A stretch of DNA of 64,000 bases, taken from a virus. The notes beneath the pieces were generated by a model. The model worked only from the letters and a program-made list of their open reading frames with translations, had not been told where the DNA came from and made no database searches. Below are positions 1 through 64,000 of this stretch, in pieces; position 1 is the first letter of the stretch, and the number at the start of each line of letters is the position of its first letter. The DNA lies in the IMG/VR virus record IMGVR_UViG_3300036832_001488, positions 1-64,000 of that record, one strand, 5' to 3'. Both the position numbers and the translations under genes were made by a program.

Positions 1-550
1 AGCCTTCGTCTACCAACTCAAAGAGGTTCTTGCGGTAGGCCTCGGCCTCGTAGATATCGCGAAGGAGCTTGGCGTCACTTCGGAACGGAGTGGCCGTGAT
101 GCCGCAAACCTTGGCAGACCCAAAATGCCGGAAGATCCGCTGCCAGCTTTCCGCCATCGACATATGGGCCTCGTCCGCGAAGATGTGGGAAAAGTGATCA
201 GGATTGAACTCTTCCAGACGCTTGGTCCGGCTCAGAGTCTGGACGCTTCCGATCACAACCGGCGCGTTATGGGAAGCGCGGGACTCGGCCTTTTCTAGCT
301 CCGGCACAAAGCCCAGCTGCTCAGTGAAGGCCTCGAAAGGCTGCGTACATAACTCGTTCCGGTTAGCCAGGAACAGGACCCTCCCTGGGTTGGGCCGTTC
401 TAGGATCGCCTTAGTGGTTCCGGCGGCGACCAGCGTTTTCCCTGCGCCGGTCGGCATGACCGCTAGGCAGGTCCTATTAACCTGCCACTGGCCCAGGATC
501 GCCTTAATGGCCTCAGTCTGATAGGGCCTGAAGGTCTTGGGAGCTTGCAT
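1..550 (-). CDS. SF2 DNA/RNA helicase, DEAH family (partial, C-terminus beyond window)
   Basis: I translated this by hand because it has no stop in the window; the first 183 residues are visible. Residues 32-39 read MPTGAGKT (Walker A), 126-129 DEAH (Walker B) and 152-157 TATPFR (motif III), in the order and spacing of superfamily 2 helicases of the phage UvsW/RecG-like/DEAD-DEAH type. An N-terminal RPYQTEAI resembles the Q-motif-like segment of type III restriction/UvsW helicases. Such phage enzymes remodel or unwind DNA during replication and recombination, which fits the RecT-like gene 2 kb away. The ATG at 550 lies only 8 bases after a good minus-strand promoter. The helicase C-terminal domain is outside the window, so the subfamily is unsettled. 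Confidence 0.9.
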   Translation of the reverse strand, partial: MQAPKTFRPYQTEAIKAILGQWQVNRTCLAVMPTGAGKTLVAAGTTKAILERPNPGRVLFLANRNELCTQPFEAFTEQLGFVPELEKAESRASHNAPVVIGSVQTLSRTKRLEEFNPDHFSHIFADEAHMSMAESWQRIFRHFGSAKVCGITATPFRSDAKLLRDIYEAEAYRKNLFELVDEG

Positions 551-587
551 CGTAAGAGATCTTACGATTTCGGCTCAGATTTGTCAA
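551..587 (-). promoter_or_regulatory. Promoter with overlapping inverted repeat for the helicase
   Basis: On the minus strand TTGACA (587-582), a 17-base spacer and TAAGAT (564-559) form a sigma70-like promoter. The arms CGTAAG and CTTACG (551-566, 4-base centre) overlap the -10 and could be a repressor operator. The predicted transcription start lies 0-3 bases before the ATG at 550, implying a leaderless or near-leaderless message. The promoter sits inside the 3' end of the preceding gene. Confidence 0.5.
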
Positions 588-750
588 TTGCTTTACGCTC
601 TTTCTTTCCCTTCCAGCGGGCTTCTGCCGCGACCTTGCCGCTAGTGGAGCGGCGCTTGGTGACGCCGCCTTTCTTGCCCATTAACCGCGCTCCAATCTGG
701 CGCAGCCACTCATCCGATAAGACCTTGTTGCAATGGTAACATCTAGCCAC
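562..750 (-). CDS. Small basic protein with one CxxC knuckle
   Basis: A 62-residue protein beginning with GTG at 750. This start overlaps the stop of the upstream gene (743-745), whereas a longer reading from 948 would run through that gene in another frame. The N-terminus has CYHC, a single metal-binding knuckle, followed by a strongly Lys/Arg-rich C-terminal half (GKKGGVTKRR, KGKKERK). This suggests a nucleic-acid-binding accessory protein. I do not recognise a family. Confidence 0.55.
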   Translation of the reverse strand: MARCYHCNKVLSDEWLRQIGARLMGKKGGVTKRRSTSGKVAAEARWKGKKERKAIDKSEPKS

Positions 751-1045
751 CTCCAGAGCCCCCCAGCTCGACTTCGATCCCCTTGGCAGGCTTGGTGGAT
801 TCGGCCAGCTCAGAGAGATCGATTCGCCAGCCTCGGCGCTCGTGATCAGCGTTGCCAACCTCCAGGCCGTTTCGCTTCCAGAAGCGCAAAACTCCGTAGC
901 CGATAACTCGCACAAGCACCTGACTCTGCCGCCAGCCGATGATCTCACCTTGTTCTATTCGCTCAGACGGGGGCTCTGGGACCTTGTCGTACCAATACGC
1001 GTCAATGAGGAGTGGATGGCCGACCTCAAGCTTCTGCTTTTTCAT
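743..1045 (-). CDS. Unknown early protein with C-terminal GIEVEL motif
   Basis: A 100-residue protein, translationally linked to the HNH gene upstream (20-base overlap) and to the small basic protein downstream. It has no recognisable domain. The C-terminus ends KGIEVELGG and then a Gly/Ser tail. The same GIE-V/I-E/D-L motif recurs in other early proteins of this window (1332-2204, 3278-4036, 14696-15001, 15321-15632, 19122-19625). Confidence 0.65.
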   Translation of the reverse strand: MKKQKLEVGHPLLIDAYWYDKVPEPPSERIEQGEIIGWRQSQVLVRVIGYGVLRFWKRNGLEVGNADHERRGWRIDLSELAESTKPAKGIEVELGGSGGG

Positions 1046-1289
1046 AGTGTGTCATCTCGTAAAGCCATGTCCCTTTGAGTGAAATCTCTTCGCGGCGAAC
1101 CAGTCCGTGGTGAGTTTTACAGAGCCAGATTACTTCCAAGGCCCTGCTGTAATCATCATGGTGAGCCTCGACGTTCGGGTTGCCGCATACTTGGCACGGG
1201 CCAGGAGAAATGTGACCCTTTCTCATCCAGTAATGCAGACGCTGACGGGCGTTGTTCCTCAGCCTCTTGTCTTCGTCGGTCAGGAACAT
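1026..1289 (-). CDS. Small HNH-type nuclease
   Basis: An 87-residue protein carrying CQVCG, then AHHDDY, then WLCKTHH. This is the zinc-stabilised HNH arrangement (CxxC, HH, CxxHH) found in free-standing phage HNH endonucleases and HNH-like structural zinc proteins. The same short form occurs at 14696-15001. The start codon directly follows a dispersed repeat element (1290-1333). It could be a homing nuclease or a packaging-associated HNH, but it is far from the terminase. Confidence 0.75.
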   Translation of the reverse strand: MFLTDEDKRLRNNARQRLHYWMRKGHISPGPCQVCGNPNVEAHHDDYSRALEVIWLCKTHHGLVRREEISLKGTWLYEMTHYEKAEA

Positions 1290-1333
1290 TCGTTAAGAAT
1301 AATTAACGTGTTTCGGTTGATTTCCAACCACTT
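1290..1333 (-). repeat. Dispersed 43-44 bp element, copy C
   Basis: This fills the whole gap between the stop codon of 1332-2204 and the ATG at 1289. Read on the minus strand it begins AAGTGGTTGGAAATCAAC and ends TTATTCTTAACGA. It aligns with copies at 11000-11042, 32426-32468 and 46282-46324. It contains two inverted repeats: GGTTG/CAACC around GAAAT, and CGTTAA/TTAACG around TTATTC. Confidence 0.7.
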
Positions 1334-2204
1334 ACGACGCGATTTCGACCGTAATTCGGACGTCTTCGACCGCAGCAAAGGCTCTCCCGCCCCGGCTTTT
1401 AGCGAGGTCGCGTAAGGTCTCGACCGTGGTTGACATGTTGAAAGCCGTTTCTTCGAAGAGGACCGCTTTGCGATAGGTCCAGCGCTTGATCACAATCCAG
1501 TAGGCGAGGTTTTTAACCATCTCTGGGTCGGCTTTACTCCAGGCGATCAGATCGCGCTCCTGCACCTTCGGGTTACCGGTATTAACGGCATCAGCGATAG
1601 GGTCTCCGCAGAAGCGCCGGATTCGGTTCAGGGCCTTCTCGCCCTCCTCGCTCCAGACTGACTCCCGCACCACTTCTCCGTTAGGCTGGCTTTCCCCTAA
1701 GTCGATCTCGATCCCAGGAGCCGGTGGAGAAGCTTTGCGCGCCCTAGTCTGGCGTTCGCCGCTCTTGGTGCGTTTAGCCTCAACGGCTTGCCGGACCATG
1801 TCGTAGCTGGCGACGGCCTGCTCTTTATCGCAGTAGTCTAAAATGCTGCGCCAGAGACCCGTCATGGTCTCGGTATCTTTGATCTTGATCAGTTCTAAGA
1901 CCTGGGACTGGCTGTAGGGCAGCTGGAGCTTCTGGGCTTTAAGGGCCTCTAAAACGGGGCTGGCGCGCATCCACGTACGCGCCAGTCCATAATCGATTCT
2001 TAAGCAGTGTTCGACGTATTCGCGAAAGTCATTTTTCCCCATGCACTCGAAAAGCTCTTCCTTTTCGATTTTGAGGAGTTCTCTACCGATGATTCGGATC
2101 GATTCAACCGTATCGGTGGAGGCCCGCGCTATCTTGAGTTCGCATTCGGCGAGCGCATCATGCCGGGTTTTGGCATCTTTTTCTACAAGAATAGTGTTAC
2201 TCAT
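1332..2204 (-). CDS. Unknown 290-residue DNA-metabolism-arm protein
   Basis: The N-terminal half (about 1-155) is helical and includes a segment, DFREYVEHCLRIDYGLARTW, resembling the host-phage DUF3102/ParB-like helix-turn-helix proteins. That resemblance is by eye only. A basic linker (about 145-165) leads to PGIEIDLGES, one copy of the GIEVEL-type motif, and then a second helical domain. It lies immediately upstream of the small HNH gene and downstream of the RecT-like gene on the same strand, so a role in DNA binding or replication is possible but unproven. Confidence 0.7.
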   Translation of the reverse strand: MSNTILVEKDAKTRHDALAECELKIARASTDTVESIRIIGRELLKIEKEELFECMGKNDFREYVEHCLRIDYGLARTWMRASPVLEALKAQKLQLPYSQSQVLELIKIKDTETMTGLWRSILDYCDKEQAVASYDMVRQAVEAKRTKSGERQTRARKASPPAPGIEIDLGESQPNGEVVRESVWSEEGEKALNRIRRFCGDPIADAVNTGNPKVQERDLIAWSKADPEMVKNLAYWIVIKRWTYRKAVLFEETAFNMSTTVETLRDLAKSRGGRAFAAVEDVRITVEIAS

Positions 2205-2219
2205 CCTGAAAGGATGAGT

Positions 2220-3281
2220 TTACACAGATGCCCACGGTTTTGCAGTTTTATCGTATTCGATTCGCTCCTCAATCGCTTTGAGGTCGTCTAGCTGCTCCTG
2301 GGTAGCCCTGGCGATCTGTCTGTGGGCTTCTGGCACCCAGCGGCTCTCGATTAACTGCATCTCAGCCACGGTGAGAGAACCCACGGTGCGGACAATTTTT
2401 TCAATCTTGCTATCCGGCAGCTTGCGCTCGGTAAAGCTTTTTATGCCCTTGATGACATGGTCGACCCACCAGGGCTTTTCCGGCGGCTGCTCAGTGGGTG
2501 GGCTCATATCGATGATGTCGTCCGGCAGCTCAGAGGGTGGACGCAATGCAGCCTCTTGCGTTTGTGCAGCTGCGGCCTGCTGAGGAAAGTCTCGTGCGAG
2601 CTGGCTTTCCAGCGGAGTAGCACCGTTGTCTTTGGCCCTCTGCAGCGCCTCTGCTTTAGCATCTTCCAGGGTCTCTTTCTCCGCATCCGCATCCACAAAT
2701 TTAAGCGGGGCCATGGGTTGCTCGACCGGCGTCATTGCCATGTCTTGGAGTTCCTCGCTGGTATAGAGGCCCTTAAGGATGTCACTAAACTCGTCCCGCA
2801 GGCCGAACCCAAGCGCCCGGTAATAGGTCATCCGCTTCGGGTACTGGGGCCAGACCGGATTACGCACAAAGATCCCGGCCTGCTTAGCCTCGCGCACGCT
2901 GAAGGTGTAATCATGGACCTCGGAGCCCTTGCGCTGCAGGGTGACCGTGCAGGTCAAGTCTTCGCCCTGGCCATCCCAGCTTTTCTCATAATGGACCAAC
3001 TCGCCGGTCTGCCTGACCATAGCTAGGGCGAGGTCCCCCATAATGCCAATCCGGTTATTAATGACCGTCAGGCCGTCGATGGCCTGGAGCGGGCGCAGGC
3101 CCAATTCCGCGCCTCTGGCCCAGCAGATCACTAACTGCTGCGCAGTCGTAAAAGCTTTGGGCGCGAAGCCTGATTGTAAATAACAGGCAGCGGCGCGGAA
3201 CATGCCATCGATATCGTCAAACTCAAAGCCGGTGGCTGGGTTGAATTTAACCGGCGCTTTGTATTCTTCTGTTTCGCTCAT
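2220..3281 (-). CDS. recT: RecT-like single-strand annealing protein
   Basis: A 353-residue protein. Residues about 30-185 show the RecT pattern: a helix with CWARGAELGLRPLQAIDGL, then INNRIGIMGDLALAMVR, a central beta region (TCTVTLQRKGS), AKQAGI followed by W..YPKRM, then YRALGFGLRDEFSDILKGLYTSEE. The C-terminal about 150 residues are acidic and Gln-rich with a helical end, as often seen. RecT proteins anneal complementary single strands during phage recombination and replication. It has an ATGA overlap (3278-3281) with the next gene, a coiled-coil protein, so the two are probably made as a pair. Confidence 0.8.
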   Translation of the reverse strand: MSETEEYKAPVKFNPATGFEFDDIDGMFRAAACYLQSGFAPKAFTTAQQLVICWARGAELGLRPLQAIDGLTVINNRIGIMGDLALAMVRQTGELVHYEKSWDGQGEDLTCTVTLQRKGSEVHDYTFSVREAKQAGIFVRNPVWPQYPKRMTYYRALGFGLRDEFSDILKGLYTSEELQDMAMTPVEQPMAPLKFVDADAEKETLEDAKAEALQRAKDNGATPLESQLARDFPQQAAAAQTQEAALRPPSELPDDIIDMSPPTEQPPEKPWWVDHVIKGIKSFTERKLPDSKIEKIVRTVGSLTVAEMQLIESRWVPEAHRQIARATQEQLDDLKAIEERIEYDKTAKPWASV

Positions 3282-4036
3282 GTGATTCGGGAAGCTGCTT
3301 TAATGGTTACGGTAATATCCTGGGTTACTTCAATGCCGGGAAGAGCCGGAGGGTGGTCCGGCGCGATCTCCAGCTGAGCCCTAACAGCATCCTGGCAACT
3401 CAAGATGTCCAATTCAATTTTGAGTAGCCGGATAGAACCGGCTTTAACGGTCGCTTCCGCATCGACTAGTTTAAACTTCCAGGGATGGGCTACCCGGCCA
3501 CCCGGCACTAGCCCCTTCTCCGGCTCCATGGCCATGGCCGCGACTTCCAGCTCGAGCGCGCGGGCCATCTCCGCCTCGTAGATCGCTTGGGGCGATTCGT
3601 GATTAAATTGCATCTCGCGCATCCTTTTCTGGTGCGCAGCTTCCTGGGCGGCTTTCATCTGGCGCTCTACTCGCTCTTGGTCTTTTTTCTTCTGCTCAAG
3701 CTCCTTGACGTAGCCCTTGAGGAGCAAGCCTATGCGGTTCTCTTCGGCCTCGACCTTGCCGATTAGTTCCTTGGCGAGGTCTTCGATTGAGGCGAGCACG
3801 ACCTCAAAGGGCTTTTTCGCGCCGCGCTTGGAGTCGTAGATCTCGCCATGGGCGGCTTTGAGTTCTCCGGCGGCTCGGCGGGCGGCAGTGAAGGAGTCTT
3901 CGTCTTTAACCTCGGTGATATCCTTAGCCGTGCGCTGAGTCAGATCCATTACCCGCTTGCGGTCGCTTGAGCGGACTTTGACAGTGATATCACTGACGGT
4001 GAGAAGCTTCTCTCCGTAATAGGGTGACAATTCCAT
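3278..4036 (-). CDS. Coiled-coil protein paired with RecT-like gene (nuclease-partner-like position)
   Basis: I place the start at the ATG at 4036, one base after the stop of the upstream gene. An ATG at 4093 would overlap that gene by 56 bases. The protein is 252 residues. It opens with a beta segment (LLTVSDITVKVRSS), then a long charged helix (about 40-150, rich in Lys/Glu/Gln, KELEQKKKDQERVER), then a beta-rich end with PGIEVTQD. It resembles the coiled-coil DUF1351-like proteins encoded beside recT/erf in other phages. No nuclease motif is visible. Confidence 0.7.
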   Translation of the reverse strand: MELSPYYGEKLLTVSDITVKVRSSDRKRVMDLTQRTAKDITEVKDEDSFTAARRAAGELKAAHGEIYDSKRGAKKPFEVVLASIEDLAKELIGKVEAEENRIGLLLKGYVKELEQKKKDQERVERQMKAAQEAAHQKRMREMQFNHESPQAIYEAEMARALELEVAAMAMEPEKGLVPGGRVAHPWKFKLVDAEATVKAGSIRLLKIELDILSCQDAVRAQLEIAPDHPPALPGIEVTQDITVTIKAASRIT

Positions 4037-4037
4037 G

Positions 4038-4376
4038 CTAATGAGTGGGAGTGGTCTGGGTCGCGTCCTGGGTGAAATTGGTCCAGTAAGCAACCAGGGC
4101 GTCTTCGAGCGCCTGGGCTTCCTCCAGGCGGATCTGGCGCATCATGGGGAAGTAGTCCGCGAGATTGGCCTTGGCGTGTTTGACGGCGCGGATCAGCATA
4201 GCGCGCATACCGGTAGCATCTTTGCGGCGGAAGTAGTTGCAGTTAAGAATCCGTCTCATATTTCCGCGCTCGTTGGAGGAGGAGACGGCGACAATGTTAT
4301 CGTGGAGAGGGACGATGGCTTTAGCTAAAGCCTCTACCTCTTCACGAGAATGACGGTAATGGACATGGGCTTCCAA
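4038..4376 (-). CDS. Unknown early protein
   Basis: A 112-residue, mainly helical protein, with residues such as AMLIRAVKHAKANLADYF and an N-terminal EAHVHYRHSREEV. No family is recognised. It sits between an HNH gene (13 bases upstream) and the coiled-coil/RecT pair (1 base downstream), and so is part of the same transcript. Confidence 0.65.
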   Translation of the reverse strand: MEAHVHYRHSREEVEALAKAIVPLHDNIVAVSSSNERGNMRRILNCNYFRRKDATGMRAMLIRAVKHAKANLADYFPMMRQIRLEEAQALEDALVAYWTNFTQDATQTTPTH

Positions 4377-4388
4377 CTGTTCCTTTTA

Positions 4389-4808
4389 TCATACCTCATT
4401 CTTTCGTTGAAGCCTATAACGACGTTGATGTGCGGCGTGACAGATGGAGCAGCGCCGGTATCGGTTATTTACAAACTTGTCGTAAAGGTGACCTCGAGGG
4501 CACCTCCGTTTTTGCGCATTGATGGCGCTGGGACTTTTGCCCCATAGAATATTGAGCTGGTGAGTTACGGCTCTTAGATGGGCCGGATTCACACAGATCT
4601 TTACCCGGCAAATATGATCGATCTCCCAGCCATCAGGAATAGGGCCAAGCAACCGTTTAAAGACAAAACGATGAATTAATTCGTATTTGCCATCTATGGT
4701 TGCTGCGCCATATCCGCTATTAGTGACATGTCCAGTCCAGAGCCAGCATCCTGAAAGTGGGAGGATTGCAATTTTAGATGAAACGCTTAAGGGTAATTGG
4801 CCAGTCAT
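4389..4808 (-). CDS. HNH homing-type endonuclease
   Basis: A 139-residue protein. GCWLWTG near the N-terminus, LIHRFVFKRLLGPIP, then IDHICR..CVNPAHL form the HNH_3-type core with the catalytic His in IDH. A C-terminal zinc-binding part follows (CPRGH...CSICH). This is the typical free-standing phage homing HNH layout and is shared with 26425-26880 and 36189-36632. Its ATG lies in the loop-proximal arm of a hairpin (4807-4831) at the edge of the origin-like region. Confidence 0.88.
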   Translation of the reverse strand: MTGQLPLSVSSKIAILPLSGCWLWTGHVTNSGYGAATIDGKYELIHRFVFKRLLGPIPDGWEIDHICRVKICVNPAHLRAVTHQLNILWGKSPSAINAQKRRCPRGHLYDKFVNNRYRRCSICHAAHQRRYRLQRKNEV

Positions 4809-4912
4809 AACGTGCTTTGTTCACACGTTATAACCACCCTCCCCTAATGCGCAACGCTTAAAAAGCATGCTTCTTATCCACAAGCATGCTTAAGCATGCT
4901 TTCCCCTAATGC
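4807..4912. other. Origin-like non-coding patch with DnaA box and palindromic iterons
   Basis: Between two HNH genes lies a perfect DnaA-type box TTATCCACA (4874-4882). It is flanked by three copies of the palindrome AAGCATGCTT (4863-4872, 4882-4891, 4892-4901). The stretch is bracketed by direct repeats CCCCTAATGC (4841-4850, 4903-4912), and a hairpin with arms ATAACGTG/CACGTTAT spans 4807-4831. The clustering suggests a replication origin or a complex operator. Function is inferred. Confidence 0.45.
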
Positions 4913-5154
4913 AGATAGCCCATCTCCCTAGCCCAGCGGGGCTCGGAGTGGATTTTCTCATGGCAGGTCCGGCAGACACCCAGCCAGAAATCTTTGTCTA
5001 GGAGGAGCTTGCCTTCTCGGCGGCAGCGGTGATGGACGTCCCAGGCGCGCCGTCTATTGCAGACCTGACAGAGGTGATGCTTAGCCAGGAAGACTTTTTT
5101 CTCCCGTGAATACTCGGCTAGCTGGGCGCGGCGCTTGTCGCTGACTGGTTTCAT
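4906..5154 (-). CDS. Small HNH-like zinc protein
   Basis: An 82-residue protein with CQVC, then DVHHRCRREG, then CRTCHEKIH. This is a CxxC/HH/CxxCH arrangement that fits a short HNH nuclease fold. The N-terminus is basic (KRRAQLAEYSREKK). It overlaps the upstream gene by ATGA (5151-5154), and its stop lies inside the right-hand direct repeat of the origin-like patch. It could be catalytic or only structural. Confidence 0.65.
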   Translation of the reverse strand: MKPVSDKRRAQLAEYSREKKVFLAKHHLCQVCNRRRAWDVHHRCRREGKLLLDKDFWLGVCRTCHEKIHSEPRWAREMGYLH

Positions 5155-5513
5155 ACCAGAGCCGCATAGGGCACCGGTAGGGGCTCATTTAAAGGCCTCC
5201 AGAGGTGCAGCGTGTAGGGATGGTCATTGACATAGTCGGCCCGCGCTGGATGGAACTGCGCCACCCAGTCGTCGTCGCTAAAGAAAGCCTCTTTAACCCG
5301 GCACATCACGGTCCAACTAGGCAGCAAGCGCCTCTGGGCGTTAGAGATTGAAAGGTGCTGCCAGCCCATCCCGTCCGCTATCAGGATGTGCCACATCTCC
5401 CCTTCTAGGGGCACCAAAAATGCCCCGTTCCAACCGGCGGTTTCGTCTGAGCCATACTTGCCGGTCCTGATGCGCCACCGGTTGGCTCGGGAGAGTTTCT
5501 CTAGGCCGGTCAT
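5151..5513 (-). CDS. Unknown protein in early operon
   Basis: A 120-residue protein rich in Trp and aromatic residues (WRIRTGKYGS, WHILIADGMGWQHL, LHLWRPLNEPLPVPYAAL). It has ATGA overlaps at both ends (5151-5154 and 5510-5513), so it is made with its neighbours from one message. No domain is recognised. Confidence 0.65.
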   Translation of the reverse strand: MTGLEKLSRANRWRIRTGKYGSDETAGWNGAFLVPLEGEMWHILIADGMGWQHLSISNAQRRLLPSWTVMCRVKEAFFSDDDWVAQFHPARADYVNDHPYTLHLWRPLNEPLPVPYAALV

Positions 5514-5902
5514 GCGAGTTGCTCGAGAAATTTGAGAGTGGCTTGGCTTGAGGCGCGCGCTTTGGCGACCCTGGGATGGCGGGCCTGTTTCAGGTTACCG
5601 GCAAAGACCACCGGGATGTTCCGGCGCTTAGGCCCCAGTGTCTTAGTCAGGGGCAAGTTATCGCGCATGGCAATGTACTCCTCGTGGGAAGGCAGCGGGA
5701 AGCGGTCCAGATGGAACTGCAAGAAGCTCCCGAAAAACTTCTGCTTGCCACCGGCCCCAGCCCGCAGCTTTTCCACTGTGTCTTTTCTCAAGACACAAGT
5801 GATTTGGACGAAGTCGTCCGGGTTCACCTTTTTGGGCCTGCCCGCGTTACGCCGGAAACCTCCGCGTCCGCTAGCCTTTTTCCTTTTTCCATTGGTTGAC
5901 AT
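5510..5902 (-). CDS. Basic protein with AT-hook-like N-terminus
   Basis: A 130-residue protein starting with a Lys/Arg/Gly-rich segment (KRKKASGRGG, NAGRPKK). GRPKK resembles an AT-hook core. A segment VQITCVLRKDTVEKLRAGAG follows, resembling a ribbon-helix-helix-like strand and helix. This suggests a small DNA-binding protein, perhaps a regulator, at the head of a three-gene coupled set (5902 to 4906). No exact family is recognised. Confidence 0.6.
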   Translation of the reverse strand: MSTNGKRKKASGRGGFRRNAGRPKKVNPDDFVQITCVLRKDTVEKLRAGAGGKQKFFGSFLQFHLDRFPLPSHEEYIAMRDNLPLTKTLGPKRRNIPVVFAGNLKQARHPRVAKARASSQATLKFLEQLA

Positions 5903-6087
5903 ATTCTTGTGTAAAAGACCCTCAAAGCCCCTGGGTCTGTAATATTCCCTGATTTGCCACCTCGGAGCAAGTAGCCAATACCGGAGGGGCGCGTGCTTCT
6001 GTCGAAGTGTGGAGTTCCACGGTTTTGACGTCTGGTCATAGCGAGGTTAGGTTCTACTCCTTATCTGGGTTTCCTGTAAGCATACAA
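5903..6087. other. Non-coding spacer upstream of the 5902 gene
   Basis: I see no convincing gene. The spacer contains an inverted repeat GTGGAGTTCCAC (6009-6020), similar to inverted repeats at 15077-15127, and should contain the promoter of the minus-strand set starting at 5902. No clear -35/-10 pair could be chosen. Confidence 0.4.
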
Positions 6088-6117
6088 GCGCCCCTGCTCG
6101 TGATGGAGCAGGGGCGC
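6088..6117 (-). terminator. Strong hairpin, probable terminator
   Basis: A perfect 12-bp stem GCGCCCCTGCTC / GAGCAGGGGCGC with a 6-base loop (6100-6105). It lies 14 bases beyond the stop of the secreted protein at 6132. There is no strong U-tract on either strand, so it may act with a protein factor or as an mRNA end protector. Confidence 0.6.
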
Positions 6118-6131
6118 GCGCGCTTATAGAT

Positions 6132-6596
6132 TTAGTTCCCTAGGCTGCTAGTGCCATCGACATTGACATTCTGAATGTAGGCGAAGTAGCCGATCATCAG
6201 GCCTGTGCTGCCAGTATCTACACTGGCAGCAAAAACGCCATCCTTGGTGCTGAAGACAGTGCTGCCATTCTCCAGCCGGAGGTAGTTCCAATTCGCCGAA
6301 TTCTCTCCACTCATGTTAACGAGGATGTTGCGAACCTGCTCTGGAGAGAACGATGATCCTCGTTGGATCTCGAAATAAGCCCATTGGCAAACTCCGTTAT
6401 CGAATCTGCAGTCCATGAGGTAGTTCTTAAGCAACCATTGGATCAGTCCTTTTTGCGTAGATGCTCCCGACATGCGGTAGTAATTAGCGAAGCTCTTATA
6501 AGGCCAGCCAATTCCAGGCATAGGTTGCTCTTTGGTTCCAGCCTGGGACACGGCTGCGGTCAATGTGAGGATCAGTAGCAATACTAGTTTCTTCAT
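6132..6596 (-). CDS. Secreted small protein with signal peptide
   Basis: I place the start at the ATG at 6596, preceded by AAGAAA, because it gives a clean signal peptide (MKKLVLLLILTLTAAVSQAG). The upstream extension is out-of-character Arg-rich sequence. The 153-residue protein has a mature part with two Cys (MDCRFDNGVCQW) and beta-rich segments. Export suggests an early phage protein acting in the periplasm or at the envelope, for example in exclusion of other phages. The function is unknown. Confidence 0.65.
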   Translation of the reverse strand: MKKLVLLLILTLTAAVSQAGTKEQPMPGIGWPYKSFANYYRMSGASTQKGLIQWLLKNYLMDCRFDNGVCQWAYFEIQRGSSFSPEQVRNILVNMSGENSANWNYLRLENGSTVFSTKDGVFAASVDTGSTGLMIGYFAYIQNVNVDGTSSLGN

Positions 6597-6625
6597 TTTC
6601 TTATCGTGGGTTTTTGGGTTTGTTG

Positions 6626-6847
6626 TTAGTCCAGGGCCGGGATATCGGCCCCGTAGTGAGTAAATCCGCAGTGTGGGCACGGCCAGTAGTAGACCGGCTT
6701 GGTGCCTTGGTAGACCAGCTCGCGCACGATGACCTCGGCGCAGTTGGGGCAATTGCCGGTCTCCTCAGCGCGCGGCTGATACTGGGGCGGGATGTCTCGG
6801 CCTTCTAGGCCATCAATGAATTCGTCTAGCTCGTGTAGTAGGTTCAT
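6626..6847 (-). CDS. Zinc-ribbon protein
   Basis: A 73-residue protein with two CxxC knuckles (NCPNCAE and PCPHCGF) about 28 residues apart, the pattern of a rubredoxin-like zinc ribbon, after an acidic helical N-terminus. It probably mediates binding to nucleic acid or protein. It lies 30 bases upstream of the secreted-protein gene in the same direction. Confidence 0.65.
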   Translation of the reverse strand: MNLLHELDEFIDGLEGRDIPPQYQPRAEETGNCPNCAEVIVRELVYQGTKPVYYWPCPHCGFTHYGADIPALD

Positions 6848-6890
6848 ATGGGTTAGGTAGTTAGGCCGCCTAGGAGGCTCCTAGAGCGTC

Positions 6891-7241
6891 CTAGGGGCAT
6901 CCTGCCGCCTTAGCGGCTTCAACATCGGTAGTATTGGCAGGCCAAGTAGCCTTGTAATAGGCCATGATGAATTCTCGCAACGCTTGGCGAGTCCGCACGC
7001 CGCCACATCGCTTGAACGCAATGGTGTCTGGACGTAAGCCACAATAAAACTGACTGGGGGCTGCTAGGTCGACGTAGTATAGGTCGCCGTCCTGATACCA
7101 GTATCCCATAGGCGAATAATTACCGGAGTGCTTTCCGGTGCCCGGATAATTCGCGGAGGCGCTATCAGAACCACACACTGCGGCCAGCTGACGCGTGCCT
7201 GTTCGTAACACTACTCTTTCTTTGCCGTACATGATGCTCAT
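6891..7241 (-). CDS. Unknown cysteine-containing protein
   Basis: A 116-residue protein with four Cys (AAVCGS, FYCGL, KRCGG, AAGCP) and a Tyr/Trp-rich centre (YWYQDGDLYYVDL). No signal peptide or known domain is visible. The 43 bases between its end and the next gene carry a run of CCTAGG-like words. Confidence 0.6.
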   Translation of the reverse strand: MSIMYGKERVVLRTGTRQLAAVCGSDSASANYPGTGKHSGNYSPMGYWYQDGDLYYVDLAAPSQFYCGLRPDTIAFKRCGGVRTRQALREFIMAYYKATWPANTTDVEAAKAAGCP

Positions 7242-7262
7242 AGGTGCTTGCTTTCAGGTTGT

Positions 7263-7285
7263 GGGGCGGCTCCTAGCGCCGCCCC
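7263..7285 (-). terminator. GC-rich hairpin between early genes
   Basis: GGGGCGGC (7263-7270) pairs with GCCGCCCC (7278-7285) around a 7-base loop. It lies just past the stop of the 7295-7504 gene. There is no U-tract, so it may be a transcript-stability element rather than a terminator. Confidence 0.45.
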
Positions 7286-7294
7286 TGGTTGGAG

Positions 7295-7504
7295 TTAGGC
7301 GAATACGAGTGTGGAAATAGGGAATAAGCCGTAGCGCTTGCCACCCAAAGGAGGAAAAGGCAACCGGCGCACGCGCGCAGGCATTTCAATCCAGACCATA
7401 TCGTCGCCCTGGAGTTTCACGATTGGTGCGGTGAAGGTGATTACAGATCCGTTGCTATTTGAGATTGAGAACCTCGCTCTTCGTCCGATTAGGCTTGCTT
7501 GCAT
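7295..7504 (-). CDS. Unknown small beta-rich protein
   Basis: A 69-residue protein (RARFSISNSNGSVITFTAPI, WIEMPARVRRLPF), predicted mostly strand. It is flanked by hairpins on both sides, so it is probably transcribed as its own unit. No family is recognised. Confidence 0.5.
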   Translation of the reverse strand: MQASLIGRRARFSISNSNGSVITFTAPIVKLQGDDMVWIEMPARVRRLPFPPLGGKRYGLFPISTLVFA

Positions 7505-7569
7505 GCCTAGATACTCGTCCGTGCTAACGGATAATGCAAGTACTATTTCCGTTAGAGTAAAGAAAAGTG

Positions 7570-7604
7570 GGGAGCGCCTAGGTAAGGTGACCTATCGCTC
7601 CCCT
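7570..7604. terminator. Hairpin in a 184-base gene-free spacer
   Basis: GGGGAGCG (7570-7577) pairs with CGCTCCCC (7597-7604), and an inner AGGT/ACCT pair (7581-7584, 7591-7594) continues the structure. It lies in the gene-free stretch 7505-7688. On the minus strand it would follow 7689-8066 and may end that transcript. Confidence 0.45.
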
Positions 7605-7688
7605 GCGTGGGTTATCCGAGGAAACAGTCCGTTGAACGTACAAAACCTCGGTTTGTGTCAGCACTCGCACGCTTATCTAGACGCAAAG

Positions 7689-8066
7689 CTATTTGCTGGG
7701 CAGTTTGACTAGTTCCGCGCGCGGCGCATAACCGGCTCGGGCCGGAGGGGCTACATAAGGTGCTGGGACCGGCTGATTGGTTCCGGCATAAGCGCTAGCT
7801 GAGTCATGGTTGGCTCTCCAGCAGAACCATGTGCAGCTTGCAATGAGAGCTAGGACGACCCAGCCCCGGATCTTAGGCGGCAGGCAGGCAATTAAGCCAA
7901 AGAGCGCCCCAATGATAATCCCCAGGATCAGAAGCGGGTGGCTACCGTGAGAGCGAGGCATCGTTTCCACCTTAATCTCAGCAGGCTGCGGATCAGGCAG
8001 TCCTGTGACGTATAGATTCTCAAAGCGTCCCGTGTGAGGGTTCTGGACTTGGAGCATCTTATTCAT
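7689..8066 (-). CDS. Small two-span membrane protein
   Basis: A 125-residue protein with two adjacent hydrophobic segments (LLILGIIIGALFGLIACL and WVVLALIASCTWFCW) separated by a short PKIRG turn. It therefore probably forms an inner-membrane hairpin with both ends in the cytoplasm or periplasm. The C-terminal tail is Pro/Ala-rich and ends APRAELVKLPSK. A very similar word, APRAELVGLPAG, occurs in the virion protein at 58353-60380. A holin-like or exclusion role is possible, but the chitosanase gene is far away. Confidence 0.65.
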   Translation of the reverse strand: MNKMLQVQNPHTGRFENLYVTGLPDPQPAEIKVETMPRSHGSHPLLILGIIIGALFGLIACLPPKIRGWVVLALIASCTWFCWRANHDSASAYAGTNQPVPAPYVAPPARAGYAPRAELVKLPSK

Positions 8067-8150
8067 TTAGTTCCTTTTTGCTTGCTGGACCCGGCCCCCC
8101 GCCATTCCACTTGGCGTAGAGGCCGGGTTTGCTGATGCAAGCAGCAATCT

Positions 8151-8516
8151 TTAGAAGGGACAACTGTCGTCGATTACTACCGGTGTGCTTCCTACTGGCC
8201 GTTCGACTTGGAAGACGTAATAGCCGTAATCGCCTTCTTCGCCGCTACCGGGATGGGTTGCGGCCAGGGCATTGGCTCGTGCGCGGCTCTGACACACTGC
8301 CACGATCTGGGTATTGATCTGGACAAAAGCGTCAGTGGCTCGGCAGTAGATATCAACCGGCACACACACAACATGATGGCCTGCCTTGGCGAGGCTATGG
8401 GCTCGGTGAAAGTGGTTGTTGCGGATGGCCAGCCTTTTGGCTTCGGCGTAGCAGTTTTCTAGTTCGGTTGCTGCGCCGTCTTCAAAGTCCCAGTGTTCTT
8501 GTTCTTGCATGTTCAT
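8151..8516 (-). CDS. Unknown early protein
   Basis: I place the start at 8516 because the preceding gene ends there with an ATGA overlap (8513-8516). An in-frame ATG at 8543 lies inside that gene. The 121-residue product begins with an acidic helix, has a central Val/Ile/Ala-rich part, and ends VVIDDSCPF. No domain is recognised. Confidence 0.6.
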   Translation of the reverse strand: MNMQEQEHWDFEDGAATELENCYAEAKRLAIRNNHFHRAHSLAKAGHHVVCVPVDIYCRATDAFVQINTQIVAVCQSRARANALAATHPGSGEEGDYGYYVFQVERPVGSTPVVIDDSCPF

Positions 8517-8671
8517 ATCTGCTCGGTTTTGACGATTTGCCAACCAAGTGCCGAGGCGCGTAGCTGAGCATCGGCCAGCGATTGGTGAAGCTCGACGTTA
8601 ATGAAGCTTTTTTTGAGAAGCTTCGAAAAGACAAAGAAGGTCACCTTCAGGTGTTTTTGGGATTCCTGCAT
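8513..8671 (-). CDS. Short unknown protein, translationally coupled
   Basis: I read this 52-residue frame by hand (MQESQKHLKVTFFVFSKLLK ... WQIVKTEQI). It ends with an ATGA overlap onto the next gene and is preceded by a TTGACG-17-GAGGAT promoter-like pair (8678-8706), whose -10 is weak. A beta-alpha pattern with SLADAQLRASALGW is visible. The function is unknown. Confidence 0.5.
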   Translation of the reverse strand: MQESQKHLKVTFFVFSKLLKKSFINVELHQSLADAQLRASALGWQIVKTEQI

Positions 8672-8724
8672 GCCAAGATCCTCGGCCCTATCGCTTGAAA
8701 CGTCAAGTGATATTTCCGTTTATT

Positions 8725-8805
8725 TCATGCCTCTAAACAAAGAGCGATGACGCAAATCCAAGCGGCAACCATTAAGACGAGCAGGACTAGGGCGTATTCT
8801 TTCAT
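8725..8805 (-). CDS. Putative 26-residue single-span membrane peptide
   Basis: A hand-read frame from ATG 8805 gives MKEYALVLLVLMVAAWICVI and a short tail. It is one hydrophobic helix with a charged N-terminus, like small phage membrane peptides. It is too short for certainty, and no clear ribosome site is visible. Confidence 0.35.
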   Translation of the reverse strand: MKEYALVLLVLMVAAWICVIALCLEA

Positions 8806-8983
8806 GTCATCGCCGCTAAGTTTTCATGTAATCATTTCGTGAAATGTCATCAAAAAGATGCCCTTTAAACGCGCGAGGTTGCCCCAGGAAGCGTTGCGCA
8901 CCAAGGCAGGTAGATTATGCCTGTTTTCATCAAAATGCGCTAAATCGCCAAATCGAGGGTTTTTCACGTTGTATTTCAAACAA

Positions 8984-9352
8984 TTACTTGTCAGCCGATT
9001 TCTGATTAGCTGTCAGCTGTTGGAGTGCGGTCAGGAGCGGAATAACGCCTTTTGCGTCAATGATGACGTCGCCACTATAGTCTTGGAAACTGAACAGACT
9101 TTCGTCCCGATGTAAGTACGTAAAGGTCGTTTTCCGATTCTCCGGTTTTATTCCACTGGCCCGATAGAACAACTTTACCAAGTCGGTGCTGGCCTTGTTG
9201 CGCGCGTCCTTTTTGTCTTGAGCCGCTTTCTTCTCAGCCTCGGCTTTTTCCTTGAGTTCTTGAATCTCGGCGTATTCGCCTTGAATGCTGGCTGGGTCGA
9301 GTACCAGACGGTGCGAGCACTGCGGGCACTGACGTGCCAGCTGGCGCGCCAC
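8984..9352 (-). CDS. Coiled-coil protein with CxxC, possibly the 3' part of a frameshifted gene
   Basis: The likely start is the GTG at 9352, giving MARQLARQCPQCSH as the N-terminus and a 122-residue protein. It has CPQC, a charged helix (IQELKEKAEAEKKAAQDKKD) and a mixed C-terminal domain. The frame stays open upstream to 9517 but there overlaps 9426-9656. The overlapping 9175-9429 frame looks protein-like only in its first about 28 residues, so the two may be one protein broken or joined by a frameshift near 9350-9375, where an inverted repeat GTTCCACG/CGTGGAAC sits. Confidence 0.5.
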   Translation of the reverse strand: MARQLARQCPQCSHRLVLDPASIQGEYAEIQELKEKAEAEKKAAQDKKDARNKASTDLVKLFYRASGIKPENRKTTFTYLHRDESLFSFQDYSGDVIIDAKGVIPLLTALQQLTANQKSADK

Positions 9353-9429
9353 AGTTCCACGCGATGGCCGTGGAACTTCGCCGTAGCGTAGTAAGTGGGC
9401 TCGGGTTCCTGTTGGATAGGTGTTTTCAT
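9175..9429 (-). CDS. Overlapping short frame, N-terminal part plausible
   Basis: It starts with ATGA overlap (9426-9429) after the 9426-9656 gene. The first residues (MKTPIQQEPEPTYYATAKFH) look like a real protein. The rest is Lys/Arg/Thr-rich and is the off-frame shadow of the neighbouring coiled coil. It is either a genuine short start joined to 8984-9352 by frameshift, or a degenerate gene. Confidence 0.3.
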   Translation of the reverse strand: MKTPIQQEPEPTYYATAKFHGHRVELWRASWHVSARSARTVWYSTQPAFKANTPRFKNSRKKPRLRRKRLKTKRTRATRPAPTW

Positions 9430-9656
9430 AAAGGAACGTACTCGTCTCCGACTTTGCGGACTGCGGTGAGGATATCATCGAAGCCCTCGCGACTGGAAAA
9501 GTAGCGGCGTCTGCCATCCAGAAATTTGATAGCTACTCCGTTGTAGCCAAACGTCTGGATCACCTCGGCTGCGACCGGCTTTTTGAACGGTGGATCATTC
9601 ACCAGAACAAAGTCGCCAGGGCGCAGTTTTGCATGTAGTTGATCAAGCATTTTCAT
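9426..9656 (-). CDS. Unknown small protein with SH3-like beta pattern
   Basis: A 76-residue protein. The segment LRPGDFVLVNDPPFKKP, then EVIQTFGYNGVAIKFLDGRR, reads like a small beta-barrel (KOW/SH3-like), as in nucleic-acid-binding accessory proteins. This is by-eye inference. Confidence 0.55.
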   Translation of the reverse strand: MKMLDQLHAKLRPGDFVLVNDPPFKKPVAAEVIQTFGYNGVAIKFLDGRRRYFSSREGFDDILTAVRKVGDEYVPL

Positions 9657-9692
9657 CGTGTATCAACTTCGGTTCTGCTTGCCAAGCTGAGC

Positions 9693-9914
9693 TTAATCGT
9701 AGATCCGGTAGACGGCAGCATAGCGCCGCAACTCTTCAAGAATCTGCTGGCCAATGGGCGTCCAGATATGGTCCTCGCCCTCAAAGGTTTTGAGTTCCTC
9801 AATGGCCTTTTTATCCATCAAGGACATGTTCTGTTCGAAGTGCTGGGCTTCGTAGCGATAGACGGCCCGGAGCTTGCAAAGCAAGCTCTCAAAGTCTTTG
9901 CCGATATTGCTCAT
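9693..9914 (-). CDS. Unknown small helical protein
   Basis: A 73-residue, all-helical protein (KDFESLLCKLRAVYRYEAQHF, IGQQILEELRRYAAVY). Its start overlaps the stop of the upstream gene by ATGA (9911-9914). No family is recognised. Confidence 0.55.
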   Translation of the reverse strand: MSNIGKDFESLLCKLRAVYRYEAQHFEQNMSLMDKKAIEELKTFEGEDHIWTPIGQQILEELRRYAAVYRIYD

Positions 9915-10120
9915 TCGGCCACCTCCGAATACCAGCGGCCAGCCTCAAAGGCACTGTTAGAGCGGGCGCGCAGACGTTTGTAAAGGAGCGCATTCTTTTT
10001 GGTTTGGAACTTCTGGCATTCAGTGTCTGGGCCGTTTACGATCCAGCGCAGAGGTTTGTCATGCCAATCGCCCGCATGTTCAGGATGCTCGAGTTTAGAG
10101 ACGGTGATTAGTGCTTGCAT
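9911..10120 (-). CDS. Unknown small protein
   Basis: A 69-residue protein with WHDKPLRWIVNGPDTECQKF, then a basic helix (KKNALLYKRLRARSN) and an acidic end. It is coupled to 9693-9914 by an ATGA overlap. The function is unknown. Confidence 0.55.
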   Translation of the reverse strand: MQALITVSKLEHPEHAGDWHDKPLRWIVNGPDTECQKFQTKKNALLYKRLRARSNSAFEAGRWYSEVAE

Positions 10121-10141
10121 AGGATTAGGTGCTTTCAGCGG

Positions 10142-10357
10142 TTAGTCTGCGACATCAGCCTCGGTGCGAGTGCGAACCTCTTCGAGCGAGAGTGCATTCT
10201 CGATGCCTTGCAAATTATCGAATTGTTCTTGGAAAAGTTGGGCGTCAAGCTGTCGGCTTTTGATTTTGCGAGCCTTGCTGATAGCGACGTCGAGTTCATC
10301 TAATCTTTGAGTGACTAGGTACAGGAGGGTGGCAACTTGGTGATGGGTGAGGTTCAT
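10142..10357 (-). CDS. Unknown small helical protein
   Basis: A 71-residue, helical protein (LTHHQVATLLYLVTQRLDEL, SRQLDAQLFQEQFDNLQGIE), perhaps a helical hairpin. It is in the early minus-strand string and no function is visible. Confidence 0.55.
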   Translation of the reverse strand: MNLTHHQVATLLYLVTQRLDELDVAISKARKIKSRQLDAQLFQEQFDNLQGIENALSLEEVRTRTEADVAD

Positions 10358-10409
10358 ATCTGGGTTTGCTCTGCAGCGTGAGCGGCTGGAGCGTGCCAGC
10401 CGCCGGACG

Positions 10410-10643
10410 CTAAAGGCAGACCGGGATGTTCTCGGTGCGCTCTGTCAGCTGGCAATAGGCCTTGAAGAGTTGCTGCTCCAATTGATTGGCCCGCTCGACA
10501 TCAGCCTCACGGTAATGATCCGGTATTCCGCTACGCGGATCATTAGCCAACTGGCAGAACGCGCCCAGGCTATAGTCCAGGCTGGCCAGCTCAGTGGCAT
10601 CAACTTCGATTACTACGGTGCTTGCTTTGACGATCACTTGCAT
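10410..10643 (-). CDS. Unknown small protein
   Basis: A 77-residue protein with a beta N-terminus (QVIVKASTVVIEVDATEL) and a helical C-terminal half. The upstream spacer (10644-10688) contains a short word resembling the ends of the dispersed repeat. Confidence 0.55.
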   Translation of the reverse strand: MQVIVKASTVVIEVDATELASLDYSLGAFCQLANDPRSGIPDHYREADVERANQLEQQLFKAYCQLTERTENIPVCL

Positions 10644-10676
10644 GCCTGGAGTCTCAGGCCTGCCAACGGATTTGTC

Positions 10677-10695
10677 AAGTGCTTATTCTTAAGGA
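10677..10695 (+). repeat. Possible truncated copy of the dispersed element
   Basis: AAGTG followed after one base by TTATTCTTAAGGA matches the two ends of the 43-bp element with its middle missing. It overlaps the stop of 10689-10892. It is short enough to be chance. Confidence 0.25.
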
Positions 10696-10892
10696 TTAAG
10701 CAGAATGGCGAACATAGCAACTTCGTTGACTTTGCCGTCGCGATTGGCGTCTCCAACAATCTGAATAGCTTCCTTAAAGGAATAGCGGCCAGCCTCGAGC
10801 ACAGAACGAGTGTAGCCGGAGCTGCCCGGTTTCCACCATGCGCCGTGTTCCTCGGACCAAACTAAGAAAAGCGGATCAGGCGCGCTATACAT
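10689..10892 (-). CDS. Small protein with EF-hand/dockerin-like loop
   Basis: I start it at the ATG at 10892, which overlaps the end of the next upstream gene (10885-10998). The longer reading from 10994 would run antiparallel to no purpose through that gene. The 67-residue product has WSEEHGAWWKPG and ends with DANRDGKVNE, a calcium-binding-loop-like sequence. The function is unknown. Confidence 0.55.
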   Translation of the reverse strand: MYSAPDPLFLVWSEEHGAWWKPGSSGYTRSVLEAGRYSFKEAIQIVGDANRDGKVNEVAMFAILLNP

Positions 10893-10998
10893 CTTCGGCT
10901 TTGCGAATTGCGGCCTCGAGAACGGCGATCTGGATGTCGAGCTGGACTTGGGCATCAAGCAGGGCTTGTTCTTGCTCTGGAGTCGGTTCAGCATTCAT
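10885..10998 (-). CDS. Very short acidic helical protein
   Basis: A hand-read 37-residue frame (MNAEPTPEQEQALLDAQVQL ... RKAEDV). It is helical and acidic, and overlaps the next start by 8 bases. Its ATG abuts dispersed repeat copy D. Probably real because of its coding-like composition and tight packing. Confidence 0.45.
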   Translation of the reverse strand: MNAEPTPEQEQALLDAQVQLDIQIAVLEAAIRKAEDV

Positions 10999-10999
10999 A

Positions 11000-11042
11000 A
11001 AGTGTTCAAAATCAACAAAAACACGTTAAGAATTCTTAAGCT
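11000..11042 (+). repeat. Dispersed 43-bp element, copy D
   Basis: Read on the plus strand it begins AAGTGTTCAAAATCAAC and ends in the perfect palindrome TTAAGAATTCTTAA plus GCT. It aligns without gaps to copies at 32426 and 46282. Here it is antisense to the flanking genes and contains the last codons of 11026-11475. Confidence 0.7.
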
Positions 11043-11475
11043 TTTCCTGGCAATAGATGCGCAGGAGCTGATCGATACACTCATCTGGACTGATGCGCCG
11101 GGTCCAGTGTTCCTCAAAAATGACCGCTGGGATCGTGCTGGGATCGAGATCAAAATCGCCAGGGTGCTCGTAGGTCCAGCCGCCGGTTAGCAGGCCATAG
11201 CCGGTTAAGGGGCAGTCGCCATTGACGCCTCTGATTTTGAATTGCGGATAAACGAATGGTTCGCGCAGAAGCGCGCATTCGTCGACCCAAAGCAGGTGCT
11301 TGCCTTCGACCGGATGAGCCATGACTAGCTCGCAGTCGAGGAGCTTGTGGACGGCCTCTTGATCGGCCCAGTCGACGACCAGGGCAAACATGGCGCATTT
11401 AAAGGGATCTATTAAGACAGCCTGAATCTTGACAGGTGGACTCTCAGCTGGTTTTCTTGGCGTTGTCGTAAGCAT
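11026..11475 (-). CDS. Unknown early protein, leftmost-transcribed of the minus arm
   Basis: I start it at ATG 11475, whose bases overlap the ATG of the divergent plus-strand gene (CATG at 11473-11476). An upstream in-frame ATG at 11574 would run far into that gene. The 149-residue product has QEAVHKLLDCELVMAHPVEG, WVDECALL and a C-terminal region rich in acidic and aromatic residues. No domain is recognised. The shared start point leaves no room for separate promoters, so one of the two starts may be further downstream. Confidence 0.6.
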   Translation of the reverse strand: MLTTTPRKPAESPPVKIQAVLIDPFKCAMFALVVDWADQEAVHKLLDCELVMAHPVEGKHLLWVDECALLREPFVYPQFKIRGVNGDCPLTGYGLLTGGWTYEHPGDFDLDPSTIPAVIFEEHWTRRISPDECIDQLLRIYCQEKLKNS

Positions 11476-12058
11476 GCCTGAGGATACTGACAACGACCCA
11501 GTTTTGCACGCACTAAATGCGGCGCGCGACCGGCAGCGGACGAGCATAGTTCCTATGCGCCTGCCAGAACGCACAGAATTGGCTCCAGGCGCGCCAGCGC
11601 CACACTTAGGTCAACTTATAGCGGAGCTGGGGCCAAAACGGGTAGAACAGGCGCTCAAGGCCTGGGACATGCGCTTACAGGGCACGCCCATCTATGAGGT
11701 GGCGCACGAGTTTAACCTTTCGATAGAAGCAGCCAAAACTCTAATCAAAGAAGCTCACCATGCCGTCGCCGAAGACCTCAAAGACAACATTGAACAGAAT
11801 CGTGCTTTGGATCTGGCACGAATTGATGGCCTTCTCACCACCTTCTATCCCGCCGCGAAAGCCGGTGACGACAAAGCGGCGACGATTACCTTAAAGTGTA
11901 TTGAGCGCAGAGCGAAGTTGACCGGCACAGAGCCGGACGAGCGCAGGCCCTCTAATGAGCCCCGCAACGTGCTGGTATGGGTTCAGAACCAGTTGCCATC
12001 GATTAACCGGATAGTGGACAGCCTGCCAGTAGAACTCGCGCCAGGAGCACCGCCATGA
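11474..12058 (+). CDS. Terminase small-subunit-like / helix-turn-helix protein
   Basis: A 194-residue protein from ATG 11474 (a downstream ATG at 11555 is an alternative). The centre has a helix-turn-helix (about IYEVAHEFNLSIEAAKTLIK). It is followed by ALDLARIDGLLTTFYPAAKA and ITLKCIERRAKLTGTEP, a pattern I associate with phage terminase small subunits and related packaging HTH proteins. A small terminase recognises the packaging site and recruits the large subunit. The large terminase is at 34 kb, so the pairing is not adjacent and the call stays tentative. Confidence 0.55.
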   Translation: MPEDTDNDPVLHALNAARDRQRTSIVPMRLPERTELAPGAPAPHLGQLIAELGPKRVEQALKAWDMRLQGTPIYEVAHEFNLSIEAAKTLIKEAHHAVAEDLKDNIEQNRALDLARIDGLLTTFYPAAKAGDDKAATITLKCIERRAKLTGTEPDERRPSNEPRNVLVWVQNQLPSINRIVDSLPVELAPGAPP

Positions 12059-12444
12059 TGACTGAGGAGGAACTAATCAACATCCCCTATTTGAGGTTGC
12101 CAAAAGCAGTGCGGGAGCGAGCTAGTAAACGGTTTAACGAATTCTATGGGGAGCAGGATGGCAGAGATATTGAAACGAACAAATTAAAGCTAGCCCAGCT
12201 CTCTGTGTTCCGGCTAGTTATGCATTTTAACGGAGATGCCCAGGCTGCGATTAATTACGCCAGCCAAGCGGGACGCTATCCGATGGAATTGATAGGCGAT
12301 TGCGCAGAGGAGTGGGAACGGATTGTGGAGGAGCTAGGGGCGGAACTGTTAAATCCCTCCGCTGGGTTGATTGAACGAGGCAAGCGGATTCGGACCCTCC
12401 TTTTAGAGGAGATAAACAAAATTGGTTGGACACCAAAACAGTGA
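12055..12444 (+). CDS. Unknown helical protein
   Basis: A 129-residue protein, ATGA-coupled to the terminase-small-like gene. It is mainly helical (AAINYASQAGRYPMELIGDC, EEWERIVEELGAELL) with a basic end. No domain is recognised. Confidence 0.6.
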   Translation: MMTEEELINIPYLRLPKAVRERASKRFNEFYGEQDGRDIETNKLKLAQLSVFRLVMHFNGDAQAAINYASQAGRYPMELIGDCAEEWERIVEELGAELLNPSAGLIERGKRIRTLLLEEINKIGWTPKQ

Positions 12445-12713
12445 TCACAACTGATACATCCAAGAGAAGTTCGAACATCGCACAGGTAAGCTACGATGCG
12501 GCTAATCAAGCCCTGGAAGTGACCTTCAAAAGTGGTGGCCGCTACCGGTATCACAACGTGGACCCCAACACGCATGCCAAGTTCCTGGCGAGCGAATCCT
12601 TGGGCCGCGCGTTTAACCAGATGTTCTGGGGCAATAAATTGCATCCATCGCAGAAGCTCGAGCCGACTGCGCGCGAGAAGAGCGGCCCGCCAACGGATAC
12701 GCCGGTTGAATGA
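12426..12713 (+). CDS. KTSC-domain protein
   Basis: A 95-residue protein. Residues about 15-75 match the KTSC pattern: SSNIAQVSYDAANQALEVTF, then SGGRYRYHNVDP and a helix ending SLGRAFNQMFWG. KTSC domains are small beta-rich modules found alone or next to RNA/DNA-processing proteins in bacteria and phages. The biochemical role is not established. It overlaps the preceding gene by 19 bases. Confidence 0.8.
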   Translation: MDTKTVITTDTSKRSSNIAQVSYDAANQALEVTFKSGGRYRYHNVDPNTHAKFLASESLGRAFNQMFWGNKLHPSQKLEPTAREKSGPPTDTPVE

Positions 12714-12907
12714 GCCTATACGACATGCGCTGCGACCAGTGTGGGGAAATAGAGCCTGCTCTATTTAGAGCCAAGGCGATGGGTGAACTTAGCCCGACTG
12801 GTTGGTGGTGCGAAGCGTGCTTGCATGAGGCGGGCCAGGACTTGGACGAGGAGACCTTGAGATTAGTGAACATTTTGAAGCGGCGAAACCCACGCGATGA
12901 GCATTGA
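12710..12907 (+). CDS. Zinc-ribbon protein
   Basis: A 65-residue protein with two CxxC pairs (MRCDQCGE and WWCEACLH), so a four-Cys zinc ribbon, followed by an acidic then basic helix. It is ATGA-coupled to the KTSC gene. Confidence 0.65.
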   Translation: MSLYDMRCDQCGEIEPALFRAKAMGELSPTGWWCEACLHEAGQDLDEETLRLVNILKRRNPRDEH

Positions 12908-13151
12908 TGTTGAGAGCTTCGCGCGAGATGTGCAGGCCTTGGTTGAGAGCTTGGAAGAGCTAGCTTGCCAGGAGCCAGAGAAATACTTTCATACGCCGTA
13001 TCAAACGTTACATGACCGTCTCGCGATGGCCTTAGAAAGCTACAACAATGCCCGCACCAATCGACTTCCCCAGCCACATCAAGAACCTCCGCAAACTGGT
13101 AAAGTCGATAGCGGAGGAAGTGGACGAGACGCATGCTCATCCGGCCTTTGA
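12897..13151 (+). CDS. Unknown helical protein, 3' part overlaps next gene
   Basis: An 84-residue protein. The first about 55 residues are a convincing acidic helical protein (VESFARDVQALVESLEELAC). The tail (GGSGRDACSSGL) looks off-frame and overlaps the following gene by 104 bases, so the true end, or a frameshift, is uncertain. Confidence 0.5.
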   Translation: MSIDVESFARDVQALVESLEELACQEPEKYFHTPYQTLHDRLAMALESYNNARTNRLPQPHQEPPQTGKVDSGGSGRDACSSGL

Positions 13152-13314
13152 TGAGGAAGTCGGCCTGGAGCCGCACCAGCGAGGCACAGAACCCGACCAC
13201 GATGAGATGCATGCGAACTTGGTGCTCGCTTACCGGCACCTGGAAGACGCGGCGATGCGCCTAGGCAAAGCCATCCAGGCCTATGATGGAGGCAAGAGTG
13301 TATATGACAGCTAG
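13048..13314 (+). CDS. Small phage protein with conserved YRHLEDAAMRLGKAIQ motif
   Basis: An 88-residue protein. The C-terminal part NLVLAYRHLEDAAMRLGKA followed by IQAYDGGKSVYD matches a conserved small helical protein I recall from many tailed phages. I cannot attach an experimentally defined name with confidence. It might be a nucleotide-signal sponge or another counter-defence factor, but that is speculation. Confidence 0.65.
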   Translation: MPAPIDFPSHIKNLRKLVKSIAEEVDETHAHPAFDEEVGLEPHQRGTEPDHDEMHANLVLAYRHLEDAAMRLGKAIQAYDGGKSVYDS

Positions 13315-13591
13315 CGAGTTCAGCTTAAGCCCAGAACAGCGCGGGCAATTAATCCAGATGTTACGCCGGGTGATTTCGCGGCAGATGCAAGACAACTGGG
13401 AGAGTTTCGAACATTTTGAGCTACTGATGTGTGCGCTAGTGGCCGCGTACAAGGATGGGATGAGGCCGGAACATACGGGAGAGCTATTCGTAAAAGACTG
13501 GGGCATCGACCGGGAAGTAATGATGGTGGCCTTAGCCACAACAGCGGCGCAGGTGATAGAGGTGCAGCGCAAAATGGCAGAGCGAAATTAG
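13304..13591 (+). CDS. Unknown helical protein
   Basis: I start it at ATG 13304 (an in-frame ATG at 13283 would overlap more). The 95-residue protein is helical (LSPEQRGQLIQMLRRVISRQ, ELFVKDWGIDREVMMVALAT). No family is recognised. Confidence 0.6.
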   Translation: MTASEFSLSPEQRGQLIQMLRRVISRQMQDNWESFEHFELLMCALVAAYKDGMRPEHTGELFVKDWGIDREVMMVALATTAAQVIEVQRKMAERN

Positions 13592-13593
13592 CA

Positions 13594-13791
13594 ATGATCC
13601 CTGAACTGAGTTGGACCTGTCACATCTGTAAGAGAGAGCGGCCCGATGCGCTGATCGCGGTAGTGACCACAGATTTGAGTAGTGAGCGGGGACTCGAGGC
13701 TGGCACCTTAAAGCAGAATGTGCGTTACTGCGCAGGCAGTAAGGCCTGCAAAGAAGCGGCTAAAACCTACCGATTCTTGAAACAAGTATGA
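13594..13791 (+). CDS. Zinc-ribbon-like protein
   Basis: A 65-residue protein from ATG 13594. CHICKRERPDA near the N-terminus and RYCAGSKACKEAAKTY near the C-terminus supply four Cys for a metal site. Similar small treble-clef-like proteins are common in phage accessory regions. It lies 2 bases after the previous stop. Confidence 0.6.
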   Translation: MIPELSWTCHICKRERPDALIAVVTTDLSSERGLEAGTLKQNVRYCAGSKACKEAAKTYRFLKQV

Positions 13792-14090
13792 GCGATGAAC
13801 CAATGAAGAATGCAGTACCGGACGACCCCAGTCACGGTGGGGCGATAGTTCGCGGAGACCCTACAGTGGACACAGTGGAGCTACTAGCCGACATCGGCAG
13901 TCAATGCCGGTTCATGGGTGCGATCCTAAAAGACATCCAGAACCAGTTACTGCGCCTGGAGCGGCTGATCACCCAGGAGCCGAGCCCTTACCAGCATCAG
14001 TATCCCAACCAGAGCCAGGAACAACAGAACCTCTCCGGCCTCAAGGCCCAGCAAGAGGCCCTGCAACAATTCGGCAAATTCAACAAATGA
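13788..14090 (+). CDS. Unknown Gln-rich coiled-coil protein
   Basis: A 100-residue protein. The centre is helical (GAILKDIQNQLLRLERLITQ) and the C-terminal third is Gln/Asn/Tyr-rich. It is ATGA-coupled on both sides (13788-13791, 14087-14090). The function is unknown. Confidence 0.6.
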   Translation: MSDEPMKNAVPDDPSHGGAIVRGDPTVDTVELLADIGSQCRFMGAILKDIQNQLLRLERLITQEPSPYQHQYPNQSQEQQNLSGLKAQQEALQQFGKFNK

Positions 14091-14293
14091 GCACGACCAT
14101 TGTGTGTGAGCGGGTTAAATCCCACCTCAAGCCAGGGAGTGATTCGAGCTATCGGAAATGTGACGAGTGCGGGGAAATGATCTGGCTCGCCTTAGATAGT
14201 CCCAAGCCGGACCAGCTATTGTGTGTAGAGTGTTTCAAGGAGGCTGAAGAGATGGATAAAGCGATCTTTCACCTCTCAGAAGAGCACTTATGA
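14087..14293 (+). CDS. Zinc-finger protein
   Basis: A 68-residue protein with CDECGEMIW and CVECFKEAEE, two CxxC knuckles about 25 residues apart. It is ATGA-coupled to both neighbours. It is the third small four-Cys protein in this operon, and the set may act as regulators or inhibitors through protein contacts. Confidence 0.65.
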   Translation: MSTTIVCERVKSHLKPGSDSSYRKCDECGEMIWLALDSPKPDQLLCVECFKEAEEMDKAIFHLSEEHL

Positions 14294-14502
14294 TCAGTGA
14301 CAGCCAAATCGATCAGTTATTCGAGGAATTCCTAGAGAGCCCAGAGCTCACAAGCTGGCGCAGCGATCTCAGTGGCCGGGAACACTCAGAGGCCACCAGA
14401 CTCTTCCGCGTCGCTGTCCTCAAGGCTATCGCCATCGATCTGGCCCAGCACGTGACCTCAACTGGCAACGTGAGGGTGACAAACTCGCACGCCGCCGAGT
14501 AA
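14290..14502 (+). CDS. Unknown small helical protein
   Basis: A 70-residue, helical and acidic protein (QIDQLFEEFLESPELTSW, RVAVLKAIAIDLAQHV). It is coupled to the preceding gene by ATGA overlap. No family is recognised. Confidence 0.55.
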   Translation: MISDSQIDQLFEEFLESPELTSWRSDLSGREHSEATRLFRVAVLKAIAIDLAQHVTSTGNVRVTNSHAAE

Positions 14503-14509
14503 ACAAGAG

Positions 14510-14719
14510 ATGTACGTCAAAGGACAGCGCAGCTTCTTAAAGCCCTGCCTCATCTGCCGCAAGCCTTTCCGGCGCAGCCCAGGTCGCGGCAATCGCTACT
14601 ACTGCAGCCGCCGCTGTTACAAGATCTTTTGCAAGCTCTGTGCCTTCACGCTTCAGAACGATATTCTTAGGAGCAAGATTCTCGAGCACGCAGCTTCACA
14701 GATCGATCTCGCCGCCTGA
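14510..14719 (+). CDS. Zinc-finger protein (FCS/MYM-like)
   Basis: A 69-residue protein. CLICRKPFRR, then RYYCSRRCYKIFCKLC, give the CxxC...CxxxC pattern of small treble-clef or ribbon proteins such as FCS-type fingers. The N-terminus is basic. It ends convergently with the HNH gene, overlapping it by 24 bases. Confidence 0.6.
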   Translation: MYVKGQRSFLKPCLICRKPFRRSPGRGNRYYCSRRCYKIFCKLCAFTLQNDILRSKILEHAASQIDLAA

Positions 14720-15001
14720 CTGAGCGGCCCGCAAACGGGCTCTAGCCTCGTCTATGCGTCGCTGGGCAGCGCGGATATCGGCCATCCAGTCCAGAGGGGC
14801 AGGCTTACCGAACTGGCTATGGGTTTGCATGTGGTGCAGGTGGCAGAGCCGCATGACTCTGGCCGGGTCGGCGTAGTCGATGTGGTGCAGCTCGGCAGGC
14901 TTGTCGTCGCAGATCTCGCAGGCGTCTGGCGGATCGATCTCGTCCTGGGCGATGAGCTTGCGTGTGACGTAGCGAGCGTGAGCTTTGGCTTTGCGGTTCA
15001 T
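14696..15001 (-). CDS. Small HNH-type nuclease
   Basis: A 101-residue protein. A basic N-terminus (KAKAHARYVTRKL) is followed by CEICDDKPAELHHIDYADP and RLCHLHHMQTH, the CxxC/HH/CxxHH layout also seen at 1026-1289. The C-terminus ends SGGEIDL, one of the recurrent GIEVEL-like tails. A possible promoter, TTGAAC-18-TATTTT, lies upstream on the minus strand (about 15024-15053). It is alone on this strand between plus-strand genes. Confidence 0.75.
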   Translation of the reverse strand: MNRKAKAHARYVTRKLIAQDEIDPPDACEICDDKPAELHHIDYADPARVMRLCHLHHMQTHSQFGKPAPLDWMADIRAAQRRIDEARARLRAAQSGGEIDL

Positions 15002-15320
15002 AAGGTGACAACAATAACAGTCATGTAAAATAGAGTCGCAACTCGTTGTTGTTCAATCACTTAGTGTTTCGAGCTTGTGGAACATTGGCAGCGTTGTTCG
15101 CATGTTATCAAGCGTGGAATGTTCCACAGGCCCTCCCTGCCTAGGGATGGTCACCCTCCTGGCATTGTTTGAGCATTACCGGCCCCCCATTGCCCGCTGC
15201 AAAGAGGGCCAACCCGAACGCGCCACCCACGCTGAAGCTCTGGCACATTTTTTAAAAAGGGTCCCATCTACTGAGGGTGGTCGTACTGGCATTATAATTA
15301 CACATAACGTATAATGTGGT
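15002..15320. promoter_or_regulatory. Divergent control region with inverted repeats and promoters
   Basis: There is no convincing gene in these 319 bases. GTGGAACATT (15077-15086) is repeated inverted as AATGTTCCAC (15118-15127), and the latter is itself part of GTGGAATGTTCCAC (15114-15127). These look like repressor half-sites. Two TATAAT boxes lie at 15293-15298 and 15310-15315; the second is 5 bases before the ATG at 15321 and is framed by CACAT (15301-15305) and ATGTG (15314-15318). The -35 matches are poor, suggesting an activator or a leaderless transcript. Confidence 0.45.
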
Positions 15321-15632
15321 ATGAGCAAGAGTGAAGAGGAACTGAGGGCGAAGAATCGGGAGCGGCAGAGGCGGTGGCGAGAGAAGCATAAGTGGTTAGG
15401 GGAGCAGCGGCGGTTACGGAATTATGGGAGTTCGAAGGCGCAGCTAGAAGTTACACATAACGCCATTCCGATCTGGGTAGATGATCCTGAGAGTGGGGAG
15501 CGGATGAAGGTATGGGTAGATGGGAGGACGCGCATTGGGAAGGTGGTGCTTAGTCTTTGGCGGCAGGTGCACGGGCTGGAGCCAGTTACCAATAACGAAT
15601 CCTCGCAGGGGGTGGAGGTGGAGGGGTTCTAG
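15321..15632 (+). CDS. Basic protein, possible DNA-binding regulator
   Basis: A 103-residue protein. The first 40 residues are very basic (RAKNRERQRRWREKHKWLGE), resembling the N-terminal helix of 19122-19625. A beta segment with IPIWVDDPESGERMKVWVDG follows, and the C-terminus is QGVEVEGF. It lies downstream of its own operator-like region and could be an autoregulator. A 12-base word from the promoter region (TTACACATAACG) recurs inside the gene near 15452. Confidence 0.6.
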   Translation: MSKSEEELRAKNRERQRRWREKHKWLGEQRRLRNYGSSKAQLEVTHNAIPIWVDDPESGERMKVWVDGRTRIGKVVLSLWRQVHGLEPVTNNESSQGVEVEGF

Positions 15633-15659
15633 GATGGACTTTGGCTCTGACCGCTTTGT

Positions 15660-15890
15660 TTACGCTCCCGCGTAGCCTTCAAACTCCTGGCTGAAGTCTT
15701 GTATCAGTTTTTCTTTTTCTTTCTCGGTCATAAAAAGTTTTTGGGAGCCGGGATTCCACCGGCCAGAGGATCGTTGTCCGTTACGGCGGTAAACTATAGG
15801 GAGAGTTTTCCGCAAGGGTTCTCTGTCAGCTGACAGCTGATCCCAAAAAAGGGTTGTTTTATTTGTCGGGATAGGGCGGGTGGGCATCAA
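15660..15890 (-). CDS. Small unknown protein after the beta-helix gene
   Basis: A 76-residue protein with a polar, basic middle (VYRRNGQRSSGRWNPGS) and an acidic helical end (TEKEKEKLIQDFSQEFEGYA). It overlaps the spike gene by 32 bases. Its opposite strand carries a T7-promoter-like word at 15788-15802. It is the last gene of the minus-strand late block. Confidence 0.5.
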   Translation of the reverse strand: MMPTRPIPTNKTTLFWDQLSADREPLRKTLPIVYRRNGQRSSGRWNPGSQKLFMTEKEKEKLIQDFSQEFEGYAGA

Positions 15891-17292
15891 TCCAACTGTT
15901 CAGATCTCTTTGCCACTCTTCATAGGTGGCACTGGTTGGATCTGGCGGAGTCGGATCTGGCGGAAGAGGTTCTCCTCCTTGCAAGGGATGGGGATAAGGC
16001 GCTGGAGTGTAACTGGTTAGTTGCAGCGATTCATAGGGCGCTGGATAGCTGGAACTCGAGGGTGCCCCTGGTGCCGGATAGCTAGTCTTAGTCGTAGAGT
16101 CCGGCGCTTTAGTCCAATAGTCCCGGCCTTCCTTGATGTAGAAAGGATCGCCGTTGTTAGCATTGGAGTTGCCGAACTTCCCCACCCCTACCTTGTTATT
16201 GGGTTGGCCATTAAGGGTGTTGTTCCAGATAAAGGAGGCATTGATCTGATCCTCGCACGGCCACTGGGTAGAGCTGCGCTGCGGCACTCCCGGCGTGTTA
16301 TTGGGATCGCATTCTTCATCGCGGAAGTCGACGATGTTAGGTGTCGAGCCATCCTTGGTAGTAAAAGTGTTATCATGGATCAGGTGCGAGCCCCCGCGCA
16401 GGTCCATTAACTGGTAGATGTTCCCGCCCAATTTCACCTCGTTCCCGTAGAACTCGAATCGCGAGGTCCCCCGGTAGTTATTCGCACCTTGTTTCCAGAT
16501 CGACTGGTTGCCATGGCAGTCGACCGGCCCCGTAATTCCATTGGGCGCGCCTGTGCCATCGATCTGGCAATGCCGTAAAACTGATCGACCACCCATGTCA
16601 TGATAGGTCACCCAGGGTGAACCAGGGTTAGACTTGATGGCATAGCTGAAAGTACAATCCTCGGTGAAAGGGAAATTGAGCGACCCAGCCTGATAATCTT
16701 TTCTGGCCCAGGCCCCGTCGCCCAGATCCCCAGTGAAGCCGCCGTAAATGATGACGCAGATCCAGATATCCTTAAAATGACAGTGATCGCATAGGCCGTA
16801 TGCCCCGCCTTGCCACCAGACTGTCTGACATCCTTGATCGAAGTAACAGTTATCTATCCTGATCTGTTTCAGAGGCGCGCCGCTCTGCGGCCCCTGTATG
16901 ACGACCGCCGCATGGTTACTCGTACTCCCGTTAGGCTGAACTAGCTTAAACCCGCTTACCCGCACCGGCACATCGCTCTTAGGCTTCAAGGTGAAAAACC
17001 CAGTGTTCCCATCCGACCAGCCCCTGGTGATAATCGAGGAAGAATTCCCCGGCCCTTTGGCAGGACTCGCTGGCGCTGGGCTCGAGGTCCCTTTTATCGT
17101 CAGAGCCTTGTCCACAATCACTCCTTCAGTCCACGTCCAACTTCCTCCAGGGATAACCAGAGTATCACCTGCACTAGCTCTTCCAATCGCATCTTTCACC
17201 GTGGCTTGTTTGCCATCCGGTAAATTTGTAGTGGTGGCCATAGTTTGTTCTTCTAAATATTGTTTGAGCTGTTCCTCTTCTTCTCTATCCAT
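15859..17292 (-). CDS. Right-handed beta-helix tailspike-like protein 1
   Basis: I place the start at ATG 17292, which overlaps the methyltransferase stop by 8 bases; the open frame runs on to 17373. The 477-residue protein has a short acidic helix, then GKQATVKDAIGRASAGDTLV, IPGGSWTWTEG and ITIKG-like strands typical of pectate-lyase-fold beta helices. Later come repeated turns with NCYFDQG, HCHFKD, HDNTF and NNTLNG. The C-terminus is Pro/Ser/Tyr-rich (SYTPAPYPHPL). It is clearly paralogous to 23588-25003 (shared DFRDEE, WPCEDQ, GNSNA..GDPFYI). Such proteins bind or depolymerise host surface glycans. No catalytic residues can be assigned by eye. Confidence 0.8.
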   Translation of the reverse strand: MDREEEEQLKQYLEEQTMATTTNLPDGKQATVKDAIGRASAGDTLVIPGGSWTWTEGVIVDKALTIKGTSSPAPASPAKGPGNSSSIITRGWSDGNTGFFTLKPKSDVPVRVSGFKLVQPNGSTSNHAAVVIQGPQSGAPLKQIRIDNCYFDQGCQTVWWQGGAYGLCDHCHFKDIWICVIIYGGFTGDLGDGAWARKDYQAGSLNFPFTEDCTFSYAIKSNPGSPWVTYHDMGGRSVLRHCQIDGTGAPNGITGPVDCHGNQSIWKQGANNYRGTSRFEFYGNEVKLGGNIYQLMDLRGGSHLIHDNTFTTKDGSTPNIVDFRDEECDPNNTPGVPQRSSTQWPCEDQINASFIWNNTLNGQPNNKVGVGKFGNSNANNGDPFYIKEGRDYWTKAPDSTTKTSYPAPGAPSSSSYPAPYESLQLTSYTPAPYPHPLQGGEPLPPDPTPPDPTSATYEEWQRDLNSWIDAHPPYPDK

Positions 17293-17971
17293 TTTTATAA
17301 TTCCGGTAAACCTTGAACTCTGTCCCCCCGATCTCAAAGTCTTCGGCGCTAGTGAATAGCCTAGAGTTCTCAATCACCTGAGCGTGCAGCGGCGTGTTAT
17401 ACAGAAACCAAACCTTGCGGGGATGCCGTGCGAGCGACTCACGCAAGTTGGCCATGAATTGCTCCATCACAACCGCGTCAAAGGGATTGAAAGCATAAAA
17501 AACAGAGTGCTCCGCTGGAATCTGAAAAAGGGCGGCGTCTGCTTCTATCACTTCGAACTGGGAAGTAATTTTAGTCAGCTGGCGAGTAAAGAACTCCACG
17601 TTCGCTCGCGCGATCGCACAGAGCTTGGGCGAGAACTCTATCCCCACAACGTTCTGAAACCCAAGCTGGGCGGCTAGCAGTAACACCCGGCCCTTGCCTG
17701 AGCCTAAGTCGATGAATGTGTAGTCGCGGGGCAGATCTAGTTTGCGGATCAGTTTTTGCAACGGCCTAGCCTTGGTCGCCCGGTAGCCGACCGCGTTCGC
17801 ATCGTGTTCGCTGTTTGCACCCAGATCTTCTGTCCAGACCCAGCGCATGGTTTCGGTCCCGTACCAGACATCAAAGCACAGGTCGATCACCGCACTGCCA
17901 GCGACTTTACCGGTTCTGACTAACCCTCGGCTTGAGATGCTTCGACATGCCCACCTAAACAAAGGGAGCAC
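17285..17971 (-). CDS. Class I SAM-dependent methyltransferase
   Basis: The best start is GTG 17971, one base after the stop of the preceding gene. An ATG at 18133 would overlap that gene by 161 bases. The 228-residue protein carries FIDLGSGKGRVLLLAAQLGF (motif I), then VVGIEFSPKL (motif post I), VIEADAALF (motif II) and FYAFNPFD (motif IV-like). This is the layout of small-molecule or protein methyltransferases of the DOT1-like/'SAM-MT' group. Its place before the spike gene suggests it may modify a virion or surface component. The substrate is unknown. Confidence 0.8.
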   Translation of the reverse strand: MLPLFRWACRSISSRGLVRTGKVAGSAVIDLCFDVWYGTETMRWVWTEDLGANSEHDANAVGYRATKARPLQKLIRKLDLPRDYTFIDLGSGKGRVLLLAAQLGFQNVVGIEFSPKLCAIARANVEFFTRQLTKITSQFEVIEADAALFQIPAEHSVFYAFNPFDAVVMEQFMANLRESLARHPRKVWFLYNTPLHAQVIENSRLFTSAEDFEIGGTEFKVYRNYKNG

Positions 17972-17972
17972 G

Positions 17973-18383
17973 CTAGTTATCCCTCCAGAATCGCTGCAGA
18001 CGCTTCCAAAGGCTTGCCCTGGTAGATTGTACCTCTTTTGGGCTAGGATCGCTGCTAGGGGCCTTTGCGGCGGTCCAGTGGTACTTAAAATCACCGGGCC
18101 ATAGGTCGTAGTAGCCGGATGTGTCCCCTTCAACGTTGAGCCTGATGTTCTGCTCCGGGGCCACCACCGGCTGATGGCCGTCTAGCGGGCCACCCACAAA
18201 CTCTGTCGGCGTCCAGGCGCGCACTTCTGGGTTCTGCCGGTAGCCAGCTGGCATGATGATGCCCTGCACCGCCTCGCCGGTGACGATCGGACAGTTGGTG
18301 TAATGACCATCGGGCCAGGAGCCCCCGCACACCTGACAGTGCGGGCCGGGACCCTCAGGAATGTGCCAGAAAGGATTATCCAT
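17973..18383 (-). CDS. Unknown protein with zinc-knuckle-like N-terminus
   Basis: A 136-residue protein. HCQVCGGSWPDGHYTNC near the N-terminus offers a CxxC..H..C site. A C-terminal segment, VGGPLDGHQPVVAPEQNIRL, resembles a short beta domain common in phage/bacterial small proteins (the GGPLDG word). It is coupled to a coiled-coil gene upstream and to the methyltransferase downstream. Confidence 0.6.
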   Translation of the reverse strand: MDNPFWHIPEGPGPHCQVCGGSWPDGHYTNCPIVTGEAVQGIIMPAGYRQNPEVRAWTPTEFVGGPLDGHQPVVAPEQNIRLNVEGDTSGYYDLWPGDFKYHWTAAKAPSSDPSPKEVQSTRASLWKRLQRFWRDN

Positions 18384-18549
18384 TGTTCTCCTCCTTTGGC
18401 GTCAGCGCCTCTTCCAGACGGGCCAGTCTTTTCTCTAGCTGCTCCACCTGTACAATGTGGATTTTTAAGAGCTGCTTTACCGTGTCGATGGCTTGGATAG
18501 TTTGTTCCCGCATCTGCCGCACCTCGCGTAAGACTGAGTCGTTACTCAT
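18376..18549 (-). CDS. Short coiled-coil protein
   Basis: I read this by hand: a 57-residue protein from ATG 18549. It is an almost continuous heptad helix (IQAIDTVKQLLKIHIVQVEQ, LEKRLARLEEALTP). The start is ATGA-coupled to 18546-19094, and the end overlaps the next start by 8 bases. It is analogous to 20058-20234 and probably an oligomerising small protein. Confidence 0.55.
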   Translation of the reverse strand: MSNDSVLREVRQMREQTIQAIDTVKQLLKIHIVQVEQLEKRLARLEEALTPKEENNG

Positions 18550-19094
18550 GGCCCCATCAGAATGTGAAAATCAATGGCCGCGTTGAGCAGGACGGCAATC
18601 CAGCTCTGTATCCCCGGCTCGCCGTTGACCCCGCTCTCCAGCTTCAGACACTTACTCTCCTCTCCCGCTTCGCGGATAATGTTCCAAGCCCAGAGCTTGA
18701 CCGGATGCTCGCTGCCGAAACCGACCATGCAGAAGACCGTCTCTCTGCGGTCAGGCCGGTCCGCGGGCCGCACATTGACTTTGTGCGCCTTGCGCTCTTC
18801 CGGTGTCGCTGTTGCCGTCCAGGCCTCGGAGAGAAAGCTCCAGGCCCGCGCCCCATTGGACGCAATGCGCTTGCCCACCTTCATCACCATCTCCTTTTTC
18901 TCCTGGTCATTGGCCCAGGGACAGACAATCACATCGACCGGCATATCGCCCGAGGGCCGGATCTCCTCATCTCCGATCACACAGATGGTGGGCGGCATCG
19001 CTTTGGTTGTGCCTGCCAAAGTGGCGGCGGCGTAGTCATGGGAGGCCGTCGCTAAGAAATTAACTAGCTTCTCGTCTACGGGTTGCGTGCTCAT
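18546..19094 (-). CDS. Unknown protein of the adsorption block
   Basis: A 182-residue protein with the segments AMPPTICVIGDEEIRPSGDM, VDVIVCPWANDQEKKEMVMK and a helical C-terminus. It looks like a mixed alpha/beta domain. No family is recognised. It is first in a coupled set that ends with the spike gene. Confidence 0.6.
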   Translation of the reverse strand: MSTQPVDEKLVNFLATASHDYAAATLAGTTKAMPPTICVIGDEEIRPSGDMPVDVIVCPWANDQEKKEMVMKVGKRIASNGARAWSFLSEAWTATATPEERKAHKVNVRPADRPDRRETVFCMVGFGSEHPVKLWAWNIIREAGEESKCLKLESGVNGEPGIQSWIAVLLNAAIDFHILMGP

Positions 19095-19121
19095 TCAACC
19101 CTTGGTATATCATACCCACCC

Positions 19122-19625
19122 ATGGGCCGTCCACCAATAGGAAAAGAAAAGCTCGCCGCGCATAATCGCGCCCAGGTCAAACGCTGGAAAGAGAAGAACC
19201 CTGAACGGGTCAGAGCCCAGAAGCAAAGAGCCACGACCCGCAAACGGATTGAGCGGGCTCAAGAGAAAAGAAGAATGGACCCGACCGGCGAGCTTGCATA
19301 TGGCCCGATTGAAGGTGTAGACACGGCCCCGGATGCAAAAGAACCCGATCTCCCTGACTCTGGCCCTGACCCAGTTGCTAGAACTGGAGAAGGACATTCA
19401 ACACGTACGCCCGATAGGACCTCTGAGCGCCCACCTCCTATGGACCATCCACAAGTATCTGCGAGTACTCATCATCCTCTATCGGGACGCCCTGGTATCA
19501 TCGAACCGGCTGGATTTGCCGATGAAGTCCAAAGACTGGGCGACTTCTACGCCCTCAAAAGTCTCCATGATATCAGGGCCCGACTTGAGGGAAAAACTCC
19601 GCCGGGGATCGAAGTAGAGCTTTAG
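19122..19625 (+). CDS. Basic regulator-like protein with GIEVEL C-terminus, possible dual frame
   Basis: I choose ATG 19122 (MGRPPIGKEKLAAHNRAQVK); an upstream ATG at 19083 adds 13 residues. The first 60 residues are very basic and resemble 15321-15632. The middle is Pro/Thr/Ser-rich. The last about 45 residues (GFADEVQRLGDFYALKSLHD ... PPGIEVEL) look like a real domain. An overlapping plus-strand frame at 19333-19617 also reads like a helical protein, so frameshifting or double coding is possible. It is isolated on the plus strand within a minus-strand block. Confidence 0.5.
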   Translation: MGRPPIGKEKLAAHNRAQVKRWKEKNPERVRAQKQRATTRKRIERAQEKRRMDPTGELAYGPIEGVDTAPDAKEPDLPDSGPDPVARTGEGHSTRTPDRTSERPPPMDHPQVSASTHHPLSGRPGIIEPAGFADEVQRLGDFYALKSLHDIRARLEGKTPPGIEVEL

Positions 19626-20068
19626 CTCAAGCCCATGTTGTGCTGGCTGGACATGCCCATGGAACCGATCACCGTGTCAGGCAAGTTATCGCTGATGCCG
19701 CTCGTGATACGAATGTTGTAGGGCCCGGAGGTCGAGGGGAAGCTCATTGCCCTCAAGTTGTAAGGCGGCTGACCCACCCTCTGGGTCCAGGCCGAAGGCA
19801 TCGGCTTCATTGGCTCGCCACCGGGCCCCCGCACGAAACTAGGATAGGGCTGGGAAGGCCGGAAATGGACTGGCTGGACGTTCTGAGGGGCAGGCCTGGG
19901 TCTTTGTACCCGATCGACGCACATCGTGGCTCCTGGGGCATTGTAGGGGCTTGGCCAAGTCGTCTGAAAGGGAGCCGGTTTGCAGGGGCTCGCCTTCCAG
20001 CCACTGAACTTCGCGCAGCCGGAGTAGGGACTTTGGTAGAGGACCGACTGGATCAGGTTAATTGGCAT
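19622..20068 (-). CDS. Pro/Ser-rich unknown protein
   Basis: A 148-residue protein from ATG 20068, which overlaps the stop of the short coiled-coil gene (an in-frame TTG at 20077 is an alternative). It is low-complexity, Pro/Gln/Asn-rich (SQPYPSFVRGPGG, RPRPAPQNVQ), like a virion decoration or linker. It ends convergently with the 19122 gene (4-base overlap). Confidence 0.5.
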   Translation of the reverse strand: MPINLIQSVLYQSPYSGCAKFSGWKASPCKPAPFQTTWPSPYNAPGATMCVDRVQRPRPAPQNVQPVHFRPSQPYPSFVRGPGGEPMKPMPSAWTQRVGQPPYNLRAMSFPSTSGPYNIRITSGISDNLPDTVIGSMGMSSQHNMGLS

Positions 20069-20234
20069 CTTCGGCAAGGGCCCGGACTAGGGCTTTAAGG
20101 TGATCTTCTTGGAGTGTGAGCCGCTTGCCCATCACCCGCATGATCTTGTTCATCGTCTCCTGGGCTTCGAACAAAGTCTCCACCTTCTTTTCCAGCGATT
20201 CAATCCTCGCCAGTATTTCATCTTCATTCGGCAT
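20058..20234 (-). CDS. Short coiled-coil protein
   Basis: A hand-read 58-residue frame (MPNEDEILARIESLEKKVET ... LVRALAEDAN) with regular heptads. It starts inside the end of 20224-20754 (11-base overlap) and overlaps the next gene by 11 bases. It resembles 18376-18549 in size and position, so it may be a trimerisation or chaperone-like helper. Confidence 0.55.
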   Translation of the reverse strand: MPNEDEILARIESLEKKVETLFEAQETMNKIMRVMGKRLTLQEDHLKALVRALAEDAN

Positions 20235-20754
20235 TTACAGGCTCCGCTCTTTTAACGGTGACGTGTTTTTTCTCTTTGTCGTGGGGACCGTACTTTTCGT
20301 AGTACCATTTCTTCTGGCCGTCCACGATGTGCCAAAGCTTCTTTCCCTCTTGGCTCTCAGCCTTGGGGCGATGATGCGGCTTCGTTGGGACCGGTGTGGG
20401 GCTGGGCGCTGCGGGAGTTGGTGTCGCAGCGTCCAGGCGTAAGTAGCGGCTGGCTGTCCAGTAGGTCGTAGGGTTATCTAGGAAAGTAAATTCTGCCGGG
20501 TTATCATTGTTGCCCGGAGTGATTATCCACACCGGACGCTCCGCTGTGGTGGCCGCACTGACGTGGCCCACCTTTACCAATTGATCCAGCGAGTCATCTT
20601 CCTTTAGTATTCGGAAAGAGCGCGCCTGCTCGAAGGTGATCTCTGAGTCGTAATAAACTGCGCCCTCTAACAACGTTCCGGCCTGGGTACCATCCTCCTC
20701 CTTCGCCAAGACCGGCAATGCTAAAGCCAAGAGAAAAGCGAAAACCTTGACCAT
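20224..20754 (-). CDS. Secreted protein with signal peptide
   Basis: A 176-residue protein. MVKVFAFLLALALPVLAKEE is a good Sec signal peptide. The mature part is beta-rich (AVYYDSEITFEQARSFRIL) with a Pro/Thr linker (PSPTPVPTKPHHRPK) and a basic C-terminus (WHIVDGQKKWYYEKYGPHDK). Export suggests a lysis accessory or superinfection-exclusion role, but the function is unknown. Confidence 0.65.
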   Translation of the reverse strand: MVKVFAFLLALALPVLAKEEDGTQAGTLLEGAVYYDSEITFEQARSFRILKEDDSLDQLVKVGHVSAATTAERPVWIITPGNNDNPAEFTFLDNPTTYWTASRYLRLDAATPTPAAPSPTPVPTKPHHRPKAESQEGKKLWHIVDGQKKWYYEKYGPHDKEKKHVTVKRAEPVNAE

Positions 20755-20833
20755 AATTTCCTTGCTTTAAGCCCAGCATTTGCCTTATTCAAGGCTAGAA
20801 GCGAAAACGAGCGATTGTTAGCGATTAAGGTCA

Positions 20834-20867
20834 AGAGGCGAGCCACGCAAGGCTCGCCTCTCTTTTT
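20834..20867 (+). terminator. Rho-independent terminator without an upstream plus-strand gene
   Basis: The stem AGAGGCGAGCC / GGCTCGCCTCT (11 bp, loop ACGCAA) is followed by CTTTTT. It is a textbook plus-strand terminator. No plus-strand gene lies upstream (20755-20833), so it may end a small RNA or act as an attenuator before 20944. Confidence 0.8.
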
Positions 20868-20943
20868 CCTGTCAAGTGCTCATTTTCTCCGAGGGGGCTC
20901 GCGCACCTCTCCCAGGGCAACTTGGAAAACTAACATTTTCATT

Positions 20944-21186
20944 ATGGTAAACTATAGGATGACAATCTTAGATAAGCCCATTGTTAGGAAGACCCGGCGC
21001 AACCTGATGCATTACAAACATCCCTTAGTTGTAACGCTAGAACCGGGCGATCTCCTAACCATCCGCGAACATAGATGCAAGCGGTTAGTTTATATTGACC
21101 TGCACGCCCTTTACGTTGAGGCCCTGCGCAGAACTATCGCCGCCGAAAAGCGGGAGAAGAAAAAGCAGAGGAAGAGAAAAAGTTAG
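20944..21186 (+). CDS. Small basic protein
   Basis: An 80-residue protein from ATG 20944, with ATG 20959 as an alternative. LMHYKHPLVVTLEPGDLLTI, then RLVYIDLHALYVEALRR, suggests a beta-alpha fold, ending in a Lys/Arg tail (KREKKKQRKRKS). It is isolated on the plus strand, between two terminators. The word GGTAAACTATAGG (20946-20958) overlaps its start. Confidence 0.55.
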   Translation: MVNYRMTILDKPIVRKTRRNLMHYKHPLVVTLEPGDLLTIREHRCKRLVYIDLHALYVEALRRTIAAEKREKKKQRKRKS

Positions 21187-21211
21187 GGCCCTGCGGTTAA
21201 CAGGGCCCTAA
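21183..21211 (-). terminator. Terminator ending the minus-strand lysis/adsorption transcript
   Basis: An 11-bp stem TTAGGGCCCTG / CAGGGCCCTAA with a 7-base loop. On the minus strand it is followed by CTTTTTCTC, an acceptable U-tract. On the plus strand it contains the stop codon of 20944-21186, so it may serve both strands. Confidence 0.65.
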
Positions 21212-21286
21212 GTGCTCAATTATGCCTACAAAGAAGTTCCTTAGCCTAACAAACTTTAAGGCATAGGCTCAGAGTGTCAAGCTTGG

Positions 21287-21820
21287 TTAGGAACTCGGCG
21301 TGGGAGTCGGCACGTTCGGAACCCCGACTACAATCCAGCCAGTGGTGGGACTCCACGCACTCTTCCACTCGATTAGCTTTTCCCGTTCTGGCGTTTCTCC
21401 AGGCGGATTGGGCCAGACGGTGGGTGGGATCGGATGCGATACCCAAGGTGGTGCGCCTGGAGGCACCTGTTCAGGCGGAATGACGATCGGAGGCATAGCC
21501 ACCGGAGGCCAGCCTGGGATTGGCTGTGGTCCCGGCCCGCCAATGTCTGGATAGGGCGGCGAACCACCATTTCCTGGCGGCGTTGGCCAGATCCCTGGCG
21601 GGATAGGATGCTCAGGACGAGGCGGTGGTCCTCCAGGGGCAATCGGATGAGCCGGATGCCCAGGGCTAGGCCAAATCCCCGGAGGTTGCCCCGGTTGCCC
21701 CGGCGGCTGTGGCCAGATCCCCGGTGGGATTGGATGTTCAGGATGGCCAGGAGCCCACGGTGGTTGAACCGGCGGCGCACCGCCGGTCAGCGGAGTAATT
21801 AGAGCAAGGAACGGTTCCAT
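21287..21820 (-). CDS. Proline-rich repeat protein of the lysis region
   Basis: I start it at ATG 21820. The 177-residue protein has tandem units of the form PEHPIPPGIWP, GHPAHPIAPGGPP and HPIPPTVWP, then a conserved end with KSAWSPTTGWIVVGVPN. Similar Pro/His/Trp repeat proteins with a terminal GW.VV segment occur near lysis genes in other phages, where the function is also unknown. Extended polyproline suggests a surface or periplasm-spanning linker. Confidence 0.65.
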   Translation of the reverse strand: MEPFLALITPLTGGAPPVQPPWAPGHPEHPIPPGIWPQPPGQPGQPPGIWPSPGHPAHPIAPGGPPPRPEHPIPPGIWPTPPGNGGSPPYPDIGGPGPQPIPGWPPVAMPPIVIPPEQVPPGAPPWVSHPIPPTVWPNPPGETPEREKLIEWKSAWSPTTGWIVVGVPNVPTPTPSS

Positions 21821-21875
21821 ATAAGAGTTAGCTCTCCCGATCCCTCTCCTCATGTCAAGCGCTATCTCCTATTTT

Positions 21876-22562
21876 TTAGGCAACGATAGCCAAAGGCTTA
21901 ACTCCGTTCATGGCGATCAGGGAATATCCATCTAACTCCCAGTCGTTATTGGCAATTAGTTGCTTGTAATACTTGGTCCGGTAAACCGTCGCGTGCAGAA
22001 TCGTGTTCGAATGGTTAGCTAACCAGTCCTGGCGCGCATTGGTGTACTGGCTGATCCATTTCTTTTCGTCGCCCCCATTAGCCGGTGTCTTTTCGGGGAA
22101 CCGGTTGCGGATAGTGGATAGGATCGAGCCCGAATGCAGGTAACTGTCACAGATTACTAGAAAGGAGAGCGGCAAAGTAAAGCCCTGGTCCGTGCCCCAC
22201 TTGATGCCAGGAGCTAGATAGAACTTATCGAACATTTCTTCCTGCACCTTCTGCATCACCGGGTCAGCGCCCGCCTCTTTTAAGAGGTTAATAAACTCGG
22301 CATTATTAACCAGCGTTGCCTCCCGCATCCTGCCGACAAACTTACTTATGTTAGCGCTGAACCTGCCGGTGCGCTCCGCGTAAGACGCCACCACCGGCCC
22401 CAGGTTGCCATACTGGGTGAAGCCGATAGAGAGCGTGATCTGCCGGACGTTGTTAGGGCCGTCCGCATAGATATAGACGGCCCCGTAGGCTATCTCTTGC
22501 CTGCCCTGTTCGGCCACGATCAGCACATTGCGGATCTTGGCTACTTCGTTTGATGGGATCAT
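21876..22562 (-). CDS. Chitosanase-like (GH46/lysozyme-fold) endolysin candidate
   Basis: The start is ATG 22562, ATGA-coupled to the membrane protein upstream. The 228-residue protein has EIAYGAVYIYADGPNNVRQ, then LSIGFTQYGN, ADPVMQKVQEEMFDKFYLAP and LVICDSYLHSGSI. These match the GH46-type arrangement (QYG, DP.MQ..Q...FD..Y, D..LHG), a lysozyme-like fold. In phages such enzymes serve as cell-wall lytic enzymes. No signal peptide is visible, so export would need the adjacent membrane protein. The catalytic acids cannot be fixed by eye. Confidence 0.75.
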   Translation of the reverse strand: MIPSNEVAKIRNVLIVAEQGRQEIAYGAVYIYADGPNNVRQITLSIGFTQYGNLGPVVASYAERTGRFSANISKFVGRMREATLVNNAEFINLLKEAGADPVMQKVQEEMFDKFYLAPGIKWGTDQGFTLPLSFLVICDSYLHSGSILSTIRNRFPEKTPANGGDEKKWISQYTNARQDWLANHSNTILHATVYRTKYYKQLIANNDWELDGYSLIAMNGVKPLAIVA

Positions 22563-22888
22563 AGATCGCCCGGCGGCAGGTTCTTGCGGTTCACCCAGCG
22601 CATCATCCATTCCTGATTGGCTTTTAATTCAGCAATAGCCTCTGCATTCTTGCGGTTCTGTTCGGTGTCATTGCTCTCGTGTTCCACGATCTTATCCAGC
22701 TGGGCCAAGACCTTATCGACTTCGTGACGGGTCGCCCCGGTGCCGCTTTTAGTGGCAAAGAAGTTGCCTACTCCAGATAATAGGACCAGAGCCAGCGTGC
22801 CCAGCTTAACTACATTGTCGCCGCCAGCGGCAATGGAGGTTAGGAGGGCAAGTTTACCGTTTTTCTTTTCGGTCTCAGGATTATCCAC
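22559..22888 (-). CDS. Holin-like membrane protein with coiled coil
   Basis: The start is probably GTG 22888, overlapping the previous stop by 8 bases; the frame is open to 22918. The 109-residue protein has one clear transmembrane segment (LGTLALVLLSGVGNFFA) followed by a charged helix (DKVLAQLDKIVEHESNDTEQ). The direct coupling to the lytic-enzyme gene supports a holin or holin-associated role. A single span plus coiled coil resembles class III or pinholin-like proteins, but this is inferred. Confidence 0.65.
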   Translation of the reverse strand: MDNPETEKKNGKLALLTSIAAGGDNVVKLGTLALVLLSGVGNFFATKSGTGATRHEVDKVLAQLDKIVEHESNDTEQNRKNAEAIAELKANQEWMMRWVNRKNLPPGDL

Positions 22889-23111
22889 TTTGCGGCAAGG
22901 GCCATGTTTGCTGGGCACTAAAAATGTCAGTCATGTAGACCGGAGGAGGCAGATAATCGACCTGCGGGCCTGGAGGATAGATGGACAAGTAAGGTGGCAT
23001 AGCCCAGGGGCCTTCCTCTGGGCTGTAAGCATAGCTTTGATAGACGATGCGGCGAGGCACGTTAATCGCCTGTTGTTGGTTCTGCCCGCAATATGGATCG
23101 ACTGGACTCAT
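22881..23111 (-). CDS. Pro/Tyr-rich small protein
   Basis: A 76-residue, low-complexity protein (YSPEEGPWAMPPYLSIYPPG, DYLPPPVYMTD). It lies in the coupled chain between the small basic virion-like protein and the holin candidate. The function is unknown. Confidence 0.55.
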   Translation of the reverse strand: MSPVDPYCGQNQQQAINVPRRIVYQSYAYSPEEGPWAMPPYLSIYPPGPQVDYLPPPVYMTDIFSAQQTWPLPQSG

Positions 23112-23281
23112 TTAAACTTCTTTAAGGTCTCAGCTAACCTTGCCCGCTGGCCGACCTTGCCTCCTTTTTCTGCCGCTTTAGCTAACTTTTTCGCCGGGAT
23201 CTTCTGACCCTGTTTAACTCCTAAGTCTTTATGCAAAGCCCCTGGTTTCTTAATCGCACCCTTGATCCAATTCTTAGCCAT
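23108..23281 (-). CDS. Small basic conserved phage protein (WIKGAIKKPGALHK type)
   Basis: Read by hand, 57 residues: MAKNWIKGAIKKPGALHKDL, then a middle with KIPAKKL, ending RARLAETLKKFK. I recognise this as a very common small Lys-rich phage protein often found near structural genes. It may bind DNA inside the capsid. It is ATGA-coupled to 22881-23111. Confidence 0.75.
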   Translation of the reverse strand: MAKNWIKGAIKKPGALHKDLGVKQGQKIPAKKLAKAAEKGGKVGQRARLAETLKKFK

Positions 23282-23289
23282 AGTGTCTC

Positions 23290-23583
23290 CTACTTGGTTG
23301 GTGAATAGATCGGCGGTTGCGTGAGACCCACGGCCAGGGGCACCGCATAGGCGTTGCCGGTGTTGTTATCCAGAATGATCAGGTTGTTGCCCTGGATATA
23401 CATTCGCGCCTGAGCCGGAGGAGGCCCTGGTGTCACCGGAGTATTAACTCCGGCATTGATCGTGCCGACCTCGCCCGTGCCTTTGGGGCCGTAGCCTGTT
23501 CCGGCATAGGTACTGAAGGATCGGGAAAGCGCCGGGTCAGCGGCACCGCATCCGCCTTCCCATGGAACTGGAACTGATGGCAT
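23290..23583 (-). CDS. Unknown small virion-block protein
   Basis: A 97-residue protein from ATG 23583, 4 bases after the spike-2 stop; an upstream ATG at 23670 would overlap it. It has a Gly/Pro-rich N-terminus and a C-terminal beta part (ARMYIQGNNLIILDNNTGNA). It could be a minor tail component. Confidence 0.55.
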   Translation of the reverse strand: MPSVPVPWEGGCGAADPALSRSFSTYAGTGYGPKGTGEVGTINAGVNTPVTPGPPPAQARMYIQGNNLIILDNNTGNAYAVPLAVGLTQPPIYSPTK

Positions 23584-23587
23584 AATT

Positions 23588-25003
23588 TTAGGGACGAAAT
23601 GTCTGGTTAATTTGGCTTGTCTGAGTTTGTCCGTTGTACCTAGGAGGATAGAGCCCTGGCCCGTCTTCAAAGACTGGAGCCGGAGCTGGCGGGCTAGCCG
23701 GGAACTTGATCGGCGTAAAGGGTGGATTGATTCCGCCTCCGCCCCCCGGTGGATTTGGAGGCGTCACCGGAATTAACGGATGAGGATAAACGTAAGGCGT
23801 GTAGCTGGTCAGCTGCAGATTAGCGAATGGAGCCGGATAGCTGGCATTCGATTGGCCAGTCGGTGCGGGATAAACCGTGGTCGTTCCAGCGGCAGGAGCC
23901 TGGGTCCAGAAATCCCGGTTCTTCTGGATATAGAAAGGATCTCCGGTCGAAGCATTACTGTTGCCAAAGGTGCCGACTCCGATGTCAGTATCCTGCTGCG
24001 CACGTCCTTTGTAGGTGTTGTTGTAGATAAAACTCCCCGTCACTTGGTCTTCGCAAGGCCAGTGGACCGGGCTCCTGACATTAGTGCTGAACGGGACCGA
24101 GGTTGAGTCATCCTCTTCGTCTCTGAAATCGATTATATGCGGGCTCGACCCATCACAGATATAGGTGTTGTCATGGATTAGGAAAGAGCCGCCGCGCGCA
24201 TCGATTAGCCGGAAGCTGTTATTGACGTGAATGAGGTTGTTGTAGAACTCAAACCTGATCGTCCCCCTGTAATCGTTAGAGATGTTAGCCCAGTAGCTCT
24301 GGTTGCCGTGAGCATCGACCGGCCCTTCCATTGAAGCCGAGAATGCGCTCGAATCGATGGTGCAATGGCGCAGCACACTTCTGCCGCCATACTCATGGTA
24401 AGTGACCCAGGGTGAGCCTGGAGCCGCGCCGAATGCATTATTCAAGGTGAAGGTGCAATCCTCGGTAAAGACAAAGTGAGACCCACCGGCCTGATAATCA
24501 TTTCTGCCCCAGGCAATGTCGCCGAAGTCGCCGTTGCCGCCGAAGATGTGGACTCCGACCCAGCAATTGGTGAAGGTATTGTGATCATTGACTCCGTAGG
24601 CGCGGCCTTGCCAGTTGATAACATACTGCCCTCCATTAAAGGAGCAGTGATCGATCCTGATCTGGCTCCAGAGAGGGGCGGCATTACCGGCGTTGGTGAT
24701 ATCGATGTCGCTCGTGATGTTAGATGGCTGCATCACCACGTTGTCAAAGAAGATGCCTGTCACCCTGACCGGCACATCGCCGGGAAGCCCCGTGATATTA
24801 ATCAGGTCCCCGTTAAAGCCGGTTTGCCGGACGATCTTAGTGGAAGTCCCGTTTCCTTGCAGGGTCAGGGACTTATTGATAGTCAGTGTGGAACCCCAGG
24901 TTGCTGTCCCCGGAGGGATAACAATAGTGTCGCCGGGATTGGCTGCGCCTACCGCAGCATTAACGTCTGCGTAGGCAGGAGAATTTGCAACGGTTGTGCT
25001 CAT
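23588..25003 (-). CDS. Right-handed beta-helix tailspike-like protein 2
   Basis: The start is ATG 25003, one base after the DUF4082-like gene. The 471-residue protein reads ADVNAAVGAANPGDTIVIPP, TATWGSTLTINKSLTLQGNG, then beta-helix turns (DHCSFNGG, HNTFTNCW, HDNTYICDG, YNNTYKGRA) and DFRDEE, WPCEDQ, GTFGNSNAST..GDPFYI, ending YTPYVYPHPL and a Pro/Gly-rich tail. It is the paralogue of 15859-17292. The parallel-beta-helix fold is characteristic of phage spikes and bacterial surface proteins. Catalytic activity is not evident. Confidence 0.8.
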   Translation of the reverse strand: MSTTVANSPAYADVNAAVGAANPGDTIVIPPGTATWGSTLTINKSLTLQGNGTSTKIVRQTGFNGDLINITGLPGDVPVRVTGIFFDNVVMQPSNITSDIDITNAGNAAPLWSQIRIDHCSFNGGQYVINWQGRAYGVNDHNTFTNCWVGVHIFGGNGDFGDIAWGRNDYQAGGSHFVFTEDCTFTLNNAFGAAPGSPWVTYHEYGGRSVLRHCTIDSSAFSASMEGPVDAHGNQSYWANISNDYRGTIRFEFYNNLIHVNNSFRLIDARGGSFLIHDNTYICDGSSPHIIDFRDEEDDSTSVPFSTNVRSPVHWPCEDQVTGSFIYNNTYKGRAQQDTDIGVGTFGNSNASTGDPFYIQKNRDFWTQAPAAGTTTVYPAPTGQSNASYPAPFANLQLTSYTPYVYPHPLIPVTPPNPPGGGGGINPPFTPIKFPASPPAPAPVFEDGPGLYPPRYNGQTQTSQINQTFRP

Positions 25004-25004
25004 A

Positions 25005-25802
25005 CTATCCTTGGAAAACGAGGTCAACCATGTAGTTGACGCCCGCCTGTTGGTTAGCAGGATAGCCCAGGACTCCTGCCGTTGTATCAAACTGGCCTGC
25101 ACCGGCTGGAGCCTGGAGCACTCCGGTTGTGATCGGCGGGTTAGTGGAATTGTAAACAAAGGCCCCGTCTGGGATAAACATCGAGATGAGATACTGGGTG
25201 TTGGCCAAGATCGCGATGGGGCTTGCGAAATTCATTTGCTGCCAGCCACTGGCCGACTGGCCGCTAAAATTGACCTGACCCAGCTTTGAATGGTTGCTAA
25301 CCAGCCAGAGTGCTCCAATTTGAGTTTGGAGGGTTGAAGCCGGTGCCCGGTAATAGCGCACCGCAATCACGTTCCCAGGTATTGTTGTCTGGAAGATGAT
25401 CCCCACGTTAATGTTGGCCTGGGTGTTAGTGGGATGATCCGGCGTCAGGCTGGGTAGGAACAGCGAATAGTTCTGTACTGGCCCTCCGCCCCCTCCTACG
25501 CTACTGAATCTGTAAGCAGGACCCGCGTGACTTAAATCCAGTTTCCCGTCCACTCCGTTTAAGAAGATGGCGTCCTGGCCGACTCCTAAGCTCCCGATCC
25601 AAGCTGGTGAAAGGAGAATGTTAGGAGCCCCCGGCTGATTGGTCATGCCGGGAAGCGGGTTAGAGGTCAGCGTGAAAGGATCGAATCCTTGTTTAAGAGC
25701 CCTCACTGTGTCATGGGCACTACCGTTGCCTGCTGGAGTCAGGTAACCGGCGGCGAGCTGCTGGCCACCCAGAATAGTTAGCAAGTCCTGCAGTGTGTTC
25801 AT
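25005..25802 (-). CDS. DUF4082-like beta-sandwich virion protein
   Basis: A 265-residue protein from ATG 25802. The C-terminal half matches DUF4082: NVGIIFQTTIPGNVIAVRYY, QIGALWLVSNHSKLGQVNFS, SGWQQMNFASPIAILANTQY. This beta-sandwich module is found in secreted polysaccharide-associated proteins. The N-terminal half contains a helical start and a Gly/Asn-rich linker with a segment typical of fibre proteins (AIFLNGVDGKLDLSHAGPAY). It is likely a carbohydrate-binding tail component. Confidence 0.7.
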   Translation of the reverse strand: MNTLQDLLTILGGQQLAAGYLTPAGNGSAHDTVRALKQGFDPFTLTSNPLPGMTNQPGAPNILLSPAWIGSLGVGQDAIFLNGVDGKLDLSHAGPAYRFSSVGGGGGPVQNYSLFLPSLTPDHPTNTQANINVGIIFQTTIPGNVIAVRYYRAPASTLQTQIGALWLVSNHSKLGQVNFSGQSASGWQQMNFASPIAILANTQYLISMFIPDGAFVYNSTNPPITTGVLQAPAGAGQFDTTAGVLGYPANQQAGVNYMVDLVFQG

Positions 25803-26017
25803 TAGTTTCCTAGGCCTCCAATAACTCGGGTTGGCGTAACCACGGTGCCTAACCCGTCGATATAACTTCCAGCCGGGAAAGTGCGCCCCGGCGCGGGTGT
25901 CCCGGCAATTGGCCCGACTTCCCATCTGGTCACTGGATAGCCCCCGCTAGGTGGTGGCCAGACAGGAAAAGGCGGCAGGCCGGGTTGACCGGCTGCTGGC
26001 GTAATTTGACTAGACAT
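25802..26017 (-). CDS. Small Pro/Gly-rich protein, paralogue pair member
   Basis: A 71-residue protein that shares PPFPVWPPPSGG and a following E-x-GPI word with 26022-26372, so the two are tandem relatives. Low complexity suggests a tail linker or cement peptide. The start is 4 bases after the paralogue's stop. Confidence 0.55.
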   Translation of the reverse strand: MSSQITPAAGQPGLPPFPVWPPPSGGYPVTRWEVGPIAGTPAPGRTFPAGSYIDGLGTVVTPTRVIGGLGN

Positions 26018-26021
26018 AAGT

Positions 26022-26372
26022 TTAACTCCCGGTTGATCCCGGCCCCATGATCGGCGGAGGCTGGATCTGGCTGATTGAAGGCGAAGCTTTTAAGGGGCCC
26101 GTCTCCCAGGGCCGGTTGTCCGGCGGCAGATGCTGAGGCTGGTTCTGGCCGTTTTTACCGATCCCGGCGCTCTGCGGATACTTGATCCCGTTAAAAGGCG
26201 GGGGCGGCTGCACCGTCGAGATGTTAGCCGGTTGTGGGCTCCCGTAGGGATAAGGGTTAGTGATCGGGCCTAGTTCAGTGCCCGGAAAGGGCGCACCGCC
26301 GCTGGGTGGAGGCCATACCGGAAAAGGGGGGGGCACAAAGGTCGTTGCCTCGATTGTAGGATCTTCATTCAT
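26022..26372 (-). CDS. Pro-rich protein, paralogue pair member
   Basis: A 116-residue protein. FVPPPFPVWPPPSGG near the N-terminus is repeated in the neighbour, and the rest is Pro/Gln/Asn-rich. Its ATG lies right after a terminator hairpin and U-tract (26375-26416), so it probably has its own promoter within or beyond the HNH insertion. Confidence 0.55.
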   Translation of the reverse strand: MNEDPTIEATTFVPPPFPVWPPPSGGAPFPGTELGPITNPYPYGSPQPANISTVQPPPPFNGIKYPQSAGIGKNGQNQPQHLPPDNRPWETGPLKASPSISQIQPPPIMGPGSTGS

Positions 26373-26374
26373 AA

Positions 26375-26416
26375 AGAAAAAGCCCCCACGACGGCACGCT
26401 CGTGCTATCGTGGGGG
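26375..26416 (-). terminator. Minus-strand terminator between fibre genes and Pro-rich genes
   Basis: CCCCCACGA (26383-26391) pairs with TCGTGGGGG (26408-26416), with an inner GCAC/GTGC pair. On the minus strand it is followed by CTTTTTCTTTAT. It would end transcripts coming from the fibre genes. On the plus strand the same sequence supplies GGGGGTGA as a good ribosome site for the HNH ATG at 26425. Confidence 0.7.
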
Positions 26417-26424
26417 TGAATAAT

Positions 26425-26880
26425 ATGCGGGTTGAACTTAGCGCTCTTCCTGAGCGTTTTCGAGAGAAAATTTCTGTCCAAAGTGATTGTTGGATTTGGA
26501 TCGCCGCGTTGGATCGCGGCTACGGTGCGTATGGTGTGCCCAAGCCCAACCAGCAGTATTGGAGAAAGGTTAAAGCCCATAAATACTGTTGGGAATTTTT
26601 CTTTGGTCCAGTTCCAGATGGATTCGAGCTTGATCATGTTTGTAGGAAACGAGCCTGTATTAACCCACAACACCTGGAGGTTGTGACGCATCAAGAAAAT
26701 TGCATACGTGGTGAAGCAGGTAACCAAGAAAGAAGCAAGACGCATTGCCCAAAAGGACATGCTTACACGCCTAACAACACCCGGCTTAAGAAAAGATCTG
26801 GCAGTGAGCGACGATACCGTCAGTGTCGAGCATGTTATAATGAAGCTAGGCGTCAGCATAGGTCTGGCTGGGTTTCATAG
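26425..26880 (+). CDS. HNH homing-type endonuclease
   Basis: A 151-residue protein from ATG 26425, which has a GGGGGTGA ribosome site. DCWIWIAAL, KAHKYCWEFFFGPVPDGFEL, then LDHVCRKRACINPQHLEVVT form the HNH_3 core, and CPKGH...CRACYNEAR a C-terminal zinc part. It lies on the opposite strand to the surrounding tail genes, as expected for an inserted homing gene. Confidence 0.88.
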   Translation: MRVELSALPERFREKISVQSDCWIWIAALDRGYGAYGVPKPNQQYWRKVKAHKYCWEFFFGPVPDGFELDHVCRKRACINPQHLEVVTHQENCIRGEAGNQERSKTHCPKGHAYTPNNTRLKKRSGSERRYRQCRACYNEARRQHRSGWVS

Positions 26881-26884
26881 TGTT

Positions 26885-27079
26885 TTAGTGGCGGAATTTT
26901 TGCATTGCTTCCGGGTACATCGCACAGAGGACCCGGAACACATCGCGGAAAAAGCTTTCGGTTCTGCCAAAATAATCCAGGCTCACGTCTGAGTCCGAAC
27001 TCGCGGCCCAGTTGGTCCAGAACTGGGCGAAATCATCGTCAACCCCAGAGAACTTTTTTAGTGGCACTCTGCTTCTCAT
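26885..27079 (-). CDS. Unknown small protein
   Basis: A 64-residue protein with FWTNWAASSDSDVSLDYFGR and an aromatic helical C-terminus (FFRDVFRVLCAMYPEAMQKF). It sits between the HNH gene (convergent, 4 bases) and the fibre gene. It is coding-like in composition but the function is unknown. Confidence 0.5.
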   Translation of the reverse strand: MRSRVPLKKFSGVDDDFAQFWTNWAASSDSDVSLDYFGRTESFFRDVFRVLCAMYPEAMQKFRH

Positions 27080-27101
27080 AGGTTACCAGCCGGTCTCGTT
27101 T

Positions 27102-27974
27102 TTAGGAATAATGTTCAATGACCCAGATGCCACCGGAACCGCCATTAGAACCACCTGCACCGTTAGTACCCGCAGCTCCTGCGGGACCAGCAGCACCTAC
27201 TGAATATGCATAAGTCGCTAACGGCGCACTGATGATAGCCATGACGCCACCACCAGCTCCACCAGAGGCACCACTTGCTGTACCAGCGGCATTACTCGCT
27301 CCAGGACCACCTCCTCCGCCACCGGTATTGGGTGCGCCAGCACCCCCTGAACTATTTGCACCACCGCCCAAACCGGCACCACCCAAGAATGATGATCCGC
27401 CGTGACTGGCTGGTGGATAGTCACCACCGCTAGAAAAAGACCCACAGCCACCCCCGCCCGTAATAGCAGTTCCAGCAGTACCCGCACCTAAAGATGCCGT
27501 GCCGCCGCTGCCACCCGTTGAAAATCCGGCACTTGCCGGTGGGTTGCCGCCACCACAAGTAATCAGTGATGTACCAAACGTCGTAGTGCCACCCGCACCG
27601 CCATTAGTCGAACCGCTGGACCCTGAACCCGCTGATCCTGCACCACCACCGACCGCACGGACTTCCAGCCATTTCACTCCGGCGGGCGTAGTGTAGGTGC
27701 CGCTAACAAAACCCCCGGTGCCGGTTGCTGTCCCGGCATTCAATGCGGTACTGACAGTCGGAGACTTAGGTGCAGGCACCAGAATCTTACTATCGCTCCC
27801 GAGCGTAGCCAGATTCCCGGCATCGGTGCTGACGGCAGTGGGACCAGGAGGACCGGTAGGACCGGCACCACCAGTGGCACCCGTTCCTCCGGTTGCCCCC
27901 GGTGTGCCGATATCGCCGCCGGGTCCGACTCCGGCTCCGGTGTTAACTATTGTGCCTGGAACAGCTGCTGGCAT
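27102..27974 (-). CDS. Glycine-rich receptor-binding tail fibre protein
   Basis: A 290-residue protein. A short collagen-like start (GGAGPTGPPGPTA) is followed by GTYTTPAGVKWLEVRAVGGG, the entry to a glycine-rich domain like that of phage adhesins and cell-surface Gly-rich proteins. Gly/Ser/Ala-rich repeats and a terminal strand (GGIWVIEHYS) follow. Such domains form polyglycine sandwiches whose loops contact receptors. It is ATGA-coupled to the next collagen-like fibre. Confidence 0.75.
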   Translation of the reverse strand: MPAAVPGTIVNTGAGVGPGGDIGTPGATGGTGATGGAGPTGPPGPTAVSTDAGNLATLGSDSKILVPAPKSPTVSTALNAGTATGTGGFVSGTYTTPAGVKWLEVRAVGGGAGSAGSGSSGSTNGGAGGTTTFGTSLITCGGGNPPASAGFSTGGSGGTASLGAGTAGTAITGGGGCGSFSSGGDYPPASHGGSSFLGGAGLGGGANSSGGAGAPNTGGGGGGPGASNAAGTASGASGGAGGGVMAIISAPLATYAYSVGAAGPAGAAGTNGAGGSNGGSGGIWVIEHYS

Positions 27975-30361
27975 TAGACAATTCCTCTCACAACGATTGA
28001 ACCGATTGCGATGTTGCCGCTAGAGAAGATAATCTGCATGGCATTAACTAGCGTTAAGCTGAAATCTTGACCTGCGAATGCCCACCGAGTAATTCTCCCG
28101 TTTGTGGTTGCGTAACCTTCCGCTTCGCCTAGCCAAGAAGCTGGCTTGGTCCCATCCGAGGGGAAAAGTCTCATACTAATTTGTCCTGAGTGATTCGCAT
28201 TTCTCATTCCAGACGAAATACGCATGTAAGTTCCGGGAGCGGCAGCAGAAAAGCCTACCGTAGTGGCCGCATTATCAAAGATTGTACTGTCCCAATAAGA
28301 CGCAATAAAAGTTGAGCCTCCATCACCGGAGAGCTTCATCTGTAAAGATGCCGCATCGGTAACCGGCATAAATCCGTAAAGATCAATGTCGAAAAGGCGG
28401 TAGCCGCTAGGTAAGAGAACCAGCTGAGTTGCTACAGCCGAAGAGATATCAATCGCGCCGATGATCACACTTCTGCTTCGCCCAAGGGTGCGCCAGTTAG
28501 CACCATCAGAAATGATCGTGCATTCTTGGCCTGGGAGAAGGAACTGGCTGGTTAATCCGTCAATCGTACCCGAGGGCGGCGTTAAGGTAATTGTTCCGGT
28601 TGTGCCGCTGATTCCCTGGTCATTACGGACTCGAACAAAGAATCCATTGGTCGGAGCGGGTAGGGTTAAGGTCCATGAGCCTCCAGTGCAAATGAAGTAT
28701 TTGCCGATATCGCCAGCAACGACGGTGTAAGCAGTATTCTGGTTTACAAAGCCAGCTGGCCCAGCTGGTATTACCAGTGGATGACAAGCATTATCCCCAC
28801 CCACATAATCGCTGATGTTGCCGCTGACCTGGGCGAGTAAGCCTGCTGCTGTGTTGTTAGCTAAGGCTAGAGAAGGAATCGAGGGATTAAGCAGGGTGAC
28901 TTGGTTACCGCTGATATTGGTGACTTGGAGGGTGCCTGAGAGCGAGACGCCTCCGGCAGTCTTTACTTCCACGTATTGCCCCAGCACCAGCCAACTCGCA
29001 TTTTGGAAGGTGACGACTACTGTTCCTCCAACTGGCGGCACGGTAAATTGAGCGCTGGTGATGGTATAAGCGTTAATTCCGGCTGCACCGGATGGCCCTT
29101 GGCTTCCCGTGGCTCCTGCTGGACCTTGGCTCCCGGTAGCGCCTGTAGCGCCAGGAGTGCCCTGTGGGCCTTGAGCGCCGACTGCCCCGGTCTGGCCAGC
29201 GGGAATAGTAAAATTAAAGACCGCCGCTGAAGGAGTGCCAGCGTTAGTGACATTGGCGTTGGTGCCGGGTGCGCCCGTACTGGTCGTTCCGGGTGCTATA
29301 GTAGCTGCGCTGCCAGCTGGGCCAGCCGCGCCAGCGGGGCCAGTGCTGCCTGTAGCGCCAGCTGGCCCCGTGCCAGTCAGAGTATTACCGCTAGGTGCAG
29401 TGGAACCCGGCGCTTGGTTTACGCCATAGCCAAGATTTTGCAGGGTCAGTTGGTTAGCACCTGAGTTAACAGCGGTGATAGCCAAGTAACCAATGGGCGA
29501 GATATAGACAATGCCGCCGACGCTGAATTGGGCCGCACCACCAGAAGCGACGTTGGCTACTGCCGTAGAATTGACGGCAGGCATCGTAAAAACCGCACTT
29601 AAGGTAGTAAAAGCACTAGCGCCCCCAGGAGGACCGGGAGGACCGGTAGCGCCAGCAGTCCCCGGAGTTCCCTGGGGGCCTTGAACCCCTTGGCTACCAG
29701 TAGCCCCGCTTGGGCCTTGATTTCCTTGAGGCCCAGAAACGCCTTGATTTCCTTGGGCCCCTTGAACCCCTTGAACCCCTTGGGCACCTTGCGCTCCCGG
29801 TGGCCCTTGATAGGGACCAGTGTCGATCCAATTAGCCCCGTTCCAAGCCCAGCCATGCCCGGTATCGCTTGTGATCCAGAGGTCACTTTCAGCGTTACCG
29901 CTAGCCGGTAGGGCGCTGCTGGTCGCAACAGTGCCTTTAGGATTCAGCGGTGGTCCCGGTGGTCCCAGTGGCCCGACTGGTCCCTGGGGCCCGATTCCGC
30001 CCGGTGGGCCGGGAAGAGAAGTCGTCGTGACTTTGTCAGGGCCAAAGCCGGTACCGGGAGGCTGATTATAATCAGTCCCGAAATTCATCACCACCATCTG
30101 GCCGACAGTGGGAGTCGAGACTACTTGATAGTACCCGGCACTGCCTCCATTGCCGTCTCCGATGACAATAGTCATCCCCGGCACAAAGCCTTGAGAGTTA
30201 ACCACCGATAAGCCGACATTCCCGTTTACTGGCGGCTGGGTCCAGGGAACTAAGACGTTAGTCGTAACGTAAACAAAGGTGATCCCGTCATAGTCAGGAT
30301 CGTCCTTTGGCCTGACTCCAGGCTGCATCGGACTAACAAAATATTGGGTGCCGCTGCTCAC
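27974..30361 (-). CDS. Large collagen-like tail fibre
   Basis: A 795-residue protein. Several blocks of Gly-X-Y triplets (for example GPQGPVGPLGPPGPP and GAQGVQGVQGAQGNQG) alternate with beta-rich modules that repeat the theme FT.PAV..TAVANVAS and LTLQNLGYGVNQAPG. The C-terminal about 200 residues form a non-repetitive head domain (GPAGFVNQNTAYTVVAGDIG onward). It is a trimeric fibre by analogy with other phage collagen-like fibres. Both ends are ATGA-coupled. Confidence 0.8.
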   Translation of the reverse strand: MSSGTQYFVSPMQPGVRPKDDPDYDGITFVYVTTNVLVPWTQPPVNGNVGLSVVNSQGFVPGMTIVIGDGNGGSAGYYQVVSTPTVGQMVVMNFGTDYNQPPGTGFGPDKVTTTSLPGPPGGIGPQGPVGPLGPPGPPLNPKGTVATSSALPASGNAESDLWITSDTGHGWAWNGANWIDTGPYQGPPGAQGAQGVQGVQGAQGNQGVSGPQGNQGPSGATGSQGVQGPQGTPGTAGATGPPGPPGGASAFTTLSAVFTMPAVNSTAVANVASGGAAQFSVGGIVYISPIGYLAITAVNSGANQLTLQNLGYGVNQAPGSTAPSGNTLTGTGPAGATGSTGPAGAAGPAGSAATIAPGTTSTGAPGTNANVTNAGTPSAAVFNFTIPAGQTGAVGAQGPQGTPGATGATGSQGPAGATGSQGPSGAAGINAYTITSAQFTVPPVGGTVVVTFQNASWLVLGQYVEVKTAGGVSLSGTLQVTNISGNQVTLLNPSIPSLALANNTAAGLLAQVSGNISDYVGGDNACHPLVIPAGPAGFVNQNTAYTVVAGDIGKYFICTGGSWTLTLPAPTNGFFVRVRNDQGISGTTGTITLTPPSGTIDGLTSQFLLPGQECTIISDGANWRTLGRSRSVIIGAIDISSAVATQLVLLPSGYRLFDIDLYGFMPVTDAASLQMKLSGDGGSTFIASYWDSTIFDNAATTVGFSAAAPGTYMRISSGMRNANHSGQISMRLFPSDGTKPASWLGEAEGYATTNGRITRWAFAGQDFSLTLVNAMQIIFSSGNIAIGSIVVRGIV

Positions 30362-31842
30362 GTTTTAATAATAAAATTGATGGCTAAGTAAGGCGGGCGA
30401 TTCTCATGTGCGCCTCCCCCTCCGGTATTATTCTGAGTAGTAGTAAGGCCGGTCCCGCTTGCACTGATACCAACAGTAAGATTGGTTTTAGCGGCACCAG
30501 TATTAGCCGTAAGAGGTGCCCCTGGATCGGATACATTAGTGCCGCCGCCCGATTCAATTAACTGGGTATTCGACTTATAGGGAACTGTGTGAGTATGGGG
30601 CGACTCGTTGACAGTAGCAGTGTGACTATGCGCTAGATCGGTGATCGGATGTGGGTGCGCAGGGATCTGCGCCGCTGTGAGAGTGACCGTGGCTGCGCCC
30701 GCTTTACTGGCTAACGGATAGCTAGCTCCAGCACCGGTCGGGAAGACGCCATTACTGAAGGGCGGCAGGTTGAAATGCGCTCCATCGACTGCCCCGAAGG
30801 TGTTTGAAATAACCGCATAAAGATTCGGAAAGGCGCTGATCGCAACGGAGCTGCCGTCACACACAAGATAGCCGCCCGGTGCTGTGGGTGTCGGCCACAT
30901 GAAGATTGCGCCGGTCGGAGCCACTCCCATAAGACCCTGCGGGCCCGCCGGACCAGCGGGCCCCACGTTTCCCATTGGACCTTGGGGGCCAGTAGCAGAG
31001 ACGTTGTTGCCGACCGGCAAAACGGTGCCTTGAGGTGCGCCGCCGGGATAACCCTGATTAACCAGGGTCAGAGAATTGTTAGTGTCGTTGGTACTCTGGA
31101 CCGAGAAGTAATCGCCCGCTTCGACATAGACGATCTGCCCTGCGCTAAAGGGACTTGAGTCCTGCACAAAGGCCGTGGCGACTGCACCTACTGCCGGAAC
31201 CGTAAAAGGTTGAGCCAGGACCGAGAAAACACTCGCCCCGGCGACTCCCTGCGGGCCCGGGGGACCACTGGGTCCCGCGATCCCTTGAGCGCCAGCGGGC
31301 CCCCGCAGGTTTGCCGCGCTGACGCTCGTCCCAGCCCCCAGCATCGTGCCGCAGGGCGTGTTAGCCGGGTCGCCGCTGTTCTGGATCTGGACCGTATTCA
31401 GATCCAGCGGCGCGCCGATCACGGTGAAGGTTCCGGCTCCGGGGAGAAAGATCAGCATCCCGGCACTCATCCAAGAGGTGTCAGTGACATGGATCGTGTA
31501 AGGCGGATCTCCAACGCACGGGATCTGGATTGCCTGCGATAAATTGCTGATCGAATTCTTGCCCGCAGGACCTTGCGGCCCTCTCCCGCCCATTAAACCC
31601 GGAGGACCGATCTGACCTTGGGGTCCGGGTAAGCCAACGCCCGCTTCGCCTTGTGGGCCAGGAGGCCCGCGCAAGACGTCCACAAAACTCCAGACAGGAG
31701 TTGCACCGGGAGGGGCCGAAGGTTGCGCTGCGTCCCAAAAGCCTCCGTCATCGAGCGTGTAGCCTAAATCGCCAACAAAGACGCTGACGCCATCGATGGG
31801 CGGCAAGAGGGAGCTGGAAGCGACCTTAAAGAAGTTGGACAC
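30358..31842 (-). CDS. Collagen-like tail protein with tail-collar domain
   Basis: A 494-residue protein, with a GTG start at 31842. Collagen-like segments (GPPGPQGEAGVGLPGPQG, GPQGPMGNVGPAGPAG) precede PTGAIFMWPTPTAPGGYLVC, DGSSVAISAFPNLYAVISNT and FNLPPFSNGVFPTGAG, the phage tail-collar domain. The C-terminus has the usual His-containing HPHPITDLAHSHTATV and ends ENRPPYLAINFIIK. This architecture is typical of short tail fibres. It is first in the minus-strand fibre operon. Confidence 0.85.
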   Translation of the reverse strand: MSNFFKVASSSLLPPIDGVSVFVGDLGYTLDDGGFWDAAQPSAPPGATPVWSFVDVLRGPPGPQGEAGVGLPGPQGQIGPPGLMGGRGPQGPAGKNSISNLSQAIQIPCVGDPPYTIHVTDTSWMSAGMLIFLPGAGTFTVIGAPLDLNTVQIQNSGDPANTPCGTMLGAGTSVSAANLRGPAGAQGIAGPSGPPGPQGVAGASVFSVLAQPFTVPAVGAVATAFVQDSSPFSAGQIVYVEAGDYFSVQSTNDTNNSLTLVNQGYPGGAPQGTVLPVGNNVSATGPQGPMGNVGPAGPAGPQGLMGVAPTGAIFMWPTPTAPGGYLVCDGSSVAISAFPNLYAVISNTFGAVDGAHFNLPPFSNGVFPTGAGASYPLASKAGAATVTLTAAQIPAHPHPITDLAHSHTATVNESPHTHTVPYKSNTQLIESGGGTNVSDPGAPLTANTGAAKTNLTVGISASGTGLTTTQNNTGGGGAHENRPPYLAINFIIKT

Positions 31843-31975
31843 TTTTCTCTACTCGAGGGAGAGGAAATGCCAGCTAGTTCTTCAAGAGCCTCACTTTAGG
31901 CGCGGAGTCGGCCAAAAGTCCAGTATGTGATTGCTTTTTTAAAATGGAGGAGCACTCTCTCGAAAGAGTTGACAA

Positions 31976-32176
31976 ATGCCAAACAAGCCTGCCGGAAGTA
32001 TTAAGGGACACAAGATTACATCTGCGCAACAACGTCTGTTCGGCGCGGCCCGTGGTGTCCAAGAAAGTGGTAAAAAAGCTTTTCCAGCTGCAAATAAGAT
32101 CGCAAAGTCAATTGAACCGAGCGATCTCCACAAAATAGCAAAAAAGCCCAAGTCGGGATATAGAAAGAAGAAGTAA
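31976..32176 (+). CDS. Small basic protein at head of the late operon
   Basis: A 66-residue, Lys-rich protein (GSIKGHKITSAQQRLFGAAR, IAKKPKSGYRKKK). It resembles small DNA-condensing or capsid-internal phage proteins. The 133-base spacer to the divergent fibre operon must hold both promoters. It has a short inverted repeat ACTCT/AGAGT near 31953-31968 but no clear -35/-10 pair. Confidence 0.6.
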   Translation: MPNKPAGSIKGHKITSAQQRLFGAARGVQESGKKAFPAANKIAKSIEPSDLHKIAKKPKSGYRKKK

Positions 32177-32178
32177 GC

Positions 32179-32343
32179 ATGGCCAAGAAAGCACCTCCGA
32201 AGCGTAAAGCCGCGAAATCTAAAGCTCCGCCCGCACGCAAAGCCCCACCGGCTTTTGGCGGCAAGAAAAAGGCGAAAATGCCGACTCTGGGCGCAGGCTT
32301 AATGGGCCTGGGCGGCACCGGCGGCACCGGCATGATTCCTTGA
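32179..32343 (+). CDS. Small Lys/Pro/Ala-rich protein
   Basis: A hand-read 54-residue frame: MAKKAPPKRKAAKSKAPPAR, then GGKKKAKMPTLGAGLMGLGG and a Gly-rich end. This histone-H1-like composition suggests DNA condensation in the head. It starts 2 bases after the preceding stop. Confidence 0.55.
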   Translation: MAKKAPPKRKAAKSKAPPARKAPPAFGGKKKAKMPTLGAGLMGLGGTGGTGMIP

Positions 32344-32364
32344 GAATTTATTTAGCCATTGGAA

Positions 32365-32423
32365 GTGGCCTAAATAAGAGCTCTGGCCACGAGGCTCCTT
32401 AATCTTTCGTGGCATTTTCTTTT
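32365..32423 (+). promoter_or_regulatory. Attenuator-like pair of mutually exclusive hairpins
   Basis: GCCACGA (32386-32392) pairs with TCGTGGC (32407-32413), followed by ATTTTCTTTT, an intrinsic terminator. The same GGCCAC (32385-32390) can instead pair with GTGGCC (32365-32370), which would dissolve the terminator stem. This is the architecture of a transcription attenuator ahead of the packaging genes. What would switch it is unknown. Confidence 0.5.
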
Positions 32424-32425
32424 GT

Positions 32426-32468
32426 AAGTGGTTGGAAATCAGCAAAAACCTCTAAAAATTCTTAAGGA
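32426..32468 (+). repeat. Dispersed 43-bp element, copy A
   Basis: It begins AAGTGGTTGGAAATCAGC and ends AAATTCTTAAGGA. It follows directly on the attenuator terminator, in the 171-base spacer 32344-32514. It is closest to copy B (46282-46324): from the AAATCAGCAAAA word to the end only three positions differ. Confidence 0.7.
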
Positions 32469-32514
32469 TTTCTCCACTTGACGCCACTCTGCCCCACTTC
32501 TAGGGTGGCGTTCG

Positions 32515-32793
32515 ATGCATTCTGATTCTTTTACGAACGTCTCTTTTCCACGCGAGAAAAGAGACCTTCTCCGAAGTGCCGTAGCACACTACGAATTCGG
32601 TAATCCGACCAATTTCTTTCGGATTTGCGGCGAGATGCTAATCGCGCATTATCTGCGCGCCGACAGGCTCGAACGGCCTCTCGAATTCAGCACGAATGGC
32701 TATGCCATCCCCGGTTTATCCGAGGCCGCGCGACCTTATGCCAAAGACAAAACCCAGAAAACAACCATCCATCCCAATGAAACGGAGGACTAG
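32515..32793 (+). CDS. Unknown protein
   Basis: A 92-residue protein with FPREKRDLLRSAVAHYEFGN and a helical middle containing FFRICGEMLIAHYL. Its tail overlaps the next gene. No domain is recognised. Confidence 0.55.
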   Translation: MHSDSFTNVSFPREKRDLLRSAVAHYEFGNPTNFFRICGEMLIAHYLRADRLERPLEFSTNGYAIPGLSEAARPYAKDKTQKTTIHPNETED

Positions 32794-33301
32794 GCCTTCG
32801 CGGAACCAAGTCCGCATGTTTAAAGGCATCCCGGTCAGGGAAGCGCGAGCCTCAATCCATGTTCAGCCTAACCAGAAAGACATTGACGCTGCGACCCAGG
32901 AGTCGCCGGTTAACTGCGCTTACGCTCGTTGCCTCAAGCGGGTCCTCGACGCCCCCAATGTCTTCGTATTTCGCACCATTGCTTACATCCAGACATTGGA
33001 TGAAGCAGGTAAGCCACTGATGGAGCGTTACGCCGTCAAGAAGTACGCCCGCGAGTACTTACTGCGCTTCGATCATGGTGAGAAAGTGCCGCCGGGAGGT
33101 TTTGTGTTTCACCGGCCTAACCGGTCCCAGACCTTATCCTATAAACAGAAGGAAGGAGCTAAGCTATACGCGGCGGGCAAATATTCTCCCAGAGTGAGTC
33201 AGGGCACTAAACTCAAGCAGCGACATTTCAATTTGCGTAACGGCAAAGGCTGCGTCCACCTTTTCGGAACCGAGGACCAGATTAAAATCTGGGCAACATG
33301 A
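32777..33301 (+). CDS. Unknown basic protein
   Basis: I choose ATG 32777 (MKRRTRPSRNQVRMFKGIPV), 174 residues; ATG 32816 is an alternative. The body is basic and mixed alpha/beta (VFVFRTIAYIQTLDEAGKPL, PPGGFVFHRPNRSQTLSYKQ). It may be a nucleic-acid-binding protein. The end is ATGA-coupled to the next gene. Confidence 0.6.
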   Translation: MKRRTRPSRNQVRMFKGIPVREARASIHVQPNQKDIDAATQESPVNCAYARCLKRVLDAPNVFVFRTIAYIQTLDEAGKPLMERYAVKKYAREYLLRFDHGEKVPPGGFVFHRPNRSQTLSYKQKEGAKLYAAGKYSPRVSQGTKLKQRHFNLRNGKGCVHLFGTEDQIKIWAT

Positions 33302-33618
33302 GCGCTAAAAAATCTCCTTTCGATGATCTAAGTGACGAGATGAAAAAGGTGACGATTGATATTGCCTTTCTTATGACTTCGCTGGCCCAGCGCCTTCCTC
33401 CGGCCAGTGAAAAGCTTCAGGAACTCGTGAGTGAACATTTCACGAGGACCTACAGCCTTCCTAACAGCGCGAAGTATGCGTTGCGCCATGCACTGGATCA
33501 GCTATGGACTTCTGACTGGGAAGCCACCGTCACAAAACGGGGCTTGCGCTTAATCACTAGATTTGAGCCGATGCAAGGTGGAAACGGAGAAGCCAGGATC
33601 AAGACATCCTCTCAATGA
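33298..33618 (+). CDS. Unknown helical protein
   Basis: A 106-residue protein (FDDLSDEMKKVTIDIAFLMT, LPPASEKLQELVSEHFTRTY). ATGA overlaps couple it on both sides. No family is recognised. Confidence 0.6.
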   Translation: MSAKKSPFDDLSDEMKKVTIDIAFLMTSLAQRLPPASEKLQELVSEHFTRTYSLPNSAKYALRHALDQLWTSDWEATVTKRGLRLITRFEPMQGGNGEARIKTSSQ

Positions 33619-33974
33619 ATGCGCCGCTCGAGAGCGTAACGCGGATGTGCGAAGGCCTGAAACTCACTGTCGACTTGGTAATAAAGGGAGAGGAGCAATG
33701 GCTAAGTCTAAAGCTAGAGGACGAGCTGAACCTGACCGAAGCAAAGATGGATTGTCCGATCCTGTGCACCACGCTGGATCGGGCTTATCACCTGAGGGAG
33801 GCGCTGGTGATCGGAATGCGCCGCCTGATACAGGAGGCCTTCACCCAAAAGCTGATCTCCGACTACCCTGGCGCGTTGATGACAGTCTGGAGGTCAGCGC
33901 AAGAGTCAGCAGCCCCTACGCCCAGCTCTTTGGAAGAGTCTACGCTATCCTCGACCGATCTAACATTCCCGTAG
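33615..33974 (+). CDS. Unknown protein, 3' half overlaps another frame
   Basis: A 119-residue protein. The first about 90 residues are coding-like (LSLKLEDELNLTEAKMDCPI, LREALVIGMRRLIQEAFTQK), while the Ser/Thr-rich tail (SLEESTLSSTD) looks off-frame. It is coupled by ATGA to 33298-33618. It may be joined with 33698-34057 by a frameshift. Confidence 0.5.
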   Translation: MNAPLESVTRMCEGLKLTVDLVIKGEEQWLSLKLEDELNLTEAKMDCPILCTTLDRAYHLREALVIGMRRLIQEAFTQKLISDYPGALMTVWRSAQESAAPTPSSLEESTLSSTDLTFP

Positions 33975-34057
33975 CGGTTTTTTCTGATCTGAAAATCGCT
34001 CGCTTCGTGGTAGAACTGGCCAATGGATTTGGTGCAGTTTCGTCGCGAGTGTGGTGA
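33698..34057 (+). CDS. Overlapping unknown protein upstream of terminase
   Basis: A 119-residue protein from ATG 33698, which has a strong GGGAGAGGAG ribosome site. The C-terminal about 60 residues are convincing (YAQLFGRVYAILDRSNIPVA, VFSDLKIARFVVELANGFGA), and the N-terminal part is basic and Gly-rich. It overlaps 33615-33974 by 277 bases and the terminase start by 35. Either it is a true overlapping gene, or the downstream half of a frameshifted one. Confidence 0.45.
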   Translation: MAKSKARGRAEPDRSKDGLSDPVHHAGSGLSPEGGAGDRNAPPDTGGLHPKADLRLPWRVDDSLEVSARVSSPYAQLFGRVYAILDRSNIPVAVFSDLKIARFVVELANGFGAVSSRVW

Positions 34058-35834
34058 GGGAACTGATGAAGAGCTAGTCCGGGCCGTCTATCACATAGAC
34101 CAAACAGTCGAAAGCCCAGATCAAGCCAAGAGCTGGATCTGGGCGCTCGTTAAACGGCTCCTTGAGACTGAACGCTATGGGGCTGCGGGCCTTGTCCTTT
34201 GGGGCGAGGCCCTTTTTAATTACGGGCCCCAGGCCGTCAGGCAGGTCATCCAGAAAGTCCGCACCACTCAGAATTTGATTGTCTTAGGCGGGGCGGCTCT
34301 GGGCAAGACCTACACCATCATTTGTTACCTTTTACTGGATTGGATTCGTGACTGTGAATTCACTGAAATCAAGATCATCTCGACAACCGGTGGCCATGCG
34401 AAGTCGCAGAGTTTTTCCACCCTCCAACGCCTCTACCAAAACGCCATTATCCCACTTCCGGGGCTGGCGATGGATATGTTTGTCGGCCTTAACCCTAAGG
34501 ACCGGCACTCGGCCATCACTCTGGTGGCAATCCCACAGGGTGAGGATGGCAAAGGTGTACTCCAGGGTTTTCACCCAGTACCCAGAGCGCGCCCTCATCC
34601 CGTTTTCGGTTCTATGTCGCGCGTCCGAGCCTTTCTGGACGAGGCGGAAGAAATTCCTGCGGGCGTATGGGAAGGCGTTGCAAATCTTCTCGCGTCTGCC
34701 TGGGGTGCTGAAGCAGTCAAAGTCTGCTGTGCTACCAACCCGCGAGATGTCACGAGCAAGCTTGCGCAGCTCGCTGAACCGATGTGCGGGTGGACGCAGA
34801 TCGATCTCGATAAGGACAAAGAATGGTATTCGGCGGAGCGTTGGAACGTACTTAGACTTGATGGGGCTGATAGCGAAAACGTCCACCAACGACAGTTAGT
34901 TTTTCCGGGTTTCCTGACCTGGGACGGTTACCAGATTTACGCTCTGGAGTTAGGAGGCCAGTCCAGCCGCTACCTGACTTTCGGGCGCGGCATGTATCCC
35001 TTAAGCGCCCTCCAGAACACTCTCATCCCCTATTCACTGCTCGAACCGGTCATCGGCCAGTTCATCTTCGACGGGCGCACGGTGGGAGCCGCCGGAATCG
35101 ATCTGGCCAGTGAAGGTGGGGACCGCATCATTCTGGTAGTCGGCAAATACGGCAAAGCCATCGGCTTTCAGCCACTGCGCGGCGTGCCCATCCTTTTCAA
35201 GAAGCCGCGCTACTGTGTGCAGGTCGATCAGTACTATGATATGCCAAAGGAGAAAACGATAGCACTTGCTACCAGCCTGGAAGTGAAGTGCAAAGGCCTC
35301 AATATCCATCCTGACTGGGTGACTTGCGACCGTACCGGAGTGGGCACCGGCACCCATGATGCCATGTGCGAACAATGGAGTGGCTCAATCCGGGGAGTCA
35401 TGTGGGGCGCAGAATCGGGGCCGCGCAAGCTCCTGGCTGATGACCACGATTACGCAGTCGAGGTCTATGACGGCGTCACTACCGAGATGCACATGCGGGT
35501 GCGCAAGTTTCTGGAATTCGGGCTGCTCTGTATCCATCCCCAGGTACAGACCACCCAGCTCTTTAAGGAGCTTTCCAGCCGCCGCTTCCAGCCCTCCAGT
35601 AAAGGCCCCAGCGGCAAACCGCGCATTCGCCTGGAGCCCAAGAAAGAGTTTAAAAAGCGCCTGGGCTGGTCGCCGGATATCGGGGATGGGCTGGTGATGT
35701 TAGTTCACGGCTGCGCGCTCAACGGGCCGGAGAAAGCCTCTATGATTGGCGCTAAGCGAGCCAATCTTTTGCCCGATTCGAATATCGGCCCGCGCGAACG
35801 CACCCAATACATTGACTTCACCCAGGATCTCTAG
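34023..35834 (+). CDS. terL: Terminase large subunit
   Basis: A 603-residue protein. The ATPase domain has GGAALGKT (residues 89-96, Walker A) and FLDEAEE (204-210, Walker B with catalytic Glu), followed by CCATNP (about 235-240, coupling motif). The nuclease domain starts AAGIDLASEGGDRIILVVGK, with Asp360 in the RNase H-like metal position. This motor cuts concatemeric DNA and pumps it into the procapsid through the portal encoded at 37702. The small subunit candidate is 22 kb upstream. Confidence 0.9.
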   Translation: MDLVQFRRECGEGTDEELVRAVYHIDQTVESPDQAKSWIWALVKRLLETERYGAAGLVLWGEALFNYGPQAVRQVIQKVRTTQNLIVLGGAALGKTYTIICYLLLDWIRDCEFTEIKIISTTGGHAKSQSFSTLQRLYQNAIIPLPGLAMDMFVGLNPKDRHSAITLVAIPQGEDGKGVLQGFHPVPRARPHPVFGSMSRVRAFLDEAEEIPAGVWEGVANLLASAWGAEAVKVCCATNPRDVTSKLAQLAEPMCGWTQIDLDKDKEWYSAERWNVLRLDGADSENVHQRQLVFPGFLTWDGYQIYALELGGQSSRYLTFGRGMYPLSALQNTLIPYSLLEPVIGQFIFDGRTVGAAGIDLASEGGDRIILVVGKYGKAIGFQPLRGVPILFKKPRYCVQVDQYYDMPKEKTIALATSLEVKCKGLNIHPDWVTCDRTGVGTGTHDAMCEQWSGSIRGVMWGAESGPRKLLADDHDYAVEVYDGVTTEMHMRVRKFLEFGLLCIHPQVQTTQLFKELSSRRFQPSSKGPSGKPRIRLEPKKEFKKRLGWSPDIGDGLVMLVHGCALNGPEKASMIGAKRANLLPDSNIGPRERTQYIDFTQDL

Positions 35835-35896
35835 TCTAGACTTGCGCGCCTACTTAGGCGTATAGATCCAACTGGCGTTTCCAGTTTACAGAGAGC

Positions 35897-36187
35897 ATGA
35901 GATCTATACCAGCCTTCAGTAAGAAGTCGTCTCCAGGCCCCATGGTCGGCGGCAATGGCCAGCGCAGCGGCTTTACCGATCACGTCAAAACAACCAACGC
36001 GGGCAAAGGCAGAGCGGTCCCGCACATGGCGGCAACCTATCCAACGGCCTCGACCTTGAACCGGACTAGCGGGCGCTCGAAAGCTCCTGCCTTTAATAAT
36101 TCAGGTTCCGGCAACGCGGCTAAGAGCGTCGCGGCCTTCTCCAAAAAGTCAGTGAAAGGAAGTCCCAAAAGAACTCCCGGCCATTAA
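35897..36187 (+). CDS. Small basic Ser/Gly/Ala-rich protein
   Basis: A 96-residue protein with low-complexity basic segments (FSKKSSPGPMVGGNG, KSVKGSPKRTPGH). It sits between terminase and an HNH gene and may bind DNA or be a minor head protein. Confidence 0.5.
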   Translation: MRSIPAFSKKSSPGPMVGGNGQRSGFTDHVKTTNAGKGRAVPHMAATYPTASTLNRTSGRSKAPAFNNSGSGNAAKSVAAFSKKSVKGSPKRTPGH

Positions 36188-36188
36188 C

Positions 36189-36632
36189 GTGGAATTTGAT
36201 GCGATACCCAAAAGGTTTCGCGAGAGAATCATTTGCTTAGATGGGTGCTGGTTATGGCAGGGATGTACCCAGAAGAAGGGCGGCTATGGGCAGCTAAGAT
36301 TCTCTGGTAAGATCCTTCTCGTTCACCGTTTTGTCTTTGAACTTTTAGTCGGCCCGATTCCTGAAGGATTAGAGCTGCATCATAAGTGCAAGGTCCGTCA
36401 CTGCTGCAACCCCGATCATCTTAAAATCATTGCTGTCACTGAACACCGGCAGCTCTCACAGAGAACCCATTGTTTCCGAGGACATGAGCTTACACCGGAG
36501 AATACCTTCTATTTTCCAGCAAAATATCGGGGCCAGCGACGACGACGCTTTGGTGGCCGTTGCTGCTTAATCTGCAAGCGAGAAGCCTGCAGAAAGGCGA
36601 CTCAACGTTGGCGAGAAAAACAGCGCACATGA
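36189..36632 (+). CDS. HNH homing-type endonuclease
   Basis: A 147-residue protein, with a GTG start 1 base after the previous stop. DGCWLWQGC, VHRFVFELLVGPIPEGLEL, then LHHKCKVRHCCNPDHL form the HNH_3 core (LHH in place of LDH), with C-terminal zinc residues (CFRGH...CCLICKREA). It ends with ATGA overlap onto the next gene, so it has been neatly accommodated in the operon. Confidence 0.87.
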   Translation: MEFDAIPKRFRERIICLDGCWLWQGCTQKKGGYGQLRFSGKILLVHRFVFELLVGPIPEGLELHHKCKVRHCCNPDHLKIIAVTEHRQLSQRTHCFRGHELTPENTFYFPAKYRGQRRRRFGGRCCLICKREACRKATQRWREKQRT

Positions 36633-37276
36633 GCGTGCAGTTTGGTATAATTACTTCGGTCGTGCCTCCCCAAGGTTGGCATTACATTCAAAAGCTTTCC
36701 AGCGGTCAGGATCACAAGATCATAGGATTCAGTTTTGAGCAGTTAATCGACAACATCCTCGACTTCCGCAGACGTCATCTCGATCTGTGCGGAGCGGAGA
36801 ATGCCTACATCGAGGCTGTCCGGGCTGATTTAAAAGCCTATTACTGCGCTAATTTCCGGCAAAACTGCGCCGACTCGAGTCCTGCTCCGCACAAAGTCCA
36901 GGGAATAGGCTTTATCCGGCGCGACTACAGTGCGCCCATCGACCGGGCCGGGAATTGGTTAGGCCAATTTGCTAGTTTCAAGCCTGAGTTCGTCGATACG
37001 GGGCTGGCTGGACATCGCGCCCAGATTTGCGCTCAGTGCCAGAGTAACATTCGCTGGCAAACGCCCTGCGCCCCTTGCAATGACGTTATTGAAGTCAGGA
37101 TTCAGAATTTCCTGGGCAATCTTCGTACCCAATACGATAATCGGCTCTTCGGTTGCCGGGTATATGGCCATATCAATCGAGCGGCGATCTGGCTAGTCAA
37201 TACTCAGTCGACCGCGATTCATCCTCCCCCCACCCACTGCTGGGTATCCCAAAATGAAACAGCTTCTACTCCATAG
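36629..37276 (+). CDS. Zinc-containing head-region protein
   Basis: A 215-residue protein from ATG 36629, ATGA-coupled to the HNH gene. It has a helical N-terminal part (FSFEQLIDNILDFRRRH). The middle includes GFIRRDYSAPIDRAGNWLG, and then CAQCQ and CAPC (two CxxC knuckles, about 155-175). The conserved-looking phage context between terminase and portal suggests a packaging or head-assembly helper, but I do not recognise it. The Cys/His-rich tail overlaps the next gene by 23 bases. Confidence 0.6.
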   Translation: MSVQFGIITSVVPPQGWHYIQKLSSGQDHKIIGFSFEQLIDNILDFRRRHLDLCGAENAYIEAVRADLKAYYCANFRQNCADSSPAPHKVQGIGFIRRDYSAPIDRAGNWLGQFASFKPEFVDTGLAGHRAQICAQCQSNIRWQTPCAPCNDVIEVRIQNFLGNLRTQYDNRLFGCRVYGHINRAAIWLVNTQSTAIHPPPTHCWVSQNETASTP

Positions 37277-37715
37277 TGGTCAGCCGACTTTTATCGACGA
37301 CGAAGATTTCGAAAAACTTAGTCAGCACAAATGGTACTTACACCCCCATGGGTACGCATATCGAGGGTTATGTAAGGGCCATAAAGTGCAGCAGGTGCTG
37401 ATGCATACAGACATTCTTGGTAAAGCCCCTGCCGGATTTTTTACTGATCACAAAAGTGGGAACAAACTCGATAATCAACGAGGGAACTTGCGTTTCGTAA
37501 ATCGGTCGGTCAATCGACGCAATACTCAGAAAACTAAGGGCGTCTATTGGCATAAGAGAATGCAGAAATGGCACGTCTCTATTTCCTGCGAGAATAAACT
37601 GATCGCCTGCGGTTACTTCGACAGTGAAGAAGAAGCACGAAGTGTGGCAGCTCTTCTCAAAGGGGCAATGATCTACCACGAATTAACGAAAGGACAAGAG
37701 AGTGGCCTCAGATAA
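37254..37715 (+). CDS. HNH-AP2 homing endonuclease
   Basis: A 153-residue protein. DDEDFEKLSQHKWYLHPHGY, then FTDHKSGNKLDNQRGNLRFV, is the HNH core (catalytic DH, with DN..NLR), and KGVYWHKRMQKWHVSISCEN with YFDSEEEARSVA is an AP2-like DNA-binding module. This is a well-known free-standing phage homing endonuclease type, distinct from the HNH_3 forms elsewhere in the window. Confidence 0.88.
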   Translation: MKQLLLHSGQPTFIDDEDFEKLSQHKWYLHPHGYAYRGLCKGHKVQQVLMHTDILGKAPAGFFTDHKSGNKLDNQRGNLRFVNRSVNRRNTQKTKGVYWHKRMQKWHVSISCENKLIACGYFDSEEEARSVAALLKGAMIYHELTKGQESGLR

Positions 37716-40179
37716 CGTCACTGATTCATTTGGCGGTGAGCAACTCGGCAGATTTAATACCGTTCGCTTTGCAGAGGACTCCACGCGTGTCGTAAATAAA
37801 CCGATCTCGACCGCTCAGCAAGCCTTCGAGGTCTTCCAGCGCTTGCAACGCGACAATCAGGCGCGGGCCAATCGCAACAAGCTTATCAGTGACTCCTACA
37901 ACGGAGGCAGTCCTTTTGATCAGAAAAAGCTGGACTCCAATGCACAAGGCTGGCGAGCTAATTTTTCCACCCTGGTACTGGCGACATTCGTGGACCGTGT
38001 CACGCCACGGCTCACCGATGCTGTGCATGGTATGAAATACCTGACCGCGAGTGAATTGCCCGACTCCTTCATCAATGCGACCAACAAAACAGAGAAATTC
38101 AGGGAACGGACGACCGAACAGCTCAGGAGCTGGAACGGGTGGGTGGATTACGTTGAACAGATAGCGACCGAGAATGTGCTCTACGGTTACACCGCAGGCA
38201 TTCAGATGGACGAATTCGAGTGGAGGCCGCAGACTTTCAGACAAGAGGATACGCTCTTCGATGAGCAAGCGCCGCAGCTCGCGGAAAAGCTGCCGGTCGT
38301 GGTCATTAAAGCTAATTATTACATCCACGAGGCGTGTGCGATAATCGAGGACCCCGATGCGGCTGAGAAAGCCGGATACCACGTCCAGAATATTAAGGCC
38401 GCTGTGGAGAAAGCGGCCCCACCGTACGATTCGTTTGTCTACAACCCCCGGCAGCTCTCCGATATGGTCCGTGAAGGAAATTTGTATTACTCCTTTCACC
38501 GATCATCCAAGATGATCGAAACGGCACACGTTTTCGTTAAGTGTTATGATAATACGGTCGATCATTGGTGGGTTAATCGCAATGGCAGTAAGCGCTCCAA
38601 CTCTAACCGTAGTCGGCCCATGGAAAAGAGTCCATCGCAGACTGCGGAGCCGGTGCCGGGTGAGCCCAGGCCGATGGAGCAGGACCCTTATGAGCTAGGC
38701 TATTTCGAGCGAGTAGCCGAGGCCATGGACGATGTAATTACCTTGTTCAGCTTCCAGGCGGGCAACTGTCGGCTGTTCGGATCAAAGGGGATCGGACGCC
38801 TGCTCTATAACATAAGTTTAGCAATGGAGAAGGCCCGCATGTGCTTTATCGATGCGATGTACATCTCCGGCCTGTTGGTAGGGCAGGCCGAGGAATCGAT
38901 TATCGGGCGTCTGCAGCCAACCGTGCGTTCCCCCTTCATGGTAATACCGGAAGGGTTTACGCTGCTGATGCAGCAGTTCAAAGTCGATATCAATAATTGG
39001 TTAGGCTTAGATCAAAAACTATCTAACACGGCTGAAATCATTGCCGGAGCTTTCCTGCCGGATCAACAGCAGATCTCTAACAACGGCCAGCAGATCCAGA
39101 CTGCGACCAAGGAGTCAATTGACACGGTAAAGGAGGAAGAGGTTAAGGCGGGGATGATGAACAGATGGTGGGTCCAGTTCACGCGCGGCATCTCTTCCAT
39201 GCAGCGCCGGATCTATTCCAAGGTCAACCTGCGCGCCGCCATGAAACAGCGTAAGGCGCGCTTGAAAGCTGCCGATGGCGGCAAGACCATCATCTTTGCC
39301 GACCTCTACGACGCCATGATGGAGGTCGATGACGATACGCAGAAACAGTTTACGCGCGCGCCGGACTTAGGGGATGCCGACCAAGCAAGTGTCGAGACCA
39401 TTATGCGCTTGCTTGATGATGGGCTTTCCATCCAAGAGATCATTATCCTGGCGCACGAACCGGCTACCCAATTCACCCAGCACGCTGGCCGGGACGACGA
39501 CATGATGTTTTTGCAGTTTTACCAACTCGCGAAAGGTAATCCTAACTTTGATCAGTCGAAGTTAGACGAGCAGGCCGCGAACCGGATGGTTGGTTTCCAA
39601 GTCGCCAAAGAACTCTATGTACCGCAACCCGGTCAAACGACGGATATCGAGGCCCAGCGTAACCAGCAAATGGAATGGGCCACCATGCTGGGGTCGGGGA
39701 TTGGCGTTCAGGTCAGCCAACGTGATCCGCACATGCAGCATTTTCAAACCATTGTTCCGGCAGTTGCCGACCACCTCAAAATCGCTTCTCAGATGCCGCC
39801 CGTACAAGTACCCAAAGACCTGCTCAATGCCTGCAAACTGGGCGTCACGCATGCGGAAGCGCATGTCCAGGCCATGCTGCAGGGTGGCTCCAACGAGCGC
39901 CAGCTCAAGCCCCAGATTCTGCAGCTCAAGGATCTCGAGAAGATGTATGGCGAGTTAAACCAGAAAATCCAGCAGGCTGAAATGATGGCGGCACAGATGC
40001 AGGCGATGGCGCAACAAAACGCCGGAGTGGCCGGAATGGGAGGGCCCCCACAACAGCCGCCAATGGGTCCTAGCGGGCCGATGGGCATCCCCATGGGCAA
40101 TAATGCTGCCCATATGGGATTAGGCGTTGGAGGAGGCGCTAATGGAGGCGGACCTATGGCGGCAGGAGGCATGCAATGA
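37702..40179 (+). CDS. Portal protein
   Basis: An 825-residue protein, with a GTG start overlapping the HNH-AP2 stop by 14 bases. Its size and layout suit a podovirus-type portal: an N-terminal wing domain (QRLQRDNQARANRNKLISDS), a long alpha/beta body, a clip/stem-like region with SMQRRIYSKVNLRAAMKQRK, and a C-terminal coiled coil (YGELNQKIQQAEMMAAQMQA) with a Gly/Pro/Met-rich tail. It lies after terminase and before scaffold and capsid, the canonical order. It forms the dodecameric DNA gate. Confidence 0.8.
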   Translation: MASDNVTDSFGGEQLGRFNTVRFAEDSTRVVNKPISTAQQAFEVFQRLQRDNQARANRNKLISDSYNGGSPFDQKKLDSNAQGWRANFSTLVLATFVDRVTPRLTDAVHGMKYLTASELPDSFINATNKTEKFRERTTEQLRSWNGWVDYVEQIATENVLYGYTAGIQMDEFEWRPQTFRQEDTLFDEQAPQLAEKLPVVVIKANYYIHEACAIIEDPDAAEKAGYHVQNIKAAVEKAAPPYDSFVYNPRQLSDMVREGNLYYSFHRSSKMIETAHVFVKCYDNTVDHWWVNRNGSKRSNSNRSRPMEKSPSQTAEPVPGEPRPMEQDPYELGYFERVAEAMDDVITLFSFQAGNCRLFGSKGIGRLLYNISLAMEKARMCFIDAMYISGLLVGQAEESIIGRLQPTVRSPFMVIPEGFTLLMQQFKVDINNWLGLDQKLSNTAEIIAGAFLPDQQQISNNGQQIQTATKESIDTVKEEEVKAGMMNRWWVQFTRGISSMQRRIYSKVNLRAAMKQRKARLKAADGGKTIIFADLYDAMMEVDDDTQKQFTRAPDLGDADQASVETIMRLLDDGLSIQEIIILAHEPATQFTQHAGRDDDMMFLQFYQLAKGNPNFDQSKLDEQAANRMVGFQVAKELYVPQPGQTTDIEAQRNQQMEWATMLGSGIGVQVSQRDPHMQHFQTIVPAVADHLKIASQMPPVQVPKDLLNACKLGVTHAEAHVQAMLQGGSNERQLKPQILQLKDLEKMYGELNQKIQQAEMMAAQMQAMAQQNAGVAGMGGPPQQPPMGPSGPMGIPMGNNAAHMGLGVGGGANGGGPMAAGGMQ

Positions 40180-40439
40180 TGGTCCCCCAGATGTGGACGC
40201 CCAGCGATGCTGCCGCCATTAACGATTTTCTGAATTCAAAACAGGGAATCCGCTGGATAACCGCCCTGATGACGATGAAGCCTAAGATCGACATCGCGAA
40301 AGGGAGCGAGGTGGCAGGCTTAAGCGGGGCTTACGTCGCCGGGTACGAGCATCTCTTAAACGAAGTGATCCCCGCTACCCGCACGGTGAGAACTGAGGAA
40401 ACGGTGAGTTTAAAACCAATCGATATGACGAAAGACTAA
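40176..40439 (+). CDS. Small head-region protein
   Basis: An 87-residue protein, ATGA-coupled to the portal. AAINDFLNSKQGIRWITALM and GAYVAGYEHLLNEVIPATR resemble the small helical protein often found between portal and scaffold in podoviruses. The function is unknown. Confidence 0.6.
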   Translation: MMVPQMWTPSDAAAINDFLNSKQGIRWITALMTMKPKIDIAKGSEVAGLSGAYVAGYEHLLNEVIPATRTVRTEETVSLKPIDMTKD

Positions 40440-40443
40440 GACA

Positions 40444-41757
40444 ATGGCTGATGATGTACCTCTGTCTACCACGGTCCCAGAGACTACGACTATCGATCTT
40501 GGGGTCGATAAGGCGCAGGTCGGAGACCTGAATAAATCGTTCGAAGACTTCTGGAAGGACACCGACAAGGGCACCGAGGCTGCGGCACCGGCTAAAGAAG
40601 CTCCTCCAGAGGCTCCTTCAGCGCCGGAAACGCCCAAGGAGGCTCCCAAAGAAACAGAAACGCCGAAGGAGACTGTACCGGCCACAGGAACAGCCCCAGA
40701 ACCGGTGGATATCGATAAGCTCGAACTGACCGCTGGGACTTACACGCCCAGGCCCGAGCATGTTGAGCAATTTAAGAAGATTAAGGACCTCTGGAAAGCC
40801 GACCAGCGCAGGGCCAATGAGGCCGCACAGAAGGCACAGGCCCTAGAGCAGGAGTTAACCCAGGCGCGGCAGAACGCCTGGACGCCAGAGACTCGAGCGG
40901 ATTACGAGCAGGCCGTCCAAGTCCGTCGCCGGTTCGACTTCATGTCTGACCCGGATTTTCTCAAACAGTACCACCATCCGGTCAGGAGCCAGTTTGAGCG
41001 GATTTTAGACGAAGCCGTTCAGGTATTGCCCGACCGGCAGGCCGCGCACAACTGGGCCCAGCACATCAAGCAGAACTATGGACCGGACGCAGTCAACCGG
41101 GACTGGTGGCTCAACAGTGTAGTGGCCAAGGTGCCCAATGAGCTCGACCGAGCAACGCTACTTAATTCTGTTAGCAAGCTCCTGGAATTGCAGCAGAACC
41201 GGGATGGCGAGATCACCCGCCGGACCAATGACAAGGCCAGCTTCGATAACTGGATAAATGAAAAGGCTAATATGACCAGCCAACGGGTCCAGGCCGAACT
41301 CATGGCTGAGATTGGAGAACAGGAAAAGAAGATCTCCCAGGTGATGCCGGTGGATGTCGCCCAAGCTAAGACCACTGAAGAACGCGCCGCCATGGAGGCG
41401 CATAATGCCCGCTTCCAAAGGCTCAACGACTTCTTTGTTTCCCAGGTTAAAGACATTTCCGCGAACGGCCCGCGCGCCTGGGTGCGAGTGGCTGTCGAGG
41501 CGACCCGCTCCCAGATAATGAATGAGCAGATCATTAATCTGGAGAAGGAGCTTAAGGATACAAAAGCAGAGCGCGATCAGCTTAAAGGCGATCTAGAAAA
41601 GATCACGGGAGCCCGCCGGAAGTTAGCGCACACTACCGGTACGCAGCCTTCTATGGAGAGTAAGAAAAACGGCCAGGGCCTTAGCATTAAAGACCTGGGA
41701 GACCCTCGCAAATCCATGCAGTCGATTTGGGACGACATCGATAAAGGCACCCAATAA
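40444..41757 (+). CDS. Scaffold-like protein
   Basis: A 437-residue protein. The N-terminus is acidic and Pro/Glu/Thr-rich (about 45-95, with KEAPPEAPSAPETPKEAPKE). The body is helical with long heptads (QKAQALEQELTQARQNAWTP, NLEKELKDTKAERDQLKGDL). This composition, and the position between portal and capsid, fit an internal scaffolding protein that directs shell assembly and leaves the procapsid. Confidence 0.7.
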   Translation: MADDVPLSTTVPETTTIDLGVDKAQVGDLNKSFEDFWKDTDKGTEAAAPAKEAPPEAPSAPETPKEAPKETETPKETVPATGTAPEPVDIDKLELTAGTYTPRPEHVEQFKKIKDLWKADQRRANEAAQKAQALEQELTQARQNAWTPETRADYEQAVQVRRRFDFMSDPDFLKQYHHPVRSQFERILDEAVQVLPDRQAAHNWAQHIKQNYGPDAVNRDWWLNSVVAKVPNELDRATLLNSVSKLLELQQNRDGEITRRTNDKASFDNWINEKANMTSQRVQAELMAEIGEQEKKISQVMPVDVAQAKTTEERAAMEAHNARFQRLNDFFVSQVKDISANGPRAWVRVAVEATRSQIMNEQIINLEKELKDTKAERDQLKGDLEKITGARRKLAHTTGTQPSMESKKNGQGLSIKDLGDPRKSMQSIWDDIDKGTQ

Positions 41758-41759
41758 TT

Positions 41760-43166
41760 ATGGCAATCAAAACTGATGCGGCGGCGCTGGAAGCTAAGTA
41801 TGGCGGCAAAAGCGGCGGAGCCCAGCCTCCTCCCACCGCAGAGTTTTATTATCCTGGCAGCGGTAAGCCGCCTCCAGGCACAAGCGGGCCTCACCAGATC
41901 CCGCAAGGAAAGCCGGTCGAGCCCGGCCAATTTATCAGCCAAGTGGTGGGCCGGGGCGAAGCGGTTACTCCACAGATGGCGGTTGTTCCGCCTCAGGCCC
42001 ATGTCCCTAACCAGCCCCAGATGGCGGTGATGCCGCCCCAGGGCGGTAGTCGCACTTCGATTGGCACCATTGTCGAGCCGACTAAATCCAATCCCTTGGA
42101 TCAGGCTCAGCAAGCCCCACCGCAACCACCTGCGGTAGCGCCGGAAGACAATCATGAACTCAAGAACTCTGAGCCTAAGCCCGAGCGCAAGCTGGATCTG
42201 GCCAAGCTGATCTGCGATCACGTCTGGGAGATGGGCGGTGAGAAGAGTGAGGAGGCCCAGAAGTTCTACGAACGCAGCGGTGCGACCCTCAAGAACTGGA
42301 TGGCGAATCCGGGCAACATCCCGCTCGCTGCCGTCCTCAAGTTCATGCACCGCACTCCTGGCATTAAAGACATGATCCTTGAGGAGTTAGAGCCCCATTT
42401 TGAGGCCAATGGCCAGGAAGGCTGGGTGACCAGCGCCCCTAACCGCACGAAGACCAACGTGATGATCTGCTCTGCGGTCCTAGACCGGCCTACGCTCCCC
42501 TTTACGACTGTTCTTGGCTATCTCACAAAGAAGTACGAGCTGGGTTTCACATTCCAGGCCGACACGATGATTCACCGGTCGCGGAACATGCTCGCAAAAC
42601 GTTTTTTAGAATCGGGTTGCCTATGGAGTCTCTGGCTAGACGCGGATATGGCTCCCCCAATCGCTAATCCTGATTGGTATCGGTACATAACTAACTGCAC
42701 GAATGTTCCCCAGGAGTATTGCAGTTACGATGTCCTGGCGCGGATGCTGGGCCAATCCAAAGCCATGATTGGCGGAGTTTACGCCAGCCGCAAATGGCAC
42801 GGCTCCCTGGTAATCCAGCCTGAAATCAACCCGCGCAGTCACGAAGATAAACTCTTGTGTAACGAGATCCGGCGCGGCACGGCGCGAGGCTTAAGTGAAG
42901 TTGATTGGATAGGATTTGGATGCGCGCTGGTTCATCGGGAAGTGTTCCTCGAAGTGCAGCGTAACTTTCCGCAGCTGGCTCCGCAAACCGAGATAGGCGC
43001 ATGGCGCTTCTTTCAACCAGAGGGAGACCTCGGTGAAGACGAAGCATTCTGTCAGCGGGTTAAGGCCTGCAATATCCCGATCTGGTTAGACACCCAGCTC
43101 ATTTGCGGGCACATCGGTTCTATGGCGTTTCTCCCCGAACATTCAGTCGGAGCTTCTGCTATTTGA
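41760..43166 (+). CDS. GT-A glycosyltransferase-like protein with Pro-rich and HTH-like N-terminus
   Basis: A 468-residue protein. Residues 1-140 are Pro/Gln-rich with a near-duplicated PQMAVVPPQAH / PQMAVMPPQGG. Residues about 148-200 look like a Cro-type helix-turn-helix (EEAQKFYERSGATLKNWMAN). Residues 233-468 form a glycosyltransferase domain: HRSRNMLAKRFLESG, SLWLDADMAPP (DxD at 294-296), MIGGVYASRK and VDWIGFGCALVHREVF. GT-A enzymes transfer sugars from nucleotide donors. In this place it may glycosylate virion proteins. The HTH-GT fusion is odd. An HNH gene follows 2 bases later. Confidence 0.75.
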   Translation: MAIKTDAAALEAKYGGKSGGAQPPPTAEFYYPGSGKPPPGTSGPHQIPQGKPVEPGQFISQVVGRGEAVTPQMAVVPPQAHVPNQPQMAVMPPQGGSRTSIGTIVEPTKSNPLDQAQQAPPQPPAVAPEDNHELKNSEPKPERKLDLAKLICDHVWEMGGEKSEEAQKFYERSGATLKNWMANPGNIPLAAVLKFMHRTPGIKDMILEELEPHFEANGQEGWVTSAPNRTKTNVMICSAVLDRPTLPFTTVLGYLTKKYELGFTFQADTMIHRSRNMLAKRFLESGCLWSLWLDADMAPPIANPDWYRYITNCTNVPQEYCSYDVLARMLGQSKAMIGGVYASRKWHGSLVIQPEINPRSHEDKLLCNEIRRGTARGLSEVDWIGFGCALVHREVFLEVQRNFPQLAPQTEIGAWRFFQPEGDLGEDEAFCQRVKACNIPIWLDTQLICGHIGSMAFLPEHSVGASAI

Positions 43167-43168
43167 AT

Positions 43169-43642
43169 ATGGCCGGACGAGTTAAAGCCGACGCAGTGAC
43201 ACGTTTCGAAGAGAAGTTTCAACGTGGAGCACCAAACGAATGCTGGATATGGTCAGCTGGACGCGCCGGACCTAAGTGGAACCAGTACGGGCACTTCAAA
43301 GCAGAGGGCCAAATAAAGGCTCATCGATTCTCTTATCAGCTCTATGTGGGTCCAATTCCAGAAGAGACCTGTGTCTGCCACCGATGCGATAATCCGCTTT
43401 GTGTAAGTCCCGCCCATCTTTTTCTTGGGACCTATCTGGACAACAACAGGGATGCGATAGCCAAAGGCCGTCATTCTTTTAACACTCGGTTCCAACCGAC
43501 TATCAGCACTGAAGTGGTCACTGAGGTCAGAAAGCTTTATGAACCGGGCAAAGTCGGCTACCTGAAACTCGCAAAGCGATTCGGCATTTCTCACAGTCAC
43601 GTCCGCCAACTCATTAAAAGGACCAGACGCCTTGAAGCTTGA
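43169..43642 (+). CDS. HNH homing endonuclease with C-terminal HTH
   Basis: A 157-residue protein from ATG 43169. ECWIWSAGR, KAHRFSYQLYVGPIPEETCV, then CHRCDNPLCVSPAHLFLGTY form the HNH_3 core. DNNRDAIAKGRH follows, then a C-terminal helix-turn-helix (YLKLAKRFGISHSHVRQLIK) for target recognition. It is inserted between two glycosyltransferase genes. A close relative is at 45118-45555. Confidence 0.88.
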   Translation: MAGRVKADAVTRFEEKFQRGAPNECWIWSAGRAGPKWNQYGHFKAEGQIKAHRFSYQLYVGPIPEETCVCHRCDNPLCVSPAHLFLGTYLDNNRDAIAKGRHSFNTRFQPTISTEVVTEVRKLYEPGKVGYLKLAKRFGISHSHVRQLIKRTRRLEA

Positions 43643-44924
43643 TGTTTTCTACGTGACCTATCGGAAGGATCTTTGCTGGATCGTCTATTCGGCCCAGCTC
43701 CTCTTTAAATACCTGAAAACTGATTTCAGGCTCCACATCGTAGCGGAGCCCGACTGCGAAGAGATCTGTTCGACCTGGGGCCTGCCCTCGACGACCTATC
43801 ATTACGTGACTCCCTGGCGGGATGGCTACGCCTTCGCCATGTATCAGAAGTCGATTGCGGACACTTACTCTGATGCCGACTACATCATGGTACTGGACTC
43901 AGACCACATGCTGACGCGTCCGGTCCAGCTCGAAACCTTCATGGACGGCCCCAAACCGATTATCCGCTACAGAGACTGGGATGAAGACCCCAATGACTAC
44001 AATTTAGTCGAAGGTAAGAAGCAATGGGGGCCTCCAACCGAGCGCACGCTGGGAATTCCGCTGGACCGGGATTATATGCGCGGACCTCCCTTCATCTTCG
44101 CGCGTAAGACTTTCGCGCGGGTGCGGGAGCGGGTTGAAGATGTGACCGGGTTGCCATTCCATGATGCCGTCTACTCGGATAGACCCTACGATTATCGGAG
44201 CTTCCTCCACCATCCCAAAGTCTACTGCGATTATGAGGCGCTGGGGCTCTATGCGGCCAAGTTCGAATCTCACAGTTACACCTTAGTGCATCAGCCACCC
44301 GATGAGAACTGGCCATTCCGGGTCTACTGGAGTCACGGCGATTGGTCTCAAGGAACGCGGGACCAATTGGAGGCTTTATTGCACCGGCCAGAGCCATTTA
44401 ATGGTGATATCTATGTCCAGACTCGAGTGGCCAGCCTTGTCAGTAAGCACGCGATCTCGACCATTGTAGAGACCGGCACCTGCCGGGGCGACAGTACCAA
44501 GGTGATGTCCCAGATGGCTCCCGTGGTCACGATGGAGCTTGATCCTGAGTCCTACAAGGCCACTAAAGACATGCCCAATGTGACGCGGCTGCAGGGCGAT
44601 TCGGCCCAGCTCTTACCGAAGCTTTTACCGGGAATCGCGGAGCCGATCCTCTTCTATCTGGATGCCCATTGGGGCTCCCACAGCCCGCTCTTAGAAGAGC
44701 TGCAGGCTATCCGCAAATGCCAGAAGCCTCCAGTCATCGTCATTCACGATTTCCAGAACCCTTACCGGGACGACTTGGGATACGACACCTGGGACATCGG
44801 CCCCTACACCATGGAGCTGATTGAACCAGTACTGGAGCAGATCTACCCAGGCGGCTATCTGCACCATCACAACATCGAAGCCTGCGGCCAGAGACGAGGA
44901 GTCGTCTACATCGAACCATGTTAG
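43632..44924 (+). CDS. Bifunctional glycosyltransferase plus methyltransferase-like protein
   Basis: A 430-residue protein. It starts with TTG 43632, overlapping the HNH stop. The N-terminal domain (about 1-250) is a GT-A-like glycosyltransferase with VFYVTYRKDLCWIVYSAQLL and VLDSDHMLTRP (DxD at 89-91). The C-terminal domain (about 270-430) has VETGTCRGDSTKVM (280-), TMELDPESY, then FYLDAHWGSHSPLLEELQAI (341-), typical of class I SAM methyltransferase-like proteins acting on sugars. It could make and methylate a glycan on virion or host surface. The fusion is uncommon. Confidence 0.75.
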   Translation: MKLDVFYVTYRKDLCWIVYSAQLLFKYLKTDFRLHIVAEPDCEEICSTWGLPSTTYHYVTPWRDGYAFAMYQKSIADTYSDADYIMVLDSDHMLTRPVQLETFMDGPKPIIRYRDWDEDPNDYNLVEGKKQWGPPTERTLGIPLDRDYMRGPPFIFARKTFARVRERVEDVTGLPFHDAVYSDRPYDYRSFLHHPKVYCDYEALGLYAAKFESHSYTLVHQPPDENWPFRVYWSHGDWSQGTRDQLEALLHRPEPFNGDIYVQTRVASLVSKHAISTIVETGTCRGDSTKVMSQMAPVVTMELDPESYKATKDMPNVTRLQGDSAQLLPKLLPGIAEPILFYLDAHWGSHSPLLEELQAIRKCQKPPVIVIHDFQNPYRDDLGYDTWDIGPYTMELIEPVLEQIYPGGYLHHHNIEACGQRRGVVYIEPC

Positions 44925-45121
44925 CCAGCCTTCTTTACCTTGTTATTGCAGCCATTATTCTGGGACTCATTTGGTGGGTCTGCACCCAGCTTCCGTTCAT
45001 GGCCCCATTCGCGCACATCATCCAAGTGTTGTGTGTGGTCGTTTTTGTTATCTACGTCATTTACATTTTAATCGGCTTTATCGGAGGAGGAGGAGGTCAC
45101 CTCGCTGCACCACCTAGATGA
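44918..45121 (+). CDS. Two-span small membrane protein
   Basis: A 67-residue protein. Two hydrophobic helices (LLYLVIAAIILGLIWWVCT and IIQVLCVVVFVIYVIYILIG) resemble the Thivi_2564-type small membrane proteins common in phages, which may be holin-like. It lies in the glycosyltransferase island and is coupled to both neighbours, so a role in membrane-linked glycan transfer is also conceivable. Confidence 0.7.
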   Translation: MLASLLYLVIAAIILGLIWWVCTQLPFMAPFAHIIQVLCVVVFVIYVIYILIGFIGGGGGHLAAPPR

Positions 45122-45555
45122 GACGTTTTTGGGATAAGGTTCGCGTTCCAGCTGACATTTCCAAATGTTGGGAGTGGCAGGCAGCAAGCCAGAATGATGG
45201 TTATGGAGTTTTTCAGACCGGAACATTCAGATCGCCTCGCCTAGAGAGAGCGCACAGAGTCGCATTTAGACTAACTTTTGGTGAGCCTCCTTCAGGATTA
45301 TGCGTTCTTCATAGGTGTGATAAGCCTTCCTGTTGCAATCCCAATCATCTGTTCTTGGGAACCAAAGCTGATAATAACGCCGACATGGACAATAAGGGGC
45401 GGCGGAGACACGCCAGCATCCTGACAAGGCAGCAGGTGGAACGGATTCGAAAAGAATACGCTCCCGGTCAGAACGGCTACAAAAAGCTCGCTCGCTGCTA
45501 TGGGTTGACGGAGTTCCATATTCGCAGCCTGATCAAAAGGAGGACCTGGGCGTGA
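45118..45555 (+). CDS. HNH homing endonuclease with C-terminal HTH
   Basis: A 145-residue protein, ATGA-coupled on both sides. KCWEWQAASQNDGYG, ERAHRVAFRLTFGEPPSGLC, then LHRCDKPSCCNPNHLFLGTK with KADNNADMDNKGR, and the HTH YKKLARCYGLTEFHIRSLIK. It is the same architecture as 43169-43642. It directly precedes the interrupted glycosyltransferase gene. Confidence 0.88.
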   Translation: MRRFWDKVRVPADISKCWEWQAASQNDGYGVFQTGTFRSPRLERAHRVAFRLTFGEPPSGLCVLHRCDKPSCCNPNHLFLGTKADNNADMDNKGRRRHASILTRQQVERIRKEYAPGQNGYKKLARCYGLTEFHIRSLIKRRTWA

Positions 45556-46364
45556 TCTCCTTGACGTTGCAATGTTGTCCCTACGATTTGGATGCAGCGT
45601 TCGAGTTGACGCAACTAATCGTCAAGATCCAGAAGCAGAAGTTGGAGAATGGTGAGTTTTTTCTGATTTATCGCAAGGACTGCCCATCTTGGGTTACAAA
45701 GGAGTTTCAAAAGCTGGCCGGGTCGAGGTTTGCTCGCGCTCTCGCATGTGTGGCGCGCAACCATGACACCGGCTGGCCGTAGCTGGGCGGCTCCAACATG
45801 CTCGCGGCCAGCGCCTTTATCGAGATGGAGATCCTGCGGCGGGCCGATATCGCCAAAAACGAGGCTTTTCTGCTCTTTGAGCCTGATTGTATTCCCTTAT
45901 CCAGCGACTGGATCGCACAGCTCTCGAGCGAATGGGAGTACGCCAAAGCCCTAGGCAAAGAGGCGACCGGCCACTGGCACCAGCAAGGGGATGAGTCGAC
46001 CCTGCACATGAACGGTAACGCGATCTTCCGGTTCGACTACTTCGAGCGCCACCCGACCACCATTGTCGGCTGCGGTACCCAAGGCTGGGACTACTGGTTC
46101 CGCGACCGGATTATCCCGATCTCCTGCGACACCTATGCGATCTTCCAGCTTTATCAGCGCCAATCGATCTCTTTAGAGGAACTGTCCACCATCACCAAGC
46201 ACGGGCGGCGACCGGCCCTCCTTCACGGGATCAAAGATTCCAGTGGCCGCAGAGCCGCCGAGGCGCTGATTTCCGGTGTGCAAGTGCCTCTAAATCAGCA
46301 AAATCCTTTAGAAATTCTTAAGGACGAGAACAAAGTGCTTGCGCTGGGAGCGGCTGAGGAGTAA
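45552..46364 (+). pseudogene. Glycosyltransferase-like gene interrupted by an in-frame amber codon
   Basis: Two segments in the same frame (45552-45782 and 45783-46364) are separated only by TAG at 45780-45782, in the context HDTGWP-stop-LGGSNML. Read through, they give one about 270-residue protein with CPYDLDAAFELTQLIVKIQK, then NMLAASAFIEMEILRRADIA, LLFEPDCIPLSSDWIAQLSS (DxC/D-type donor site) and GCGTQGWDYWFRDR. It is similar in tone to the neighbouring GT-A enzymes. CAG to TAG would be a single change. The product may be lost, made by readthrough, or reinitiated at ATG 45798. Its 3' end contains dispersed repeat copy B. Confidence 0.7.
46282..46324 (+). repeat. Dispersed 43-bp element, copy B (inside coding sequence)
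   Basis: It begins AAGTGCCTCTAAATCAGC and ends AAATTCTTAAGGA. It encodes QVPLNQQNPLEILKD near the C-terminus of the interrupted glycosyltransferase. It aligns without gaps to copy A, and is the only copy lying inside a gene body. Confidence 0.65.
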
Positions 46365-46381
46365 GCCAAAAACTGCAGTTC

Positions 46382-46531
46382 GGCAGAGTCTGCTCTCTTT
46401 CTTCTGCCAAGGCCTGTCACCGGGGCCTCTAGAGTTGTTCGGGGTGCGCTGGGATCAAGCTGGCTGGGTAAGCCAGGAAACCGCACCCCAATTCTGCCTT
46501 TCAATAGGCAATATCTCTAGATCATAACGTT
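46382..46531 (+). ncRNA. Structured leader RNA of the capsid gene
   Basis: The 167-base spacer before the capsid ATG folds by eye into three hairpins. The first is GGCAGA/TCTGCC (46382-46408). The second is a two-tier element with GGGGTGCG/CGCACCCC (46441-46448, 46482-46489) enclosing CTGGCT/AGCCAG (46460-46465, 46471-46476). The third is TGCCT/AGGCA (46495-46510). There is no Shine-Dalgarno before the ATG, suggesting that translation control or mRNA stabilisation depends on this structure. The internal word AAGCCAGGAAACC resembles a cobalamin-riboswitch box, but the rest of that fold is missing. Confidence 0.5.
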
Positions 46532-47773
46532 ATGGGCGATTGTATCGTCACCCCGGTTCAGGCCGTGGACTTTGCCAACCGAGACAACAACCGTCTCGTT
46601 GGCCAGATCACCACTCTCATTATGCGGCGCGCGCCGTACAATGACACTTTAGATGGCGGCGTTTTCGAGAATGCCATTTCCGATCAACAGCGCAACGTAG
46701 TCGTTGAGCGACCGATTCTGGGCCAGTCCCTGGTTCTGCCAGAATACATCAACGACACCGATTCCTGCGGAACCTTTGGTCAGATCGCGCAAGTAGGCAC
46801 GACGGAGTATGTAACTAGGCTTGGCACGCTCAGAGGAAGAGGACCAAAAGTTTGCGTTAAGCAAATGCGCAGTGCCTTCCAAAATTCCTATGTTGCAGTT
46901 CAAGACTCACTCCAAAAACAGTTACTCTATCTGGCTAACTGCGATGTGCGTTCTCAGTTGTTTTTACATAGTGGCGTTAAGGTTAAGATTAACCAGGGCC
47001 GCACCTTTGAACAAATGGTCAATGGCGACGTTCAAATGATCGATGTTCCTGTGAACGATTCGACGCCACCGGACGCGAACCTCACCTTCAGTTTCCTGCA
47101 GTATTTGTTAGTTTTCGCGCATGAAACCTTACTCTGCGAGAGCTTCGAATCCGAGAAAGGCACGGTTGCTAAGTTCATTGGTAGTCAGACTCAGCTGAAT
47201 GTCTTCCGCGATGAGCTGAATGTTCACCAAGACTTGCAGTACCTGACCACAGGCCGCTACGAGTTAGGTAACGAATCTATAACAGGTTATACATGGGAGG
47301 GTCCATACAGAGGCATTGCGTTTGGCATAGATCAGCAGCCTCTGCGTTTTAACCAGTTTACCGTCCTCAACGGTCAGCTGATCCCGCAGTTTATCGAGCC
47401 AGAAATTGCGGTTCCGGTGACCACTGGCTTTGGCGCGCGGACTAACCCGGCTTGGCTCTATGCCCAGTACGAGGTTGGCTTCCTCATGTTTGCCAACTCG
47501 TTCCGCCGGTTAGTTCCTGAGCAATACTTAGGCGTTGGCGACTGGAAATTTCCAGCCCAGTTCGCCCAAGGAGAATTGGAATTCACGGTCATTAGAGATA
47601 ATGACTGCAACACTTACGGCGACTACGGCTATCACATCTACCAAATGATCAGGGCCTATCGGCCGGAGAGGCCTCATGCCGTGATTCCGATCATGTACAA
47701 GAGGTGCAACCCGACCTTTAACTTCCTAACCTGCCCGAGCTATCCTGGCTCTGCCAGCGGTTACGCGATGTAA
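46532..47773 (+). CDS. Major capsid protein
   Basis: A 413-residue protein of capsid-typical size, flanked by structured leader and terminator, placed after the scaffold. It has an N-terminal helical arm, then beta-rich segments (VGTTEYVTRLGTLRGRGPKV) and a long helix (QNSYVAVQDSLQKQLLYLAN) compatible with the HK97 spine helix. A middle with TTGRYELGNESITGYTWEG and a C-terminal domain with PERPHAVIPIMYKRCNP follow. I do not recognise the exact family. The call rests on size, context, and isolated high-expression signals (own leader and terminator). Confidence 0.72.
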   Translation: MGDCIVTPVQAVDFANRDNNRLVGQITTLIMRRAPYNDTLDGGVFENAISDQQRNVVVERPILGQSLVLPEYINDTDSCGTFGQIAQVGTTEYVTRLGTLRGRGPKVCVKQMRSAFQNSYVAVQDSLQKQLLYLANCDVRSQLFLHSGVKVKINQGRTFEQMVNGDVQMIDVPVNDSTPPDANLTFSFLQYLLVFAHETLLCESFESEKGTVAKFIGSQTQLNVFRDELNVHQDLQYLTTGRYELGNESITGYTWEGPYRGIAFGIDQQPLRFNQFTVLNGQLIPQFIEPEIAVPVTTGFGARTNPAWLYAQYEVGFLMFANSFRRLVPEQYLGVGDWKFPAQFAQGELEFTVIRDNDCNTYGDYGYHIYQMIRAYRPERPHAVIPIMYKRCNPTFNFLTCPSYPGSASGYAM

Positions 47774-47779
47774 TCAAAT

Positions 47780-47810
47780 CAGGGCGGCGAATAGCCGCCC
47801 TGTTAGTTTT
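47780..47810 (+). terminator. Terminator after the capsid gene
   Basis: A 9-bp stem CAGGGCGGC / GCCGCCCTG with loop GAATA, followed by TTAGTTTT. It lies 6 bases after the capsid stop codon. Confidence 0.8.
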
Positions 47811-47817
47811 CCACCGG

Positions 47818-47929
47818 GAGGGGCCGGGGCTGCAACCTAAGTCTTTAACAGAAAGGAAACGCCAAGCTAGGTTACTTCAAGAACCACCTAAAAGAGAGAA
47901 ACAACGGCGGTTTCCGGCCCCTCATTTTT
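47818..47929 (+). ncRNA. Structured RNA with closing helix and U-tract before a start codon
   Basis: GAGGGGCCGG (47818-47827) pairs perfectly with CCGGCCCCTC (47914-47923), enclosing about 86 bases. Inside, AACCTA (47834-47839) pairs with TAGGTT (47868-47873). The closing helix is followed by ATTTTT and then by the ATG at 47932, with no ribosome site. It could be an attenuator, a second terminator or a stable small RNA made in the capsid region. Confidence 0.5.
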
Positions 47930-47931
47930 CT

Positions 47932-48264
47932 ATGAGTAAAACAATCGATCTCGGCAAACGTCCTTCTGATCTAGAAGACTCTATCCGGCCCAATAACAGC
48001 AAGGATGAGCCCTACTATCCTGATATCTATATCGATAGTGACGACCCGAAATTAGCTGATATCCCTGATAAAGGGGAATGCACAATCAAGTACCGGGTCT
48101 GCAGCCGGACGCACCGGGAAGAGGGAAAAGACAAGGATAAGAAGCATTCCTGTTCAGTGCGCATGGAGATCCTCTCAATCACGCCGCCTGAGAAAGACAA
48201 AAAGAAAAATGGCAGTTACGGCGATGATGCCCGCAAGAGCTTTAAAGACTACTTCAAAAACTAG
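47932..48264 (+). CDS. Highly charged small virion-region protein
   Basis: A 110-residue protein rich in Asp/Lys (KDEPYYPDIYIDSDDPKLAD, EEGKDKDKKHSC), with a beta segment GECTIKYRVCSRTH. It resembles small decoration or head-fibre-like proteins located after capsid genes. The function is inferred from position only. Its start codon follows a terminator-like RNA. Confidence 0.6.
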   Translation: MSKTIDLGKRPSDLEDSIRPNNSKDEPYYPDIYIDSDDPKLADIPDKGECTIKYRVCSRTHREEGKDKDKKHSCSVRMEILSITPPEKDKKKNGSYGDDARKSFKDYFKN

Positions 48265-50628
48265 ATGATTATCGCCAGTCAAGTTTTCAATCAGGTGGGG
48301 CGGGTGCTAGGCACCTGCGATAGCGACTATGTCTACGATGTTTTGACCCGCGCCGTCGAGCTTTTAGCCAATAAACCCACCAAAACTAACATTCTGTGGG
48401 ACCCGATGCTGATTTACGTCGATATCCCCATAGTCGATAATTACTACGTCTGTCTGCCGCCACACGTCCAAAAGCCGGTCAAGGTCAACATCAATAAGCA
48501 GCCATCCTTCACTCGAAACCAGTTTTTTGAGTTCAGCATTAATGGCCCTGGTAGTCAGGACCCGGAGGCCAATTACAGTTGGCAAGACCGAGGCTGGAAC
48601 GCTCTGCAGAAGCCCTGGCCTGCCAGCGGCGACTTTCTTTTCATCAATTCGACTGACGCGAACGACAACAATACCCAGGTCCTAGTTAATATCATTAACG
48701 AAGACCGTTCCACCCAGTGGTTGCCAGTCTTTGTCGGCCAAGCCACCACCGTCAAAGCCTATGGGATTCAGGAAGTTTCTAAGCCGGTCACTCAAGGCAC
48801 TCTCCAGCTCTTTAGCGGGCCCTACATCATTCAATCGAAGTTAATAGCTAACTGGGGCCCCCCGGTACTCTATCCCCAGTTTGAATGGATTAAACTTTCC
48901 CAGGCCGGAGTCAGCTGCAAAATCTTAGCGCGCCGCCGGACCTATGTAATCAGCGCACCTACCGATGTCATCCCTCTCTCCAATCGCCAAGCCGTTATCA
49001 CTGCCTGTATCGCCATCAAGGCGTATGACACCCTCAACTGGGATGATGGCGGCACCGCAGAACAGAATGCGTTTCGATTTCTGGATGAGGACCAAGCAGC
49101 CCGCAACCTCTTCCAGAGAGTTTCCAATATTGCCGAAACCACTCCGACACTTAATCTCACGATCAACACCCGCGATGCCATCATTGTGGCCGACATCTAC
49201 GACTTCGCCTGCGATGTCTTCGGCCCCATAGGCCAGCAGAAAGTTTTCGACCGGATCACTGAAGCGATTGAGTTACTCTCTAACCTCGGTCCCGCCTGGG
49301 ACCCTTTGATTGGCTACGTCGATATCCAGACTTGGGATTCCTTCTACGTGACCTTGCCTTATTACGTTGATCAAGTTTTAGCGATCAATGTGAATAAGTC
49401 GACCGGCACCTTCCGAAACCAGTGGTTTGAATTCCATATGAACGGGTTAGGCCAGGACAACGATTTCGCCGACGCCGTGGGAAGCAATCGGCCCTGCGGT
49501 GGCTGGGAAGAAGTAGGGGAGTTTCCCTGCGCCTTTCCTTTATCTAGCCCTGGCTATCTCGTGGCGCAGCCGGTGAACGCGGGCGACAACGGCACCGCTA
49601 TACGGGTCTTCGGGATCGACCAGAACGATCTGCCTATCATGTCAGCTAGCGATGGTCGCCCAGGAGCCAGGATAAGTTGTGAGCAAACCGGCTACGATAT
49701 CACTGATCAGACCTATCCCTACAAGCGCGTCGACCGGGTCGTCATCGAGGGAAGTGCCCAAAGTTTCATTATGTTGTATGCAACCGACGGGACCCAGCTC
49801 TTACAGAATTTAGGGACGTTCTGGCCGGGAGTCTGTGAGCCTAGGTTCCGCGTTATCAGGATTGGCCAAAAGGCCGTGACGATCCGGCTGCGCTATAAGA
49901 AACGCTGGCTCAAAATTACCAGCTTGACTGATCCAATTCACATGCGCAGCCGCTCGGCCATGTTTAACGCCCTGCGCTCGATCCAGACGGCCACCACCGA
50001 CCCAATGAGCGCCCAGCAATTGATGATGGCCGCAAAACAGCAGCTCAACCAAGAATGGCGGGCCTCGCACCCACAGGAAGGCCTGGACCTGCAATTCGAT
50101 CCAAGCATATGGGGCGGCAGCATGATAAGCATGCCAGCTTTAGCTTTGCCTCTTGCGGCGGTTCAAGGCTTGTTCTCGCCAAGTCGCCCATTTCACATTT
50201 CCTGGCTCGTAACCGCGATTATTATCTATGCGCTCTATCGTATGGGCTGGGCTCGGCGGCTCACCAATATATTTGTAAAAAGCTTCAAAAGATTTCTGCC
50301 ATTCTGGACAAACGGTAATTCCCCTCGATTGATAGTTGCGAATCCATTTTGGTCTCGTTGGATTAAGGGCCCGTTTTTTCATATTCTGCCACGCGGAATA
50401 GACCTTGGTCTTGGATTTGCCATGCGTCTTAGAGATTTTGCTAGTCAACTCTCGGTGAAAGCATCCACAACTGCGGGTCCTACCTTCACAGAGCATGGAT
50501 CTGTAGCAAACGACCTTATTTCCGCAGTCGCAGAGACAGTTCCAGCGGACCCTTCCGAGCGCACCCCCATTTTTAGCTCGCGATTTCACGATCAAGCGTC
50601 CGAAACGTTCACCGGTCAAATCACGTAG
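48265..50628 (+). CDS. Tail/head-completion protein with tandem duplicated domains; C-terminus antisense to an HNH gene
   Basis: The frame encodes 787 residues. About 1-620 are convincing and contain two related copies of one module: VFNQVGRVLG...VYDVLTRAVELLANK..WDPMLIYVDI..YYVCLPP..RNQFFEFSINGPG, and VFGPIGQQKVFDRITEAIELLSN..WDPLIGYVDI..FYVTLPY..RNQWFEFHMNG. Residues after about 625 (from about 50139) are the antisense of the HNH gene 50140-50637, so they probably are not original. The position after the capsid suggests a head-tail adaptor or tail-tube protein. Family not recognised. Confidence 0.7.
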   Translation: MIIASQVFNQVGRVLGTCDSDYVYDVLTRAVELLANKPTKTNILWDPMLIYVDIPIVDNYYVCLPPHVQKPVKVNINKQPSFTRNQFFEFSINGPGSQDPEANYSWQDRGWNALQKPWPASGDFLFINSTDANDNNTQVLVNIINEDRSTQWLPVFVGQATTVKAYGIQEVSKPVTQGTLQLFSGPYIIQSKLIANWGPPVLYPQFEWIKLSQAGVSCKILARRRTYVISAPTDVIPLSNRQAVITACIAIKAYDTLNWDDGGTAEQNAFRFLDEDQAARNLFQRVSNIAETTPTLNLTINTRDAIIVADIYDFACDVFGPIGQQKVFDRITEAIELLSNLGPAWDPLIGYVDIQTWDSFYVTLPYYVDQVLAINVNKSTGTFRNQWFEFHMNGLGQDNDFADAVGSNRPCGGWEEVGEFPCAFPLSSPGYLVAQPVNAGDNGTAIRVFGIDQNDLPIMSASDGRPGARISCEQTGYDITDQTYPYKRVDRVVIEGSAQSFIMLYATDGTQLLQNLGTFWPGVCEPRFRVIRIGQKAVTIRLRYKKRWLKITSLTDPIHMRSRSAMFNALRSIQTATTDPMSAQQLMMAAKQQLNQEWRASHPQEGLDLQFDPSIWGGSMISMPALALPLAAVQGLFSPSRPFHISWLVTAIIIYALYRMGWARRLTNIFVKSFKRFLPFWTNGNSPRLIVANPFWSRWIKGPFFHILPRGIDLGLGFAMRLRDFASQLSVKASTTAGPTFTEHGSVANDLISAVAETVPADPSERTPIFSSRFHDQASETFTGQIT

Positions 50629-50637
50629 GGAGGGCAT
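50140..50637 (-). CDS. HNH-type homing endonuclease inserted antisense
   Basis: A 165-residue protein. LTGERFGRLIVKSRAKNGGA, WNCLCDCGNKVVCYRSMLCE, GRTRSCGCFHRELTSK form the N-terminal zinc-binding part. Then come VYSAWQNMKKRALNP, GITVCPEWQKSFEAFYKYIG, and HTIERIDNNRGYEPGNVKWA with a terminal basic helix. This is the T4/SPbeta-type free-standing HNH/zinc protein pattern. It lies opposite to the operon, filling the junction between two virion genes. Confidence 0.87.
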   Translation of the reverse strand: MPSLRDLTGERFGRLIVKSRAKNGGALGRVRWNCLCDCGNKVVCYRSMLCEGRTRSCGCFHRELTSKISKTHGKSKTKVYSAWQNMKKRALNPTRPKWIRNYQSRGITVCPEWQKSFEAFYKYIGEPPSPAHTIERIDNNRGYEPGNVKWATWREQALNRRKRQS

Positions 50638-50668
50638 ATCTATCGCTGCTCAGAATTATCAGATAATT

Positions 50669-52489
50669 TTGGACGGAAATTACGTAGGTGGCGTTGATAG
50701 CTTGTTGTATCCTACGGATCTCGCGCCGTCAACTTATGCCTGGGCGGTTAATTTAGTTAACCGGGGCGGCATCGTCCAGACCCGGCCCGGTAAACGCAAA
50801 GTAGTTTCTTTCTGTGGCCGTAAAGGCCAGGGCCACTATTGGGTCCGCACCATCGGTGACCTGAATTACGAGATGGTGGCCATTGATGGGAAAATCTATT
50901 GGTCAGCTCTTCCCTTTGGCGGCGGCTGGACTCAGTTAGCCGGAGTTGCCTTTAACCCTGATGCCGCTTGGATTTATTTCCAGAACACGGTCCAGGCCCT
51001 CAAGTATGACGACTCTAACAATATCGTGCTTCTGCCTAACCCGAAGAATGTGGTCTTCATGCAGGATGGGACCAGCCAGCCTTGCTACTGGGACTTATCC
51101 GACTTTTCGAGCGGCATAGTTAATGGGAATTACGTCACGGGGAACCCGCGTAAACCCATGCCGATTGGGACAGCCATGCTCTGGCAGGATAACCGGATGT
51201 GGTTAGTGCAAGGTGAGTTAGTTTTTGCCTCTGATCTGCTTTATGCAGCCAGCTTCACTGAGGAAGAATATCTAGCCACTCAGACCGGTTTCCGCTTTCC
51301 GCGTAAGGTCATTAACCTCTTTCCCTCCCCGGTCCAGGGAGTGCAGGTTTTTACCGAAAGCTCCATGCATTCCTTGTCGAGCTTCATTCAGGACCGCACC
51401 CAGTGGCAGACCACTCCTAACTTTCAGGCCGATGTTAACTTGGAGATCGGACTAGTCGGGCCCTTTTCTTATGGGCTCTTACACGGGATGCCGTGGTTTA
51501 TGACCCACCGGGGCTTGATCAGCTATGATCGGGCCCTCACCCAGAACCTGACCACGGTGATTCTGACCGTGGACGGCGAAATGGTGCGCTCTAAGGATCT
51601 ATTCGCGCCGGATACAAGCGGCATAGTCATTGGCACCTGGGAGAACATCTTGCTTGTCGCCGTCCCGGCTAGCGCCATCCAGAACCGGCATACTTGGATC
51701 ATGGATGCGGGAATCGCGGAAAAATTAAATAACACGGCTGGCCTTTGCTGGAGCGGCATTTGGGTAGGGACTTTCCCTATCCAGTTTACCAGCCCCATTT
51801 TTAACGGCACCCAGCATCAGTACGAATTGGCCTATTCTGGCGGTTTCCTGGCGCTTAATGAGGGTGATAGCCCTAGCCCACAGCCCGAGACCGATCTGGC
51901 GCTCCAGGCTAACATCCATTTGTGGGAAAACTTCATTCCTAACCAGATAGATAATTCCGAGACGGCAGTGGCCTGCAGCTTCGAGACCAAAGCTTTCACG
52001 CTCACCACCGACGACTATTACCGGTTTGTTTTTGCCGAGTTCATGCTGGTTAACCTGAAAGGAGTGGTGCCGCTGCAGGTCTATGTGACGGGCTTAGCCG
52101 GAAACTATCAGCCGCTCTTTTCGACGACCTTGCGCGCGGATATCGGGCCCTGGGGCAATCCGGCGAATGCCACCCTCTATTACGTCAGTAAAGGCCGTAC
52201 GACCGAGTTTGAAAACTACCGCAAACAGGTCCGGCATATGCGGACTAAGGAATTTGTGGTGAAAGAAGACGGGGTCACTAGTGACGGCGCGGCCTGCTTA
52301 GAGATTAATCGTCCCGATGGGATCGATAAAGCTTTTCAACTGATGATTCAATGGCAGGGCCGCTTGGGAATCCGCATGATCAAATTCTTCTACGACCGGC
52401 AGTTGCAATCGCCCCAGGGCGTTTGCCCGCTCGACGAATCCACCACTCCAAAAATCATCTTGGAGGCAACCTATGAGCCAGTCACCTAA
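50669..52489 (+). CDS. Tail nozzle/tubular-like structural protein
   Basis: A 606-residue protein. The frame extends upstream to about 50633 (ISIAAQNYQIILDGNYVGG) but the only usable start seen is TTG 50669, so the original start was probably altered by the HNH insertion. LYPTDLAPSTYAWAVNLVNR and RPGKRKVVSFCG resemble the N-terminus of T7 gp12-like nozzle proteins (N.D..L.PG.A..A.N...RGG....RPG). The rest is beta-rich with propeller-like segments. It probably forms the distal tail tube of a podovirus. Confidence 0.65.
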   Translation: MDGNYVGGVDSLLYPTDLAPSTYAWAVNLVNRGGIVQTRPGKRKVVSFCGRKGQGHYWVRTIGDLNYEMVAIDGKIYWSALPFGGGWTQLAGVAFNPDAAWIYFQNTVQALKYDDSNNIVLLPNPKNVVFMQDGTSQPCYWDLSDFSSGIVNGNYVTGNPRKPMPIGTAMLWQDNRMWLVQGELVFASDLLYAASFTEEEYLATQTGFRFPRKVINLFPSPVQGVQVFTESSMHSLSSFIQDRTQWQTTPNFQADVNLEIGLVGPFSYGLLHGMPWFMTHRGLISYDRALTQNLTTVILTVDGEMVRSKDLFAPDTSGIVIGTWENILLVAVPASAIQNRHTWIMDAGIAEKLNNTAGLCWSGIWVGTFPIQFTSPIFNGTQHQYELAYSGGFLALNEGDSPSPQPETDLALQANIHLWENFIPNQIDNSETAVACSFETKAFTLTTDDYYRFVFAEFMLVNLKGVVPLQVYVTGLAGNYQPLFSTTLRADIGPWGNPANATLYYVSKGRTTEFENYRKQVRHMRTKEFVVKEDGVTSDGAACLEINRPDGIDKAFQLMIQWQGRLGIRMIKFFYDRQLQSPQGVCPLDESTTPKIILEATYEPVT

Positions 52490-52667
52490 GAATCCTAGTG
52501 ATAGCGGGGGCCCGGTCCAGGTCATCCCCCAGACCGGGATGCCGACAATCTACCAGAAACGGTCTAGGGAAGTGATCTACGACGCTTTGGGGGGTGAACT
52601 TAAATTTGTCAAAAACCCTTTTGGCCCGCAGCTCCTGATTCTATCCCGACCTAACCATCGTTGGTAA
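52473..52667 (+). CDS. Small unknown tail-region protein
   Basis: A 64-residue protein, overlapping the previous gene by 17 bases. Its N-terminus is Pro/Ser-rich, followed by QKRSREVIYDALGGELKF. The function is unknown. Confidence 0.55.
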   Translation: MSQSPKNPSDSGGPVQVIPQTGMPTIYQKRSREVIYDALGGELKFVKNPFGPQLLILSRPNHRW

Positions 52668-52670
52668 GCC

Positions 52671-53963
52671 ATGCCTACTTTCCAAGGTTATATCGCTTAT
52701 GCGCCGTTTCCCGAAGGGTTTGAGGGAGACATGGATGAGACGTTCCAGCAGAGCGGCCAGCTCGCGATTATCTACATCAGCGGGAACTTCCTGACCGGCT
52801 TTTATTACCCGATTGGGACAATACCTGCCCCCACCTTGCCTACCAGTGACCAGGGCCCTATTGCCCTAAATGGCCAATGGTATTTCTGGGACCCGGTGAG
52901 CGGCCAGTACTTGCCGCAGTCTAGCTCGATCAAGCCTGCGCGCAATTATGCCAAGAACGCCATCTATCAGGTTCAGCAGTTGGGAAGCGCCTTTAATTCG
53001 CTGCCCGCCGGAGTCAATAGAACCTATGACATGGTCTTGAGCCGGGTCACCCAGTCCAATGTTTTATCGGTCGCCCTGGATGTAGGCCCAGCGGCCAGTG
53101 TCGACACAGATTATATCGGCAGCGCCATCAAATACACGGTCGGCACCACCCTGGTCCCGACTCTGGGTGCAACCGATCTTTTTGCGCACGAGCACCTGAT
53201 TGAGGGCAGTGATATTGCCGGAATTCAAGGCGAGATATTAAGCCTCTCCTTCAGTGTCAAGGTTAATCAGCCGGGGAATTATTCGGCTTACCTGACCTCT
53301 AATGGCCGGGATGCGAGCTACGTTTCCCCTTTCACGATTGCGACCGCCAATACTTATGCCCGGATCAAGATTAATAATATCCCGGCGTTACCGACCGGCA
53401 CGGGCACTTGGAACTTCGGGGAAGGCCAGACCGGGCTTTATCTAGGCGTCGTGATGGGAGTCGGTGCCCAGTATCAGACGGCGACTCCCAAGCAATGGGT
53501 GGCAGGGTTCTTTGCGGGAACGGCGGCTAACTCCAACATGCTGACCGTTACTACCAACCAAATTACGGTGACGGCGATCAAGCTCGAGTCCAGCCCCAGT
53601 GCCAGCTATTTCACCGCCAATTCTTTAGAGACCGATCTTCACGATGCAATCCGGTACTATTTTACGAGCTACGACTACCAATCGCTTACTAGCGGGGTCC
53701 AGATACCTACGGTCAGTCAAGGGACCAACCTTCAGTATTGGCGTTTCATTTTCCCGCGCCGGATGTGCAAGGTGCCAACGGTTATTCCTTACGGGGCCAT
53801 CTCCAACACGGCTGCTTTTGTCACCAACATAAGCACCTCGACCGATGTTGCCCAGGCCACGTTAGTAGCTCATCAGAAAGGTATCGTCGCTAACACTACA
53901 GCCACCAGTGCCAAGGGAGATGTATTTGGAGCAAATTTCACCGCCGATGCAAGACTCGCCTAA
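52671..53963 (+). CDS. Beta-rich tail protein, possible carbohydrate-binding
   Basis: A 430-residue protein. The middle and C-terminal parts resemble carbohydrate-binding or jelly-roll modules in tail proteins (LSLSFSVKVNQPGNYSAYLT, RNYAKNAIYQVQQLG, YWRFIFPRRMCKVPTVIPYG). The FPRRMCKVPTV word is typical of such fibre head domains. It lies 3 bases after the previous gene. Confidence 0.6.
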   Translation: MPTFQGYIAYAPFPEGFEGDMDETFQQSGQLAIIYISGNFLTGFYYPIGTIPAPTLPTSDQGPIALNGQWYFWDPVSGQYLPQSSSIKPARNYAKNAIYQVQQLGSAFNSLPAGVNRTYDMVLSRVTQSNVLSVALDVGPAASVDTDYIGSAIKYTVGTTLVPTLGATDLFAHEHLIEGSDIAGIQGEILSLSFSVKVNQPGNYSAYLTSNGRDASYVSPFTIATANTYARIKINNIPALPTGTGTWNFGEGQTGLYLGVVMGVGAQYQTATPKQWVAGFFAGTAANSNMLTVTTNQITVTAIKLESSPSASYFTANSLETDLHDAIRYYFTSYDYQSLTSGVQIPTVSQGTNLQYWRFIFPRRMCKVPTVIPYGAISNTAAFVTNISTSTDVAQATLVAHQKGIVANTTATSAKGDVFGANFTADARLA

Positions 53964-53964
53964 A

Positions 53965-54357
53965 ATGCCTGATAAAGAGGGGATGTCCCTGATCCGCATC
54001 AACAATGAAAAAGAGATGCGTAACTGGGGAGTCGACCTTCTTTCCCGCGACCTCTGGGGCGGTGATTGTCCGCGCCAGTACCCGGTTTACATCGTCTTCT
54101 ATCACGGCCAGCCGGTAGGCTATTTCCTAACTGTTCAGCAGTTTGTGGTTTACCCGGCGCTGCACCCGGAGCGGATAAGTCCACGGGAGTTTCTGAAGAT
54201 TACCCGCAGTCTGGTGAGCGAATTTAAGCGCATGGTGGGCAATCCGATCTTTATGATGTGCAAAAAAGATCAGGAGTTCGGAGCTAACAATTTTAGGCGG
54301 ATTCGGCTCAAGCGAGCCGACGAAACGGCTTATATCTACGACGAAGAGGCCCCATGA
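53965..54357 (+). CDS. GNAT-like or unknown tail-region protein
   Basis: The start is uncertain: ATG 53965 leaves a 1-base gap, ATG 53947 overlaps by 17. About 130 residues. YPVYIVFYHGQPVGYFLTVQ, then LKITRSLVSEFKRMVGNPIF, has the beta-alpha pattern of GNAT-like phage proteins that sit between tail genes. The catalytic loop is not evident. It is ATGA-coupled to the CFI-box protein. Confidence 0.5.
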   Translation: MPDKEGMSLIRINNEKEMRNWGVDLLSRDLWGGDCPRQYPVYIVFYHGQPVGYFLTVQQFVVYPALHPERISPREFLKITRSLVSEFKRMVGNPIFMMCKKDQEFGANNFRRIRLKRADETAYIYDEEAP

Positions 54358-55814
54358 GATTGTTTGATTTCATAGTATGGCTATTTGGTCCCCGCTACTT
54401 TGGTGGCGGCGGGGGCGGTGGTTCTAGTCAATTTAAGGCTCAAGGCACTCCTCCTGGCTTTGATTACCAAGCCGCCCAGGGCCTTAACCAGATGGCTATT
54501 GGCGGCGATATCCAAAGTTATGCTTTAAGTGACGCCGACTTTGCTAACCGTTATCCGGCGCTGCAGAATGCGTACAACCAGTGGCAAGCTAATCTAGGTA
54601 ACCAAGTTAACGCTGCCGGAACGGCTACCGCAGGCCTCCAGAATGTAATGGGTGGATTAGGTAACCAGATCGCGGGCCGTAACGCCACTCCGACAACGAC
54701 TGACATCAATGCGATCCGTAATGCGGCTTCGACTGCCGCTGGCGCAGTAAAGCCAATTATGGGCCTGGGAGCCCAGCAGGCCGGACTTGCTCAACCCATT
54801 GCGAACGCAGGCGCACAGATCGGCCAGATGGGCGGGCAGCTCGCCGGGATGGCTGCGACTCCTTACGCTCTGGGCCAGCAGCTGTTGCAGGAGCCGATTG
54901 ATCCTAACACCCAGCAGCAGATGATGCGGGCCGGGTTAGGAACCACCTTGGGCGCTGGGTTAGGTGCCGCCTCACTTGGCCAGGGCATGGCCGGACAAAG
55001 CGCAGCCGCGCGCCAGCTAGGCTTAAACACCGTGCAGTATGGACAAGCCATGCGGGGCGAGGCCATGGGCGACATCTCCCAAGCCGCATCGATTTTGGGC
55101 CAGGGTGGGCAGCTCTCCGGCCTTGGCGCGCAGACTCTGGGGCTAGGCTCGACGACTCTAGGCCAAGGGGCCCAGACCTTAGGGCTAGGAGCCCAGACCG
55201 CAGGTCAGGCTGGCCAACTTTCGGGTGCTGCCCAACAAGCCCAGGAACAATACGGGATGGATACAGCCCAGATGGCGAACATCTACGGCAATTTGCAGAA
55301 CCAGCAGGCCACCAATCTGATGCTCAATATGCAGACTGCCGGGAACATGTTCCAGAAGCGGCCCTTCGGGTTAGGCGGAACTAACATGGCCCAGACCGAG
55401 CTGGGGCAGGCTGGGGCTTATAATTCGTTCCAGCAGGCCAATTACGCCACCATGAATGGCATCGCCTTTAACCAAGCTCAGCTCAATGCTCAGAACCAGC
55501 AGATGGCGGCTCAGCAGCAATCGGCTACGACTGGAGCCTTGGTTTCAGCCGGTTCGACTGCAGCCATGGTTGGAGCCACTGCCGCAGGCGCGTGTTGGAT
55601 AGCGCGCGCCGCCTTTGGGGAGAATTCGCCTAAATGGCGAATATTCCGGCACTGGCTGATGAATAAAGCCCCCAGGATCGTCCGCAGAACCTACCTAGTG
55701 TATGGACCCTCCTTTGCCCCGAAAGTGCGTGCAAACAGGCTGCTAGGGGCCTTAGTGAGGGGATTTATGACCCTCGCCATTAACCGGACCACCTATGTAT
55801 GTCTACCCGCTTAG
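54354..55814 (+). CDS. Virion-like protein with C-terminal CFI-box-like domain
   Basis: A 486-residue protein. The N-terminus has a hydrophobic start (MRLFDFIVWLFGPRYFGGGG), then a long Gly/Ala/Gln-rich region with repeats such as GAQTLGLGSTTLGQGAQTLG and QAGLAQPIANAGAQIGQMGG, as in internal or ejection-type virion proteins. The last 73 residues begin CWIARAAFGENSPKWRIFRH (Cys414) and match the CFI-box C-terminal domain (C-F/W-I-A...Y/FG) by pattern. The gene ends inside the YcaO gene (16-base overlap), so the two are made together. The role of CFI boxes is not known to me. Confidence 0.7.
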   Translation: MRLFDFIVWLFGPRYFGGGGGGGSSQFKAQGTPPGFDYQAAQGLNQMAIGGDIQSYALSDADFANRYPALQNAYNQWQANLGNQVNAAGTATAGLQNVMGGLGNQIAGRNATPTTTDINAIRNAASTAAGAVKPIMGLGAQQAGLAQPIANAGAQIGQMGGQLAGMAATPYALGQQLLQEPIDPNTQQQMMRAGLGTTLGAGLGAASLGQGMAGQSAAARQLGLNTVQYGQAMRGEAMGDISQAASILGQGGQLSGLGAQTLGLGSTTLGQGAQTLGLGAQTAGQAGQLSGAAQQAQEQYGMDTAQMANIYGNLQNQQATNLMLNMQTAGNMFQKRPFGLGGTNMAQTELGQAGAYNSFQQANYATMNGIAFNQAQLNAQNQQMAAQQQSATTGALVSAGSTAAMVGATAAGACWIARAAFGENSPKWRIFRHWLMNKAPRIVRRTYLVYGPSFAPKVRANRLLGALVRGFMTLAINRTTYVCLPA

Positions 55815-57019
55815 AGTTGCGTGAAGCTTGTGCGGAGGCCCTTAACCGGCTCTCCAGAGAAGAGCTGTTAGAGAAGTTTGCGATCTCGCGGGTGGCCGAC
55901 GTGACCGGCCTGGATACTATCGGAGTGCCGGTCTTCACCACTACCAGGGCGCTTTCCCAGACCCTGTCTATCCATGCCGGTAAAGGCCTGGAGCGCAAGT
56001 TGGCACGCGCCGGAGCTATTGCCGAAGCCATTGAGTTTGAGGTGGCTGAACATCCTTTTGGGGACTTTAAACTGGCCAATAGTCTACAGTTGCCAGAGGA
56101 AGATCATCTGCCGGTAGAGGATTGTTTCCCGATCCGTGCTTCGATTGTTAACGAGATGACACCGATTGCCTGGGAAGAGGCAACTAACGTCCAGAATGGG
56201 GCCGTTAAGTTTGTTCCTAGTGATCTGATCTGGATAGCGCCCCGGTTAAAAGAGCAACCCTTCATGTATTTTCAGGTCGGCTCTAATGGGCTGGCCAGCG
56301 GTGCGACCCTGGAAGATGCCATCCTTTCTGGCCTCTATGAGATCGTGGAACGCGATGGCTGGACCATCCACACCTACATGATGGAGAACTTAGGCATTTT
56401 AGCTAACCGGATGCCGTTAGTTAGTTTGTGTCCCGAGATCGAGGAAATTGTCCGGCGCTTAGATGAGCAGAAGCTCAAACTGCATCTCTTTGACTGCACC
56501 ACCGATTATCAGGTGCCGGTCTTTGCTGCGACCATTCTGGATTTAAGCGGCAACTGTGCCGGAACCTTTGCCGGTTACGGGTGCCATCTGAATGCGGAGA
56601 GCGCCGCTCTGCGGGCGATCACTGAGGCCATCCAAGGCCGCGCCTGCTATATCTCCGGCGCGCGCGATGACATGCTTCGCCGCCAGTTTCTTCTGATGAA
56701 GCGGATGGATCAGGCGAGGCTCGACCAGATGTTTAACGAGTTGGAGCGAGGCTCTTCCATCAGCGAGTATCGCAAGGTCGAGTTCCCTGACATCAAAAGC
56801 GAATTACGTTATTTACTGAAGTTACTTAAATCCAGAGGCGTCAGCGAAGTCTTTGTCAAAGACCTGGGACAACATGCCGATTGCCTGCATGTAGTCCGGG
56901 TCTTTTCGCCCCAATGCGAGCCGCACCGGTTCGACTACTGGACTCCAGGCTTACGTTGTCTTTCCTATGCGCAGCGCAAGCTGGAAGAACTTAAGGAGGA
57001 TAAAGAATGTCCGACCTGA
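55799..57019 (+). CDS. ycaO: YcaO-domain protein (ATP-dependent backbone-modifying enzyme)
   Basis: A 406-residue protein. It has the full YcaO signature: SIHAGKGLERKLARAGAIAE (57-76) with Glu76 and Glu79, SNGLASGATLEDAILSGLYE (162-181) with Glu181, VERDGW (183-188), GYGCHLNAESAALRAITEAI (259-278) with Arg272 and Glu276, and GARDDML (287-). These Glu/Arg residues bind ATP-Mg in characterised YcaO enzymes, so it looks active. YcaO proteins phosphorylate the peptide amide oxygen to form azolines, amidines or, with TfuA, thioamides. The TfuA-like gene follows, with a 13-base overlap. Its YcaO-only form lacks an obvious E1-like domain. Codon style matches its neighbours. Confidence 0.92.
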   Translation: MSTRLELREACAEALNRLSREELLEKFAISRVADVTGLDTIGVPVFTTTRALSQTLSIHAGKGLERKLARAGAIAEAIEFEVAEHPFGDFKLANSLQLPEEDHLPVEDCFPIRASIVNEMTPIAWEEATNVQNGAVKFVPSDLIWIAPRLKEQPFMYFQVGSNGLASGATLEDAILSGLYEIVERDGWTIHTYMMENLGILANRMPLVSLCPEIEEIVRRLDEQKLKLHLFDCTTDYQVPVFAATILDLSGNCAGTFAGYGCHLNAESAALRAITEAIQGRACYISGARDDMLRRQFLLMKRMDQARLDQMFNELERGSSISEYRKVEFPDIKSELRYLLKLLKSRGVSEVFVKDLGQHADCLHVVRVFSPQCEPHRFDYWTPGLRCLSYAQRKLEELKEDKECPT

Positions 57020-58350
57020 TCCTTGTTTACCTGGGCCCGAGTCTGGAGCTGGAAAAGGCTAAAAAGATTATACCGGAGGCGATCTATCGGCCACCGGCTA
57101 GGCAAGGCGATATTGCGAGCGACGTCATTAATCTTAATCCCAACATCATTATCCTGATCGATGGGGAGTTTCGCCAGAACTTGAGCCCCTGGCACAAGGA
57201 GATCGTGTATGCGCTCCAGCATCCAGGCGTTAGATCTATTTACGGAGCCGCCTCTATTGGCGCTCTGCGTGCGGTTGAGCTGGAGTACTTGGGGATGATC
57301 GGGATCGGCAAGATCTATGAATGGTTCAGAGACGGTGTGACCGAAGACGACTCAGAGGTGGCACTTAACTATGTGCGGCAAATACGGATTAAAGACAATG
57401 ACCCGGCCTATACGGCGCTGAGTGTGCCCCTGGTTAACATTCGGGCCGGAGTCGAGCATTATCGGAAGGAATTTGCGGATAATCCTGCCGTAACCGAGTC
57501 GGTAGAGCAGTTCTTTAAAGTGATGCAGGCCACTCACTACAGCGAGCGCACGGTCGAGCTTTGTGAAGAGATGTGGGCCGGTGCCTTGGGTGTTAGTTTT
57601 CCTTGCATCCCGCAAAAAGAGTTAGACGCGGTTGAGGCCCTCTCCAACTTCTGGAACTATCTGCCGCAGGTAAAGGTCAAGCCCAGGCCCGACCATCTCT
57701 CGCACGCTTTCCAGTCTCTCTATGACCGGGACCGGCGTATCAAGGTTAACGGCCAGGCTGTCGCTCAGCAGCATATTGATAGCTACGTCCTACTTCATAA
57801 CCCTGAGTACGAACGGATTTGCTGGGACAGTGCCAACCAAGAGCTGGCCTTGATTTTGTGTAACGCCCTTTTTGTGATGGTCGATTTAAGCGAGGTCGAG
57901 ATGGAGTCGGCCCGATTCCAGAGCCGGTGCGAGATTAAATCCATTGAAGATTTTAACCATATGCTGGCTAACAACGGCTGGAGCCGAGGCGAATACGACC
58001 GGCTGATGGTGCAGAACGCGCGCATCCGCAAGCTGCAGCACACTTTGAGTTCTGCCAAGCATTCCCGGCGTAACACCTGCGCCATCCTCGACTATCTGCG
58101 CACCCACCAGGGCTTCGACTACTGGGCGGTTAAGGCGGCACAGAAAGAAGCCCAGATTGAACGGATGGGGATCGACGAGTGGCCGCTGGATTTAGAAACT
58201 TCGGCCTGGAAACTCTTAGAGGACCAGTTTGAGGCCGAAGGCCTGGAGCTGAAATCCTCCCAGGAAGCTTACCTGTTAGAAACCGGATTTAGTAATAAAC
58301 GCGAGCTGGCAGTGGCCTTAAATCGGCTCCTGGCCCTTAAGGAGGCATAA
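57007..58350 (+). CDS. tfuA: TfuA-like protein, YcaO partner
   Basis: A 447-residue protein with a strong AAGGAGG ribosome site inside the end of ycaO. The N-terminal about 210 residues are the TfuA domain: LVYLGPSLELEKAKKII (6-22), PPARQGDI (29-36), LIDGEF (50-55), WHKEIVYAL (62-70), YGAASIGALRAVELEYLGMI (79-98), and DDSEVALNYV (114-123). The rest (about 240-447) is a helical extension with no recognised domain, containing YDRDRRIKVNGQ, CEIKSIEDFNHMLANNG and helices to the end. TfuA homologues assist YcaO in thioamidation, for instance in archaeal McrA and in thioamidated RiPPs. Confidence 0.9.
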   Translation: MSDLILVYLGPSLELEKAKKIIPEAIYRPPARQGDIASDVINLNPNIIILIDGEFRQNLSPWHKEIVYALQHPGVRSIYGAASIGALRAVELEYLGMIGIGKIYEWFRDGVTEDDSEVALNYVRQIRIKDNDPAYTALSVPLVNIRAGVEHYRKEFADNPAVTESVEQFFKVMQATHYSERTVELCEEMWAGALGVSFPCIPQKELDAVEALSNFWNYLPQVKVKPRPDHLSHAFQSLYDRDRRIKVNGQAVAQQHIDSYVLLHNPEYERICWDSANQELALILCNALFVMVDLSEVEMESARFQSRCEIKSIEDFNHMLANNGWSRGEYDRLMVQNARIRKLQHTLSSAKHSRRNTCAILDYLRTHQGFDYWAVKAAQKEAQIERMGIDEWPLDLETSAWKLLEDQFEAEGLELKSSQEAYLLETGFSNKRELAVALNRLLALKEA

Positions 58351-58352
58351 TT

Positions 58353-60380
58353 ATGGCGGCGACGACGAATGCCTTTAATAACACGAATCAGAATCAATTC
58401 GGCGGCATGAATTTTACTGACTGGAGCCAAGTAGCTGACATGTTCGGCACTTCGGTCGTTCAAGCCCTCCAGCAGAATAATGTGGCCCTTAATCAGGTAG
58501 GCTCAGTCATCGGCAAGCTGGGCATAGCTCAGCAAACTAGTTCGGGCACCTCAGGCCAGTTCGGCGCGTCTAATCCGCAAAATATTTCTTCCGGTTTCAC
58601 CTTAGCCGATGCGATTAACCAGCAGCAAGGCGGCAGCGGCAGCGCTCAGCAAAGCAATTCGGGCACCATCAATATGACCGGCTGGCAGAACCCGGACTAC
58701 GCAACTAACCTGTTAGGCGCGCAAGCTCTGGAGGCCGTGGGGCTTAATCCCAGTAAGACCATGACGGTTAATCCACAGCCCTCGGCGGTTACTTCCAGTC
58801 AAGATTTTGCTAAAAGCGGCGTATCTAGTGTTGCCGGGCCGCAAACCTTCGACATCAGCCAAGCGCCCATGCCGAATCCCAATCCGAGTATCGGGAGCGT
58901 CTTTGGTGCGGTCAAGCCGCTTAACCCAACGGTCAGTGGCCCGATGACACAACAGCCCGCCAACACCAATCCTAATTGGGCGAATTGGAGTACGGCGCAG
59001 CAGAACGCCTACATGAGGCAGCAGGGCATGCATCCCGCTGAGAGAGCCACCTATTCGCAGGAGCAGAATCAAATCCAACAGAATATAAAACAGGGCAATT
59101 ACCTTAACCCGACTGTCCAGGCGACCGGAGCCCAGGCGACCCAGCCTCAGGCGTTTGCGACTCCTCCACCAATTCCGACTATCCAGACACCTCAGGTTTC
59201 TTCTCAGGTTCCGGCTAGCACTGGGACTCTTCCGCAGCCTCCGGCAGCGCCAGGAAATGCTATTGCTGGATCGCCTTTTGGGCCGATCTCTAGTCTTTCA
59301 CCGAGTGCAACACCTCCAGGGCCATCCAGTATGCCCCCTGGATACGGGACGGCGATTAAACATATGGCGGGAGGCGGCTCGGTAGGCGGCACCGACACGA
59401 TCCCAGCGATGCTGACTCCAGGCGAATACGTGATTAACCGGGATGCGGCCCAACAGATCGGGCGCGGACGTTTAGACCAGCTTAATGCCGAAGGTGGTCG
59501 CCTTCATATGCAGGATGGCGGCTCAATTCCTGGCGCTAGTCCTTCCTATGGCTATTCACCAGGGGCAGATGCCCAGAGCTTTGCTTTCCAGCAGCTCTCA
59601 CCACAAGAACAAGTTGTCCTTCAAGGAGGCGGGGCGGCGGGACAACGGGTTCAGCAGAAATTTAATCAACTGGTTAACAACTATCAGGGCAGTTCTGGAA
59701 CTCCTACTCCGATGTCGGCACAGATGGGCATGAACAACCCCGCTGCTACTACTGCCCAGGTTCATCCCACGGCACCGGCTGCGCCTGCAGGCCAGCCGCA
59801 GCAGCAGAAACCAGCCGGTTATTCCGGCTCGCTCGACCAATGGTTAGCTCAATATGGACATACGCCGCAGGGCCAAGCCTATATTGCGCAGAATGGGAAT
59901 GTTAATGAGGTGCAGCGCTATCTGCAAAATCTAACCACTCCTCAGACGACCCCGGCGACCTCCCCGGCGACCTCCATGCCTGCTTACACCGACACTGCCC
60001 CGCGAGCTAGCCTCGTCTCGGCTCCGGCAGGCTACGGTGCAGCTCCGCGAGCTGAACTAGTTGGCTTACCGGCAGGCCAAGGCGAAGCCTATGACCCGAA
60101 GACCTACGGCATCAATACTGGAGCCAGTGGGGCGGCAGGAATGGCCGGTAACATCGCTGGCGCTATTGGGCAAATCGCCCAAGCTTTTACGAAAGGTGCC
60201 GGGGCTAGCCAGCCATACAAGTGGATTCAGAGCGCGATTCCCAATCCTGCCGATCTTAAAAGCCAGACTCCTGATATCGTCTTGCAGGGCCATCAAGTTG
60301 GTAAACCTAATACACCGGGAGGCTATGTCCTTATGGCCCAGCCAAATGATCAGCCCAGGGAAGACACCTATCTGAGTTAA
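58353..60380 (+). CDS. Large Gln/Pro-rich virion protein with tape-measure-like motif
   Basis: A 675-residue protein with a strong AAGGAGG site just upstream. It is mostly low-complexity Gln/Pro/Ser/Asn. It has the word GGSVGGTDTIPAMLTPGEYV (about 343-), resembling the GG...G.D.VPA.LTPGE.V motif found near the ends of tape-measure and internal virion proteins. The C-terminal region has TAPRASLVSAPAGYG and APRAELVGLPAG, the latter shared with the membrane protein at 7689-8066. It is presumably an ejected or internal structural protein. Confidence 0.65.
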   Translation: MAATTNAFNNTNQNQFGGMNFTDWSQVADMFGTSVVQALQQNNVALNQVGSVIGKLGIAQQTSSGTSGQFGASNPQNISSGFTLADAINQQQGGSGSAQQSNSGTINMTGWQNPDYATNLLGAQALEAVGLNPSKTMTVNPQPSAVTSSQDFAKSGVSSVAGPQTFDISQAPMPNPNPSIGSVFGAVKPLNPTVSGPMTQQPANTNPNWANWSTAQQNAYMRQQGMHPAERATYSQEQNQIQQNIKQGNYLNPTVQATGAQATQPQAFATPPPIPTIQTPQVSSQVPASTGTLPQPPAAPGNAIAGSPFGPISSLSPSATPPGPSSMPPGYGTAIKHMAGGGSVGGTDTIPAMLTPGEYVINRDAAQQIGRGRLDQLNAEGGRLHMQDGGSIPGASPSYGYSPGADAQSFAFQQLSPQEQVVLQGGGAAGQRVQQKFNQLVNNYQGSSGTPTPMSAQMGMNNPAATTAQVHPTAPAAPAGQPQQQKPAGYSGSLDQWLAQYGHTPQGQAYIAQNGNVNEVQRYLQNLTTPQTTPATSPATSMPAYTDTAPRASLVSAPAGYGAAPRAELVGLPAGQGEAYDPKTYGINTGASGAAGMAGNIAGAIGQIAQAFTKGAGASQPYKWIQSAIPNPADLKSQTPDIVLQGHQVGKPNTPGGYVLMAQPNDQPREDTYLS

Positions 60381-60393
60381 CATCCTTACGCAT

Positions 60394-63120
60394 ATGCCAG
60401 GAGAAGAAACTAAACACGAACCGGCTGGAATACAGACCCAAGGTCTTTATAACCCTTCTGTTACCCAGCTTCATTTTACTCCGGTGCAGTATGCCAACTA
60501 TGGACCGATGCTCCAGGCAATCGAGTCAGCTGGGTCCAACATTCTGCATTACATGAATCCATCGACTATCGCCAAGATGAAGATGGATGTGGCCAGCTCT
60601 GCTGCTGGTAGACAGTTCTTGGCTCAGGCCACCAAGAACCAATATCTTATGGCAAGCCAGGGCTATGTGCAGGGAGGACAGTTTGGGCTGCAGCCCGCTT
60701 ATGAGAACCCACTCTTGCGTCAAAAGCTGGCTGGCCCATTTATTAAACAAAACGCCAATGACGGCAAGACTGAGGTTGATCCGAATTCCGTCAACCCTCC
60801 CCAGCAGAGCGGAAATACTAATAACACTTCCAACACAGCCAATAATCCTAACCCTCCGGCCTCTAACGTGCAGCCATGGTGGGGGGGGCAGGTTAGGACG
60901 GGAGACGTCAATACTGATGCCTTGACCAATCCTGACTATTCTCAAATCGTGCCTCGCCCAGGCTATGCCACCGGTTACCAATCTGGCGGCGAAGTGGAAG
61001 CTCAAGATCAGTCAACGGTGCAGCAGCAGCCTACGAATTATTTCTCTTCCGCTAATGCCATTCCGCCCCCGCCGATTCCAGCTGTTCAGCAATCGCCTCA
61101 AGATCAGAGATTGTCTTCCACTCTCCCTGCCCATATCCCGTATTCGCCCGAAGCCCAGGCTGGGGCTTTTGCTCCGCAGCAGGGTGTTGGCGAGCTGAGT
61201 CCAGAGGTGTTAGCCCGTCAGCAGGCTCAGCGCCAGCTTGAACAACAGAATTTAATCAGTTGGCAGAATCAGAATGTGGGGAGCCCCTTGAGCGCCGAGG
61301 AAGCGAGGAATTGGGCGCGCACTAGTCTCGATACCGATATTAACCGCGCGGTTTACCTGCCGCAGGGTGGCCCGCCTGGACAGGGTGGCCAGCGCGAACC
61401 GGCTTATGCTTTCTATGGGAAAAAAGGTGGCACTAACATCGTGCCCATTAGCCAGATGATAAAAGCTGGGGCTGGCCCCTTGATCGCAGCCCAAAACGCC
61501 AGCCAAACCCTAAATCACAACGAGCAAAACCAGCCACAGCAAAACCAACCGCAACCCGGCCAGCCTGCCGGAGCAACGCCTCCCTGGACCTCTTCAGGAC
61601 AAAACCCTCCCACAAGTCCAATGCAGCCGGTGCCTGGGACTAATCCTAATGGCGTTCAACCCATACCGAATGCACAGCCTCCTGGGAATGGTCCGCTCAC
61701 GGCTGGGATGCCCCCAGCGGCTCCCGGCGGGACGACGCCCGGTGCTCAAGTGCCCCAACTACCGGGCGGCGGAACTAACTGGGGCGCAATACCGGGGCAA
61801 TTACCGAATGACGTGTTTAACCAGCGGGTGGCAGCGGCAACTAACACCGCTCAGACCGGGGGCCCATCACTTGGCCAGCTCTACGCCAGCACTAACAATC
61901 CAGCTGCCGCTGTAAGCCAGGACTTTGTCAAGGCTAACACCGGAGCAACCGCAGAAGATATCGCCCAGGCTAAAGCCAATCTTCAATCTAGACTCTCTAG
62001 CGGAGATTCTACAGTAAATCGGGACGCCGATGGCAACCCGTCCCTAGGCAGGCTCGGTGATTTTCAGTATTACCAATCCGATAATGGTAAGGGATTAGCC
62101 TATGCTGATCGCGATGGTGAGGGCGGTTTTTACCGGGAGCGGCTCTGGGAAGGCGACACTCAGTGGAAACCTATCCTGCCCAATGCCAATCAAGCCCGCC
62201 AGGATTTATTAAACACACAGTACGGCAAGACGCTTGGCATTCAGAAAATCAGTCAGATGAACGCGCAGCAGCTCTCTGATGCGCTCTACAGTGATTACTA
62301 CATACACAGCATCTTGCCAAGCATGCCCAACTTGGAGCCTGGGCAAGCCACCAAGATAGAAAATTCCTATTATAAGATCTTGAGCGGCAACCGGTTGATC
62401 CATGCTTTAGAGGGCCAAGATCCAGGGGATTTCAACTATTCCGCGCAGGGCGTCAACTTAGCCAATCGCGCTGGGCAAGGTCTTTTTTCAAAAAACCCGC
62501 AGGGGCCGATCCAGCAGGTCGGAAATGCTCTGTCCTCACTACTGGGACTTGCAGCTGGCCCCAAGAAGGAAAACGACCGGCTAACCTTTGTCCAACAACA
62601 GGAAGCTAGCTTAATCAACCGGATGCATAATAAACCGGAAGGTTCCGAGATAAATCCTTTGGACTGGGTAGCTGGCGACAACGAGCTAGGTGGGATCGGC
62701 ACCGGCAGTGCTAATGCTCTGGATGCTTTAAAGAGGAAAGTTAGCGGGTGGCAGACAGAGTGGAATAACGACATGTTCGCAGCCAGGGCTAATAAGTCGC
62801 GCATGCCCGGTGCCTGGAACGATCTCATGAACGATTTCAATGCTGGGAAACCTTGGTATGATCCGCAGGATACCTATGGTCCCGGCAGGAAACAGCCCAA
62901 CGAGATCGGTCCATTAGCAGCGGCGGATGCTGCCCATACAACGCTGGCTCCGCGTGTAACCAATAGTCCTGCGCCTCCAGCTCCTGGCGCAGGCAGACCT
63001 ACTCAGGGCGCGGGTTCCAGCCGCGACAATCCGATAGTTGTGCATAGCGATGATCAATTTAACAGTCTGCCACAAGGCACGCACTGGAGGGATGAACAAG
63101 GCAACGAGGGACAAAAGTGA
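60394..63120 (+). CDS. Large Gln/Pro/Asn-rich internal virion protein
   Basis: A 908-residue protein. The N-terminal third is helical then Asn/Pro-rich, and the centre has long Gln/Pro/Gly tracts. A C-terminal alpha/beta part includes NLEPGQATKIENSYYKILSG and DYYIHSILPSMPNLEPGQAT. It resembles ejection/internal core proteins in size and composition (T7 gp15/16 analogues) but I see no lytic motif. It lies 13 bases after the preceding gene. Confidence 0.6.
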   Translation: MPGEETKHEPAGIQTQGLYNPSVTQLHFTPVQYANYGPMLQAIESAGSNILHYMNPSTIAKMKMDVASSAAGRQFLAQATKNQYLMASQGYVQGGQFGLQPAYENPLLRQKLAGPFIKQNANDGKTEVDPNSVNPPQQSGNTNNTSNTANNPNPPASNVQPWWGGQVRTGDVNTDALTNPDYSQIVPRPGYATGYQSGGEVEAQDQSTVQQQPTNYFSSANAIPPPPIPAVQQSPQDQRLSSTLPAHIPYSPEAQAGAFAPQQGVGELSPEVLARQQAQRQLEQQNLISWQNQNVGSPLSAEEARNWARTSLDTDINRAVYLPQGGPPGQGGQREPAYAFYGKKGGTNIVPISQMIKAGAGPLIAAQNASQTLNHNEQNQPQQNQPQPGQPAGATPPWTSSGQNPPTSPMQPVPGTNPNGVQPIPNAQPPGNGPLTAGMPPAAPGGTTPGAQVPQLPGGGTNWGAIPGQLPNDVFNQRVAAATNTAQTGGPSLGQLYASTNNPAAAVSQDFVKANTGATAEDIAQAKANLQSRLSSGDSTVNRDADGNPSLGRLGDFQYYQSDNGKGLAYADRDGEGGFYRERLWEGDTQWKPILPNANQARQDLLNTQYGKTLGIQKISQMNAQQLSDALYSDYYIHSILPSMPNLEPGQATKIENSYYKILSGNRLIHALEGQDPGDFNYSAQGVNLANRAGQGLFSKNPQGPIQQVGNALSSLLGLAAGPKKENDRLTFVQQQEASLINRMHNKPEGSEINPLDWVAGDNELGGIGTGSANALDALKRKVSGWQTEWNNDMFAARANKSRMPGAWNDLMNDFNAGKPWYDPQDTYGPGRKQPNEIGPLAAADAAHTTLAPRVTNSPAPPAPGAGRPTQGAGSSRDNPIVVHSDDQFNSLPQGTHWRDEQGNEGQK

Positions 63121-64000
63121 ATGGCCGCTCTCACTCAAGACCAGCTCGATCAGCTGAAGGCTGCTGCTGAAAAAGAAAAGGCGCGTGCCCCCGGCGCATC
63201 CACTCCTGGCTATGCTCTGCCGACTGCGCCCGCTGCCCCTGACGGGGCGCAGCCTCAGCCGCCGCCAGACCAAGGTCAGCAGATAGGGCGAGCTAATGCT
63301 GCAGCCGCTGGCATTACGACCCCGGCTGGTCCGCGTTCGCTTGAGAGCGCATCCACTCCTGGCTATGGCATAACCACACTCCCAGCGCCAGCTGCGCCTG
63401 ATGGCAACGCCCCTCCTAGCCAGACGCCTCAAGCTCAAACCCCGGCGCAGACACCTCAGGACAATGAGTTTAGTAATCCCGGCACTAACATCCCGGCTGG
63501 TTACCGGGCACCGGCAGTCAAGGCTGAGCCGACCGACGATGAGTTAAATCAGAAAAGCGCTGACGATCTGTTCCCTTATTTCTCTACCTCAAATGACGTT
63601 AACCCAGACCGGGCTGCAGCCTTCTGGCAAAATAAGAAGAATCAGGAACTCAGTAATCAGAGCTTCGATAACAACAAAGCGGTGCTGTGGAACGATCTAT
63701 CCAACGTATGGAATAAAATCGTTCAGACAAAGGGCGTCGTTCCCAACACAATTAACTATTTTAAGAGCATCGTTAACTCTCTTGGCGGAAGTGGCGATGA
63801 TGTCTTACAAGCTTTCGGCAACCAAAACGCGATTGATTATCGCCAGGATCTAGATGGCAAACTGGCGAACAACACTATCAGCCAGCAAACTCACGACCAG
63901 AGTATGGCGTTAGTAGATCAGGCTCAAAAGCTGCAAGACAAACTGGCCTTCGAGAAGCTAAGCCCCCAGGAACAGCAAGATATTAAAGTTCAGATTGCTG
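63121..64000 (+). CDS. Internal virion protein (partial, runs off the window)
   Basis: An open frame from ATG 63121, immediately after the previous stop, with no stop in the window. The first 110 residues are Pro/Ala/Gln-rich with a near-repeated unit (ASTPGYALPTAPAAPDG and ASTPGYGITTLPAPAAPDG). After that it is helical and polar (AAFWQNKKNQELSNQSFDNN). It is probably another large ejection-type protein. Confidence 0.65.
   Translation, partial: MAALTQDQLDQLKAAAEKEKARAPGASTPGYALPTAPAAPDGAQPQPPPDQGQQIGRANAAAAGITTPAGPRSLESASTPGYGITTLPAPAAPDGNAPPSQTPQAQTPAQTPQDNEFSNPGTNIPAGYRAPAVKAEPTDDELNQKSADDLFPYFSTSNDVNPDRAAAFWQNKKNQELSNQSFDNNKAVLWNDLSNVWNKIVQTKGVVPNTINYFKSIVNSLGGSGDDVLQAFGNQNAIDYRQDLDGKLANNTISQQTHDQSMALVDQAQKLQDKLAFEKLSPQEQQDIKVQIA

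Follow-up and report, generated by a model that had tools for sequence, protein, structure and literature searches.

A YcaO-TfuA pair in a phage virion operon and its proposed action on the neighbouring, probably DNA-ejection, virion protein

YcaO and TfuA proteins normally exchange oxygen for sulfur in the protein backbone, and to our knowledge backbone thioamides occur in very few proteins (McrA and uL16) and in some RiPPs. The presence of genes for both enzymes among virion genes of a phage raises the question of which protein a virus would modify in this way. The pair is located on the IMG/VR viral contig IMGVR_UViG_3300036832_001488 (76914 bp, 76.9 kb), the first 64 kb of which constitute the window, i.e. 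the whole stretch of DNA analysed here. The features of the locus are as follows.

53908-54357, + strand: small virion-operon gene upstream, 149 aa, no family match
54354-55814, + strand: Gly/Ala/Gln-rich virion protein, 486 aa, the proposed substrate
55593-55811, + strand: C-terminal Cys domain of the 486-aa protein, CWIARAAFG....W..FRHWL..AP..
55799-57019, + strand: YcaO, 406 aa, PF02624, thioamidation-type enzyme that activates amides with ATP
56993-57009, + strand: Shine-Dalgarno AAGGAGG with the TfuA start ATG
57007-58350, + strand: TfuA, whole gene, PF07812
57007-57663, + strand: TfuA domain with the 6xp8 fold, residues 1-219
57664-58350, + strand: TfuA residues 220-447, a helical C-terminal extension absent from Pfam
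58339-58355, + strand: Shine-Dalgarno AAGGAGG with the start of the next virion gene
58353-60380, + strand: virion-type gene downstream of the pair, 675 aa, sharing a short motif with tape-measure-type proteins
60394-63120, + strand: downstream virion-type gene, 908 aa
63121-64000, + strand: start of a 2810-aa virion-type gene, which continues to base 71553 of the record

The original prediction described an intact pair, translationally coupled to the virion genes on both sides, and the sequence bears this out. Both open reading frames are uninterrupted on the + strand, YcaO starts 16 nt inside the upstream virion gene and the first 13 nt of TfuA lie within YcaO, while the arrangement AAGGAGG-N7-ATG occurs at two sites only in the 64-kb window, one preceding TfuA and the other the next gene, where 0.08 are expected. 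The pair belongs to the phage, and the record is viral: it has genes for a collar and a collagen tail fibre, a terminase-like gene at 34023-35834 (phrog_2) and, downstream of the pair, the 2810-aa virion-type ORF. Of 30 representative YcaO-TfuA phages, 12 have a relative of the 149-aa gene in the corresponding position.

YcaO matches PF02624 over profile positions 1-324 of 325 (E 4.9e-59, 200.7 bits against a cut-off of 25.7). Its top NCBIfam match is TIGR03266, the YcaO of McrA-glycine thioamidation, at E 2.7e-54 and 184.6 of 365 bits and thus below the curated cut-off; TIGR03604 also matches, NF040716 does so weakly (E 2.5e-13), and the closest solved structure is the MJ1094 YcaO 6pe3 (E 3e-32). 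The E..E, E..ERD and R...E..Q.R residues, which we take to be the conserved nucleotide/Mg site, are all retained: G61, K62, E76, E79, N163, G164, E181, E184, R185, D186, R272, E276, Q279 and R281 are present, and these 14 residues are invariant across 20 viral YcaOs with identities down to 27%. A loss of the ATP site, which would have spoken against the original prediction, is hence not what is found.

TfuA exceeds the PF07812 cut-off (E 5e-29, 100.9 bits against 30) and, like its partner, stays below that of its NCBIfam match (NF033432, E 2.3e-41, 141.5 of 235.2 bits). An AlphaFold model built with 17 diverse sequences reached a pLDDT of 82.5, compared to 37 with four near-identical sequences, and matches the M. 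acetivorans TfuA 6xp8 by Foldseek (E 2.5e-12) and in structural superposition (Z 25.1, rmsd 2.5 A over 202 residues, VIA), such that both proteins keep the features of their families, as had been proposed. The helical extension is also found in some viral and cellular TfuAs and is lacking from short viral ones (L015, L016, L184). For residues 269-350 of this extension the sole structural match was a SurA-like chaperone with a Z of 6.9, which is in the noise range for helical parts.

To determine the spread of the pair, IMG/VR was scanned with a YcaO-motif DNA pattern that is blind to neighbouring genes, which yielded 100 stretches and 85 distinct viral YcaO variants, 83 of them TfuA-type. TfuA lies next door in all 72 TfuA-type variants whose contig continues. 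The original prediction held such pairs to be cellular, and this part falls, as dozens of viral contigs carry YcaO-TfuA; conservation, on the other hand, is found both in related phages and in many unrelated ones, and the pair is no peculiarity of this phage. The viral YcaOs are widely diverged and, placed among their counterparts from cellular YcaO-TfuA pairs, form at least two lineages (a one-clade constraint is rejected, p 0.021). Among 50,697 isolate phage records none has the pair, the lone YcaO match being a prophage record with the housekeeping YcaO of E. coli. In a prophage search of 385 genomes of the class of G027, picked via the Azospirillum locus L245, two genomes had the Cys domain and none had YcaO in the short stretch examined. 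We found no paper on a phage YcaO-TfuA in the literature searched, subscription papers and most preprints lying outside its coverage.

What accompanies the pair is mostly one kind of virion gene. In 69 of the 80 variants with upstream sequence, a virion protein with the Cys domain is encoded directly upstream on the same strand, its gene and YcaO nearly always overlapping or abutting, and seven further variants have the same kind of upstream protein without that domain. At 60% identity, the domain is found upstream in 13 of 19 TfuA-type YcaO clusters; five YcaO-TfuA clusters have the pair and lack the domain. Three pairs (L195, L204 and L186) do not stand behind this gene family; L195 has the Cys domain elsewhere in its record. 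Both big viral YcaO groups show the same adjacency; this evidence is circumstantial, and related phages do not count as independent cases. In all, 28 of the 30 representatives have an upstream gene of the same homology group as the 486-aa protein. As the pair directly follows one virion-protein gene, that protein is its likely target.

The Cys domain spans about 70 residues at the protein C-terminus, with an invariant Cys in the pattern CWVAR..YG...FR.W; in the window protein this is Cys414, and the domain comes right after an Ala-rich hydrophobic stretch. Its match to CFI-box-CTERM NF041770 (E 0.0041, 16.9 of 40 bits) is below the cut-off, and by sequence likeness we regard it as a distant relative of that domain. 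A PHROG search with the window protein gave no match, whereas phrog_4287 'DNA ejection protein' is matched (E 3.1e-12) by L126, a YcaO-negative relative that shares the C-terminal domain; synteny and this one match suggest that the 486-aa protein is probably a DNA-ejection (internal virion) protein. The domain was found beside none of 80 cellular YcaO loci and in none of seven whole cellular genomes. It does occur without YcaO on more than 120 viral contigs, so it does not need modification, and its Cys is as invariant there as in phages with YcaO. The residue following CWVAR is Glu in 26 of 31 YcaO-negative clusters compared to 6 of 22 YcaO-positive ones (Fisher p 5e-5), a difference that weakens when the clusters are drawn at 50% (p 0.07). 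For proteins that stop just before the Cys, readthrough or recoding at that position was considered and rejected, since a six-frame search through the stops revealed no domain beyond.

In YcaO-negative phages the genes that flank YcaO-TfuA adjoin each other, which marks the pair as a clean insertion: the gene that follows TfuA in L188, L174 and L206 has its homologue in YcaO-negative phages immediately behind the Cys-domain gene (E down to 9e-36). An insertion hot spot as the cause of the adjacency was rejected, as the next gene in 99 YcaO-negative loci belongs mostly to two linked groups of 57 and 15, obtained by single linkage on partly low-complexity proteins; the clean replacement seen behind the Cys-domain gene was likewise counted against it.

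A pointer to the chemistry comes from one subgroup, in which nine viral loci encode, between YcaO and TfuA, a ThiS-like protein that ends in AFAGG, with the GG terminus (ThiS E 6.8e-10; 88 aa in L228), an arrangement that points to backbone thioamidation. TfuA is reported to hydrolyse thiocarboxylated ThiS in order to feed YcaO (PMC8153245, PMC13063428). The original prediction noted the lack of a ThiF-like partner nearby; the sulfur carrier ThiS was not found in this genome either, and it is encoded by these sister viruses.

The reaction, its substrate and site, and the advantage to the phage are inferred from these observations. Late in infection, YcaO would spend ATP on activating a backbone amide in a protein, TfuA would free sulfide from a thiocarboxylated carrier of the ThiS type, which would come from the host here and from the phage itself in the sister viruses, and YcaO would install this sulfide to yield a thioamide (+15.98 Da). 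As substrate, the likeliest candidate is the co-translated virion protein at 54354-55814, which would be modified in or near its C-terminal segment formed by the Ala-rich stretch and the Cys domain. Since this protein is probably ejected with the DNA, a thioamide there could matter in genome delivery, possibly by altering its folding, stability or membrane insertion. We assign a probability of roughly 0.55 to a phage thioamidation module that acts on the upstream, probably DNA-ejection, protein; the virion or host ribosomal target originally proposed can be narrowed to this virion protein, the constant neighbour in at least two YcaO lineages.

The same module might instead modify a host protein, such as ribosomal uL16 or another translation protein, or some other virion protein, its place serving late expression only. 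E. coli YcaO thioamidates uL16 by recognising its fold (PMC13063428), which makes large folded substrates possible, and the viral pairs without the Cys domain upstream, as well as the three that do not follow the virion gene, would fit such a target. Late expression, however, needs no fixed overlapping place behind one virion family in at least two YcaO lineages, and uL16-modifying YcaOs are reportedly not near TfuA (PMC13063428), for which we consider this possibility unlikely though not negligible. Ring closure of the invariant Cys on the preceding residue, giving a thiazoline (-18 Da) and no thioamide, would be a common YcaO reaction, is compatible with the TIGR03604 match and could use the invariant Cys that the C-terminal domain offers. 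Yet azoline formation has no use for external sulfur, so that the constant presence of TfuA where the contig continues and the ThiS between the genes speak against it; with a Cys equally invariant without YcaO and five clusters lacking its domain, a thiazoline seems improbable.

Bacterial YcaO-TfuA pairs are known to produce thioamidated RiPPs (PMC8120280), and a modified peptide directed against hosts or rivals could derive from an unseen precursor. The genes lie inside a virion operon, however, and no small ORF family is common to the viral clades, in agreement with the original prediction that no RiPP precursor is nearby; a precursor unique to one phage would be outside the reach of this search. 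The only nearly universal components of the viral loci are YcaO, TfuA and the virion protein upstream of them, and we hold a peptide product for more improbable still. Least credible is that the enzymes are no longer catalytic or form a passenger cassette without a stable role, given that the nucleotide-site residues are invariant at 27% identity and the adjacency has been kept long-term.

Action of the pair on the upstream virion protein, if true, would extend protein thioamidation to virions, add a new substrate class and link it to genome ejection, and it makes the clear prediction of a +15.98 Da shift on one named protein. Because environmental phages commonly have the Cys domain, its modification would also provide a handle on the role of this domain. 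At about even odds, tailed phages of several lineages have more than once recruited YcaO-TfuA, and sometimes ThiS, dedicated to their own Cys-domain DNA-ejection protein, in which case neither thioamidation encoded by a virus nor a thioamide within a virus particle would have a precedent; virus self-modification of this kind is not described in the literature searched.

Several known systems resemble the locus in part. CFI-box-CTERM (NF041770) shares with the phage domain the Cys at its start, a similar pattern and the C-terminal position, and we know of no link between it and YcaO. Puniceispirillum phage HMO-2011 has a virion-operon protein (phage1322_25) with the same C-terminal Cys domain, and no YcaO or TfuA was found in its record. 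Thioamitide (thioviridamide-type) RiPP pairs have the same two enzymes in tandem, both of which are required for thioamidation (PMC8153245), but the phage locus lies in a virion operon, in which no precursor, other RiPP tailoring or export genes were seen. The E. coli uL16 YcaO (PMC13063428) acts on a folded non-RiPP protein, yet does so without TfuA, which always accompanies the viral YcaO where the contig continues. The methanogen McrA-glycine system (TIGR03266/NF033432) provides the top NCBIfam matches for both phage proteins, and its genes are likewise adjacent. The phage proteins score below both curated cut-offs, are virus-encoded without McrA, and their TfuA bears an extension of about 230 residues that the methanogen TfuA lacks; the two TfuAs nevertheless have the same fold (6xp8, Z 25), and the substrate of the methanogen pair, McrA, is a large protein and not a leader peptide (PMC5589413).

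The two intact open reading frames of the original prediction, a YcaO and a TfuA gene, were borne out, as the YcaO protein matches PF02624 across its entire length (E 4.9e-59) and the TfuA protein matches PF07812 (E 5e-29). For both proteins the top NCBIfam match is a McrA-glycine thioamidation family, with scores under the cut-offs, and the closest solved structures are MJ1094 YcaO (6pe3, E 3e-32) and Methanosarcina acetivorans TfuA (6xp8, E 6e-24). An AlphaFold model of TfuA, built from 17 viral sequences (pLDDT 82.5), matches 6xp8 with Z 25.1 and possesses an extra helical part, which is missing from short viral TfuAs; long TfuAs like that of the window are also cellular (e.g. Azospirillum, Parachlamydiales).

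54354-55814 (+): upstream virion protein, 486 aa
55799-57019 (+): YcaO
57007-58350 (+): TfuA
57664-58350 (+): TfuA helical extension, 230 residues, from the AlphaFold model; no family match

The window DNA is viral, being part of a 76,914-bp IMG/VR record that carries terminase-like genes, tail-fibre genes and, 3' of the pair, a virion-type gene of 2810 aa. At 27977-31842 (-) lie two tail-fibre genes with collagen repeats, one of which also has a collar domain, near a DUF4082 protein at 25008-25925 (-; Pfam E 2e-25). YcaO overlaps the upstream gene by 16 nt and TfuA overlaps YcaO by 13 nt, while AAGGAGG-N7-ATG occurs at just two sites in the window, the starts of TfuA and of the next gene; the pair is translationally coupled, as predicted, to virion genes.

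The same gene block is kept in close relatives of the window phage. Motif scans for TfuA and YcaO across 2.9 million viral contigs yielded 85 distinct viral YcaO variants (21 clusters at 60% identity), two of which (L209 and L237) are other YcaOs without TfuA. Among the remaining 83, TfuA adjoins YcaO in 72 of the 72 where the contig continues, so that the pairs are not restricted to cells, as had been assumed. The pair was absent from all 50,697 records of phage isolates. Two viral loci (L210, L229) encode small Cys-rich, zinc-ribbon-like proteins between YcaO and TfuA; the TfuA-less YcaO of L237 directly follows a peptide-deformylase-like ORF (ORFs 3191-4555 and 4579-5040); two Prochlorococcus single-cell genomes (L255, L286) carry the pair in reversed order, with TfuA first; and Sphingomonas psychrolutea (L260) and an alphaproteobacterial genome bin (L265) carry two tandem YcaO genes, with TfuA in the examined stretch of the bin only.

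Although the YcaO scan was blind to neighbouring genes, the directly upstream gene encodes a virion protein with a Cys domain in 69 of the 80 variants with upstream sequence. This domain comprises the last ~70 residues, with an invariant Cys in C-x-x-A-R-x-x-Y/F-G...W..FR.W, preceded by an Ala-rich stretch. YcaO starts at most ~40 nt from the stop of this gene in nearly all cases, and overlaps it in most. In seven further variants the upstream protein belongs to the same homology group and terminates at the Ala-rich stretch where the domain would start; a search reading through stops found no hidden Cys domain after these shorter proteins. In a different variant, L195, the domain is present elsewhere in the record. 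In five YcaO-TfuA clusters, listed below, the upstream protein stops short, as if the domain were a removable end piece.

L210:10695-11327: upstream protein ending just before the Cys position
L169:11639-12727: the same
L241:3893-5011: the same
L243:1442-2260: the same
L235:4255-5004: the same

Among 30 representatives, YcaO, TfuA and the upstream protein (28/30) alone recur from clade to clade; no small peptide gene does so, in agreement with the predicted lack of a RiPP precursor.

The Cys domain also exists without the pair. A strict motif scan retrieved at least 120 stretches, nearly all YcaO-negative among the matches listed, in which a CxVAREVYG-type domain ends otherwise dissimilar virion proteins of environmental phages (L037-L155). 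Phage HMO-2011 has it as well (phage1322_25, L036:10102-12222). The domain is distantly related to CFI-box-CTERM (E 0.004, under the cut-off). It was found beside none of 80 cellular YcaO loci and in none of seven whole cellular genomes tested. In three YcaO-positive loci, the gene that follows TfuA has a homologue in YcaO-negative phages that comes straight after the Cys-domain gene, so the insertion or loss of the pair between two virion genes was a clean one.

In a maximum-likelihood tree with cellular YcaOs, to which identity is about 34-35% at most, viral YcaOs fall into a clade of 12 representatives that holds the YcaO of the window, a separate clade of seven, and L182, placed among cellular sequences in one tree. 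A single viral clade was rejected (p 0.021, long branches removed). Because both clades and L182 have the Cys-domain neighbour, this adjacency probably has more than one origin, or else survived very long divergence.

YcaO enzymes form azolines or thioamides (PMC5589413). We favour the thioamide, because of the McrA-type family placement, the constant TfuA and a ThiS-like protein with GG at its end, whose gene separates YcaO from TfuA in nine sister loci:

L228:3323-3589: ThiS-like sulfur carrier, 88 aa, ending AFAGG
L172, L178, L185, L192, L193, L200, L214, L236: ThiS-like gene in the same place

TfuA reportedly hydrolyses thiocarboxylated ThiS and delivers sulfide to YcaO (PMC8153245; PMC13063428). 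As the window genome has no ThiS, its phage would draw on that of the host.

The original prediction left the target between a phage structural and a host protein. Its observation is confirmed, and its interpretation is narrowed and partly corrected: the fixed, coupled adjacency makes the upstream virion protein the best substrate candidate, with modification of a host protein as the main rival. Weaker support for the upstream protein comes from the residue after CWVAR: most YcaO-negative phages have Glu there, and those with YcaO mainly have Ala (p 5e-5 when clustered at 60%, 0.07 at 50%). The five clusters that keep the pair without the Cys domain count against this domain as the exact site, which could instead lie in the Ala-rich segment or elsewhere in the protein. 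The upstream protein is a putative DNA-ejection protein, judging by the large virion genes around it and by one relative that matches phrog_4287. No report of virus-encoded YcaO-TfuA was found in the searchable literature; the system, with its function inferred, is of a known enzymatic kind and new in being encoded by a virus, with a probable virion substrate.
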